The notes beneath the pieces are model-generated. The model was not told the DNA's origin, searched no databases, and was given only the letters and a program-made list of their open reading frames with translations. Position numbers and translations under genes: made by a program. From positions 12,150,540-12,214,539 of the forward strand of contig JABBOT010000001.1 in the NCBI GenBank assembly GCA_016165875.1: 64,000 nt of DNA, given 5' to 3'. Origin of the DNA: Acanthopleura granulata. Taxonomy: Eukaryota; Mollusca; Polyplacophora; Chitonida; Chitonidae. This document shows, in pieces, positions 1 to 64,000 of the stretch (position 1 is its first letter; each line of letters starts with the position of its first letter).

Positions 1-728
1 CGGTACAAAAATACACTTCGTTTTACATTTACATCATGTTTTCCGCGAAACGCAGACGAATAAATGCACACAAGTTCATACCATGACTGCTCATAACGTG
101 GCACATGCGATCCGAAAGAAACCTATAGCCCTGGAGGCTGGCGTAGATTGTAATACTCGTGTGCTGTAATTAGCGAAAGTGATATGGTTGTGACTCTGAC
201 AGAGGAACCCCTAGTAGGGCCCCATGAATGTATCGGCGCTCCCCAACTCGCCGCGTACATGTAATGATTAGGGTGTTATCAGAGCGTGAACGAGTTGAAA
301 AGTTAGTTAAGAGCCTGCTTACTAGCTGAATGCTGTTACCCTCTCGTATGCATTGAATTTAAAATCAAAACTTTCCTATGGACCTGTTGGATGATTGCAA
401 AGTATAGGGATTGAAGTGTTACAATATTTATGGATTTAGGTGTCCGTAGACATACACCTCTATTACCTGTACGCTCAAGCTAATATGATATTATTCTTAT
501 TCACTTAAAATTTGTCCTTGAGTCACCCATCACCAGGGAATGTTTACCTGGCATTTTCACCTGTTTGTGCATTGTTAAATTATTAATTAATTTATGTGTT
601 TATTGACATCACTTTGAAAGAATTGGAAGGTTGGGGGAGAGTGTAATTAAGTTATATTAGGGTGTTGTTTCTCAAAGCAGTGAAGATTCTGTGTGTTATG
701 AAAGTTCAGGATTGTAGGGTAAAACTGG

Positions 729-778
729 GCATAGTAAGGCGTGAAACATCAATCAAATAAATAGGTAAATAAGTAAAA
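729..778 (+). mobile_element. SINE 3' tail fragment
   Basis: ATAGTAAGGCGTGAAACATC and AATCAAATAAATAGG match the last 50 bases of the SINE family. No body is visible upstream. Confidence 0.5.
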
Positions 779-3126
779 CTAGGCATAAGTCTTATATCTT
801 AAGGTTTACCCCCCCCCCAAAAAAAAATAGAACAGTAAAATACTTTAGCAATGTAGGCTATATAAGACAGACATTTGTGTAATTCAGAAATAAATTTTTT
901 GTAAGTTAGCTCCATTTGTCTCCACAGAAGGCAGGAGATGGGCCAGGGAGGGATGCTGGTGAAGTATGTTTGATACAGAATTTTATACTTATTATTTTTG
1001 GATTAATCAAGAATAGATCATGAGATAGAAGCCTTCGAGCATTTTGCGTTGTACGTGCTTGTACAAGTTGTTTGAAACATCCTTTTGCCCAAAGGAATCA
1101 CTACAACATTCCAAATTCTCGACAAGTCTCTTGTACATATAATTCAAAGGAAAGGTGGCAAGGTCTGGATTTGAACTGTATACTTGGATTGAAGTGTGAT
1201 CAGTCATGCATGTATCTATCTTTATGTTTGGTGAATCCCAATATTCTAATAATGTTTATTCACAGGCACACTTTGACATGAATAAACCCTCAACCTGAAG
1301 ATGGAAAACTGGGCTAATTTGAATACATTTAAGCTGCAGGTCATGGAAGTGATTAAGTGTTGCTGCATGATATATATAAAATGTTGTTAAACCAGTCCAC
1401 TTGGTCTATTTTATACATATATGTTTATGCTGGCTCACAGCTATTGTATTTATATCCATTCATTGTATTAAACTTGACAGTATAAAACAAAACCACACCT
1501 GTGCGGAAGAACATTCCAAAGACTTAAGAAAGCTATTGAATCAGGCTTACAGTGTACATCCATGTTCCTTGCCTTGTTTTAAGTATGGTTATGTAATAAA
1601 TAGAAAATATTTATCCCACTTTTAGGGTAGGTTAAGGTAGCCAGTTTGTTCTACCATAAGTAGTTTGTACAGAGATTGGTGATGTAGGAAATTCTGTGTG
1701 TCTTGTTTAGATAGAATTTTATGTTAATATATTCACGTTCATGTAGGATACTTCATACATATTCATTCATGTAAGCATACAGATTATGCATGCTGGTAAT
1801 GTGGATTGTTTTCCTTATGGCAAATAAGAGTCAAATAGCCTGTTGATTATTAAACCCATTGTTAGTTCAGAGATATGAACAGTTCAGAATGGACGTGAAC
1901 AACAAAGAGGTGTAAGTTGTGAAACTTTCTAGTCAGTCCTGAAGGTGATCATGTGAGGAGTAGGTAATGTGTTAATGTATTAGTAAGTAGAAAATTCATT
2001 TGGTTTTGATCTTCCTCCATCTGGCCAATCATGTACTGTTTGTGTAATCCATTTCCTTGGAGAAACGTACTCCTGTATTACACTCTACACCATGTAACTG
2101 TATGAATCAAGATCATGTTTTCATGGGGTAAATGTAGTATGGCTATGGGTTTGGCATTTCCTGTAGCAGCTAAAATGTTTGCAAGATGCCAGGTACTGAT
2201 ATTGCGATGTGTATAGCATTGACTCGCTAGTGGGAATCAAAGTAAGACTAACACCATTTCATGCAGCTTGTCAACAAATCAACCCTTGTGAATGCAGCTT
2301 AGGCATAGACGTACGTTTGGTCACAGCTCTAAAATGTCCCATCTTATTCCAGCAGATGTGTCAGTGATTCATCTATACATGTATAGAGGTATAAATGAGT
2401 GTATTTTGGCTTTTATGCATCAGATTCAGGTCTAAAGGTGTAGATGAATAGGAAGTACATCTTGTCCTTCAAAGGGTCATTCTGAAGCCCTAGCCTGTTA
2501 GGTTACACAGGGCAACTGGTGCATGACAAAGCTGGAGCATTTTACCTGTACACAGCATACAGTTTACTGTTAAGTCTACCTGGTGTAGGACAGAAATGGG
2601 GTTTTAGTTACAGTTTAGGTAGAAAAGTAAAGAACCAGGAGAGCCCCTGGCAGTTCTCCTTCACATTATTTTATGCACTTTGGAAACATCCCATTCCTGT
2701 TGTAACCCTGTATTATTGAATGATTATTTAAAACTTTGTTTTTTGCTTACATGATGACATGCAAAGAATCAATTTTTGTTAAAGTTGATAACTCTGTCCC
2801 CTAAATTTTCCAGCTTTTGGCTCTGCATTATTCAGTGTACATCTGTGATAAAAAGATTAAAACATATTCTGTGATTCAGATTGTATCTCTAATTAACTAT
2901 TTGTGTGCAGGCCGACAAGTGCACACTGAGAATCACAAGAAAGAAAAAAATCGGATGCAAGGAATCATGATAATCACCCACCATTACTGACTACATGTAG
3001 AAGCTTAAGGAATAGATCAGATTCTGTGGTTTTGGTATGGGGGCCTTTTATGGATTGCAGTCTGCGTCCTCAGTTAAATTTGCACCAAAAGTGCCAAACA
3101 CATAGTAAAGCCTTGTATCTTTGTCT

Positions 3127-3149
3127 GTATATATATATATATATATATG
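3127..3149. repeat. (TA)n microsatellite
   Basis: Uninterrupted TA dinucleotides; unit visible directly. Confidence 0.9.
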
Positions 3150-4909
3150 TATACCTTTGAACTAATTAATACTTCATGGAATTTTTTTTTTTTTAACCAT
3201 AATTTACCCGTGTGACTGCCGAGTGATTGTGTGAGTGAATGGAGGGCCTCAGGGAAGATCAACACTGTCATATTGACTGAGTTTGTTACCCTCTGAAAAT
3301 AAAGATATTATTGTTAAAATTAGAGACGGTTTTCAACTGGACAATTGTGCAATTGCAATTGTGCCCTGCTTATTATAATATGACACATTCTTATGTCTTC
3401 TGTACAGTACACTGTATACATGCATACAGAGGCATTACGAAAACCCAAGATTAACCATTCCAGACCATTCCTCATTGGGTTCCTTATTTTATTTTTCATT
3501 TTTTTATTTTATTTTTGCGTTTTGCCAGAACCAAACCAGAGATAAGTAATCAAATGTACCGCCAAAATGGTCTTGTTTTACTTTAGGGCAGCCTGTGACA
3601 ATAAAAAACGTGTGAAAATGAAAGGAAAATGCTGTGGCAATAATACAGAAATTAGAGACAGACAAAGAAATTTTGAAAAGTGTTGCATGTGCATATACAG
3701 AACTGGGGGTTCTCCAGTGTCAGAGATACCCTGACTAAAGGTCAGGCTTTCTGGCAGAGGGTGAAAAATGGCGGAGGCTCATTTTATTGATGATCTACAG
3801 AGACACGTGTTAAGCTTGAGCAGTTGCACAGCAGGTAATTATTGTCCTTTGGGAAAAATTTCACCTTTTCTTGCACAGAGCCTATTCTTAGCCAGGTAGA
3901 GTCGTGTTCATCCTCCTGGTGGTTCACAGGAGGGCTCAAACATTCTGCAGGTTAACAGCAGTGACTCATTTCATGTTTAACAGTTTTAATGGTTTATGTT
4001 CAAAAAAGAGTACATGGGAAACATGTTGGCAGTTTTTCTGTAAAATTCCTGCTTGATTATTAAGCCTGTAAACTGTCAGTTAGGTGGGATCCTCTGTGTG
4101 GTGTAGATGAAAGCAGTCTGCATGTGGCATCAGCATTTTGATGCAACACTATAAATATAAACAAGTCTTGCATACATCCAATGTAGGTACATGCAAACAA
4201 CATGTGGAAATTATTTCTAAGTGTTTAATCCATGGATACTGCACAAAAATCAGCATGTTAACAGAGAAATATCCTATATCACCTGAATATGTTTGAAAAA
4301 TTATGACATGAAAATATCATAGTTTAAATAGGCTTTTCATAATTCAGTTGTGCTGACAAGAAAACATAGAAAGAGGAGGCAACTGCCCAAAATGGACTTT
4401 GCATGTTCATAATTTCCCCTGAAGATTATGTATCCAAAGTTTGTGATTCTATATCAAGCTTCTTGGATGTAAGAGAATAACAGATCCCTTACGTATATCA
4501 ATTGCAACTACCAGCCACAAAATGACTCTGAAGTATATTATTTTGGATATATTGTAGGTGCTTAAGATCAGATCAGCATATAGTTAGTAAGTTTGCTTTT
4601 GTAGCCCTAATGAAATAAATACATAAACATTAAGGTGAGAGAGGGTGGGTTCCAAACACTTTCCTTTAGAGAGGAGTTGTTTATGGACTGCCCTTGGACT
4701 GTCCCCAATTTGAAAGCTTACCAGCTCTGTTGGACAGTTATGCTCATTAAGTTGTTGCCAGAAATATCCCCAGGGAGTCTTTAGAATGTGAAACTCTGTT
4801 GGACTTGTGATTTCCTGTTTATACTGTGATTGTCAATTCATGTGTGGTTGAGCTTGTAAAATTTGACATATGTAGAAGTGTGTGACTTAAGCCTCCTGAA
4901 ATGTTCCGA

Positions 4910-5695
4910 TATTGTGTGCATTAAGGAAAGTGTTTAAATGTTGTGTGTACCAGAGAAGGTGTTCAAGTGTTGCGTGTGTCAGAAAAAGTGTTCAAATGTT
5001 GTTAGTACCAAGAAAAGTGTCAAGATGGTTCTGGCATCATAGTAAGTGTTCAAATATTGTGTGTACCAGGGTAAGTGTTCAAATGTTGTGCCTACTAGGA
5101 TAAGTGTTCAGATATTATGTGTACCAGAGTAAGTGTCCAAATGGTGTGTGTAGTAGAGTTAATATTATAAGTGCTCAAATGTTGTGTGTACCAGATTAAG
5201 TGTCCAAAAGTTGTGTGCACCAGGATAAGTGTTCAAATGTTCAGTGTACCTAAGTAAGCATTCAAATATGTTCTGTATTCCGAAGTGTTCAAATGGTGTA
5301 TACCAGATTGTGTTAAGTTGTGTTCATGATGGAAAATGTTTAGTTGTGTGTGCGAGTAAGAGTTTAAATACTGTGTGTACCAGAGTAAGTGCTCAAATGT
5401 TGTGTGTACTTGAATAAGTGTTCAGCTATTGTGTACCAGATTAAATGTTCAATTGTTATGTACAGCCGGGAAAAAGTTCAGTTGCTGCATGCATCAGAGT
5501 TTGTGTCCAGATGTGGTGTTTACCAGAGTTTATGAAAGTAAGTGCTCACTTGTGTTTACCAGAGTAAGTGTTGAAATATAGTGTGTATCAGAGTAAGTGT
5601 CCAAATGTTGTTTATGAGAGTAAGTGTTCAGTTGTTGTGTTTACCAGAATAAATGTTGAAATGTAGTGTGTACCAGAGTAAGTGCTAAAACTGAC
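4910..5695. repeat. degenerate minisatellite, unit about 29-33 bp
   Basis: Around 25 degenerate copies of a GTGTTCAAATGTTGTGTGTA / CCAGAGTAA unit. Short open frames here simply read the repeat and are not genes. Confidence 0.85.
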
Positions 5696-6293
5696 TGTCA
5701 TGATGACCTTGACCTTACTCAGTCAAATTGTGTGCTTGACCAATGCTGCGTGAAAAGACGGTGATCCGTTTGAGGACATCATGGTGCTTTGCTGTCAAAA
5801 GGACTGTTGACTGCCTCATACCAGTACCTATCTGGATGTAGGCTGCAGGGCTAGTATTCATACATTTACCAGTAGTTTGACGGAGAGAAAACACCATGCA
5901 TAATAATGTTGGTTGATGGAGATCAAAGCTTTTACTGTGTGCATGTGTTTTTTGCACTGAACATGAAGACTGTCTTGTAATTACAAATAGACACTGGGTG
6001 TGACCAGTGTGTAGTGTTGTACCATTATTTTCCTGACAGCCAATAAAATTACATCCATGATATTGGTCTTAAATATTCAATAACTTGTGATGGAGAAGGG
6101 CATGAACATGTATCGTGCAGATAATATGGGGATCATGCTTGTGTAGAATAAGTTTTATTTTGGAGGAATTTTCTGCATAATAACCAACAAATTTTTTCAT
6201 GTGCCAAACTGCCCTAAGGGCCATGTTTCAAGTGAGAAACTATACGTTTTGGTATGTAAGTTGTGATGGCTGCCACTGGATATTTGTGTGTAC

Positions 6294-6541
6294 AGGGCCA
6301 TCCTTATGAAATTCTTTGTTGCAGGTAACACAACACCATTACAGAAAGTAAGGTCGGCTGGAAGTGCTTTTGTTTTTTATTCGTACTAATGAAATAGATA
6401 CAGATTTTAAAGAAATTAAGATAGAGAGAAAAATAAAATGAAAAAGAAATTTCACCTGCGAAAGTCCAGTGAAACTTAGGGCCCTTTTTTGGAGGGTTGG
6501 TTGTTTTACCCACAGCAAACATATTTTTAATGATGGCCCAG
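6294..6541. mobile_element. about 250-bp MITE-like element with imperfect terminal inverted repeats
   Basis: The left end GGGCCATCCTTATGAAATTC ... GGTAACACAAC pairs with the reverse complement of the right end GGGCCATCATTAAAAATATG ... GGTAAAACAAC, about 40 bases with mismatches. No ORF of note lies inside. Confidence 0.45.
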
Positions 6542-6767
6542 GCTATGTTTTAGTGATGGACTGGCCATTGGCTGACAGAAAGGTAATCTAATTCGTCATG
6601 ATATTTACAAGATTACAAGGATCATTGGAATACAATACATTTAACAGAATTATTAACACTGCACTATTCTTCATATTGATATGTTATGAGTTAATTTTAA
6701 ATGTTTGGTCAAATCTTAAGAATGTAGGGCAAAGAGTTATAGGAGGTACTAAGTCCCATGTAAACCA

Positions 6768-6897
6768 GGATCCTATTTCACAAAGCAGTCGCAGGCTAAG
6801 TTCATTGTAACTACCATGGCTCCCAATCTCTTAAACATGGGTTGTCATGGTAGTTACAGTCGACTTAGTGTTAAACTGCTTTGTGGAACAGGGGCCT
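6768..6897. mobile_element. 130-bp hairpin-forming MITE-like element
   Basis: The left arm (GGATCCTATTTCACAAAGCA ... TGTAACTACCATGGC) pairs with the reverse complement of the right arm (AGGCCCCTGTTCCACAAAGC ... TGTAACTACCATGACAACCC). The element is nearly all arm with a short loop. Confidence 0.65.
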
Positions 6898-7689
6898 GAA
6901 TCAGTTGTGGAGTTATGCAAGTACATGTATTAAAACATATTCTAGTAATTTCTTTCTTTGTTAATTAGTCAATGTCAGCCACTCTTTGCATTAGAACACA
7001 TTATTGTTTTTATAAATCCATTGCATCAGCAGACATCAGTTCATCAGTTTAATAATTATATGCTTACATGTGGCCTTTGGAAAGTTTGTAGAGGAATCAA
7101 GAGTATTACATAAAGATGATGAAGGTGCTACAGAGTGCTGTTGGTGTTGCAGCAGTTATAGCCTTTGTCTTTTTGGTGTCAAACCTGGACATTGTACATG
7201 TAGGTGTATAAAAATGTTTAGTCCCTGAACCAGGAGAAAGAACTAACCTATGTAGAGTAGGACACGACTGTGTAAACAGGTAAGAAGGTAGAAAGCTAGA
7301 ACTGTAGCAATGAGGTCAGCTTTTGAGCTTTCCCAGCCTCACTGGCATATAAAGCTGTCACTGACATAAAAAGCAAACAAACTTGTCATAGATTTGAAAA
7401 ATGAGCATTCATTCGAACTTCAATTCAACAAATGCTGGCTTTCAAATCTGTTTTTGCATGCAATAAATATTTGAGCATTTTTGTTCAGGGGTGTGTTTTG
7501 CGTGGTTTTTGTCCCTGGTTCTTTTACACTGAGGTGTGTATGTATAACATGATACCACAGGTCAACATGTGTCTGGTTGCTGTTTATGTACAAGAAAGTC
7601 TTTTGTGCCATTCTTAACCAATGTTTTGTGCAGTCAGTTTAGATGCTTCCGATAAATCAAGTGGTAAACGTGTTAAGTGATAGCAGAGA

Positions 7690-7815
7690 AAGAAGGTGTG
7701 TGTTTGTGTGTGACAGTGTGACAGTGTATGGAATACAACAGAACACTATTACAGTATGTCGGACAGAACAGAACAGTGTGACTTTACATGGGATACAACA
7801 GAACAGTGTGATGAT
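7690..7815. repeat. short imperfect tandem repeat
   Basis: GGAATACAACAGAACA / GTGTGAC-type units repeat about four times within a chance open frame (7643-7972). Confidence 0.6.
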
Positions 7816-8672
7816 GATTGTCACAGATGATAACTTACATAATCAGCCTGTGTGGCATAGAAATTGTGCTCATTCTCAGGATGACTTATGTCATGTTGAA
7901 ACAGTTTGTAAGTTACATGCCCCGGGCCATTGGTTGTCACTAAACACCCATGATGTGGACCACTATACTTAATTTGCAATATATTATCAAGTAGGTCACA
8001 TCTCCAGTTGAATCAGTATTATATCTTCAGACATTTTGCCTGAAGGTTGCAATGTTCTCCATGTATCTGCATAGATTTCACTTTGATGTAGAGATTAACA
8101 AAGGTGCATGAAAAGGCGTTGAAACAGTCCTTGCTGTGTTTGTAATGTGGTCATAAGGGTAGGCCTAAGGTTGTATACCATCCCTATGCTGGCTGTGTTT
8201 GCTTGGGGAGTGGGGTGTGGGGGGAGGAGGAATCCCTATACTGGGGCAGGTACACTCTGATACACCCTTTTAACCAGGGACCTGTAGTAGAGATAGGGCA
8301 GTCCTGGGCCTAGACACCCGCAGACCGGACCCACCCATTATACTCTGCTATACCTGGACTAGAGTTACATTTGTGTGATTTGTTCTGAACACCTTCAACC
8401 AGCAGTACTGTTGGGCTATTAACTACATATGTGCTTGTGAAGGGGGAGTGTCACCCTGAAAACATTGATCTAAACACTGTTTCGTTCATGACAAAATGGT
8501 TAGTGCACCATGCATTACAAACTTATTTCATTAGGTAATTATGCCATAAAAAACTACATGCACGTGTAGTTTCACAGGTTGACAGTGCATATGTGATGCA
8601 GCACTGTATGTCCTCTCTGACATCATATCAGTTTTACCAGTGTTGACTTAAAGGTTATATTTTTATTTCCAG

Positions 8673-8734
8673 GAGCTGAAGCACATTGCATTTCTTCAGG
8701 GCCAGTCAGTGTTGACCATCTTCCATACACCAAG
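8673..8734 (+). other. exon-like block, possible non-coding or unknown coding exon
   Basis: A strong acceptor (tatttttatttccag) and donor (CAAG|gtaagc) bound 62 bases. Frame 1 is open and reads ELKHIAFLQGQSVLTIFHTP. It could be a 5' UTR exon of the TnI gene 21 kb downstream or an exon of an unidentified gene, or it could be chance. Confidence 0.3.
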
Positions 8735-8937
8735 GTAAGCCCATGGTGTTTTGATAGATAAAACATTTCCTGCACAAACATAAATTTGGTAAATAAATAC
8801 TAGTACTGTTAGGTAAATGTGAATATACAAGAGTGTCAAAAGTAAAAGAGCAGTTGATATATTTGACCTTTTAGGCTCTGTGTAGATCCAGATATTGGTG
8901 TAGTGTAATCTAGACATTCATGTCAACTAGTCAGTGG

Positions 8938-9149
8938 GTTTCCTCCTTCGCCAAGGTGCAGCGCAATGAGCACATGTGAGCTATCTTCCCCGGCCGTATG
9001 TGAGAAAGTTTGCAAGCAACCTGCGGATGGCCGTGGGTTTCCCAACAGGCACTGCTTGGTTTCCTCCCACCATGATGCTTGCAGCCATCATAGAAGTGAA
9101 GTATAACTGAGTACGGCCTAAAACACCAATCAAATGAATAAATGAATCT
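8938..9149 (+). mobile_element. truncated SINE copy, same family
   Basis: The body and tail (GTTTGCAAGCAACCTGCGGA, CCTCCCACCATGATGCTTGC, AGTACGGCCTAAAACACCAA, TCAAATGAATAAATGAAT) are present. The tRNA-like head is missing or unrecognisable. Confidence 0.7.
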
Positions 9150-9969
9150 AGTCGCTGGGACTTCACATCTAACAGAGGCCAAGAACCAAAGAGCATGAAT
9201 GTATAGATCTGCTTTTTGAAGTACCTGATGATGAGTTAAATCCAAGGGACTATTTTGTACCTAGTTCAGGAGACTTGGATCCTTTACAAGCGTTCTACAT
9301 AGATTGCAATATAATTTGATCAGGATGATTGCTGATCTTGTGCATGTAGTTGTTCGATGTCAGTGATGGCTTTAGAATGATTGTTTCAAGGCATTGCCAA
9401 TGATACACATGCAGCATTCAGATGTCCCAGTCACCTTACAGCTATTTAGCATACACACAGGTGATGATCATCCCATCAGTTCTCTGGATGTACACATGAA
9501 GATCATATCATCCTATCACAGTTTTTGTAGAAGTACACTGCATATGAATCTGCAAAACGTCATACATGTACATACACCCAGCTGATCCTCCTCAAAATCA
9601 TCAGTACAAAATGTACACAAAGAAATACATGACAGCTACATCAGTGCACAGTGTATTGTGTATGTGTCAGCCAAAGGTGGTACGAGCAACACAGACTGCA
9701 AGGGCTGAACTGTCTGAGATACATGTTGGTATATGACTCGGTCATTCCACAAGTGACTTGCACAGGTGACAAAAAGGCACACAGAACCAAGCAGAACATA
9801 CAGCAATATGCACTCTTTGATCTGCTGTCAGAGAGAACATGAGTTGACTTGAAAGGAACTGTAATGGTTACATGGGTTAAGTTTATGGTGCTGGTGCTTA
9901 TTCATATACATGTATTTGGTGTAGAATTTACCTGTGGCTCTACCTACATGTGGGTGTGTGAGTATGTGT

Positions 9970-10024
9970 GAGGAGATACGGCTGAAATGCTGCTGATGTG
10001 ACGTTAAGCCATAATCATTCATTC
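9970..10024 (+). mobile_element. 3' end of a second SINE family
   Basis: GAGATACGGCTGAAATGCTG, CTGATGTGACGTTAAGCCAT and an (ATTC)n end. The same signature recurs at 29690-29753. This is a common tail type in molluscan SINEs, distinct from the family at 62076. Confidence 0.5.
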
Positions 10025-10025
10025 G

Positions 10026-10232
10026 ATGACATTAATCACCGCGATCAGGCTAAAATACTGGAGTGTTCGTTTCGTGAAGGTGCCGGAATATCTTAAATGT
10101 CTGGTTGTGTGGGTGTATCACTGCTGTGCCCTACGTCCTGAGTCCTACCTGATTTCTGTAATTCTGACAGCTATTTTCTTCGCTCTGTACTGTGGCATTG
10201 GTATTTTAAGGACAACAGAGTCTACAGACTGA
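10026..10232 (+). CDS. unassigned 68-codon ORF with one membrane segment
   Basis: The ORF has a basic/aromatic N-terminus followed by a hydrophobic stretch (YLISVILTAIFFALYCGIGI) and LRTTESTD, then stop. It is locally richer in CG dinucleotides than its surroundings. The pattern 'membrane helix then GILR.TEST D' faintly recalls the first segment of Patched/RND-type proteins. It directly abuts a SINE tail. No splice sites connect it to other exons. It may be a relic exon or chance; I do not assign a function. Confidence 0.2.
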   Translation: MTLITAIRLKYWSVRFVKVPEYLKCLVVWVYHCCALRPESYLISVILTAIFFALYCGIGILRTTESTD

Positions 10233-13200
10233 CAGGATGCTGTATAAGATAGGCAAGTGGCATGTTGCTTTCAAGTCCTGTAAATTCTTCATGAATTTAA
10301 GAATGGCACTTGAACCCAGGATCTCCCATCTCAGCTGTCAGCCAATCAGGTTTAACTCTCAGGTTAATCCCTTCAGGCTAAGTTAAAAATATGTGACATA
10401 AGTGTTGACTTGTCCTTGAACAGGGTAAGTCATTGCCCACAAAAGTTGTTCTCTATCAGTTACCTCATGCTTACCTGTTTTTCCTCATACTGTGAACTAA
10501 TTTCTTAGTTATTGATGTATAGCAAGGAGGGGTTGTAGAGCTGTTATCAAGTCTGTCTCAAAGTGTAATGAATGTTATCTTGGTAACAAGATGAACAAAT
10601 GCCCACAGCACAGTAACATGAAACATTTTGTAGGGTTTTCAGAGTGAAATCTGGTATCACAATCCAGAATTATCACCTGCTGGTGCATGTGCATTAGAGA
10701 GGCTCTTGGGTTGGGGTCAGATTGTGACAGCATTTACTGGGTATATGACTCAAGTTCAGCTTAAGATGTACTGCAGGCCACTTGTGCCTGCCACAGGGTG
10801 TGGTTTTGGTTTTACATTTGTGCTGAGAGTAAATCCTTGGAAATATCTGATTCATGTGAACATGTATGTTATTAATTTAGGAGTGATTTGCTTTGTGTGG
10901 GTTGCCTGTACATGTAATAGGGTGTACGCAAAGCTTACTTGGAGCACCAAGATAACCAGATTTTTCGACAGAAGAATTGTACCACATACCTATACATGTA
11001 CATTCATGTATGTTTGCCTTCAGAAAGGAAGATATGATGTATAGATGTACATACCAGAGGACATTTGAGATGCATTTAGGCATATTCTTTATACATGTAA
11101 AGAACGCGGTTGGATTGTCATTTTTTCCTCAAAACTGTTACTGCTGAAGTATTTAGGAAAATGATTTTGTTTCAAGGGATTTGAATTGATATGAAGCTTA
11201 TGTACTGCTAAACTGTCCATGCTCTTATGAATTGCCTGTATCTGGTAAATAAGTGTGCCCTGGATTGTCTCCTCAGGATTTCCTCTTTGATCTTGCCTAA
11301 GTGGACAGGTACAAGTACTTGAGCTTTTCAGACCCCTCTCAAGCGAACCTCACCTTACAAACTTTTGTCCATGGATCAGCTTGTCTGGAACGCTATTTCA
11401 CATTCAGGTCAATCATTTATGGACAGATATACAAGTATTGACTAAGCTTGCGGGTAGCCACATCTACATGTACATGTATGTGTGCTCATGCTGGGCCTGC
11501 CTACATGCTACATGTTCCACATTGAGAGACATGACTGACAACTTTACACAGTAGTGTACAAGACTTTACTATCCACGAAAGAGATATATGCTTTAGGTTT
11601 TATCTTGAACCATTCTGGCACGGAATCGTCTAGGTTATTAATAAGTGTGTATGCTTCACTGAACATATTTAGGCTCCATTGCACACATATCTGTATTGTA
11701 TGTGTCTTCATGTACTCAAATGCATGTGTGCTTATAAATATGAAAGATAAATACAAATGACATCAGTATATTTGGCTGTTGGCAATATGTATGTGGTCCA
11801 CAAGACAAGGACTGCCAGACTATAGACTAATTTTGCATTTCCAGATGGTACTAGCCTTTTCGTGTTAATAACTATAACTAGTAAGTAACCAGACCTGGTA
11901 AATTTAGAAAATTGTCATTAGATTCACAAGTGAAAATTTTGGATAAAGTTACCTGTTTAGTAAAGCGGTATGTATTCAGGACTTGAACAGAGGGAATGCT
12001 CAGTAGGAAAGGTTGCAGAAGATGTGATCATGTATCAGTGGGAAATTTCAAGGGTAAGTCTGAGACACTGTGTATACACTGTAGTCTGGTGGTGCTGGCT
12101 CCTTCAAAGTGTTTGTATGAAGATTGAACACTGGCCAAAACAACATGGTGGTAATTTGCTGGCAGGAATTTCCAGATCACCTGCTATGCTCTTCTAGGAC
12201 TCCTTCTCGCCATTGTGCAGTTGGCTTGGTGTACAGGTTTCCTTGGTGTGCAGTTAACTTAGCATGTATTCGACATTGGCGGAGAAGGTAAAGAGCTGGG
12301 TACATGTAGGTTTCCCTGGTAACACTTTTGTACGAGAATAAATGTACTCTTTAATATGAAGATGTTGTAGGTTTCAGAGTAGACATGTTTATTGCATTAT
12401 TGCAAGAAACTGACTCGGCAGCTGTTTTCATAGACAAATGGTCTAATTGGAACAGTCAAGATTTGCCAGTGTCTTGGTCAGGGGATCAGAGGCCTGGACA
12501 GTTGGATATTAGCCTGATGCCTGAAAGGTGTCCAATTAAAACAATAGTTTTTCCCAAACTGGTTTTGCTCTTTAGTGGAAAACCTGACATTTTGTGGAAG
12601 TTTTCCTGATTGTTCTAGAACTAAAAATCTGTTTACAACCACTGAAGATTTCCGAGTGTTGTATGTGATATGCAAGACAGAGCAGCTCGAAAATTTGGTT
12701 CTTCATTTTGTATATTATGATGTGTAATAACAGAGCACATGTACTCATGAAATACCACAAATACTAGTTGGAAAAAAAATAAGGTGGTTTCTTTTTTCTG
12801 CTTTCGTCTTTTTGTCAAGCTGACATTTCTGTTATAAGGCATGTGGTAAAACTTTTAAAATTATCAAATATTTTCACAAGTAATTGCAGGCTTAGCACTT
12901 GGGTGGCTTCTCTTTCTGATATCAGTGACAAGGCATCGAGCAAGCAGAAGATCATCCATTTTTTTTTCTTCAGTTTCTCTCCTTTCTTCCAGCTCCCAAA
13001 TAAGCCAGGGTTTGGCACACACTGCTGATTTGAGTACAGTGTTTATTTTGCAGAGGAATGGATATGATTAGGTAAATAGTATCCCTTCTGAACCTGTCAG
13101 GTAAACTGTTTTGTATGATGACAAGAGAAGCAATAGGTTAAACTGGAGAGGTAATCTACAGGATGAGTTAGCTGAAACCGTGGACAGTGTTTGTGCTATA

Positions 13201-16200
13201 AGAGAGGGTTTGATGGTGAAAGCGCCTACCAAATCCATCAGCCATGGCCAGAGAAAACTACAGAGTTTAACGTTTACACTGTCTGTGTATAACCAGGATA
13301 AAAAGATTCATGTAACTACTTGAACTACTTATGTATTTACACAGCTATCATGTGATGTTAAGTCAAGAGTTGATTCATTGGACTACTGTATTGGGCCCAC
13401 TTCACCATTGTGGGCCTCCAGTTACAAATTATCATGACTAGCCTATATACATTTAAGATATGGAGAGGCCACTTTGTAACATAAACTCTTCTGCACCCAG
13501 ATTTAGTCCTAGTAATCTGCAAACATTATGATCTGGAAATAACTGAAGCAGTATTTTTCTTTTTCAAGGAATAAATATGAGTGGGTCAGACGTGAAGAAT
13601 ACAAGGGATTTTTTTCAGGGTTGAGAACTGTACGCCTTTCTAATAATGTTTTCCTGCCAAATTCTGATACTGCACATTTGGCATTGTCGGCAAATGAAAT
13701 TTAGACATAAAATTTTGGACCTGTATGGTGTTTTAATGTGAATAATCATAATGTTATTCTGACTTTTCTCATTTAGACTGACAGATTATATTTTAAATGT
13801 GTACTGTAAAGTTTAAAGGGAATTTTAGTTTTCTCCATGGAATTTAGCCCAACTTTTCTACCACACAGGGAAAGTAAATTGTAATCTAATCACCCAAAGA
13901 TCTTGATGTCAAACATGTTGAAATATAAACCACATACATGTACATGTATACATGCACAAAAGTAAAGGAATTGCAGTGCGTTCCTTTGGCAGTTGAATAC
14001 TCATCAGAGTGGAACGTTTGTAACTGGTGCTAGCTGGGATAGGTAAAGACCAGAAATGGGTCTAATTTGAGAAGGAACCTTGTCCTGTTAATGGGTTACC
14101 CTGCTACTCTAGCTTTTTGCCAGTTGTATGTTAGGCCTGGGGTTTTAATGGCTACCATTCATAATCTGGTAGAAAGATAACAAGGTTTCTCTGAAGGCCA
14201 GTATGCTAGAACACCTTCCTGGGTTGCAAAGAGGGTATTGCTGGAGCTATTTTTACCGGTGTTTAGGGGATACGTCAAGTAGATGTAGATCTGCTGCTAC
14301 GTGTACATGCTGGAGTGCTGTGAGCTTGTGGTGTACAGTTTGAAGCCGGCCTGTTATTAAAGGGTTTGGACATGGCAGTTTGAAACCAGGCATTGAAGGG
14401 TTGTTGCTGCAGTTTGAAGTGTGTTTGCCAAGGGTTGTAGCGGAGTGACTTTCTCTGAGGTAGTTATCAAAGCTTAACCTTTTGTTACAGAACATGTATT
14501 TTCCATCTGACTGATTCCATGTTTAAGATACTAATCTCTGTTGTTAACAAGAAAACAATTGTTTGGAAGGGATTATCAAGTTATTTTAATGCTTAACCTG
14601 TTTTTTTATAGCACAAGTTCCTCAGCAACTTTTAAAATGGTTCGCACTTCTGGCAAACAGCAAGTGAAATTAATTTCACATTAAACTGTCATGTTAATTA
14701 GCAAGGGGATGTATTTCCTGTGTTTTTGGAGTGGTTGGCTAGCAGCTAAAACCTCATTAAGTTTAAAGCTGATGAAAATCTCGTGCATTTCCCTTGTCAC
14801 TTACTAGATAAAATTTGCTCTGGAACAGCCAGAATTGTTTGCCTTTAGCAGTGGTTTCATTAGCCATTGACATGCCTAGAAAATGCAGGCTTTGTTGAGT
14901 GTGGCAATTTAAGTTAGTTTTGGTGTTTCCTTCAGATCCTTATGTCACGGAGCTATTTTCTCGGTTTATTTATTTAGTACATGTATACGCCTGTGTTTTC
15001 TCCACTGTGTAGTACTGAATTTAAGAATGTATGCTAATCTAAGACAAAGCCCTGAGATGAAACTTTCCAAGAGACTTTGACAAGAAATACAGATACTTTG
15101 CCTGCATTTTAAAGTCCAGATTGTCATCATATGAAATTAAATTTCATATTGAACCTCAAAGCACCTAGCACCTAGTGAATGTAAGCTGGATGGAAAAGAC
15201 TTTTGTGGTGAGTGTAAGTTCAGTAACCCAGCACCTGTTGCACCACCCTCAGATATGGTGCCATGATACTGATATGCCCAACTCTGTCCTGTTTGACATT
15301 GCTCTGGAGTAGAACTGCCTTTGTATATATCACACATGCTCCTCTAGGTTCTCTGTCCGCATCCTGCCATTAGCAAAAACATATTAAATGTGAGGAAGGG
15401 AATGAGAGGTTGTCTTGCTTCTGTGGCAGGTTGCCAAGGAATTTCACTGTTCTTTCCAGTGCTCTCAGATTGTCAGAGGAAGGCCAACAAATGGAGTGTC
15501 TACCATCAGCAATCTGCCATATGTTCACTGTGATAGCTGGATCAGATGCTAGCGGGTTACCTGGGTCGGGTGTCAGCAGAATGCTAAGTGGGGTGGGCAA
15601 GGGATGTTTTGTCTTCATTATAAGTGAGAACCAGGCCTCTAGACACAAAGGGGAATAGATTTTGTGGTTTTCATAAACTGTTAATACCATAATACTGGTG
15701 CCATTATGTTAACATTGTCAAGCACATTTGTTGTAACAACCATTGGTGCTCTCCACATGTATGTGATTCAGAATATAGGGGATAATTAAATATTTATAAT
15801 TAGTTTGAAAATCTTTGATGAGTTGATTTTTTTTGATTTTTTTACTCCTGAATAGAGGGAAGCTACACTTTACCGCTTCGATGTTTCAGGCTCCTGAACA
15901 GATTTTATGCTTTAATTTGAATGGTTATGCTCTAAATGATACAGGTTTGAACTCTGATACAACAGGATAGACCCTGGAACTTGAGCATGTCAGTAGCCAT
16001 GTACATCCCATCTACACTGTCCGTGACATCTGTTTGTATGGTACATGTAGATCTAGGCCAGGTGATAAGCTGTGTATGTATGGTACGACTTTCAGAACAT
16101 GTCTACATGCTTGCCTGGTTTTTACAACCACATTCCATCATAACGTAGGTTTTTTGGCCACCCACATTTACTATATTATATGCGTGGAAGGAAAACTAAT

Positions 16201-18408
16201 GTATCAATTAGTGGAGGAGATATAGGTAGTGTTACCTGTATTACCTTTGCAGGGGAGGATGAGGGGGGGAGAAATCTATCTGCGTTGTTATAAATTTGTA
16301 TTTTATGAAGTTCTGTTGCTTCAGATATCCTATGACATGTACATGTAATATAGGAAGAGGCAATGTGTTGTTGGCTATTAATTATTATACCAGCCAAATC
16401 AGCATAATATCATGGCTGCCATAGAAAAGTTACTTTCTACATTGTTTCTGGAGTGAAAGTATCGTATATATTCAGATGTGTACATCAACAGTTTAGTGAA
16501 AAATTTTTGGAACACACTTGTGTATTGGATTGTGTTACAGCGACGGAGAGTACATGTACAGTGTTGAAGACAGATTTCATGTAGGTTGATATAAATACAT
16601 CTACAATTATCCGTCCAGTGCAAGTTAGCCCTGTTGATATTCATCACTTTTATTTATCACATTTTGCATTGTGTTCAGGCCTGTTAGTTTCTGGGTCCAG
16701 CACTGAACTTTGAATATCAGACATCATTGATATCATGATGTCAGAACAAGCAGAGCTTAGGGAGTGTTACTGAACTCCCTGCTTTCCCACGGAAATCTGT
16801 GGTCAAAAAAAAGGGGTGATAAATTTTACATTGATCTGAAACAAGGAATTAAATAAAAATGTGGACAGGAATACTTTCGTTTTACACATTCTAGGCCTGT
16901 GGCGATGAATATACAGGGACATCCATAATGACATTTTTTTCGAACAAATTGTGAAGTTTCTGTTTGTATTATGTACAGCAAGCAGTAGTTATGTAACAGT
17001 TTAGTTTTCGTGATCTAAGCATGTCCTGTACAAATTTATTCTGGACAAATTGGTGTTTGTAATGTGGTGTAATTTTCCATGAATCACTCGAGGCTATATG
17101 CCTACACCAGTTATCTGTCAGGGAAATGAAGTGAAAACAATTTCTGAATGTGATGGTGATATTACATCCCCTGTAATGATTTTGGAATGTGTTATAGGTT
17201 GAACTTACTGGAAATCTAGGTCAACTACATTTGTGAAATAAAATATGAAAACCATGACCAAAATGCCAATGAAGTCTGCAGTGTGCAAAAAGATTAAGGT
17301 ATTTAAGTAAATCCAGATGGAGTGTTGAGCATGAACAAGTTATGTGGATGTGTGTTAGGACAGGACAGGTATGATGGACCTATGTATGCTGCGTCTCTAG
17401 GTATTTGCATATCAGTGTTTACCTACTGTAATGTATATGTATCTGTTCAAGACCAGTCAGGTGAAAAGATCTGTTGTATGAGGTACGAACCTCCCAGTAC
17501 ATGCCATGTACAGAGATGAAGACCCCCAGAACTACCCTTTTGTCTTAGCTGATCAAAACATGTTCATGGGCATAGAAGCAGGCATAGCCTTAAGAATTTA
17601 ACAATGTAAGCTACATATATTTAGGGAAGGCACAATAATAATAATAAGAAGAATAATGTCTTTAGTTTCTTAGGGTAATGCAATTCAGTCAGTATATTAT
17701 TGATTTTCCCTGAGGCCCTCTACAAACACATATATATAAACATTGACACAATACACTAGTTGAACTAAAATGAAAACTGAATGTAATACCAAAGATATCA
17801 GTATTTAAACAAATATATGGTAAAATGGGCTATGGAACTCGGGAACTATGTACAAGGCAGGCTACTGTAAATCTTCAACCTTTTCAGACATTAATGTTAT
17901 CAAAGGCTTGTGAATGTATACAGTTATTGTAAAAACGAAGCGATAAATGACTTGTCTGTCTCACCAGAGGTGTAAGGTTCATAAAAGCATGAGAACCATT
18001 TCTCTGAACCTTACAGTTCTCCAAGAAAATTTTGAAATATTGTTTTCAGGGGTGGTAGAAAAGGTGGAAGAATTAAGGTATAATGATATAATAATGCAGC
18101 TATCTTTCGGATACATGTATATGGGTTAACCACTTGTCACGTAGGTGATGGAAATTCTGTACTGAGGATGCACATTGGAGAGTAGTAGGGAGAGCATTCC
18201 AGTTCAAACTTCCAGAATAGGAAAGAGGAAAAGGAGCAATTAGTCATATTGTTTTACTTGATCTTAGTTGTCTTTCTTCTTGTTCTTTTCGATGAAATGT
18301 ATATTTCGTATTTACTGGGAAATAGTCATTCAGAGATTTGCAGTTAGATATAACTTACAAATTTATAGTTAGACCCTTATGACACTGAATGATTACATAT
18401 ATACTTTT

Positions 18409-18624
18409 TCATGTTAAGGCTGAAAACATTTTAGAGGTAGTCATACTTGTGCTATTGTCTAATGTCAACCGTGCTGCAGTCTTTTGCAGTTTATACACTC
18501 TTTCCAAAAGTGCCTGTGAGCAGTTAGACCATCCTGTAACACAATATGTTATGTGTGGAAGAATGTATGCATTATAACAGAGCACTCTGGTTTTGTTAGG
18601 TAGAAAATCTTTGTGCTTCCTCAA
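18409..18624 (-). pseudogene. LINE ORF2 thumb and C-terminal fragment
   Basis: The block LPNKTRVLCYNAYILPHITY, then CVTGWSNC and RVYKLQKTAARLTLD, matches the conserved region after reverse transcriptase in CR1/Jockey LINEs (L..YN..ILPH..Y....W.....L...LQK.A.R). A further C-terminal block continues in another frame down to about 18143. Confidence 0.75.
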
Positions 18625-18857
18625 TACAGACAGCAGTTTAGAAATAGTAGCACATGCAGAATCAAAATGTTTTCACCAGGTAAGGCTTTCATCTACATGT
18701 AAACAAACAACTTTAAATTATTCACATTTTCAATGTGGTGACAGTCAGCCATAATGTTGAGAGGATGATGACGACAAAACTTCAGCTTTTTAGATGTTCA
18801 AATCATCATGGTATTGGTTGTCTTTCCATTTATTATCAATTTATTTTCTGAACACCA

Positions 18858-19172
18858 TCAAGATATATGCTGAAGATTAAAATTTAAAGTTTTTTCAATT
18901 TCTGCTAGGGGTTGGGAAGAACAGTACAATGACTTGTCAGCAGCATCATTTAAGTCATTTAAGTAAATAATGAACAACAGCAGACCAAGAGTCAAACCCT
19001 GGGGAACCCAAGATGTTACCTTCAAAGATAAGGATAAACTGTTTTTAAAACTGACTTTTTGAGACCTAGAGTCTAGATACGAAAACATCCAATCTAATTC
19101 AGCATCGGTTATGCCATAAATACATAACTTTTGATCAATAAGGTCAGATGCTTTTCTGAAGTTGATCATCAC
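18858..19172 (-). pseudogene. LINE ORF2 reverse transcriptase palm with catalytic block deleted
   Basis: The visible blocks are INFRKASDLIDQKLCIYGI, LDSRSQKVSF and VPQGLTLGLLLFIIYLNDL. After DAADKS the reading passes straight to LYCSSQPLAEIEKTLN. In related elements the (Y/F)ADD catalytic motif lies between these two, so it has been lost by an internal deletion near 18930. Confidence 0.75.
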
Positions 19173-19404
19173 AGAGCCAGTTATCTCATCATTATCAATA
19201 GCCTTTAGCCCGCTCTCAGTCAGTTGGTGTTAAAAGTATAAAAGAGGAGTGTCAAGGACGGAAGCCAAATTGTTTATCACTGAGAAGGTTGTTGTCAGAT
19301 GTATAATAAGACATGCATGCATGTGGCGTAGTAAGACTTTTGACAGAATTGGTAATATGGGGATGGGACAGCCTTGTTAACCATTCCTGCTTTATGCAGT
19401 GGGA

Positions 19405-19973
19405 TTATTTTTGATTTCTTCCAGTTGCATGAAAAAATAACAAACATGATGCACAGGTTAATGATTTTGTAATGGCACGTGTAATAGTGTCTGCACTGAA
19501 TTTTATAAATTTTGGGCTGATCTCATCTAACCCTGTGCTTTTGGAGACATCTAGCATCATGAGATGCCAATATACATCATTTTCAGTCATGAGGGAAATA
19601 GAGAAAGTGTTACCTGTAGATTTTCGTGTAGAAACGAAATCGGCTAGCTTTGCTAGTGATGAAGTTGCATTGATATTTTCTTCTGGGAAAAGATTTTCTG
19701 TAGCTTCTGTGAAGAATTTGTTAAATTCATTTGCAGTTTCAGTGGCATCTGGTAACAAGTGACCATTAGTGTTATTAGTGTGCCAAGATACTTGGCATGA
19801 GGGGCATGTATTGGGAGACAGTTTTCGATTACCTTCCAGGTGTTCTTATGCTTGTCATTTAAAATGGCCTCAGTCAAAAAATCTCTCTTGGCTTCTTGCA
19901 TAAGTCTGTTTACAGAGTTTCTTATTTCTTTGTTTTCTGAGGGATCATGGTTCTCATGAGTCATATTCTTCAA
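19405..19973 (-). pseudogene. LINE ORF2 linker and reverse transcriptase N-terminal fragments
   Basis: Two overlapping minus frames (19973-19653 and 19758-19405) carry the linker (DKHKNTWKVIENCLP) and the first reverse transcriptase block (LDVSKSTGLDEISPKFIKFS, the family's L...KA.G.D.I......). A frameshift between them breaks the ORF. Confidence 0.72.
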
Positions 19974-20221
19974 ATTGATAGCTTGCAGAATTTCTTCAGT
20001 TTGCTAGTCTGGTTGTTTGGTTCGTTTAACACACTTTTGCCTAAGTGGAAGGTTAGTATCTGTAATGTTCATAAAGGACTGAGTCCATGTATGAACGGCA
20101 ATATTAGGATCAGTAGAGATTTTAGTAAAGGTTCAGTTCATTCCTGCCATTTAGGGGAAGGGGTTTTCTTCAGATTAATGTTGAAATCCCATAAGATCAG
20201 AATTTCTTTGCATTTGGAGGC

Positions 20222-20491
20222 CTATAAGAAAAGCTGAGAATGACGGGTTTGGAAGTATGTAGTATTTTCTGTTAGTAATATTTCCGCTTGATCGACTTTA
20301 GGTAGCAAATGACAGATGTTCATATGACCTATTCTTAAACCTTTGTTAGTTAAACCAAGATCTATGTTACAAGTAAGAAAGTCAGTATTTAGATTCCAGA
20401 GTTTAACATTGTTACTGATAGGGAGAACTGTGGAATCAAAATTATTTGCCTCAGTAGATACCTCAGTTGAAAAGATATGTAAATAATACAA
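20222..20491 (-). pseudogene. LINE ORF2 endonuclease N-terminal fragment
   Basis: The segment GLRIGHMNICHLLPKVDQAE resembles the first strand of the endonuclease/exonuclease/phosphatase domain of LINE ORF2 (typically LN(A/I)RSL..K...). The expected following motifs are not in this frame, and only about 250 bases separate this open frame from the linker frame, too little for an intact endonuclease. Confidence 0.65.
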
Positions 20492-20935
20492 AAATCTAAT
20501 CTGGTAATATAAGTGAAGATATTAATAAAATCTAAGGCACTAATAAGATGCACTTCATCACAACTTTTAGTCCCTCTAAATTTATCAGAATGTCAGGTTC
20601 TTGAACACAGTGGTTTGTCAGGAAATTGTACAACCACAAACTGTAGAATTACATTCATCACAAAGTCCATTAAGTAAAGAGAATTTATTTCCTTTGGTGT
20701 TAGTAAATGTCATTTCAACAATTTTCCTTTCTTCGCCAAAGTGCTACTTTGTGAGACAATGTTTAGACTTATGTCAGAGTTTAGAGCAGTAATGGCAACA
20801 CAGAGGTTGTTGATGCCTACAATTTTATTGGGTATGGCTTTGCTCTCCACACTGAAAAACAGCTTTGATTTCTGTTCACTCTTGTGTTATTTTTAGTTTT
20901 GTGTGGTAAAATTGATACCATTCTGTTAATAGATA

Positions 20936-21874
20936 TCAAAAGGCATGATGTACCTTTTTGGCTTGGGTGGAGTCCAACTCCCACAAACAGTTCGCAGTTG
21001 ATATGTCCATAAGGTAGAAGAAATTCCTGAACATTGTCGGTGAACTCCAGATCATAGCTACGTACAAGTTCCTACAGGTTGCCATTAATAGTATCCGAAA
21101 TTTTGTTGTCCTTATATCCATCCTAGGGCAGATACCTGACAGAAGTATGTTAACTCTGGGAGACTTATTGTGAATCACATTGAGTAAGTTGTCATATTCT
21201 TGGGTGAATTTGTTCACATATTTGTGACAATCATTTGTTCCAACTTGTATGATTATGCTGCCCAGTCTTTTAATATCCATGCTTTTTATTTTGTTAGCGA
21301 TGGGTTGAATCTGAGCACCTCTCAGCGTCTGCACTTCAGTTCCTCTTCTCAGTCCCCCAGTGTTGATTCCTTGAATTATGGAATTTCCTGTGATTAGCGT
21401 TGATGGTTTCCATTTATTTGAATCAGGATAACATCTTTCAAACTTCGAATTCATAGTACTTGCAATGTTTTCAAAGTTAACTTCTCGTTCGGATGTCATG
21501 ATAATCATTGGTATAGATTTAGTCTTTTCTTCCTCTGATCTGCTGTATACTTTTAATTTCTCAGAATTATCTGGGCGAGAAGGCACATTTACTTCTTCAT
21601 TGGTAGTTGAAGCTCTCATTTCCACTCTAAAAGGTACACCGACAACACTAGGAGGTGTAACTGCTTTGTTCCTTACAGCATCAGCATAGGATTCTCTGGT
21701 GGTGGTTGGTGTTTGAACTGATGTAGTCACCTTCTTACTGTTCCAGCTATGAATTAAATGCTTAAGACTGACATTTTGGTGAAACATTTGATGAGTCAGC
21801 ATTAAATATGTTGACAGTATCAGCTTTTGATTTTCGTCTGTCTCTTTGTAGTCAGTTGTTAAGGAGGTGTTCAT
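20936..21874 (-). pseudogene. LINE ORF1 remnant with SGNH esterase-like domain
   Basis: The remnant is 312 codons. Residues 163-167 are GNSII (SGNH block I type). Residues 211-215 are VGTND (the block with the catalytic-site Asn), after a SIIIQ strand, and an ILLSGICPR strand follows at 243-251. The expected last block is out of frame: a GLHPSQKG reading lies in another minus-strand frame, with its His codon at 20967-20969, and the residue where the catalytic Asp is expected is Val. The N-terminal 130 residues are charged and unrecognised. The product is very likely non-functional. Confidence 0.7.
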
Positions 21875-24800
21875 GCTGTAATCTTTGCTGGTTGTGGTGT
21901 TTTGCTGAGGCTGACACGTTGTAGCATAACCATTCTCTGATTCCTGTACAACAGTTTACATCATACATTATTTGTGCTGACAGAGATATGATGAACCAAG
22001 TTTGACAGTTGATACGATTCGTCCATCATTGTGCAGTTGGTTGCTAAGGAAGTGTTGTTGTTTTGATTTTGCTGAGGTTGATTTTTTACAGCAAAAATAT
22101 CCTCAGTCTTCTCTGTAACTTTTTCACTGGTTCCACAGCAGGTATAGGTGATAAAATAAAACTACTAAATGATTTTTAGTCCATTTCTTGAAGGAGAATA
22201 TTGATACAGCTGCGACACAGGCAGCTGTATCATTCATCATGACAATGCATTTGACAGTTAGATATTTCCAGTTCAATGTTATTTCACAGATGCGGAAATC
22301 TTCACTGTAGGATTGTTCTCCTTGATCTCGAACACTTCACAGACCTTTTCATATCCTTTGCGTGACAATATCCACATCAGTGTGGAGGTAAAAATATTTT
22401 CACTGTAGAGCCCAACTCTAGTTGATCAGGGCGGCCATTTTGTTGTTCGACTTCACCATGTTTTGGTGCTACATATGTTTTTACATATTTTGAGGGAGGT
22501 TTATGATTAAAGACTTTCAGGCTTCTCATAGTTTCCATGATGAGATAACACTGGATTTAACATGTTCTGGTACAGACTGTACAAGCTGTTGGATATGTGG
22601 CAAACGTATAATTATAACAGGCTTCAGGATTCATGATATTTCTGTCTGATGACATACAACTTATTTATCATGTTTTGGCATGTGGAGACTATCTGGTAAA
22701 TAACATCATGACAGGTAGTGTGTGAACCTGTGATGTATTGTCAAGGAACTCTCCAATTAGTACCTTGACTATTGAGGTAAAACATGTACATCCACAAGCG
22801 GAAACAGTGTTTGGATACTGGCATGTGTCTTGAGCTGGTATTTTTACTTTTTGGCTTTTAATAAACCTATTGTTTGTGAGCTATTACAGGAGGAGTCTAC
22901 TTCAAGGCTCTTTAGGGATGTTCCACATCCCAACAATACACACTGTAGGTACATCCTTTCCATCCTGCTTGTGTCTTCATTGTCTCATTTGAGTGATACA
23001 GGAGTGGTACATGTACGGGCAGATTGTTATACTTCAGGATGTCCCTATGTGTACAAGTAACATTGTACATTGTACTTGGGAGTGGGCATAGTTCAGAGGA
23101 CCACATCCGGCCATGAAAATTCCAGACATTTGATGTGACCAAGACCCATAAATCTTTATAGTGTCACAAAGGTGGCTGTGCTCTGATGAATTCTGGTGTT
23201 CAGTGAACTGTTAGCAGTCATAAAGAGACATAACAATAAGCACAAAGTCTTGCTATGTCAGATGAAAGACCATTAACCACTCTCAAGAAATATAGATGTA
23301 TTTTTATTAGATGTTTTTCCACCAAGTAAAATGCATTTGAAACATTGAATTTTATGGTTGGCATTCCAACCATATTTTTACCAGTTATGCCAAGTCGTAG
23401 TTTTTGCCAGTTTAGACTTAGTCTCATACTGCTGGACTACCTCATTCAAACCTTGAAGCAAACTACAGTATTTGACCTAAAATCTTGTCCACTTCTAAGT
23501 TGTTCATTTTGTCCCATTCTAAGAGTTGTATTGACCTTAGGAAGGTGATTTGAGGTTTGTTGAGAGGCAAGATGAAAGGATTTGTTCACCTTTAATATGG
23601 GAGTTGCAGTCTTAGTTACCTTGGGACTGGAATATTTTGGCACTCTGTATGCTTTTAAAGCATACTTATTGTTACGAGAAAATGTGTTATAGGAAATGTT
23701 TAGAGGTAATAACATTTGTATGAATTAGGTGGAACTGCATAGCAGCTGGAAGCTGGGTTCATTTCTAGCTCGGTAAATGGTCTTTTGGTACTAGCACTAT
23801 ACATGTACTTGAGGTCAGAAGAGAGTAAGAATGGTCTCCTGTTTATGCTGGTGTACATAACTCCAGCACAGCCTTATCAGAAGGCTGGGGTAGGGAAGGT
23901 AAAACAGGAGCCTTTGTGTGAACATAGATCATGGTGCAGGCCACCCAGGGTTAGGTGCACTTGTCCTTGCTACTGGTTTATGATCAGGTTAGACAGCAGC
24001 AGCTCTACTGACATAAATCATCTCCTTACAGGAATAGGTCTGTGGGCCTTCTGTTGAACATGAAGCCTGTGTGGAAATATTTGAAAGAAGAAATATATGA
24101 ACCACATGTGCTCCTGTATAGAGTAATAGTGAAGTAACTCTGCATAATGATGCCATTTTGTTCATGTAGATGTTTATAATTCCTCTGTTTGATTAGTTGC
24201 ATAGTGGTTTGGAAGTAAACTGAAGTATCGACAAGAATGGGATCATTATTTGGAGTTACTTCACCATTGCTCTTCATGAAACTCCTTTGTGGCTCACATG
24301 GCTGTTTCTATAGGGGATGTCAAAGAATTGGGACATTTTCTGGACATCAACTGCATGCACTTGAACCACATGTCAATCATTGGTAGTAGTAGATTGATGT
24401 GTCGGTTTCCTGTGGGCCTGAAGGACAGCTTCCTGTAGCTGTGCTAATATTACACCCTCATCCCACATGTCCACAGTCAAAAGTTCCTGTTGTGAAATGT
24501 GATGCAGTCGGATGAGCTGTTGGAACCCCCCAGTAGTAACCCCTGGACAGCCCTTAGATCCTCCTTCCTCCTTATTTAGTAAACCAGTGGGCATTGGGGC
24601 CCGAGTGGGGAGTAGTAAAGGCTGTTGCCATGTGGAGCAGCCTCAGTCAGAGGTAGTCCTTAAAGGGAGTAGGTATCTCAGGTTCATGTGGCTTTGATGT
24701 AGGGGCTAGTAATTCCAATAGTGTGATAAGCTGTGGGGTATCATCTGCTTATCTCTGCTGCCTCCAACCCTTCAACCCACAGTACATGATCAGCGCACAG

Positions 24801-25232
24801 CTGTAGTACTGGCACAGGCCTAAGGCTGCACATTAGGTACTCTACCCTGACGGAAGTGTAAGTACTATCTCCTTCTCTCCATTGCTGTAATGTACAAATG
24901 TACAAGTAAATACATGTACAATGTACCTGTGTCTAACTGTAAGGAGAACATTTACTCATATATTGTAGACTTTTCTAAGCTATTTCAGTGTTTACTGTTC
25001 AGGATTGCTTGAAAGTTTTGTGCACTGAAAAACCATTGTGCCTATGAAGTAGTACATGTATGTAGGTGGTGCACAACACAAGTTGGTCAGAAAAACATCA
25101 AAGGGGGAAGGAGTACATCTCTGTATAACTATGTTGTCTTTAGTCTTCATGCTGTGCATGGAAGTGTGGTTTGAATATGGCTTCCTTTTTCAGACATGTC
25201 CTCTGCATTATTGCATGATTGCCCTTCACATA

Positions 25233-25384
25233 CATGTATATGTACACATGTAATTCCATCCACATTATGTGCCTTCAGTCACAATGAAGCAGCTAGTGCC
25301 CTGCCTGATCAACATTCCGCTGAAAGAAGCTTGTCAGAGATGCTTCATGTATATGTACACATGTAATTCCATCCACATTATGTG
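25233..25384. repeat. 39-bp direct repeat, copies 113 bases apart
   Basis: CATGTATATGTACACATGTA / ATTCCATCCACATTATGTG is present identically at 25233-25271 and 25346-25384. Confidence 0.9.
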
Positions 25385-27424
25385 AACATTAATATTAAAC
25401 ATGTATTATTATGATTAATAATTAAACAGTGTTAATGAAGAAAGGATTCCTACAGTGCATATATGCTTTAAAATAAATTGGAAATGTTGTGCCATATGTA
25501 CAATACGTAATTAGTTCAGACTGAAGATCTAATTGAATGTGACCAACACCTTTACACCTTGTTGTCAGTTAAGTTCAAATAGAGCCGGAAAAGTTGTCTG
25601 GTGTTGGAGATTCTCTGTGTGTACCTTGTGATGGGAGTGCTGTGTATGTAAACAGAACAACTGTCACTGGACATCAGGTTCCAGCCTGGAGTGAGGAGAG
25701 GATGTGTTCTGGTGGAAGATCCTGATAGTGCTCAGATTCTATTACACTGTAAGCATTCTGTGGAAATCTGTCATGTCAGCAGAAACTGCCAGACCACAGC
25801 CAGCTGTCAGGAGGAAAGAACCTCAGCATATATGATGGATATTCTTGCAGTATTTCTATGTATGATACCCTGTCTATGAACAGCAAAGTGTTCTCTCCTG
25901 GCTGTCATTAAGGCTAACTTGTTAGGGACAGCCAGGGATGTGGAAGTGAAGAGTGTGATTGCAGTTGGGGAAGCCTGATGTGTGGTAAAATGACATGCCT
26001 GACCCCTACATGTGCATGTAGGTCTCTGAAACCAGGGCTGAGCTCCCATTTCAGAATACCAGCTGCAAGGGCTCAAACAGGAATGAATTACATGCTGTCT
26101 GGAAACTCCCTGCTGTACAAAGTTAAGTTGGATCCCTGTGTGTTACAGTGTGGTAACTTTCATGGGCTTGACCATGCAATCTTCCATGGGTATACATACA
26201 AGTCCTTTGTTCATTGATTGCATCCCAGCATCTCATAGTATATCAGTGATATAATATTACCTGACACAGTTGGCATGGTCCCATGGCCAGATATCTTATT
26301 CTCCAAAAAATTAAATGAAAAGGCTAACTCAAAAAGAGAAAAGAAGCAAATATCAAGTTAAAAACAATCTGCGAATGCATGAAGTCAGCATTCACAGACT
26401 AACTTAACGGTTTAGTTGGCTTCTTCACAGTACAATGTGTTGAACTGGATTCTCAGTGATACAAGGTGTTTGAACCAGCTTTCTCTGGCATTTATTGATG
26501 TGGTCCAACTTGGCTAACAGACTGTCCAAACCATTGCTTGTCCTCATAGTTGGTAGGATACATGTAAGCAGGTATAGTTTTGTGTAAATGAGGCATAAAA
26601 CTGAAGCTGAGAGGACTTTGAATGTGTACATGTATCACTTGGAAATGGTGTCTGGATAGCCTGAGAGCTGTGAAAACAGGAGAGGCCTACGTGTACATGT
26701 ACACGAACTGTCACATCCGAGATCGGTCAGAATCTCCATATGTTAATACAGCAGTTTACTGAGGATGAATTGTTCCTTTGCCTAGCAGAATAATGCTGGT
26801 GATGACTTACTCAGCACAGATCTATCTGTTTATGTAATTACATTCATTTGTCAGATTAGGGACTAACTGAATCATAATTTCTATCTGTAATTTACAGCTG
26901 TGGTGTAGAATCTAAGCTGCGAGTGCAGATGTTTCTTATCTTCTGGATGCCGTGGAAAAGGGTTACAGTTAGCGTGTGACTAGCGATTACAGGTGCTAAT
27001 CATCTTCAGAGATCAGATTTATTGACCAATGAGTGCTCTATTTACAGATGTACATGTATCATACCAGTAAACCTGCTTAAACAAAGACCAATTGTTGTGG
27101 AATTGTGAGGTCAAACTTCACAACAAATTTGTTATTATGGCACATCTGTTTATGATCATATATTCCGAAAGCTGATGTTAATGTCAGGAGATGGACATTC
27201 AGCCTTATAGTAGTGTGCTGTAAGAGGAAGTACATTTGTAATTACATAATATGTCGGTCTACAAATAATGAGTCCATGTTCTTCCTCTTGGGCAGAGTTA
27301 ATTGCTTTTGTAACTTTATACTCTGTATATAATTTTTTTTTTGGTTTTTCACTTATGTGCTAAAGGCACTAACTATATTGTAGTAGTATGTGTACTTACA
27401 TGTGAATATTATTAATCATAACTG

Positions 27425-27517
27425 AGTTTCCGCCCACCATAATGCTGGCTGCCATCATATAAGTGAAATATTCTTGAGTATGGTGTAAAACAACAAACAA
27501 ATAAATAAATAATAAAT
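27425..27517 (+). mobile_element. SINE 3' fragment, same family
   Basis: Only the 3' end remains: CCCACCATAATGCTGGCTGC, AAGTGAAATATTCTTGAGTA, then GTGTAAAACAACAAACAAAT and an AAATAAAT tail. Confidence 0.75.
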
Positions 27518-27671
27518 ATTAATCATCAACCTTGAGCCAGGATATGTATTTGCATGTAATTACTGTTTAATGTCTTTTGCAAGGAACATAGCTAATATTA
27601 CTATCCCTGATAAAGAGGGTCTGCAGCCTGTTTCTCTAAGCCTTTTTGAGCTGTTGTTAAAAATTTTAACA

Positions 27672-27702
<31 letters not shown>
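27672..27702. repeat. (TA)n microsatellite
   Basis: About 15 TA units in an AT-rich stretch. Confidence 0.9.
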
Positions 27703-27704
<2 letters not shown>

Positions 27705-29689
27705 AGCATAAATTAAAACAATTGATGTTGGATGCTCAAACGTAGCTGAAATTGTACCATCACTAAATAGAATCAGGGATCAAAATTTTGTTGGTTTGCT
27801 ACATACACTTCATTTGGATTAGAATTTGGAGTTTGATTTGGATTACAATTTTGGATTAAAGAGTTTAAATTTGGATTACAGCATAAAAGAGTAAAAGCCC
27901 AATGTGACTGTGTTGTCTGCCAGTACAGAAGCTAGCTCAAGGGACACTACTCTGCCCTGTTGTGAAGGCCTATAGGCCCACAACACAAGCAATACCAATA
28001 ATTGCAGAAAACATAAGTGGTAAAAGGAACCAGCTGCAGCAAATATGTTTGTGTTCACTTTGCTTCAGAAACACTGCTGAGAATATTGGTATTCACTGAT
28101 TTACCACTAAGGTAGTGCAGATTTCAGTAGTCACAATGACAATGTGTAAAATAGTTCCAGATTACCTGATCGTGATGCAGTGACACTAGTTAGGCATTTA
28201 CATGTACTTCATTGATGGCCCGAATGAAGACGACAGAAATGCTGTGCATACATGTAAATAGTGAATATTTTGCTCAGCATATGTTGTACATATTAATTTG
28301 GTTTGATAGAATAACTAGGCCATTCAGTGGAAATAAATCTCCCTTTGATGGAAGAGAAGATTCAGGAGTAAGCAAAATATCATGTTAATGACAAGTGATG
28401 TTTTTGCTCTTGTTAGGTTTACCTGGTTACAGCTTGTCCGTTTCATTCAGCTACATGTGGCTGGTTATAAAATCTAGCAAGGTCATGCAGTTCCCCTGGT
28501 CTGTTTATTTATAGCAACAATCAGACAGAAAGGGTGTTTAAAAATACACAGAAGCCAATCTTTTCCTGTCTGTACTTTGTCTCTCTGTGAGAGCTCTGTT
28601 ATTTTTAGACAGATAAATTAGCTTTCTGGTGCCCCTAATTATCAGTGAAAGTGGACTCTTCCATAGGTTGCCCTAACAGTCAGGATTTTTGGAGGCGGAC
28701 CTAGCTGTTACCATGGCACTCTACATGTGCCTATCAAGGTGATGATCAGGGCCGAGACATGGGTGTGGAAAGGGGTTCTTATAGGCTGGCTAGACTATTT
28801 ACACACTGGTTCCTTGTTGGCTCTGTGTCAAAGTATTTCCAAGGTTTTTCTCTGTAGGATTGTGTAATGATGTGCATACATGTGCACAGGCGTCTGTTCT
28901 TGCACATTTATTACAACTGACCAAATAGCTGTACCTCTCACAACAACGCATCTGTGTTCATAGTCACACTTATTCTCTGTTCTTGTGCACAGGTGACAGA
29001 TACAAGCTGCATTGATCTGCACATGAACCCAGGGCGTTCATTGCTCTTGTGTCAAATACTAAATTACTTTTATAATCATAGACTCCATTGATGAAATTTA
29101 TTGTTTTTCTCTCAAGACCTAACCATTGTGCCTGAAAATGGCGAAATGGCCTCCTAATAATTCTTAGAATCGAGTAGGAGCCCTCCATGTGAGCATCTTC
29201 TCCAGTTTGTCCATGGTATAATCCCATTATGTTTGCAGTATGGCAGGTGTGCTGGTTATTGGTATTGTAATAGGAGGATGATATGAAATGACTTAAAATA
29301 CATCATTACAGTTTGTACATTCAGAGGAGTTAATTAATCTACAAATTTTTGCTGCTTGAAAGCGATAAGGCCTTCTTTATTCTTTCTGTTTTTAATAATT
29401 ATTACCTGGGTTTAATTGTTCTTAAGGAGCAGTTAAATGTTTTATAAAGTATGAGAAACAGAACTGTTGTTGTTTTGTCATAGCTAAGGAGAAAAGCGTC
29501 CATTTGCCAGATTCATTTACAGTTACCTTGAAATTCAGTATGGCAGCTCTTGGGACAGGTGAACTGTTAACAACTTGCTGGTTTTAGGGGTTCAGTAGGT
29601 GTGTTCAGTTAGCTTGTCAGAGTTGTCTCCCTTCAAGTGTGCATAATGCATAAGCTTCTGGCTGGTATTCTGACTTGTTAATGTGTTGT

Positions 29690-29753
29690 TAATGTCGCCA
29701 AGATATGGCTGAAACATTGCCGCTGGGATGATTTGCCATAATCATTCATTCAC
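29690..29753 (+). mobile_element. 3' end of the second SINE family, 400 bases before the TnI start exon
   Basis: AGATATGGCTGAAACATTGC, CGCTGGGATGATTTGCCATA and ATCATTCATTC match the tail at 9970-10024. Confidence 0.5.
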
Positions 29754-30098
29754 ATAGTTAATGCAGTTTATCAAGTTTGTTCTTGATTAGCATAAATAAA
29801 TAAATCTTATATAAAACAAAAGAAATTTTGAATGTTGATGTTAACAATTTGCCCTGCGGAAACAAATGTTCTGGCTTATATAAACACAGTGGAAAGCACC
29901 AGCTGTCTGCCATAAATTCCTGATGATGGCTACATAGTTATACCAAAATGCTGAATACCAAAATGTTCACTACTTTAGTCACAGAGTTTCTCTTGTGTTT
30001 TTTTACACAAAAGTGATCTGTGGTCATAGTTCATTTTTAACCTTACATAGTGTGGAAAAAGCCTTTCTCTACAATGTTTGTTCTTTATATGTTTGTAG

Positions 30099-30181
30099 GT
30101 CTTTCGTTACACTTCATAAACACCCCGCAAAATGAGTCTGGAAGAGAGAAGAGAAGCCCGTAGGAGGAGGCGGCAAGAGGA
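30099..30181 (+). CDS. TnI: TnI exon with start codon (5' UTR tail plus N-terminus)
   Basis: The acceptor AG is at 30097-30098 and the donor gtaagt at 30182. The ATG at 30132 follows a 33-base leader and sits in a fair start context (GCAAAATGA). The coding part is 50 bases, reads MSLEERREARRRRRQE and leaves two bases over (phase 2). The start resembles that of scallop TnI. Because the leader begins at a splice acceptor, at least one non-coding exon and the promoter lie upstream and were not identified. Confidence 0.85.
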
Positions 30182-33100
30182 GTAAGTACAGTTATCTCCC
30201 CTTGACAGACCACAGTAAGCCTAGGTTTATAGCAAATGCACACATGCTAATGCATGTTTCAATCACAAAATGTTATTCACCGGAAAAAATGAAGTAAAAA
30301 CTACCATCTATTAAACTGATGGTACCACAGTTTTAAGAAACATCAATGCACCCAAAGCACATGAAATACTGTGAAATACTGATTTGTAATTTTGTTACAG
30401 GCCTTTGCACTGCAGATAGTCCTAGTAATTAGAATAGATGCATTTTTTATTGTTTATCTGTGAATTAAGTCAATTCCAGTGGCTCCATTGAAGTTAATAC
30501 ATTACTTCATTTCTCTAACAAGTCTTCTAACACATAGATACATGTATATGTATAACCCAGCTTCCTGTGATATTGGGCAAAAGTCACAGATTTGGGGAAG
30601 AAGCGTAAAGTGTGATATTATCAGATCGTAATCCTGTTTATACTCAGTAGGGGAGTTGGCAGAGACTTCCTTTGATCTGGTTCATATTTTGTCTCCTTAT
30701 CTGACACAGATTGGAAATGGAATGCTTGTGATGTCCGCTTATCAAAAGCAATATCACATTGAGGCAAATCCACATCTGTTACCTATTTAGGCTTTGAAAA
30801 ATATTTTTAGAGAATGATTCCCCTGCCCATCTCCATGGGGTTATAAAATCTGGCAATTGGTGTTCGTTGATCCGACTTAACATATACTTCTGGCATATCT
30901 GCACAGTTGCCATGGAAACCACTTACTAGATGGACCACTGGTAGAGAAACAGTTTTGCAAGCTTACACTTGAGTGGTATCTGATAAGTTTTCTATTTTAG
31001 GAATTTAGGAGCATACCTGAGAAGTCAGTCTGCTCTAACCTAATTCTGGTCAAGAAACTTGCTTCCATGATATACATGTGTAGATTTTGAGCTTTAACTT
31101 CATTGTCTAGATGTTGAGTTGGCGAGAGTTATCTCCCTTATGTAACACAAAGTCGAATACACAGTCAGTATGCACGTTCTAAATGAAATGTCAGTTATTC
31201 CTCAATCTGTGTATTTATTTATTTATTTACTTGATTGTTGTTTAATACCATACTGAAGAATTTTGCACTTTTACGGGTTCAGGAGACAGGAGTGCCCGGA
31301 GTGACAAATCCCGTGAATGTCTCCAGAATTATGTATTCACATCATGCATGTACGTGTGGTTAATTACTCAAAGTTTAGTTCTTTAGTTTTGGTGACTGTT
31401 AACTAGTTAACAATAAATAATAAGAACATTAATTTGAAGACTCATACTGAATCAGAAATACTCCAAGTCTGTTATTAGATTCAGTGATGTAACTACATGG
31501 AGATCTGTAGGAGCTCCTTACCAAGGATTCACGTTTGAAGGTTGTTTTTTTTCTTTCTGTATATTAGTTCATTTATACACCACCTTTAGCCTTTCGTTGG
31601 AAAACACATGTCTAGAAGTTATTTATAGATGAACTGGATGATATTTAAACCTGTGAGAAGGGAGTGTGGAAGACATTAGCTAGCTCCTCAGATACTACAG
31701 TGTAGACACTGACTTGATGTTATCTCACCTTGGCCAGTGTTCTTGTCAGTGTTACACTCAACTTGATTCTTGATATCTCCCTCTTGCCAACTCCCTAGCT
31801 CAAAGTATCTGTACAGTGAAGTTAACTTTGCTTTTTCTCAACAAATTGACAAGATCATTAAGGTACATGTTTATATGGTTAACAGTACTAACTAGGTTAC
31901 AGAAAGAAACAATTCTCTTCTTAAAGCCAGTTGTATGAGGATGGTAATTGTCTGACTGTAATGAATATACAGGTAATTTCAAGCTGAAGTTCCTGAAAGT
32001 AAATTTTGGGGGTTTTACTTTTGTTCTTAAGTTGCGAAGATGTTAATTTTATAATGATAATTTTAAATTATATCTTTGAGGGGTGGGTGGGTTGGGTAGT
32101 TGTTGACTACTTTCTTTGTATTTACCTGTGTTTTTCTATCACTGAAAACCGTCCGTAGTTGACCTAATTGTTTCTCCAGCTTGACAGATTACAGTTCATT
32201 TCATTCTTCCCCCTCCTCTCCCCCCCCCCCGATATACACTCATAGAATTGCCTTGTCATGCCATCTGTCTCTACCTATGTTTTAATGTTTTTCCTGTCAG
32301 CTTTGTACATGTAAATGTAACTTGTTAAATTTGAATATTTTTTCAGTAGTATTCTTTGTGAAAGACAAATTTCACTTTTCTTATGCAGATGTCTTTAAAC
32401 TGTTGCATGACAGGGATAGAGTTAAGTGTTAAATGGTTAATGTTAAGCGTTTTCTAGTTACTTTTGTTTCCACACATTGATTTCATTTTCCTATTTGCTA
32501 TTAGGCATTCTGTTTGTTCCTGAACCTTAATTTGGGAACTTTCCTACATATGGTGTCTTCTGTCTGAACTTCAATGTGGTTTAATGCATCTGCATGATCT
32601 AGTAGGTTAGGATTGTTGTTTGAATGTCTTAGCTTGAAGACACATGAAAGGTTTCTGAAACTTTACATGTGATTTAAAAGAAACAGCCCACATTTTTAGA
32701 AATTACACATTATCTGAAAGGCAGTTTTGCACTGATTCTAAATATGGTCTTCATTATTTTTTGACATTTTTACTAAAAATGGTCACTAAAATGGAAATAA
32801 AGATTGAGGTGCTGTGATGGATATTTTGGACCATTTTGAAGCACAGTCATGTCACAGATTCTTTTTAGCTGCAAAACATCCTCTGATTGCTATATGTCTA
32901 TGTTCTACATGAATGTATATATATGTAGTACAACACCTCTATTGGTATTTAATGTGGAAACAACAGCTACAGCATGTTTAGCGACAAAAATGAATCTGTA
33001 ACGTCGCTGTGCTTAAACATGGTCCAAAAAGTCCATTGTAGCACCTCAATGTTTACTTCCGTTTGAATCACTGTGAAAAAAAAGGCCAAAAAAATAATGA

Positions 33101-36100
33101 AGACTGTATTTGGAATCAGCGCGAAATTGTCTTTCAGATGATGCTTGCTTTGGAAAACTGTGACCTGTTCTTTTAAAGTAAATTTTTGCTCTTCTTTTAC
33201 TTAAATATGCTCGTTTTTTTCAATGTCTGAAGTAAAAGTTTTTTTGTCCTTTAAACTATACAAATGTTGTAGTTTGTTCACAACCGTCCGAGTGTTGTAT
33301 GTGTTGTTTGTTTGTGGCATGTTGCATGTTTAGACAAGAAGAACCGCCAGATGACTTCACTCAGAGATTGCAACAACGGAGGAGAGAACGAGAAGAAAGA
33401 TTGAAGAAGTTGTATGTGTGTGCTTTACATTCCTAACTGTCTCTCAAATGCTTGTGAAAATTTCTTCTCCTGAGTACCATAATTCTAAAGGGTGTATGTC
33501 GTAGTGAACAACACATATTGACTCATTATTTGTAAAATTATCATCACCAAGTCCTGTAAAAACCCAAAATTTTTAATTGAAATGTAGTTGTTGTTCTTTG
33601 GATAATTTCTGCTGTCTATTCCACAGCTTTCGCCTCCATTACAAGGAAAGCTAAGCAACATGTAATCATGAATCGTTTCTAAAATTTGCACGAGATAAAC
33701 CTTTGGGAAAACTTCAGGAAAATTGTAAAGGAACATTTTACAAAAACAAGTACTGTAATTTTGTTGAGAATGTTAAGTTTTGTCTCATTGTTTAGGAATA
33801 TCTGGTTGTAAAGTTTGTTTTATACACATTCAGTTAATGCCTGGTGCATTTGCATTGTTTGATGCAAGGTGTTTTTTAATATATCTGTGTCTGGGTGGGT
33901 CTCAGTATGTATATAATTCCAGGTACAGTACATGTTTTCCCATACTTTAACCTTTGTGCTAGACCTGTTTGCTGCTGTCTCGTCTATCTGTCTGTCCGTT
34001 TGTCCGTTCATGTCCAAATTTCTGCATGGTGTCGTTGATACAGAGCCGCTGATACAAACAGCATCGAGGATGATGATGAAATGGAGCGTAAGCGTCGTGA
34101 ACGAAGGGAAGCCCGAGAAGCTCGATTAAGGCAAGGCTCCTCAGTGCTTAGCCACTGAAATCTCATATGTAAATGTCATATTTTGATAAAAGCTACTGTT
34201 TCTGCCAATTGTTTTGAATGCAGGACACAAATGGCCCACATATAGATTAACTTATTGTCTGTTTCAGGAATGTTAACATGTATTTTGAATTAGATAATAA
34301 AATGTTTTAAAAAGAAGAAAAATAAGGAGGTGAACTACTATTTGAGAGTGCGCATTTTTAAGATTGACCTTGTTGTTGATGCTTGGACTACATGAAGTGG
34401 AAAAAAAAGTTAGACTTCTGCCTTTGTCATGACATTGGAAATAATTGGCAAAAACAATTTGAAACAATGATCAAACCTTTGGAAAACAAAAGAAAGAGAA
34501 GACATGAAGAGGTGCAGGAGATGAAGAGGTCTAAAGGTTGAAAAGGTTTACAATCTGCCTGTATTAAGCATGGGATGTGAGCAATTTCCCACGTGTGAAC
34601 TCTCTCCTTTCCAAGATTCTGTTCTTTGATTTGATTTGATTTGATTTTGAGATGTGACAGATTTATATTTTACAGATAACGTGATTTAGTTTTAAAGAAG
34701 TTATTTCCTGTGTGATTCCACCTGTTTGTGTGTGTTTTTTTCCATTTGCACTTTGCACACTCTTCTATCATGACATTTACATCATTTCATTAGTGAATAG
34801 AAAACTTTTTAATTCAGTGGTTGAACATACAACATTTCATGAATTAGTTGAAATCACAAAATATAACGTCATCAGTTAAGAACTAAACAAAGTTAGAATA
34901 GAGGAAGGAAATTATGCTTTTCCATTGCGGAAACTATAAATAAAAGAATCTTATCGTATTTGTTCATACATCCTTAATATTGTGGTTAGTATGTTATAAA
35001 ATTGCAATTGTGTGTAATGACAATGTCTGTATGAAAGTTTAATCTACAGAAACATTGCCTTTGTTTATTTAGAAAAACACCAAAAAACAAATCAGTACAT
35101 TGGACATACAAGAAGAACACCAATACTGTGAATCTACATCAAAAGACCAAAGTTAGACCAGTGTCGTGAAAGTATAGCAGAACAACAAAAAACAAGACTG
35201 TACCTTTGCCAAAATACAAAAAACAAATCCACACTATGAACGTCAACAAACCAATTCAGTGAACCTGTACTAAAATACCATAAACAAACCAATACAATGA
35301 ACATGTACGAAAATACCAAGCACAAACCAATGCAGTGAACCTGTATTTAATACCAAAAACAAACTAATACAGTGAACATGAACTAAAATACCAAGAACAA
35401 ACAAATACGGTGAACCTGTATGAAAATACCAAGAACAAACAAATACAATGAACCTGTACCAAAATGCCAAAAACAATTCAATACAGTGAACCTGTACCAA
35501 AGTACCAAAAAGAAACCAATACAGTGAACCTGTACCAAAATACTAAACACAAACCAGTTCCAAAGACAAACCAAAAATACAGTGACCCTGTACCAAAATA
35601 TGAAACACAAGCCAATACAATGAACCTGTACCAAAATACCAAGAACAAACCAGTGCAGTGAACCCATACCAAAATACGAGAAACAAACCAATACAATGAA
35701 TCTGTACCAAAATACCTGAAACAAAGCCATACAGTGAACCCGAACCAAAATACCAAGAACAAACCAATATGGTGAACTTGATACATTATTGGATGAGCCT
35801 TTGGTGAAAGTGGTACTGGGTGTGGATATGATGTAGCCATAGCCTGAGCGACTAGAATATTTAGCTTGGCAAAGTAGAAGAGTAGAGTGTAAGGGATGTT
35901 TTCTACACCCTGAGTCAGTGTAGTGTACATGTGGCTGATGTTGTCTTCATCTTCAGTCAGTGTAGTGGAGCATAGCAGTAGCATGTCAGTCTATGTTTGG
36001 GACTCACTGCCTGGCATGAGAGCTGCTGTCTTGTTCCTGGCATGGCTATGTGCATCACAAACGCCCAACAGCATGGTATCTTGGTCTAGCACCATACAAA

Positions 36101-39100
36101 CAGTTTAATGGTAATCTGGCTCTCTTAGAGAAACTGTTCAGAATGTCTTATGTTTAGCCATTGATTATCAGGGGCAAGGCCTCAGTTTTTGTGGTTTAGG
36201 GGTCACACATGGGACAGCCTGCTGTTATGCTGGAACGTGTTTACCTCCAGAGTGGCTTCAAGAGGCCTGGGCTAGGAATCCAGCCAATGTGCATTTAGGT
36301 GGCACAAGTTGTTCTGAAGTGTTGTATAATGGACTCATGGTCTTGATTGAACTAGCTATTAAACGAAGGCCATGTGATAAGGTAATTTTATGCCACATAC
36401 TTTCCATCAAGTGGTGTTATTTGAAAGTGTACTTAGTGACTTGAGCTGTGGATGAAGAAAGTACATCAAGGGCACAAAAGTGGCAGGTTTCAGAAATAAG
36501 TACGCTGAATCCTGGATGGCCTCCCAGTGATTGCCATTTCCCTGGGCTAGCATATTCACTGTATGAACTTTCCTACTTTTACATTTTATAATGGGTTGAA
36601 AGGTGATTTAATTGTGGTAATGTTAACGTTATCAGTTTAACAGTGAAGGCTGGAATCTGATGGAGTATCTTGTAGAGTTCAGCTAAAGGAATCTGTCCAT
36701 CCATGTTTCGCAGGGCCTTGCTAAATGTCAGCTATAGTTACACCAAAATTGCTCCTGTTTGTCACAATCCATTGAGGTTTTCTCTGGCAAACATTTGTGT
36801 TATTTCACCTGTCAGGTTCCCCATTGGAGCATTTGATACAATACAGAAACTCGGCGAAACACGCACCACACTGATTTGCAAGGCAAATCTTGGCATGCTT
36901 TTGAGAATTAGCCCTGTTGGTGTAGGTGTTGAGTTTCCAATGGTTACCCAGTCGCTGGAAGCCAGCCTCAGTTTCATAGTGAGGCTGCAGCCTTAATTTA
37001 GGCAAAAGTTTGCTTGCACACCCTGCTGGCTGTAGAGGGGATAAAAATAGAGGATGTGTAGAGAGAGGTAGTGGATACAGCTGCCATACGATACCTGGCT
37101 GTCACCCAGTGGAGCTGAGCAGTCAGAACCAGAGTAGCTGCTACCTCCTCCTCCTAACTCAGGACAACAGGTAAAGCTTCCCAGACCAAACTCTTCCCCC
37201 GGGGCCAGAGTACTGACTACAATACCTGACAGCACCCTCACACAGGTGGGAAACACAAGCTGGCTTCAGGCAGCACCTAACGGGAATTATTTACCTGTAT
37301 TTCGTGACCAATTTTCTGTAAGATTTGCTTTCTCACCTGAAAGTGAGCACCTGGAATGAGGAATATCTTTGATGGTTGTGATGTATTAGAAGTCATCAGT
37401 GGCGCCTGCTGTAATGGTGTTCACACAGATTGCTGCAGGGTTGTATTGGAGTCTTCTTTGTCAAGATCATATGATATTGGTGTCTCAGAGCTTTAGCCAG
37501 TTGTGGGATTCAGGTGTGCTTACAAATGCCTCATTTTATGATGCTGGATTTACCTAATTGTTGGATGGATTTACCTGTTCATGCTAGGAAGAAGTTATAG
37601 TTAGGGATTACGGTAACAGTGTATTCTGCATTTGTTGGAGCTATTTTGAACTTAGCGTTATTATTATTTTGGCTTGTGGCTTCTAGGTGTAGCATGTCTG
37701 ACTTGATATATGTAGTGCTTGGAGTGGAATGCCCAGTATTTTATCAGTCCATTTTTTATGAACTTGGACTGCAAAACAATTACCCTTTAGGATGGCATTG
37801 TGCTTATCTGAATTTCCTTTGCATCATGCATTTAAATGGAGTGACTTTGTCTTATGTGTCTGTAGAAAACAATGTTAATCTCTGTATTAAGTCATAGTTG
37901 TATAATCTGTTGTCTTGTCACCTGGTATATGTACCTCACCTGCAATCAGGCTTGTCTACCTGAGTCTCCTACGTCTAACCCCATAGCCCAGGCCCTGTTA
38001 TACAGTTGTACCCCCTGTCTGCCGGTAGTCACTGGGTTAAACTAGTGCCTTGTGTGGTTATCAGTATTGTACTTGTATTGATGCTCATTGTCGATGTAAC
38101 TGTGTCTGTTAGTTCCTGGTTTGTCCACTTATCCACTCAGTCAGTCATCCACCTATCCACTGTACTTGTGCTCATCCTTTACAGACACTTCTCATCCACC
38201 ACACCCCACCCCACACATACGTCATCGTCCATTGTCCCACATCACACCATGGCTCCCATCATATTCTGTTGCAGACATCAAAGAAGCTACAGGGATCGAC
38301 TCTGGTGTCCAGGTAGAGTGATGAATTAGGTCCGGTTATCGTATTGTGCCACTTGTCTTACTGTTTGTACAAGTCGCCCATCCTCATTGTTTTGTCACTT
38401 TCTAACTTGACCATCAGAGCAACAGCCGAGGGGGGAGATGCAGAGGAGGAAACAACCAGCCGTCGCAGTCGTCGCAACCGACAGGCTGAGGACGATGACG
38501 CTCCACAAGAGGTAATGTCACCAAACTGGCTGGTAACCATGGAACCCAACCGGCTGGTAACCATGGAAACAGTAATCAGTACTGGGAGGGAGAGTTCTTT
38601 CTCTTTTGTATGTTTCCTATGTCACCCAGTTCTGTGCTGTCAGTGGTACAGTCAGGATATGTCTAATGTCTTTGTCATCATCAGTTTGTGATAGTCAGGT
38701 CCTTGTTACGGTTGGTCAAGTCTTACCATGCTTGGCCTGTACCTTTTTACTTTACTTTCTGTTTCCCGGTTATTATGTGTATGTCCTTACAAGTGAAGAC
38801 TTTATTGTAGTTATGCTACTGTATTAAAGGCAAGCTCAACAGTGACTTACTTAAATGTGGGACTTGATTAGAAATGTTCTGTGACTTTTCTTGAATTCGC
38901 TGTTTTTAAAGGACTAGCTAGCCCATAAATACAAAGAATTATGAGACAAGTTATAGGAAAGTAAATGGAAAGTTTTATCTTCATTTGTCTGCCTGTTGGT
39001 CTGTACATGAGTGATCATAATGGAGAAACAAGGTTCAGTGGCTGATCCAAGGATGCCAGGTTAATTGGAGCATTAAGTGCTGTTGCTAGGATGTTAGGTT

Positions 39101-42100
39101 TAGTGAAAATCCAAGTGCTATTGTTAGAATGCTGGGTTTAGTGAAGGTTATGCTGTTTCTAGCCAGCTTGGTTTAGTGAAGGTCAAAGTGCTGTTTCCAG
39201 TCTGCTGGGTTTAGTGAAGGTCAAAGTGCCATTCCTACGATGTCAGTTTTAGTGAAGATACAAGTACTGTTGTTAGGATACTGGGTTTCGTGAATGTTGT
39301 GCTGTTTCTTGCCTACTAGGCTTAGTGAAGGTCAAAGTACTGTTCCTTTGGTGTTAGTTTTATTGAGTACTGTTGTTAGGATACTGGGTTTAGTGAAGAT
39401 TGTGCTGTTTCTTGCCTGCTAGGTTTAGTGAAGGTCACAGTTCTGCTTCTGTGATGTTAGTTTAGTGAAGATACAAATGCTTTTGTAGGATGCAGGGTTT
39501 AGTGAAGATACAAGTGCTGTTGTTAGGATGCTACATGTGTGTCTGGTGAGGATTAATGTGTTGTTCCTGTCACACCAGGTTTAGTGAAGATTGAAGTACA
39601 TGTTGCTGGGATGCAACGTTTAGTGAAGGTCAAAGTACCTGTTAATGGAATGCAAGCTACTTGTAGGTTAAGTGTAGATTCAAGACAAAGTTCTGTTTTA
39701 ATTTTAACAATATGTTCAAGTGCCTGGAGCTAAAAGTTATTTACGTAAAACGTAAGTACATCTACAATTTCAGGATGTGCCAGCTCATTGAAACTGATCA
39801 CACATGCTTTTATACATTTTGTTGGGGTTTTTTTTTGGTGTATTTATTTTCCTTGTAAACTTTAAGTTGAATTTTATTTCTGTAACTTTGTCCACTTGTT
39901 TTTTTATTTGTTTTAATGTTTACATCTGTGCCTTGAAATGTTTTTAATTTCCAATCATTTGCCTATTAACAAAGCTGTCTGTAAACATTTCACATGTTTT
40001 CGTTGTTGATTAAGTTCTACATTCACCAACATATATGACCAATGTTCTGTCTGTTGCCCAAATGTAATCTGTCTGTGCATGTTTTCCTATCCCATAATGC
40101 TCTTCCAGGAATCTAGCGCTCGTTCTCGGAGGCGTAGAGCCCAGCAGGAGGAGGAGGAAGAAGCCCCTGCCCCTGCCGCGGAAGAGGTGGAGTATTGTCT
40201 GGAGGCGTGCTTTGGTTCATCGCGTCCTCTTGTACTGCTTGTAGCCTCTTTATCTCTCGCTGACTATCTTGTACATGTTGTCTCACTGAAGGAATAACAT
40301 CAAAATGCCAGCGGACAGTCTCTGTGCAGTGGCGCATTGTAAGGAACGTCCACAGGTAGAGTGGAAATTCCTGTGAATTCTAAGCAGACTGAGATATACA
40401 GAGCATTTACAGTTACCTTACAGCCACTTCCAGATGTGCTTTCTTGCTACAAAATTTACAAAGCTTTTGTGTATGTAACTGTGTCTAGAAAATGTGTAAT
40501 TTGGTGCCAGTTTTATACGAATACTGCTATCTCACAGCTAAAGCTCTTTTTATCACCTTGATAACAGAACATAATACTTCAGTGTGGTTACAGCGACTGT
40601 CCAGCTGGCACAGCTTTCTATTCTAGGTCCATTTCAGTTTCATGCTCAGTCTTGTTACACCTGAAACTAAGCTGGAAATCCCTGTACTCAGGCCATGTGA
40701 GATAATTCACCATTAACTGCATGTTTGGAAATTACCTGGTGAACTGTATGAGGTCTACCGTACTTGTAATCCCAACATATCTCCTTCTGAGCTTTGTTAA
40801 AACTTGATTTGGGAAATTTCCAGCTTGGGTGTAGAAGATTTGGCCAGTTGTTGATGTTGCTGTTGTATACAGTGGCAGCTGTAGTAAACTTTAGATTGGT
40901 GTGAGATGTCTATGGGCTTAGCCTTGCCATGGAACAGTTCAAAGGTTATTATGCTAACAATGGTACCAATCCTCATTGGTCTGCAAATTCTCTGTTGGAA
41001 GTAGACTTTTTACAGGAGGGATACTTTCTCTTGTCACTTGTCCAGTATTATTGTTCTCAACTGAGATTTCCTCTGTTGACTTAAGTCATTAGAGGATATG
41101 TTAAAAAGTTTCATTTGGCTAACAGATAAAAATTTACTTCAAATTATTTCATTTGGACAGAAAGTAAGACCTTGAACTGTTGTTGATGTTTAAAATCCCA
41201 TGGCTTTCATCCGTTGTCAGTGTGTGTTGTGGTGTAAGTCTGTGGTTCCATTGTGCAGTAATCTGTAGACCTGTGTACCTAGTTTGGTCTGTCTCTGTTC
41301 AAGTATATAGACTTTGTCCATTGCCAGCGTTGTGTTGTGATAACTGGGCCTTGTGTTAACATGCTAGTACAGCACAATGCCCTAGGATCCTCTCACCAAT
41401 GTGGTCGCTGTGAGTTCAAGTCCAGCTCATGCTGGCTTCCTCTCCGATCGTTTGTGGGAAGGTCTGCTGACAACTTGTGAATGGTCATGGGTTTCTTCTG
41501 GGCTCTGTCCAGTTTGCTTGCAGTCATATTGCCGGCCACTGTAATTTAAGTGAAATATGCTTAAGTAAGGCAAAAAACAACAAAATAAATAAATATGGCT
41601 GTGGTGTCAGTCTACAGTTGTCTGAGGACCTCTACTTCTAGTCGGGGCTGTCGCTATACAATATATTACCAACCTACCCAACACCTATTCTCTCTGTTTT
41701 CTATATGCTTAGAACTTCTTTCACATGTAAGTGTCCTGTTGATTGTCAATAATTATTACTCTGTATTATTATTATAGTTCATCAATTCATTTTTTCAGAC
41801 GTTGATTCTTTTCATGTAATTCATACTTTAATACTCTTCATAGTGCATTAAGTTGATCATTAAATAATATGAGGCTCTGTTGCCACAATATGATACCATT
41901 AATACATTCATACAGCATGCTCTACTATTGTTTGCTAATCAGTGAAAAAACTTAGGCAAGTGGCACTGATATATCAGTGGACATATATGGACATGGATTT
42001 ACTAATGTTACTGTTACAGCTAAAAACTGACTCATGTTACATGCTCACTAACTAATGTTATTGGAGCTGGAAAAAAAACAGTTGTAAGTAATAAAGAAAT

Positions 42101-45100
42101 AATCTGTAACCATGTTGACTTACTATTTCCTATTATGCTTATTACACATTTTGCAATCAACGTGCAACTTGCTTTTGCATTAGCTCAAGGCTTTAGACTC
42201 TCATCTTGGCAGCTTTATCAATATTATTTGTCAAATGTAATCATGCTGGGTTTGTATCTAGCTCTTACGTGTAGTTACTGTCTTCATACGCCTTCTTTCA
42301 CATCTCCCTGCGTCTTACCAGTGTTTGTGGAATAATATTGCTTGTCAGGGAACCATTGTAAGTTGATAAATCCACTTAAAAATAAGATATCCTAGTCCCA
42401 AGTATGGAAAAAATGACACATTCCATACTTCCTTTTCGGACTTTAAATACGTGATATACTGTGTTGCTTTCCACCAAAGAAAAATTCCCACTCTTTCCAT
42501 TATAAACAGTTGCGAAATGTCCAAAACGAAATCTAAAGTATTTTTCGTGTACCAAAATTATTGACATCATAGTGTTTAATATTGTATCATATTGTATTCT
42601 GAAAGTGTCTGCTAAATTATACTTCCGGCATCTAAAATCTAACTACATTCACATTTAACAAACTTTTTCCACATTGAACACAAACATTAAAAACATTGAA
42701 CTGAATCACAAACCAACCTCTCCTCTATCATCATGTTCTTGTACAAGTATGTATACATCTTCCCACACTCTTTTTGAGACTGTCCCCTCAGTACACAACT
42801 TTTCAGCTTAACGGTTTCCCCCAAGCTCTCCTGCCCAGGAGTAAGGTGACAGAAACTGTAATGCAGATTAATGCTAATCTCTAACAGGCTGCTGTGGATC
42901 CCGAGAAGGAGGCTGCTGAGGCGGCTGCCAAAGCTGCTGCTGAGGAGGAAGAACGCAAGCGTAAACAAAAGGAGGTTGGTGCGGCGTGTGATTTGAACTG
43001 TCTGATCAGGACTGTCTGATTTTGTGTGTTTTATCCCTCATCCCTCTCAGTGAACCTCTCTTGTTCCCGGACCCAGGCTAGATTTGAACTCTGTTCCACC
43101 CCCTCCCCCCATGTGTCTATATCTCATCTTTGTGAGTCACCACATCATCCTTCACTGCCATTGCCCACTTTAGTGACGGTATATATAGTATTTCTGCATA
43201 CTCCATCCTTCCACAAGATCACCTTTTGTGTGGTAATCCACAGGTGTACTCCAGGGTGGCAATTCTTGCCAATGACTGTTTCTGCCTGGATATATTCTGC
43301 TTCCTGTGTAAAAGTATGCATGATCTTCTGTGACATGAAATGCATAATTCCATATGGAAGATTTTGTCTGTGTATTTGTGAACAAAATAATAAATTTATG
43401 AAGCATGCTGTAATGGTCGAGGGAAATCTGCATGTCTGGGGAAGACAGTTAAACCACTAGGTGAATAATGGTTAATAATAAGTATTATGTGACTATTTGG
43501 TAAAAATAATACCAATGGTCATACAGCCAGTAAGTCTCCGCCAAATTCCTTCTGCTGCCAGGGACAGATGTACCCAGTATGCATGTGGCAGTGTGTTATT
43601 TGCTCCATAAAGATGATTCATTATGGTGCCATACAGCCAAATACTTCAAATAGAACGTCATTAGAACATTCTTAATTTGTATCACTGAACACCTGTCACT
43701 TTGTTATCCTCATGTATATAGTTGTTAACAAGCTAGTGTTCAAACTGAAATCAGTGCACGTGTAAACTGTAAGATAACAAATGCAAAAGGTACATCTTGA
43801 TTTGACATGATACAACATATTGATTGGGTTGAAGATACAGTGTTCACTAAAACTGTTGAAGAAAGGAAGTCCTGATGTGATGCGCTGATATACGAAACTA
43901 AAGATTGAAAAATTCAGAGAGAAAGCCAACTTACTTAATCCACATGGAGATGATGCAAACATTTAAAACACGCCTATGAAGCATTTAAGTAAAAGCATTT
44001 CAGTGAGAGGGACTAAGACGTTTGGCTGAGTGTAAAAAAGATCTGTCATGCAGTCTGTCTGATGAGATCTGTTTATAACATGAAACATTTTTTATGCATG
44101 TAAAAGTGTGTTGTTGAAGAGACACAGAACTTGTTTCTTGCCAAAACCTTATGAAGCAGGTTAGGTGCTGTGGCAGTTCAAAAAAAGGACAAAAACCAAA
44201 TCTTGTTGTAGAACTTGGCAAAGATGTGACGAGATCTGATGGGTAACTCAGTGCCAGAAGGCAAATGATAATGGTTAAGCTGTGAGAGGACATGACACAA
44301 CTGTCTGTTATGGCTGTGTAGTGTAACGTAGTGCTGAAACAACTTCAGAAACAGTACTTGTTGCTGATTTTTTCTTTTGGTTCGCCTAACAAATGTTGAA
44401 GGCATTTGTACAATGGATTGCATTTCTTTTTCCCAATCAATTCAATCAGTAACCTTCCATCTGCATGTTTGCATGACGGCCTTGATAATGGTGCATTTAG
44501 TAATTTAGTGAGTTTATTAATAAAATGAGGCATTTGGTTAACACTGACCAAATACAGAAACATCCAACCAAACATCAGTTGTAGGAAATGCATTTTGATG
44601 TGACTCATATGTTTATGGTACGTTGGCTTTTCCACATTGTGATAACCATTGTGTTGTCGTTGTAACTGTGATGACCATTGTGTCATCATTGTGACTGTGA
44701 TGACCATTGTGTTGTCGTTGTGACTGCTGACCTAACTTACCCTTTATTACACGCCAGGCAGAAGACGCTGCTGCTCGTGAAGCAGAGGAAGCCGCGGAAG
44801 CTGAGCGCAGACGCCAGGAACAGGAAGCCGAGGCCGAGCGCAGACGAGAGCAGGAAGAAGCTCGAAGGAAAGCCGAGGAGGAGCGCCGCCAGAAAGAGGA
44901 GGAAGAACGGAAAGCACGAGAGGAGGCTGAGCGAAAGAGAAAGGTACAGACCGCATTGTCTAATTTGCTGGATCCTCAGCCCACAAGTTGTTTTGAGTTT
45001 AGTTCATTGAGCAGGTTCTGGAAAAATGTGTGCTTTTTGGCTCTGTATTAAGATAGTGCTAAGTTTATGTACAGTGTCAGGTACAAGGCAGAAACCGTGT

Positions 45101-48100
45101 GAGAATCATCTGGCAGATCAGCCTGAGTGAAGGTAAGTGACTGTGTGCGGCCTTGACAGCTTGATCCTAGCTAACATGTCCATGTGAGCTCAAGAACTTT
45201 GTGTGAAACTTCACTCCGTGTAAATTGATGGCTCCTGTAAGTTGTCTGCAGCTGGAAACTTTTTTTCATAATTGCCTATTTCATTCACTGTTGGAATCCA
45301 CAATGGAGTTGTTGAGTGTCACAGGGAAGGAGTGTTGTGATTTGACTACATGAATGGCTTAGTATACCAAAAGTGTTCGTAATTAGTTTATCCTAATATC
45401 TTTTTTTAATTTTTGACTCTGTGTATTTTACATAATATATTTGCTTATTGTTTGTGAGCTAGATGTTAATAGCTTTAATGTGTGAGTGCATGAAATGTGA
45501 AGCAAAGGTCATATTTAATGCATGAAAATGTTATTGTTGAATTTTCTGTGACCTCGGTATTTGCGCAGAAATTCGTAGGAATTTTTGAAAAGGGAACGTT
45601 TGGTTTTGCTGGAAATGGTAAGAAGTGTAATTTGTTGTGATTTGGTTGTGTTTTTTATTAACATTCCTTTGGCTTGATTGTATGGATGGTGTGTTCAATG
45701 ATGGCATGATGTTGTTGTTGCACTTACCCTAGGCTCTAACCACTGATCACAGTGACCCTGTGCCGGGCAGGGCTCGAGGCAGACTGATGCATGGCAGTGT
45801 CAGCTTAGACCAAGCTGATGAAGCAGGGGTGGATATGAGAGGATGGCAACTCAAGCGTCAGGAGAGACAGATAGGGGCACCTCCAGGGGCAGTCAGCTCT
45901 GTGGTGCAAAAGTGGTTAAACGTAGAATCCAACACAAACAGCTCTACAGCCGGCATTGCATCAAGGCGACGACGCAACCTGATTGAAACTGATGTGATCC
46001 AAGAGCCGATCAGATCCCGGGCGCAGCGATGGAATGAAGCTGAGCACGCTCCGGTGATTCCCAAACCAAGGGCTCGGCGTTCACGCTCCACTCACGAACA
46101 TGACAACTCTGACTTCCGCACACAGGCCTTGGCACACTTCCGACAACAGCGTCAGTCAGAAGTAGTGATGATGGCTGATCCTGGACCCGAACCAGAGAGT
46201 GAGGAGATTCCTGAGCCTGTCCAAGAAGTTGAGACGAATGACCGGGAACGCAGGCGAGCAGAGCGGCTGAAGAAATGGCGTGGAGAGGGAGAAGTGGAAA
46301 AAGCCTCATCACAGAAAGAAAAGGAGTACATAGAGAAACGGCGCTGCGAGGAGGAGAGAATCAATGAGGAGGCACGTAGGTACGCTGCAGAAAAAGTGCG
46401 GGCGGCCAAGGAAAAGTTTGAGCGTGAAACTCAAAGCCAGACACTTGACAAGCCCAAAGGACCCCCAGAAAAGCTTGGTTTTCTTAATACAAACCAGAGT
46501 AACTTTACGAAGTTCCGACTGGCTGCTGAAAGTCGCTCTGATGTGAACGGGTCGGATTATGGGAAAGATGATAAGCCTGATCTTCAGAGGGTCAGTCGTT
46601 TAAACATGGATAGATTAAATGTCTATCAGGACAGAGAAAAATTAGAAAGTTGGAAAAAGTCATCTGCCCTCTCTGAGCGTGATAAAAGTTTAGAGCAAGA
46701 ACGCTTAAGACAAAGACAGTTAGAGCACGAGGAGAAAGGAAGACTTAAGGAAGAACATCTACAGCAAGAACATTTGGAACAAATGCAGTTAGAGGAGAAA
46801 GAACAGGAACGCTTGGAACAATTGCGATTGGAGGAAGAGCGGTTGGAACAGGAACATGTGGAAGAAGTACGTTTGGAACAAATGCCATTAGAGAAAGAAG
46901 AGCGTTTGGAACAGGCACATTTGGAAGAAGAACGCTTGCAACAAATGGAGTTAGAGGAAGAAGAACGGTTGGGACAGGAACACTTGGAACAAGAAGAACT
47001 ATTGGGGCAGAGGCATCTAGAGGAGGAAAGGTTGGCCCGTGAGCGCCTACATGAAAAAGATGGACTGGAACAGCAGCTGCGCCAGGGACAAAGGAGTGAC
47101 GATGATGACAGAGAACAGAGTGCTGGGAGATTGAGGAATCAGTGGAATGATAAGCAAAGTCGACCAAAGCTTGAAGACAGTGACATAAGCAATGGTTTTG
47201 TCTCATCAGGCAAGGTATGTTGCTTGTCTTCAGTCATTTTCATTTCTCTCTCTTCCCAAACACTTTGGATTATCATTTATATTACATATATTTAGTTTGC
47301 CTTAATCATCTATCATATCGATCAATTTCATGCAGATTCTCTATGAGCTACATTTTTTATATGTTTCTTTGCTCATTCTAGGCTGTGTCGATAAATAGTA
47401 AAGTTGGTGACCATAAAGCCAAGTTTGAGTCTCGAAATACACAGGTAAACCTTTACATGTATGGCGTAATTTCCAGGAAGTGCTTGTTCTTTTTGCAATG
47501 TTTTTTTTTGTTACAATGTGGAGGTAAACTTGGAAAACAACTTTGCAAAGCTAAAGTTGTTTATCATTTGCCAGGAGGAGCACAACTGATAGTTACTGTT
47601 GACTTCCAAAGCACATATATCCAATCTCTGCTTTGATATATTGTTTTTAAAGAGCTGAGGTAAACAGCAACATGCCTGCTTGACAGCTTATATTGTTGTT
47701 GGATACTTTAAGTAAATATTGGGTGTTGTGTTGCTAGCCAGATATGGTAGAGGGAATAGTATCTTTGCCAAGGATCTGTATGGTTTATTATGAATAGCCC
47801 TGTGAGTGGGTAAAGCATGTGGAAAATTCACCAGTAATAATCTGTCATTGCTCATCTGCCATTGCCACCTTGTTGTGGAGAAAGTCTCTTGTTAAAACAC
47901 TTGCCTGGCATTTTACAGGAAGATAAGCCTGTACTAAAGCCTGAACGACGTATACATGTATATGGTGCTCCAAACCTGAAAAGCCTTCAGGAAAAAGTAA
48001 GCTCTCTCAACAAGACCTCTTTAGAAATTTAGGTAGCAACACATTTTCAGTTTTACTAAAATTTCAACCTATCCAATCAGAAGAACTATTTTTCTAATCA

Positions 48101-51100
48101 AAAAAGTATTGACTAATTGCTCTTCACTTGTAATTTTAATTAATAGCACAAGGCTTTTTCTTCTTTTTTATGAAGGATTTTTATTTGAATTTTTCAAGTA
48201 ATGCATGTATTATTAATTTAAGACATGAGACCTCGAGTTATTTTTGATTACGATTTTTAACCCAGTTCAACTTTGTGTTGTTACTAGTTTAGTAAGTCCG
48301 AGGCTGATGATTCTGGGATGTCACATGCAGATCCTGTCAAATCTGTCACCAAGACAAAAGATAGCAACGTGAGATACATTCTGTTTCTCTCATTTCTTTT
48401 ACTTTTAATTAAAATTTCAAATGTGACTGCTGGTTTCAAGGACTTTGTGCAATGACAGTAACTACATATATATGCCCATATGGACTGGCCAGTTACAGCA
48501 TGATACATATATAGCTTGCTGGCTGTATATCTTTGGTGGAGGAAATGGAACACAGGCTAGTGTGGTTTGCCTCAATTCAGTCAAATTATGTGGTTTCTGA
48601 CCTCATTTTATATAAGGCGCATTTAACATAAGTGACAGTGTCTGCTTACATGGGGAATTGTTAAATGATAAGAGGTATGAAAGTTGGAGCAGGTTTTGAT
48701 GGACTTTGACATTTCTTCTTATCCTCGCAGAACAGTCATTTAATTGTCTGGATTAAGATGCTAAAGTTATTGTTTCCAGTACTAAAGAAAGGAGTGGAAT
48801 AGTGGATAACATGCACCAGAGAATTGCTTTATGTGTATTTCAGAAATATGGGCAGTTTTCTTACTGCCCAAATGAAGTGGTTCTACATTAAATACTTGTG
48901 TTTGTATACCACTTTTTGTGTTGGACCATTTTAATAGTCTTTGGCTAAGTGATCAACTGTTATAAATGCACTATCCAAGTAGCAGATGTATATAGCAGTG
49001 TGATGACTGGAATATTGTTTGCCTCAATGCTTTCTAGGAAGATCAGAAACCATGCTATGATGAGAATAGCAACAAGGTTGTCACCAGATGGAAGTTAGAT
49101 AATGGAGAAGCCATAAATGTAAGCATGCTGTAGAAAGACTTTTTTTCTTGAAGTTTTCAAGTTTTAATGGTAGTGAAAGTTTGAGATTTAAAGTACAGGT
49201 TTTCACTGAAGGGACTCAAAATCTGGTGAACTACAAATCTCATTGTAAAAAATCTCCCGTTATCTCTCTGGTTGCTTTGACCTTGAAATGACCTTGCCAC
49301 ATTGGCTGTCTCTTGGCCCAGCTCCAGCATGGTCTGGGAGGTTCCAGGGAAGGGTAGTCCATTGCCTTTCTCAGGTATTTAGGGCTAATGAGAATGCCTG
49401 GCCGTTCCTACACACTCTCAGCCATGTGGCAAACATCAAAATCTTGCCAGTGAGAAAAAAATTACTAATTAAAGCCGGCAAAATGTGCGTACATGTATGT
49501 GTAAGAGAGGCCAGTGCAGAAGCTACCTGGTAGAAAGGGCTGAAGCAGTGCCATTAATAGATGTTGTTTTTCTTGTTGCCGGGTTCTCCCCTGGAAGATT
49601 TTTGTGTTGTTAGAATAATACTGTGTGTGATATCGTGTTACCAGCTCGCCTTCAGAGAATTCCTCTAGAATGCACACGTTCGTGGTTAGCATGCTTTACC
49701 TACATGTATAGCGATAAAGTTTGAAAAGCCAAACTGAGCAGTATTTGCAGGTGTTGGAGTGTTTGTAGTCAAACCATAATTACTTCAAAACTCTTTGCTG
49801 TCAGTTTTAATGAAGTAGAGGTATGTTACTGAAGATATGAGGTCTGATATGTTCAAAGTATGTTGCCAATCTCGACACAATCCATATGGCTTTATTTAAC
49901 AGCAAGATTCTGAGCTTATCAAGAACACATCACCATCATTGTCATCATCATCATTGTCATCAAGATTTGGTAAAACCGAGACGCCTTCAGCTGTTATCAC
50001 AAAGATCACTACATTATCCACATCAGTGACACCAAGGGAAGATAACTCTAAACCTTGGGCTGCTCCACTAACTGGAAGGACAAAGGACAAAAAGGCTCTG
50101 TTTGAATCTGCTCAAAGAACAAGCGAGCCTGCTCGACAAAAGCCGATAGAGTTGAGGTTGAACTCTGCCAATACTGTCATGCAGAAGTGGAAAGCACGTG
50201 AAGAACATAGCGTAAGCACACCAGTTCACATGCACGCCTGCTTTCATGCACACCTATTCCAAAATGGAAGGAAAAATAACTCAAGTTGCTGTTGTTTCTG
50301 TAATTGATATCTGTAAAATCTTGCCCTTAAATAATGTGTTTGATTATTACTGCATTTATGTACGTAAGTAAATGTTTCACCTACACATACATGTATGGCA
50401 TGATTACATGCAGATAATGGACATTTGACAAACTTTTAACGGCTAAATTATGGAAAGCAGTGCAGACTATGGACTGTGTAAGAGAAATTTACATCCATTA
50501 CTTACGATGTATCATTATCGTCATCCCCATATCAGTGACCTGGTATCACGTACCTGCATGTATATGCATATGTATACATGTATATATATATATCATCGTG
50601 GTGCTGATGGTTGGCTATAATGGTGTGTGTTTAGGGCGTGGTCTCCGGCTCTATCCCTCATCCTCAGCCCATCTCCACCAGACAGCGGTCAGAGAGTGGC
50701 ACAGACGTAAGCCTGGTCATACAGTACCCTAGTCTCATTTTTGCTTAATTTCAGCTTTCTCTGCTCTAGACATTGTCAGTTGTGGCACTCCTGCCAGTAA
50801 AGGCCATAAGTTGTACTTATATGTTCACTGGTTTACTCTACATAGGGCAGCTTAATATAGCCAGTAATACGATATGGTAAGGGCTAAGGAAGACTGAATT
50901 TGATAGTTGCTGGTGTCAAAGATTTGACAAATTTCACCTCATCTAAATGTTTTTAGAGAACAAATATATGGATTTCACATTAGACTTCAGATATGTCAAG
51001 ACCATTTTCCTCTTGGCTACACCATAATCTGTAATCTCTTATGGTATAATGCCCTTATTCAAGGAAATTATCTCCCCATGGCAGGACCCACTACTGATTG

Positions 51101-54100
51101 TGTCTTTGGCTTATGTATATTATATACTTTATGTGTTTCCTCTTCTTGGTGAAAGGGTTAGATCATCTCCATTTATGTTATTGCTTTGGTCATGGGTTAA
51201 TATCCCTTAATCACCTTCTGTAAACGTTTTCTGATCTCAGTCTTGCTTTCTGCATCAGTGGACAGTTTGTCACGAAGCTGTACCTCTTGCTGCCGTCATG
51301 ATTCTCCGTGTTTCACCTGTGCGACATTCTGCGACATGCACCTACACGAGCCGGTTGTGAGGTGATTTTATGTGCCGGTCTGCTGCATGGTTTGCTGATC
51401 ATGCACAGGTCTTGTAAACTGTGCTTGTACAAACCTTCCACCTACAAAGCCGCTTCTAACATCTTTCAGATTATGGACTGATTTATGAACAGGTATATGA
51501 CTGGATTTGCAAAAAATCAGTTTTAATATGAAGGAATTTGTGCTTGTTGACAGCTGCATTGGCTAAGGAAAAGCTCGTAGATGGGTATGAGAACAAACCT
51601 GTGTGCATAGCTGGTCTCCAGTCAGTATGGTTTCTGCTTCTGTCTTGTGTCCATACTACATCCTACTAACTGTAGTCAAAAGGTCTGTGTAAACTGGAGT
51701 TGAACAAGCTTGATTTTATGTGGTTTGTGCTGTGTGTTCACCTTGAGTGCAGCAGTGAATGTGTATGTAAACTCAGGAACCTCTGTCCCTGACTGCCTTT
51801 GTGTTCACCTAACTGTGGAAACAGTGTAATAAACTAGCCACACTAATATGTTAGTGTACAGCTAACAGTATTGATGTGAAATTATCCATATATGTGTATA
51901 AATGTGTAATAATAAAAATAATAATAATTGATTCTTCTTGGTATTGTAATAATATATATGTTATTATATTCATACAAAGGAAATTGATTTGAATGTTGAA
52001 AATTATTTCTTTTAATCGTTTGTTGTGTATGCGCTGAACTGTGGACCTTTAATGTATTTTTTTTTGGTTTTGTTGTGGATTTAATTCTGTAGGCTTGCTG
52101 TGATGTTTCATTTCAGTTTTATATTTAGATATGTTTGTGTTGTTTCTATTTTTTGCATGTGCATGATTGTGTGTGTAAAGGGAGATAATGCACCTTCAGA
52201 ACGCCGTCTTTCCTCCTCCTCGTCAATATCATCATCTTCCTCATCAACATGGCGAGAGAGGGAAGCCCTCCGTTACAAGGTAAGACCAACTCTTTTACAC
52301 CTGCCCTTAGCAGCTCCAAGGTAAGACAGTTATGTTACTTTTCAAGGCTCCCCAAACTTTTGTAGAGATATTTAAGTAATTTAATGCAGATCTTGTACTT
52401 TGATGTTAAATAAGATATACATTAGTTTTACTAAAAAGTAGTGTTTGAAATTTATTGAGTGAGTAGTAATATCTTCCTAACAGTTATTTCCTCTGTTGAG
52501 GTTGCATGTTTACTTTGCTTACATTGAACTCTACACAACTGTTGCAAAATGTTTGTCTTTGAAAAATCTCTGGTATTCAAAAGAATTCTTGGAATATGAC
52601 AGTTGTTGAAGTTCTGGAAATGTATACCTGCAGTGGCCTACAACATGAATGTACATATTGTGATAAACTTGAGTATACCAGACTAGAGTTTTCCTGTATT
52701 CCAAACTACAGAAACTCTTTCATGACTCATGTCATCGATTAGATCCTCTAAATTCTGTGGATTACAACTTACAGTGTCATGTTAGAAGACCCTTCCAAAA
52801 ATGTCATTCTTATTTACTTGTTGTTAATTACAAAATAACCAGCCAGATTCTGGTTGACTACCTGGCATGCACTGAGAGTTTGTGTACCTGTCCTGTTTTC
52901 ATGCCTTGCTGTTTTCACTTTTGTTTAGGAGGAAGAGGAGAAGGAAGAACAAGAGCGGCTAGAACGCGAGCGCAAGAAGGAGGAGGTAAGTACGCTCTTT
53001 GTCCCCTTGTCTCGTTCCTTTTTGTTCCAGTGTGCAGAACCATTCTGCATGCTATGATGTTGGATTGCATTTGTCACAAGTTGTCCTTTATGCGAATTGG
53101 TCTGGTGTTTTATTCCAATTTTTTCTGTCACATCTCTTCATCAATCACCATGTTGCTACAGACCCACTTTGTCCCATCTTGCTGTCGTTTACACGTCTTT
53201 TTTTTTTTTTTTTTTTTGCAATTTTTGGCGGATTTGTTCATAATCTAGAGTTGTTAGTTTGTTGGAGGAGAGGCTGAGAAGACTACAAGCTTTCTCTGAG
53301 CTAGCTATCTGTACCACAGCCCTAGTTACGTACACGGCCTTTCTTCCTGGGGGAGTTTATATGTCCATCGCACGCTAGCTAGCTACATAGCAACTCGCAA
53401 CCACATTATCTCTAGTTGTCTCCCTTTGCTCGTGCGTCTGTAATGCGGTTATCACGAAGTGCGGGCAGGCTTTATGCGTAGCTGTACGTAACCCTATCTA
53501 GAGGGTGTGCTCATGCAGTGGCTGCTGCTGCTGGTAGGCTAGTAACAAAGAGCCAGTTAGGGGAGCCAAGTAAAGAGATGAGCACACAGGCCTAAGTCAT
53601 CTTTCCCCCTTTCTAGTCTCTGTATTTGGCATGCTATGCAATTCTGCTAACTGCAGGCTGCGAGGCGAAAGGAAGAGGAAGAACGAAAGAAGAAAGGCAA
53701 GCGGAAGGGTCTCGGTGGCTTATCACCGGAGAAGAAGAAACTGCTCAAGGTAGGGCAGGAGCAGAGATTTCTCCGCTGAAGAAAAAAAAAAAATTAACCC
53801 GTTCAAGGACTTGAAGTTCATGCAAAAGCGGCAATTCAACTTCCTAAGCGCATTTTGCATGAGACAATGTTAACACGGGAAACGTTTCTTCAAATTTCTC
53901 TTTTTTTCATTCTGTATTTTTTATTCTGTCTACTTTTCTTCTTGTACTAAATTGTACATAACCATTTCATCATTTACAATGCGAGTCCGCTTAAAGCTCC
54001 GACGGCCATGTTAATATGCGGGTCTGACGTCTCTCCCTCCACTGGTACGTTGTCATTGCTAACCTGGCTACTGCGTTCATTTTTATATGGCAACCTAACA

Positions 54101-57100
54101 CAGTTTGTAAGGTTTTTTACACTGTTGAAACAAATTGAACAGAAACCATCCAAAACGGAATTCATTGTTTGAAACTTGTGCAAATCATCAAGTTTGGTGT
54201 AGTAGCAACAGTCAGTTGGTGGCAGTCGTGGCGGCAGCGGGCGTTGATATTACATCATTGCGGATTGATGATTTCCTCTGTTTAAACACCAGCCCAATGG
54301 CATGAGCAGGAACTGTTTTAACGAGTCCACCTTTGGTACAGTAGAGAGAGATTTTCACTATATTTGTTTTTTTTTTCACATTGAAATGATGGATAGATGT
54401 TATGGACCCATTTTTTGCTTGATTGTGTAGAAAACTGCTGAACTCTTTGGCTGCATCATCAAAATAACCAGATCATTGAATCCTAGATCATGGCTTTTGC
54501 TCTAGTTCATTGCATGGGTCCCTCAGTGTTATAAACCTGGTGACGCCACAGGCTCTGGACTTCTATCTTCCAACACCTAAATGGTCAACACAAGTCCAAT
54601 AATTTTGAACATCAGATGTAAATTATTTCTGAAAAGGAAAAAAAAAAATCGATGATTTTAAAGCAGCAGTCATCAGTTTTCTTCATAGCAGTTGGCTCTT
54701 TTCTTTTCCTAGTTGAACCCCTTCCCGCATGCCCCTGTAGAATGTGCCAGCCATGCCAGGACATCTAGTCAGCGTTTTGTTGTCTGTCTTTCGAGAATTT
54801 TTCTCAGTATTAGGACAGACATGTAAACAGAAATTGTCCAATGAACCATGTTTGTCTAAATTATAAATTTTCCTTCCTCAGATGTCCTTTTGTCCTTGGG
54901 CACAATGTGGAATGTTTGCTTGTGTTTTGAGCGATTTGGTGTGTTTTATGTTGGCATGATGACTGCATGGTTTGTCTTGTCCACCATGTTGTAGAATGAT
55001 GATGTTAAAGAGACATTGGAAGACTTGAGTGAGGAAATTGAAGAGATGCGTCGACGGAGAAAGGAAATTCTTAGTCAGCGAGTTCAGCCATTGCCAGAGG
55101 ACCTTGAAAACATGACGAATGGTAATCATGTCATACAAGCTAGCTAGAGTGGTATGAACTCAAATATCAACAATACTGTTCCTTTTGTCAGATTTATTGT
55201 AAACCATAAATCAAGTCAGAATTCATGAATCTTACTTATATCAGAACTTTGCTGGATAGTTCAATACATGGCCTTTCCATAACTCTTTCCTAGCAACCTT
55301 GAACAAGTCATAGTGTTTCTTGTACACGCTTTCCTGTTGACTCTGAAAAAAGGATTGTTATTTAAGGATAAATCACAAGGAAATTTCTGTAGTAGGTGTT
55401 AAATACATGTAGCTTACTATGGAGTTTTGTGGAAGACCTTAAAATTTTTTCAACCAATACAAAAGCATTCACAAATGTTTGGCAGTAATGAGAGAACTGG
55501 ATTAAAACCTGCCTTCCACAGTAGGTTATGGTATTTAAGCTGGGAAATTACTTATCTTGGTGTAGTTGTAGATGTGTAGATTGAACCTGTAAATGTTAAT
55601 GTCCTAGTACAGTATGGGTTCATTGTTAAGATACACATTAATCATGGTGTAATAGATATATGTATATATTTAAATTATGACAGGAGTATTAAACATTCAC
55701 AACACCATTGATAAACAACCAGTTAAAAGTTCTTTTATTGAAACCTTTGTCCCTTTGTCAACAGTGAAGATGCACTGACAGTGTGTGATTTGTTGTAACG
55801 ATCTCTTGAATTCAATGAAAACAGGACAAGTTGTATTTCATGAGCTAAGTTCACACTATGTTATAAATTGAATTGATAAACCAGAACAAAATAGATGTCA
55901 GATGAAATAACGTGTGTTATAGGTTTGTAGAGAACTAAGAGAAGGCACTCTGATAGCCCCTGACAAGAATGATGATGATGCTGTTGCAGCCATTTTAACA
56001 TTCATACAAGACCTCTTGTCTTTCACCATTATTTCATGCATATCTATTCATCATGTCTGAGAAGGTTCTTCAGTGACTTGTAGTTGTTTCTGCTTCTTAC
56101 TGTGGTCAATGATGTTGATAGTGGTCAAACTTGTGTAGTTAGACTTTGGAGAGGGTAGATGTCAGTGTTGGGGTTTGTCAGTGGTCATTTGTCATTGTTG
56201 GGGTTTGTTCAGGTTATTGTCAAATCCACGGGATCAGTATTTGGACAAATGTTGGGTCGGGCTCAACTGACTCAGATCAGCTATTGGGATTGATAACACA
56301 ACCCCATTACATGCAGCTAAGGTTGTGGTGTTTATTTGTGATTTCATAGCTCATATTGTCATGGGTATTTTTGATGCCGTAATGGTTCCAACTGTGTCAG
56401 GGATGGCATAGCCAATGTTTTCCTGGATATTTGTGATGCCATGATATAGCCTTGGGCCTGTGTCAGGGCATAGTCAGGTTTGGTTACCTATAGCTCGTGT
56501 TGTCATGGAAATTTGTGAAGTTATAGCTGATGTCATGGAAATTTGTGTTGTCAAGGTCATGTTGAGATACCTGATATAGTCATGGAGTGGCTCGTGATGG
56601 CTGATGTTTGTGAAAGTATTTGTGTTGCCAAAGTCGTGTTCAAATATGGCCGAAAAATCTTAGCTGTGATGATTTTGATATTTGGACTTCCACAGCCAGG
56701 AACGCCTCCATAGTAAAATAGTAATATCACTTTCAGTGTATTTGACCGCTAAAATGAAAAACTTTGCCACTTATTTTATCTTAGACAAATAGGAATGTTT
56801 TGATCCCAGTTAGTAGCCTTAGTGGTATCTAGATAATGCAGTGCAGAACTTTATTAGTCCATTTCAAGCTGTTTTTTTCATCCTAGCATGTGCACGCCAT
56901 TGGTTACACTCCAGTGGACAGATTGATACACATGGTACACGTAGGAGGTCACTGGACTTCATTGCTTCCTTATATGGAAATAGGTCACAACTTCAGCATT
57001 TGAAAAACCACATCAGTCCAGATACTTAAGGAATACATTTAAATTTGGATAACAATCTGCATTTGATGCTTTTCTTGATTCAAGCATCAGGTACAGATTT

Positions 57101-60100
57101 TATCGTGAATAATACAGCCATAGGCAGTGACTTTCAGTAGAGAGGGTAGATGTCGTGAACTTACATTGTGATCAGAACTTATGGGCAACTCGTGCTATGG
57201 ATTTCCAGAAACAGGCGAGTATTGTCAGTAAACAAACAGCAATCCATCAACCAGTTGTTCAGGCTAGTTGAGAAAGCCCATGCTGTCATGAATATCTGTG
57301 ATGCTTTGTCCATTCTGGAAAGCCTGATGTTTGAAAAAAAAAACATGTGTTCTATCACTGTCACTTAGGGTTGCCCTTTATTGTGGTCATTGTAATCAGT
57401 TTGTGTTTTCATAGCCCTGTATTGAGTCGAGGAGAGGTTAATGGTTAGCTTTCGTGAAAGCCTCATTGCCAAAGAGGAGAAGTTGAGGATTGGCTTTTGT
57501 GAAGCCCCATTGCCAAAGAGGAGAGGTTGAGGATTGGCTTTTGTGAAAGCCTCATTGCCAGGGTGGACTGTTTAGGATTTATAGTGTCATGAGATAACTG
57601 ATTTTGTGGTTGATAACCAGATCGAGGTTATATTATGGATACCTTGAGAGGGCCTCTGTGACAAGGATTATGGACAGCTCAGTATTTTCTGCTATCAAAA
57701 ACACATTGGTTTGTTACATATGTCAAGAAGCCTTATATTTTATCATCTCTTGACACAGCAAACATGGGATGGTTTTTAATATTTTTTGGCAATCAAGATT
57801 GTGAGGAGTTTTAGCTACAACGTGAAAATTGTTTTGAGAGCATCATTTAGTCACAAATTTTCATTTATGTCACAGAAGAGGGGTTTAAATTGGCTACCTA
57901 GAAAAAAAGGCATATGTTTATCATTGAGAAATAATGAGATAATCAAATAGGATAAGGCAATAATTCAAAGCAAAGAAGAACATTAAGAAAAGGAAATGAA
58001 TTATGGTGAACATTGAAATCAGTTTAAAGCAGAATGAATTATAAGGACATCAGGACCTGAGGGTTTAAATTTTGACATGGAATAATTGGTTCTATTGCTG
58101 GTGGAAACTGCTATAGATAGTTTTATTTGTGCTACACTCTCATAGAAGTGTGTGTTATATATTTTCTTAGTGAGAGGTGTTTCTGTGTTAACCAGTGTGG
58201 AATGTTCTAGATATTAACCTTATTTTGTTGTGTGGAATTGTGCAGTATGACTTCGTCATGGAAAAGATTTGTTCAAAACTCAAATTCTCAGGAATTTGTG
58301 TCTTGAATATTTTTTGCTTTTTTCTGTGTCTTTTTAGACTTAAAGTGATGTTTTCAAGATAAATTTTTCTGTAATATTTCAGATAATAATTATTTGTTTA
58401 CATATTTTATGTAACCCTTACTACTGTATATCTAGTATAAAACTGTTATTTGTTACATTAATACTGGACATTTTTACTTTACATACACCTTTTGCCATTG
58501 TGAATTGGTTGTTCAACGGTTCACTGTTGAGAAAGATCTTTGAAGACAAACACAAGTGTTCTTTAAGCAGAATGTCCATTGTCTTTTGGTGTGCTTGTCA
58601 GTGTTCATGTTCATCTTCCAGTCCAGTTGGTCAGCTTTCCAGCGCTTTCTGTTTCTAGAAATTAATCATGCAAAAAGCGGCTGAAGATCTGAGAAATGAA
58701 GCCATTAAAAAGGCTGAAGAGAGAGAAAAATACATCAATGAGAGGGTGGAGGCCATTAACACGGAGGGGCTGCGGCAAGGTAGGCAGTGTGGGGCAGCAT
58801 GGACGTAGCGTGGCAGCTCCCCCTGGTGGCTGAGCGTTGGGTAGCCTCCTGCTCACAGTAGAAATTCCCAGGATACATTGTGATGACATTCAATCTTTGA
58901 TCTTCTGTTGTCATTTTCCTTGCATGTCATTTTGTAGTTTTTATTGAGTTTGCTTTTAGGTATGTTCCATATGGCAGTATTTTGGAGTATTTTTGTGTTT
59001 TCATTTTGGTTTTCATCTATTACAATTCACAGCAGTTCTGTGCTTATTTTGGTTTGTCGTCTTGCGTTTTTCCTAACCATCGTTGATTTGTAGACTTGTT
59101 TGGTATTTTACCCTCTCCTCATGTTATTTGATTGTATTACCAGTTGTATTGCCAGTTGCAACTTCTTCCCACGCACCATATGGCTGAACTATCCATGACA
59201 GCCTTGTGTATGAGAAATTTGATTTTAGCATGACCCCAACCCCAGGATTTGTCAGCAATTGCTATGTGATTGTGAGCAAAACAGTGGTTGTTGTTGTTAT
59301 TTCCCTCGTTACAGTTGTGTCAGTTCTTTCTGAGCCGCACCGGTTTTACACCAGCTTCTTCCACAGCACAGTTTTCTCACAGTTAATCATCACAAGCACT
59401 TGAGGTGTGGCTTGGCACAGTGCTCCCTGTGGTGCAAAATGCCTAATGAACATGTTACGATGACATAGAAATCCTGAAAACGTTGCCTAGGACCCTATTG
59501 CATTATTGGCACTGGATTCATGCACAGTCACAAACTCATGATGTTATGAAAGAATATGTTCAAAAGAGGTGTTTTTTGAAAGAATAACTTTCCTTTTCTG
59601 TAAATCAACCTACACTTGTTACACTCCTGATATTCAAATAAGATGTTGGTTGAAAGGATTTCGGATTTCTATAAACCAACTTAAACCTGTTACTCTGCTA
59701 TATTCAAACAAGAAATTGGTCAAAAGAAGGACATTTGATTTCTGTAAACCAATTCTGTACACTTGTTACACTCTTATATGCAAGTAACATGTTGACAGGA
59801 AGGAGTACTGTTGATTTCTGTAAACCAACTTACTCTTCTTACACTTAATATTCATATAAGTTGTTTTTCTGGAAGAAGGATTATATTGATTTCTGTAAAC
59901 CAACTTACACTTTTATAATTTTGAGCTTATTTAATGACTTAATATTGTTGATTGTTTAACACATATTATGTATGCAGGCCCACATTCAAGTGCTGAACTT
60001 TGCTGTATGTACCTAGTTTAATAGCAAAAAAAGATGAGGTGTCACTGAATGTTGACCATTGGAGGCATTTCCAATGTCAGACTATAGCACTAAATGTTTA

Positions 60101-63100
60101 CTTTCCATAGTGTGATATTTAAGACACTGTGGGATAAATTTTGCGCGCGGGCTTTAGAATGACCCAGAATGCAAGCATTTAGGGCCTTGTCAGTGTAGAG
60201 GTTACACCTTCTGAAATGGTTCTCTTGAAGTGAATGAAATTGCAATTGAAGAACTGTGTTCTTTTTGCATTGCAATGGTTCTCTGCACGCAACACTTAAT
60301 GTCTAGTTCACCTTCGTGCCTGGGCAGAAGGCAGTGTGTTTCTCAGGGCTTGATTTGATAAGCTGTTGTTAGTGGATTTAGGATTGTCTGAAATGTGCCC
60401 TGCAGAGTGGTAGAAGTTTCAAGTTCTGCATTGATAGCTGGATGTGCATTGCACAAAAAAATCCTTTGTAATTTGTATCTCTGAGAACAATAGATTTAGC
60501 ACAGAAGTTTATGGTTAGGCATCTTTTCGTTTTAAAATTGCGATTGCTGATTTATGGATAGAATATTAGGTAGGAGGATATAGGTTACTAACTGCAGATC
60601 TTTGGTTTTTCCAAGCTGGAAGAATTTATTTGCCTAATATTCGGGAAGTGCATGTTAATAGAGTGTCTGCCATATCTAAGGAGAAATTTTTATATTGATG
60701 ATTAAGGTTAAAGAATTATCGTTAATGCTTTTATGACTATGTAGAAAGCTATGGGCATCAGGAAATGTCAGGGTTGTACAATACTACCTGGCGATTAGGT
60801 GAATCCATGTGACTTTTTCAGCACAACTGTTCTTGTTGGTCCAAATGATTAAGTAGTACACCCCTGACGTTTTGATTTTGCACATAAACTACCACGTACA
60901 TTTACTTGGCACAATTTTTTCATTTAGATAACAAAGATAAATTCAACATTTGACGTGATCTTGTGTGTTATATATGTTGTTGACATATTTTATGTACCTT
61001 TATGCTCTATTCCATAACAGCCCTGGCTGGTGGCCAAAACATGCCCAAAGGTACATTGGTTACTGTGAGAAAACCAGCTTTACATGTATATGTCTGTGTT
61101 GTGAGTGAAAACCCTGCCTGAATGTCTGTCTGTCTGTCCAGTTGTCTCTTTGTGCGCTTTTGATAAATTGATAACGGGTAACTTGATGGCAGTCAGTGTT
61201 GTAATGTTAAACCTCACAGAACGATACTAAATTGAGTATGATAAAATGATACAATGGACAAGGAAATGAATGTTTTCAAGTTTTCCATGGATGAGCCAGA
61301 AGATGTTCAGACAAATAGAGCACTTGTGTTGGATCGATTTTATATTAGTACAGGTGCAGTGTAGTCACTGTGACCAGAGAAATGACTGTTACTGTGTGTT
61401 AGTGTGTAGCCGTGTACCAGTGTAGCCTGCAGTGGGATTTTCTGACATAACCATTAGAGATGTGGTGAGAAATGTGAAACCAGAGGGAAGACATAAGGCT
61501 TGTACATGTGTGTTGTAAGGATTGGGGAATAGATTTACTCAATACTCATACCAACAACCTCAAACCAAGACCAAGGCTTAGATATCTGAGAGCCTGTAAT
61601 GTGTGAAAATGCATGGAATTTGAGATGTAGATATTAAACTTGTTATTTGTCTGTGGAGAACCTAGTAGTTCTATCTATACATTTGATAGTCAAATGTAGC
61701 TGGAAATACCTCATACAAGCATAGGCCAAATGATGACCTGGCACATGGCAACACCTACTGATGTCACATGGTATCTTGCCTCACGTGCACAGGGGTATAT
61801 ACTACACCATATTTATGCAAAGCATGCTGTCTTGAAATCACTCACTTCGTGCACCCTGCATCATCACCAGGGTACAAAACAGATGTCATGTGCTTTAGGA
61901 CAGCATAAAATTAGTGTCACCAGCTTAATATAAAAATCAAATTTTTTATTGTAGTACCCAGGTATATTGTATGTCAAGGTTATTTATGACAGACTGGAGA
62001 TGAGGATATGACAGTCACCATATTTTGACATTCTTTTGCAATCAGACATCAGTGACAAATGTAAGAAGAGTTAGTGGGGGCCTCCGTGGCTCAGTTGGTT
62101 AGTGCACTAGAGCTGCATAATAACTCAGAAGCCTCCCACCAATGTGGTCGCTGTAAGTTAAGTTCAGCTCTTGCTGGTTTCCCCTCCGGCTGTAGGTGGA
62201 AAGGTCTGCCAGCAACCTGTGGATGTTCGTGGGTTTCCCCTGGGCTCTGCCTGGTTTCCTCCCACCATAATGCTGGCCGCCATTACTGAAGTTCTTGAGT
62301 ACAGCATAAAAAAAACAATCAAATAAATAAATGAATAAATTAGAAGAGTTAGTTGTGTGGACCAATAGTTTGTTTTATGAGCTGAGCACCCTAAGTCCCC
62401 AGCAGTGGTGCACCATGATAGAGCAGTGCTGTATTGAGCCTGACATGGCCTGCATGGCTGGTGTTCACCATGATATAGGAAAACATCAGTATTGCTTCAG
62501 AAGCTGGAGTTTATCTAACACTAGAAAGCAACTGTGGATATCTTGTAATCCCTGTTTTCTCCCTCCTTGTGCCCATGAACAGCTGAACTGAACAAATTAG
62601 TGAAGGACCTTCACCAGAAGGTGGCCAACCTGGAGGAAGAAGTGTACGACTGGGAAGTTAAGATTCGCAAACAAGACTATGAGGTGAGTTCCTGCTGTGT
62701 GTTCTCCAACCAGCAATTTCCTCAGATTTGCCCCTGACATCAGCAGTTTGTACAAATTCCAATGAAGAATACCTGGCATAAGTTCTTTAACCAACAGTTA
62801 GTACAAATTCTAATAATGAGTGCCTGGCATAAGTTCTCCAGCCAACATTCTGTATAGATTTCTGTAAGTTGTCCAATCAGCAGTTTGTACAAAATACATG
62901 CTCAAAGTGTTATGAACTTTGGATTTTACCATGTCTTTCTTTTTTCTACTTGCAGATCAACGAATTAACTCTTAAAGTAAATGATATGAAAGGAAAATTG
63001 TAAGTTGACTGAATTTTTTTTCTTTAATTACAACAAATTTTACATGTATTTCATACTGTTTTCAAATGTGAAGCTGGTGGTTTAATAATCTGATTAAGAT

Positions 63101-63630
63101 GTTAATTCTTAGATTGCCATACAACAGCAGGGGTATCGTGGTAATATGATCTCCTTGTACAGCAGCAGTGGTATTGTGGTAATATCTTCTCATACAGCAG
63201 CAGTGGTATTGTGGTAATATCTTCTCATACAGCAGCAGTGGTATTGTGGTAATATCTTCTCATACAGCAGCAGGGGTATTGTTGTATTATGATCTCCAGC
63301 TACAGTGTGTCATCATAGATCACAAACTCCCGAGTTGTTGTGCTATGAGATGTGCTGTAGTCTACCTAAGGGAGCACATGAACAGGGCTTCAGTTTACAT
63401 GCTATTTCTGACAGAAACCATCATGTTCATATTAGCCATGCCCAAGCTGGCCATAGTGAACTTGGACTTTGGTGGAACTGTATTTATTATAAAACACAAT
63501 TTTTGGGGGAGGATTTTGATTTGCTTTTATATGTAGTCGTTACCAGTCATGGCTATGGTATTTGTGTAACATTGTTTCTATTTTACAGTGTTAAGCCAGT
63601 TCTCAGGAAAGTTTCCAAGACAGAGGCCAA
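30099..63630 (+). CDS. TnI: troponin I gene, multi-exon, 3' end outside window (overall span)
   Basis: Troponin I is the inhibitory subunit of the thin-filament troponin complex. It binds troponin C, troponin T and actin-tropomyosin in striated muscle. The call rests on the core exons: GLGGLSPEKKKLLK, then KLIMQKAAEDL, then the troponin-T-binding helix with EEEVYDWEVKIRKQDYE, then INELTLKVNDMKGK and FVKPVLRKVSKTEA. This is the order and spacing known for invertebrate TnI. The first exon (MSLEERREARRRRRQ) matches the molluscan TnI style of a long charged N-terminal extension. Skipping the phase-0 block 45733-52279, the exons join in one open frame of 372 codons to the last donor seen; including the block adds 755. 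Family members normally continue another 50 or so residues after the inhibitory region, so the terminal exon is beyond 64000. The 5' UTR is also incomplete, because exon 30099 starts at an acceptor site. Confidence 0.9.
31205..31262 (-). mobile_element. SINE 3' tail fragment, minus orientation
   Basis: The plus strand shows TATTTATTTATTTACTTGAT followed by TGTTGTTTAATACCATACTG, the reverse complement of the SINE 3' end. The flanking body is too diverged to call. Confidence 0.5.
32673..33178. mobile_element. 506-bp foldback (MITE-like) element in TnI intron
   Basis: The left arm (TTTAAAAGAAACAGCCCACA ... ATTATCTGAAAGGCAG ... TCTTCATTATTTTTTGACA ... ATTGAGGTGCTGTGATGGA ... AAGCACAGTCATGTCACAG) is matched in order by the reverse complement of the right arm. 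Both arms extend about 220 bases around a central loop near 32890-32960. Divergence between the arms shows age. It has no coding capacity, consistent with a non-autonomous DNA transposon. Confidence 0.8.
33334..33411 (+). CDS. TnI: TnI N-terminal extension exon 2
   Basis: The exon is 78 bases with acceptor tgtttag and donor gtatgt, entering and leaving in phase 2. It reads QEEPPDDFTQRLQQRRRERE followed by ERLKK. It is highly charged and predicted helical. The frame continues directly from the start exon and into the exon at 34044. Confidence 0.82.
33412..34043 (+). other. TnI intron 2
   Basis: Bounded by gtatgt and gatacag. Nothing recognised inside. Confidence 0.75.
34044..34130 (+). CDS. 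TnI: TnI N-terminal extension exon 3, with a GC donor
   Basis: The acceptor is gatacag. The exon reads AADTNSIEDDDEMERKRRER followed by REAREARLR. Open coding sequence of the expected Arg/Glu type runs to AAG|gcaagg, a GC-AG type donor at 34131, leaving phase 2, which is exactly what the exon at 38418 needs. A conventional donor (gtaagc at 34088) lies inside the exon and would leave phase 1. If no donor is used the frame closes at a TGA at 34155-34157. Confidence 0.75.
35080..35780. repeat. minisatellite, unit 38 bp
   Basis: About 18 copies of ACCAAAATACCAAGAACAAA / CCAATACAGTGAACCTGT. Units of 38 bases measured between adjacent copies. The minus strand is open for long stretches (up to 168 codons), giving repetitive WYFGTGSLYW-type readings that are artefacts of the repeat. 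Confidence 0.9.
38275..38312 (+). CDS. possible alternative TnI exon (phase 1 in, phase 0 out)
   Basis: This 38-base block has a strong acceptor (ttctgttgcag) and donor (CAG|gtagag). Entered in phase 1 it reads IKEATGIDSGVQ and exits in phase 0, which fits the next exon at 40109. The only phase-1 donor I see upstream is the internal gtaagc at 34088. That donor plus this exon would replace the 3' half of exon 34044 and the whole of exon 38418 while keeping frame. The sequence is not recognised, and there is no proof that it is transcribed. Confidence 0.35.
38418..38511 (+). CDS. TnI: TnI N-terminal extension exon 4
   Basis: The acceptor is gaccatcag and the donor gtaatg. The exon is 94 bases, entered in phase 2 and left in phase 0. 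It reads ATAEGGDAEEETTSRRSRRN then RQAEDDDAPQE, alternating acidic and basic clusters. The frame is consistent only with the GC donor at 34131. Two 25-bp copies of a GGCTGGTAACCATGGAA-containing sequence follow immediately in the intron. Confidence 0.8.
38512..40108 (+). other. TnI intron 4
   Basis: It starts with two 25-bp repeats just after the donor, followed by a 40-bp-unit minisatellite. Confidence 0.75.
39040..39620. repeat. degenerate minisatellite, unit about 40 bp
   Basis: Repeated GGGTTTAGTGAAGGTCAAAG / TGCTGTT(C/G)(C/T)TAGGATGCT units, strongly diverged, in the intron between exons 38418 and 40109. Confidence 0.8.
40109..40186 (+). CDS. TnI: TnI N-terminal extension exon 5
   Basis: The acceptor is gctcttccag. 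The 78-base, phase 0/0 exon reads ESSARSRRRRAQQEEEEEAP then APAAEE. The inferred donor (GAG|gtggag) is weak. If it is missed, the frame runs on for 36 codons plus a stop ending at 40297. Joining to 42888 gives the expected Ala/Glu/Lys-rich continuation, which supports the donor despite its poor consensus. Confidence 0.75.
40187..42887 (+). other. TnI intron 5
   Basis: It has the weak donor gtggag and contains the diverged SINE at 41346. No other feature seen. Confidence 0.65.
41346..41594 (+). mobile_element. older SINE copy, same family
   Basis: It shares with the copy at 62076 the CCAATGTGGTCGCTGT block, a GAGTTCAAGTCC B-box, GGAAGGTCTGC and TGGGTTTC in the body, and the AAGTGAAATATGCTTAAGTA...AAATAAATAAAT tail. 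It is clearly more diverged and no target-site duplication was found. It lies in the intron between TnI exons 40109 and 42888. Confidence 0.75.
42888..42974 (+). CDS. TnI: TnI N-terminal extension exon 6 (Ala/Glu/Lys helix)
   Basis: The acceptor is ctctaacag and the donor gttggt. The exon is 87 bases, phase 0/0. It reads AAVDPEKEAAEAAAKAAAEE followed by EERKRKQKE, a low-complexity sequence likely to form a stable helix. Confidence 0.8.
42975..44757 (+). other. TnI intron 6
   Basis: Several overlapping minus-strand frames (43696-44707) have no recognisable domain. The 29-bp triplet repeat lies at its 3' end. Confidence 0.7.
44638..44724. repeat. 29-bp tandem repeat, three copies, just before a TnI acceptor
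   Basis: Three units of TGTGATGACCATTGTGTTGT / CGTTGTGAC end 33 bases before the start of exon 44758, so they occupy the branch-point neighbourhood. Confidence 0.85.
44758..44943 (+). CDS. TnI: TnI N-terminal extension exon 7 (long Arg/Glu helix)
   Basis: The acceptor is ttacacgccag and the donor gtacag. The exon is 186 bases, phase 0/0, 62 residues. It is almost entirely E, R, A, K and Q (for example EAERRRQEQEAEAERRREQE), with i to i+4 salt-bridge spacing typical of single alpha-helices or coiled coil. It is the junction exon: its phase-0 end can join either the caldesmon-like block (45733) or directly the TnI core (52929). Confidence 0.85.
44944..45732 (+). other. TnI intron 7, before the giant exon
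   Basis: Bounded by gtacag and ccctag. No exon that fits the frame was found inside (see rejected 45569-45617). Confidence 0.7.
45733..47214 (+). CDS. giant 494-codon caldesmon-like exon of the TnI gene
   Basis: A single exon of 1482 bases, phase 0/0, with acceptor cttaccctag and donor AAG|gtatgt. Three zones are visible. Codons 1 to about 150 are Arg/Ser-rich with scattered Trp (MRGWQLKRQERQ, VVQKWLNVE, RAQRWNEAE). Codons about 150-310 are charged and helix-prone (RERRRAERLKKWRGEGEVEK). Codons about 315-455 are a repetitive LEQEHLEEVRLEQM-type helix built on Leu, Glu, Gln and Arg. The tail is acidic (SDDDDREQ). I recognise no catalytic or globular domain. By composition it resembles the helical middle of caldesmon or trichohyalin, but homology is not shown. 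There is no start codon of its own at the exon head, so it depends on upstream exons. It is one of eight phase-0 exons that can be skipped together. Confidence 0.8.
46690..47085 (+). repeat. coding repeat: Leu/Glu/Gln single-helix repeat in giant exon
   Basis: Short degenerate coding repeats of the form LEQE(H/R)LE(E/Q), about 5-11 residues per unit, run for roughly 130 residues. The DNA shows repeated TTGGAACA and GAAGAAG words, so the tract probably grew by slippage or unequal exchange. The expected structure is a long extended single alpha-helix. Confidence 0.75.
47382..47444 (+). CDS. caldesmon-like block exon 2 (21 aa)
   Basis: The acceptor is gctcattctag and the donor CAG|gtaaac. The exon is 63 bases, phase 0/0. 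It reads AVSINSKVGDHKAKFESRNT then Q. It is basic and Ser-rich, without a recognised motif. It follows the giant exon after a 167-base intron. Confidence 0.7.
47919..47996 (+). CDS. caldesmon-like block exon 3 (26 aa)
   Basis: The acceptor is ggcattttacag and the donor AAA|gtaagc. The exon is 78 bases, phase 0/0. It reads EDKPVLKPERRIHVYGAPNL then KSLQEK. Function unknown. Confidence 0.7.
48288..48368 (+). CDS. caldesmon-like block exon 4 (27 aa)
   Basis: The acceptor is gttgttactag and the donor AAC|gtgaga. The exon is 81 bases, phase 0/0. It reads FSKSEADDSGMSHADPVKSV then TKTKDSN, a disordered Ser/Asp/Lys linker. Confidence 0.65.
49038..49118 (+). CDS. caldesmon-like block exon 5 (27 aa)
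   Basis: The acceptor is gctttctag and the donor AAT|gtaagc. The exon is 81 bases, phase 0/0. It reads EDQKPCYDENSNKVVTRWKL then DNGEAIN. It again contains a basic-Trp motif (VTRWKL), as in the giant exon. Confidence 0.68.
49903..50211 (+). CDS. caldesmon-like block exon 6 (103 aa, Ser-rich)
   Basis: The acceptor is ctttatttaacag and the donor AGC|gtaagc. The exon is 309 bases, phase 0/0. It begins with a Ser run (SPSLSSSSLSSRFGK), then KPWAAPLTGRTKDKKALFES, and ends NTVMQKWKAREEHS. The VMQKW motif repeats the VVQKW motif of the giant exon. The sequence is probably disordered and possibly phosphorylated. No domain recognised. Confidence 0.75.
50635..50706 (+). CDS. caldesmon-like block exon 7 (24 aa)
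   Basis: The acceptor is ggtgtgtgtttag and the donor GAC|gtaagc. The exon is 72 bases, phase 0/0. It reads GVVSGSIPHPQPISTRQRSE then SGTD, a Pro/Ser linker. The acceptor tract is G/T-rich rather than pyrimidine-rich, so inclusion may be regulated. Confidence 0.6.
52181..52279 (+). CDS. caldesmon-like block exon 8 (33 aa, Ser run)
   Basis: The acceptor is gtgtgtgtaaag and the donor AAG|gtaaga. The exon is 99 bases, phase 0/0. It reads GDNAPSERRLSSSSSISSSS then SSTWREREALRYK. A poly-Ser tract encoded by mixed TCN/AGC codons is followed by a basic-Trp helix that leads into the Glu/Arg core exon at 52929. The acceptor has a poor pyrimidine tract. Confidence 0.65.
52929..52985 (+). CDS. TnI: TnI exon: Glu/Arg hinge into the core
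   Basis: The acceptor is ttttgtttag and the donor GAG|gtaagt. The exon is 57 bases, phase 0/0. It reads EEEEKEEQERLERERKKEE. It can follow either exon 44758-44943 (compact form) or exon 52181-52279 (large form) without frame change. Confidence 0.82.
53198..53217. repeat. poly-T tract
   Basis: A run of about 20 T after exon 52929-52985 in the intron. Confidence 0.9.
53657..53749 (+). CDS. TnI: TnI core exon: start of helix 1 (GLGGLSPEKKKLLK)
   Basis: The acceptor is ctaactgcag and the donor AAG|gtaggg. The exon is 93 bases, phase 0/0. It reads AARRKEEEERKKKGKRKGLG then GLSPEKKKLLK. The GLSPEKKKLLK block corresponds to the GFMTPERKKKLRLLL block of insect TnI, the beginning of the helix that binds the C-lobe of troponin C and packs against troponin T. 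This is one of the clearest identifiers of the family in the window. Confidence 0.92.
54995..55121 (+). CDS. TnI: alternative TnI helix-1 exon, mutually exclusive with 58659-58779
   Basis: The acceptor is accatgttgtag and the donor AATG|gtaatc. The exon is 127 bases, phase 0 in and phase 1 out. It encodes NDDVKETLEDLSEEIEEMRR, then RRKEILSQRVQPLPEDLENM, then TN. It shares with exon 58659-58779 the entry and exit phases, nearly the same length (42 against 40 codons) and aligned residues: E-D-L, a following E..I, then K..I..(E/Q)RV. It replaces the basic KLIMQKAA start with acidic NDDVKETL, so troponin C contact would differ. Using both exons, or neither, creates an early stop. If the donor is not used the frame ends at TAG 55145-55147. 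Confidence 0.7.
57430..57565. repeat. tandem repeat, three copies of about 46-50 bp
   Basis: GAGGAGAGGTTGAGGATTGG / CTTTTGTGAAAGCCTCATTG / CCAAA recurs three times between the two mutually exclusive helix-1 exons. Confidence 0.8.
58659..58779 (+). CDS. TnI: TnI core exon: canonical helix 1
   Basis: The acceptor is ctgtttctag and the donor CAAG|gtaggc. The exon is 121 bases, phase 0 in and phase 1 out. It reads KLIMQKAAEDLRNEAIKKAE, then EREKYINERVEAINTEGLRQ. It matches the troponin C/T-binding first helix of TnI, and KYINERVEAINTEGL parallels the vertebrate RYLAERIPTLQTRGL segment. It follows exon 53657-53749 directly in the canonical form, giving KKKLLK|KLIMQK. Confidence 0.92.
59575..59915. 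repeat. tandem repeat, five copies of about 75 bp
   Basis: A GATTTCTGTAAACCAACTTA core recurs near 59596, 59667, 59737, 59812 and 59887, with similar flanks (TTACACTCTTATATTCAA). Confidence 0.8.
61021..61050 (+). CDS. TnI: predicted 30-nt cassette micro-exon in the TnI helix linker
   Basis: Acceptor ctattccataacag, 30 bases, donor AAAG|gtacat. It is phase 1 in and phase 1 out, so inclusion inserts ten residues (ALAGGQNMPK) between ...NTEGLRQ and (A)ELNKLVKD with no frame change. The site is the flexible turn between helix 1 and the coiled-coil helix 2, a position where other invertebrate TnIs vary in length. The sequence alone cannot show that it is spliced in. Confidence 0.5.
62076..62341 (+). 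mobile_element. full-length tRNA-headed SINE with target-site duplication
   Basis: The 5' part is tRNA-like (A-box TGGCTCAGTTGG near 62087). The central body has GGTCTGCCAGCAACCTGTGG and the 3' end has CCCACCATAATGCTGGCCGC, followed by a GTACAGCATAAAA/CAATCAAATAAATAAAT tail. It is flanked by perfect 12-bp direct repeats AGAAGAGTTAGT at 62064-62075 and 62342-62353. It resembles the V-SINE type reported as widespread in molluscs (RUDI-like); the family name is from memory and not verified. Confidence 0.85.
62583..62683 (+). CDS. TnI: TnI core exon: helix 2, troponin T coiled coil
   Basis: The acceptor is gcccatgaacag and the donor GAG|gtgagt. The exon is 101 bases, phase 1 in and phase 0 out. 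It reads (A)ELNKLVKDLHQKVANLEEEV, then YDWEVKIRKQDYE. The heptad leucines and YDWE..IRKQD(Y/F)E are diagnostic of the TnI helix that pairs with troponin T in the IT arm. A recent SINE sits only about 230 bases upstream. Confidence 0.93.
62700..62890. repeat. degenerate tandem repeat, unit about 50-55 bp
   Basis: AGCAGTTTGTACAAATTCCA / ATGAAGAATACCTGGCATAA / GTTCTTTAACCA and diverged copies fill most of the short intron between exons 62583 and 62956. Confidence 0.65.
62956..62999 (+). CDS. TnI: TnI core exon: end of helix 2 and start of inhibitory region
   Basis: The acceptor is ctacttgcag and the donor AATT|gtaagt. The exon is 44 bases, phase 0 in and phase 2 out. It reads INELTLKVNDMKGK plus two bases that complete Phe with the next exon, giving the conserved VNDMKGKFVKP junction. 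Confidence 0.92.
63000..63588 (+). other. TnI intron before inhibitory-peptide exon
   Basis: Bounded by gtaagt and ttttacag. Mostly the 35-bp tandem repeat; the open frames at 63246-63634 are chance overlaps. Confidence 0.75.
63121..63300. repeat. 35-bp tandem repeat, about five copies
   Basis: CATACAGCAGCAGTGGTATT / GTGGTAATATCTTCT; adjacent cores start at 63158 and 63193. It lies in the intron before the inhibitory-peptide exon. Confidence 0.88.
63589..63630 (+). CDS. TnI: TnI core exon: inhibitory peptide
   Basis: The acceptor is ctattttacag and the donor CCAA|gtaagt. The exon is 42 bases, phase 2 in and phase 2 out. It reads (F)VKPVLRKVSKTEA. This basic segment corresponds to the actin/troponin C-competing inhibitory peptide (vertebrate GKFKRPTLRRV type). 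If the donor is not cleaved the frame reads AAG TAA, stopping at once. The switch peptide and C-terminal mobile domain are expected in exons beyond 64000. Confidence 0.9.
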
Positions 63631-64000
63631 GTAAGTAAATTTGTCATTAGGTTATGTTTTGACAACTAAAGGAATTTAGGAAAAGCATGGAATCTCAGTG
63701 GATCATATTGTGTTAGAAATTTTAGATGTAGAAAGTTCATTAAAGTTTTTGTATTGAAATCTGTAAATATGTGATTTTAACAATAACAGGGTCAGTCCCT
63801 GGCCAAGATTTCAGACCATGAGCCTGTGAACTACAAGACGACCTTGAGTCTGTGAACTACAAGATGACCTTGAGTCGGCTCATTTAGGATCAGAGGCAGC
63901 CTGAAGTCAGGAGTTTTGTCAGATACCTGGACAGTGGTTTCACCCAGGCCATGATTGGTTGTCTTCGTCCACAAAAGTGAACCAGTCAAATATATCAAAT
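63631..64000 (+). other. start of an incomplete TnI intron
   Basis: Begins gtaagt and runs off the window. The next TnI exon is not present here. Confidence 0.7.
63817..63873. repeat. 26-bp direct repeat, two copies
   Basis: GAG(C/T)CTGTGAACTACAAGA(C/T)G / ACCTT occurs twice in tandem in the last, incomplete intron. Confidence 0.8.

Follow-up and report, generated by a model that had tools for sequence, protein, structure and literature searches.

A chiton troponin I gene with a candidate second helix-1 exon that lacks the troponin C anchor

Introduction

The closest described systems are found in Drosophila. The troponin I (TnI) gene wupA has the mutually exclusive exons 6a-d, flanked by two constitutive ones, exon 5 at residue 116 and exon 7 at residue 188 (PMC8011728), and exons 10A and 10B of troponin T (TnT) are mutually exclusive as well, the choice depending on muscle type (PMC13322953). 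Molluscan muscles combine myosin-linked with thin-filament-linked calcium control, scallop troponin C (TnC) is reported to have one calcium-binding domain and not two, and some authors still doubt how large a share troponin has in the control of molluscan smooth muscle (PMC12040844). The structural TnC site of TnI is believed to contribute to activation in molluscs (PMC5963113).

Here we analyse a stretch of 64,000 nucleotides from the chiton Acanthopleura granulata (the window), in which the single TnI gene found in the genome contains the usual helix-1 exon and a candidate second one. The arrangement resembles wupA in that one TnI gene would yield different isoforms, each including just one of a set of exclusive exons that code for a central part of the protein (PMC8011728). 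It would also resemble the fly 10A/10B pair as a case of mutually exclusive exons in a troponin subunit, with the difference that the subunit is another one (PMC13322953).

Results

Architecture of the gene

The right end of the window carries on its + strand a TnI gene, recognised by splice sites, open frame, tblastn and Pfam. Its exons, with the evidence for each, are the following:

44758..44943, + strand: probable N-terminal extension exon of the same gene, charged, phase 0 to 0 (tblastn with weak, low-complexity matches; splice sites)
52929..52985, + strand: constitutive TnI exon (EEEEKEEQERLERERKKEE), phase 0 to 0 (splice sites, open frame)
53657..53749, + strand: constitutive TnI exon, phase 0 to 0, whose terminal residues GLGGLSPEKKKLLK are the first part of the TnC-binding helix (tblastn with mollusc TnIs, splice sites)
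54995..55121, + strand: candidate alternative helix-1 exon, phase 0 to 1, acidic, without the TnC anchor (held-out profile, Pfam gain over shuffles, splice sites)
58659..58779, + strand: usual helix-1 exon, phase 0 to 1, with the KLIMQKAA anchor (tblastn, match to the 3tz1_B peptide)
62583..62683, + strand: constitutive exon, helix 2, entry phase 1 (tblastn, frame)
62956..62999, + strand: constitutive exon, end of helix 2 (tblastn, frame)
63589..63630, + strand: constitutive exon, inhibitory region (VKPVLRKVSKTEA) (tblastn, sequence)

In the tblastn searches with mollusc TnIs, exon 53657..53749 is 90% identical to P0003, and exon 58659..58779 is 65-75% identical to four of the TnIs used as queries. 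The inhibitory-region exon has the donor GCCAA/gtaagt and the stop reached in the joined frame sits just past this donor; the last exon of the window is therefore taken to end at 63630. The next TnI exon, LAKIEKKEAKDFRTNLKSTGHNKYALEEEKE (L003), lies about 2 kb further, beyond the window.

Joining the exons from 52929-52985 to 63589 onward gives an open frame of 153 amino acids with the usual exon (canonical form) and of 155 with the upstream one (alternative form). The initial annotation had assigned the gene to troponin I, and this assignment holds: Pfam Troponin (PF00992), a family that covers both TnI and TnT, scores 113.6 bits with the canonical and 92.9 with the alternative form, both above the curated cut-off of 26.2. 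The best solved relative is the TnI 1j1d_C (E 2.7e-17 canonical, 2.5e-15 alternative), and the best TnT structure is matched less well than TnI (E 6.5e-7 and 2.6e-6, respectively). By the rest of its sequence the alternative form is still a TnI, despite the missing hydrophobic anchor.

A search of the species' own genome (606.5 Mb, 87 contigs, only the best candidates being scored) with the canonical protein returned three exons of the TnI locus and one other place, which we take to be troponin T. The Pfam search of the genome agrees in finding a single TnI locus, and a second TnI gene was accordingly discarded among the best candidates of both searches. A search of Rfam gave no match, and relatives were not found in viral and prokaryote contigs.

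Frame logic of the exon pair

Exon 54995-55121 has 127 nt, that is 42 codons plus 1 nt, and exon 58659-58779 has 121 nt, or 40 codons plus 1 nt. For each, entry is in phase 0 and exit in phase 1, the preceding in-frame stop TAG includes the acceptor AG, and a GT follows directly after the exon. The coordinates, lengths, phases and both frame failures first proposed for the pair were all reproduced when the exons were re-joined. Since both lengths are 1 mod 3, two exons or none break the frame: with both joined the product ends ...EINHAKSG-stop at the TGA 58682-58684, and with neither it ends ...LLKLN-stop at the TGA 62589-62591. Either exon alone, as the initial annotation had maintained, keeps the frame open, here for 155 or 153 amino acids. 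The two exons may exclude each other in cells; what the frame does is make the other combinations non-coding.

The frame arithmetic does not prove that an exon exists, and we rejected it as such. The intron 53750-58658 holds 22 open AG..GT segments of 100-160 nt in phase 0 to 1 (54995-55121 among these) and the intron 58780-62582 holds 39, giving 61 of the same phase class within the two introns, and 799 open phase-0-to-1 segments can be cut mechanically from the + strand of 83.6 kb. The frame by itself is thus weak evidence, and it is homology that marks 54995-55121 as an exon.

Homology of the upstream exon to TnI helix 1

For a helix-1 profile we took those retrieved TnIs that match a motif, together with the canonical exon of the window, and left out both P0017 and the alternative exon; rows interrupted by introns or truncated, eight on the list, had been removed beforehand. 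The profile was run against 2,822 stop-to-stop ORFs of at least 20 amino acids on both strands of 83.6 kb, comprising the window and about 19.7 kb downstream. The top ORF was 58659-58805 (E 6.6e-21), whose exon is itself in the profile, and the second was 54995-55144 (E 8.7e-4), followed by an ORF at E 0.2; beyond the two exons no further helix-1 copy stood above that level among the 2,822 ORFs. On the 799 mechanical segments the same profile gave four with E < 0.5, all located at the two exons. The alternative exon aligns over profile positions 9-39, that is, starting past the TnC anchor. Two acceptors occur for it: 54995 scores 16.5 bits with the profile, and the internal, in-frame AG before 55013, which would also preserve the frame, scores slightly better at 17.4 bits, but the bases preceding it are purine-rich. 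The anchor is lost with either acceptor.

The Pfam model points in the same direction. Its score of 92.9 bits with the alternative exon falls to 75.2 when the exon is deleted, a gain of about 18 bits from the exon, and seven shuffles of the exon scored 72.6-77.2 bits, or -2.6 to +2.0 relative to the deletion. Judged by a simple consensus count, the splice sites of the exon are of middling quality, 9 of the 799 segments being as good or better, the two exons included. The direct alignment of the two exons, on which the initial annotation drew, is marginal (local score 39, z 2.6, with 33 of 2,000 shuffles equal or better; BLASTP E 0.064), and their relatedness rests on the family profile and Pfam. 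A shared origin thus appears to be supported by way of the family profile and not by direct comparison, and both look like TnI helix-1 exons that diverged long ago or fast.

Loss of the troponin C anchor

Most of helix 1, together with the linker that leads to helix 2, is encoded by the pair. In the canonical form GLSPEKKKLLK, continued by KLIMQKAAEDLRN, is identical at 22 of 24 positions to PDB 3tz1 chain B (listed as Troponin I), which we take to be the scallop peptide bound to the C-lobe of TnC. Eleven residues of this peptide correspond to the constitutive part, and ten of them are matched; of the 13 positions that the exon encodes, 12 are identical in the canonical form, 3 in the alternative form and 1 in P0017. 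The alternative sequence still finds 3tz1_B (E 0.098), mostly via the constitutive half. The earlier reading that acidic NDDVKETL takes the place of KLIMQKAA is supported, the usual exon continuing the 3tz1 peptide (22/24) and the alternative one departing from it (3/13). Helix 1 of the canonical form begins with the hydrophobic TnC anchor, which is absent from the alternative form, where the sequence reads DDV.

A filter requiring motifs at both ends of the helix-1 region was passed by 77 of the 109 retrieved proteins. Seventy of these have 61-63 residues in the region, and all 70 have [LI][IL][MLV] at positions 2-4. Over the first 14 residues the net charge is -6 in the alternative exon against -2 to +2 in the 70 ordinary rows. 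The remaining seven comprise P0017 and six proteins with a region of unusual length; five of the six still have an LIM triplet (P0036, P0040, P0044, P0049 and P0055) and one, P0048, is missing the start of the region. The 32 proteins failing the filter were classified by reading: 20 have the anchor, 5 start inside it, 4 are without the region and 3 enter an intron after LLK/MLK, and no alternative-type stretch is found among them. P0017 is thus the only one of the 109 proteins in which this junction carries a similarly acidic stretch without the anchor.

P0017, a second anchor-less protein

P0017 has 163 amino acids (source 'lgn') and lies on a contig of 920 nt, which is most simply a cDNA because it is so short and yet spans several exons. 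It reads KGKRKGLGGLSPDKKKKLK, then DSPVEYDTEEEEEKWRVVSERLTPLPDDFDFLST, then AELKKLCKQLHDKL. As in the chiton alternative form, the constitutive KGKRKGLGGLSPDKKKKLK is followed by an acidic stretch without an LIM-type anchor and then by AEL and helix 2, the stretch (charge -7) lying between the same two constitutive segments as the chiton exon. Common to both are an acidic beginning, V as the fourth residue and a PLPxD linker of 12 residues before AEL; this linker has 10 residues in most rows, and 12 also in the anchor-bearing ordinary TnI P0076. The stretch differs in length, with 34 residues in P0017 and 42 in the chiton.

P0017 aligns to the chiton alternative exon with z 6.3 (0 of 2,000 shuffles) and to the canonical exon with z 2.3 (71 of 2,000). 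It scores higher still with some ordinary TnI exons, for example that of the nematode P0087 (z 10.0), and the chiton alternative exon matches the ordinary P0074 (z 7.5) above P0017 (z 6.3). Because each anchor-less exon matches some ordinary TnI exon better, the two may not be orthologous; they may have arisen independently, or both may keep an older form. AlphaFold2 places helix 1 at 22-50 in P0017 and at 20-56 in the canonical P0064, with weak support (pTM only 0.40 and 0.43), and pLDDT over residues 21-40 is about 73 and 70 for P0017 and 91 and 94 for P0064.

Discussion

We propose that a molluscan TnI gene carries two alternative helix-1/linker exons, one of them being kept in each productive mRNA, and that the upstream form is a less calcium-coupled inhibitor; we consider this reading probable. 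A productive mRNA would hold exactly one helix-1 exon, since an early stop follows when both or neither are present, and mRNAs with the wrong combination would be non-coding and probably degraded. Inclusion of the downstream exon would give ordinary TnI. With the upstream exon the helix should still be able to continue into the arm that TnI has in common with TnT, and its grip on the C-lobe of TnC via helix 1 would be weak or absent, because NDDVKETL stands in for KLIMQKAA. The alternative form retains the inhibitory region and would thus be a thin-filament inhibitor with reduced calcium coupling, that is, it should inhibit and be less released by calcium. The choice between the exons would presumably be made per muscle. 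Use of the alternative exon, its exclusivity and the altered TnC coupling are what we infer from the sequence. Three observations count against the proposal: the annotated isoforms examined from other molluscs (e.g. Haliotis X12, Physella X10) carry the usual exon, the two chiton exons hardly match each other, and the P0017 stretch differs in length from the chiton exon and agrees better with some ordinary TnI exons.

The upstream exon might instead be a decaying duplicate, a former helix-1 exon that is still open but skipped or spliced as noise, its anchor having been lost by decay. Its weak match to the usual exon and splice sites no better than those of 8 other mechanical segments would be expected in that case; however, 42 stop-free codons, both splice dinucleotides and the exact phase are retained, the helix-1 profile is matched over positions 9-39, and P0017 demonstrates that an anchor-less TnI protein exists elsewhere, so we judge decay unlikely. 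Still less credible, indeed highly improbable, is a chance origin, in which an open intronic segment with splice-like ends resembles helix 1 by composition. The 61 open segments of similar size and phase in the two introns speak for it, but with the held-out profile 54995-55121 comes second among 2,822 ORFs and well clear of the remaining mechanical segments, and the Pfam gain is missing in all seven composition-matched shuffles.

A more serious competitor, although we place it short of an even chance, accepts the exon as real and used and supposes that the isoform still binds TnC, using the GLGGLSPEKKKLLK half of the helix, which is constitutive, as well as the TnC-binding regions further along, so that the swap tunes the coupling and does not abolish it. 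The constitutive part supplies 11 of the 24 peptide residues, 10 of them matching, and the prediction for P0017 retains helix 1 despite the missing anchor; against this, the three anchor residues that are hydrophobic in all 70 ordinary rows are D, D and V in the alternative exon. At the other extreme, lophotrochozoans might replace the helix-1 TnC dock of TnI on purpose, obtaining from one gene a second, calcium-uncoupled inhibitor and a splicing switch between thin-filament- and myosin-linked regulation that differs among muscles, for instance in tonic clamping muscles, an idea that we regard as doubtful.

Returning to the proposed pair of alternative exons, mutually exclusive TnI exons as such are known from flies, and what looks new is the helix-1 position together with the loss of the anchor. 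Residue 116 of fly TnI probably lies in the TnC-binding helix, so that fly exon 6 would lie downstream of this helix, whereas the chiton pair includes the TnC helix. Searches of the open PMC literature gave no description of an alternative helix-1 exon in a lophotrochozoan TnI; the older mollusc troponin papers are mostly outside it, and an earlier report is possible. If our proposal is true, TnI splicing acts at a different point of the protein than in flies, and one gene may yield both a calcium-switched and a less calcium-coupled brake for muscle. Furthermore, a TnI form with the inhibitory region but without the helix-1 TnC dock would make troponin's role in molluscan muscle testable by ordinary methods.

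A TGCATG, presumably a site of the Rbfox type, stands at 54964-54969, 25 bases before the alternative exon; the hexamer is over-represented throughout the window (91 against 63.2 expected) and nothing is claimed from it.

Additional candidate exons and minor observations

Between the troponin I (TnI) exons 44758-44943 and 52929-52985, a series of candidate exons runs along the TnI strand from 45733 to 52280, each of them apparently entering and leaving in phase 0:
45733-47214, TnI strand, candidate exon of 494 codons, apparently phase 0 to 0
about 47382, 47920, 48289, 49041, 49903, 50636 and 52180, TnI strand, further candidate exons placed by eye

No Pfam domain was found in the two longest candidate exons of this run, which could represent either a giant optional N-terminal part of the TnI gene or a second gene.

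The N-terminus of P0100, a TnI from the annelid Owenia, is similar by eye to the peptides (TTSRRSRR, RSRRRRAQQEEEEE and AAEEEERKRK) of three further chiton candidates:
38418-38511, candidate N-terminal TnI exon
40109-40186, candidate N-terminal TnI exon
42888-42974, candidate N-terminal TnI exon

On the minus strand, ORFs within 18858-21874 resemble by eye pieces of a non-LTR retrotransposon; one gave zero matches in Pfam and another gave weak GDSL-lipase matches, all under the cut-off.

Elsewhere in the chiton genome a troponin T-like exon is located on the minus strand (G000:C1:26707583-26707813). Helix 1 of TnI is related to helix 1 of troponin T and, compared by reading only, the ILSQRIPVLQ of this exon is close in letters to the ILSQRVQPLP of the alternative TnI exon 54995-55121. 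Among the retrieved troponins, P0005, P0073 and P0091 are recorded under Enterococcus faecium and Clostridium perfringens, and are animal sequences, evidently contaminants of bacterial records.
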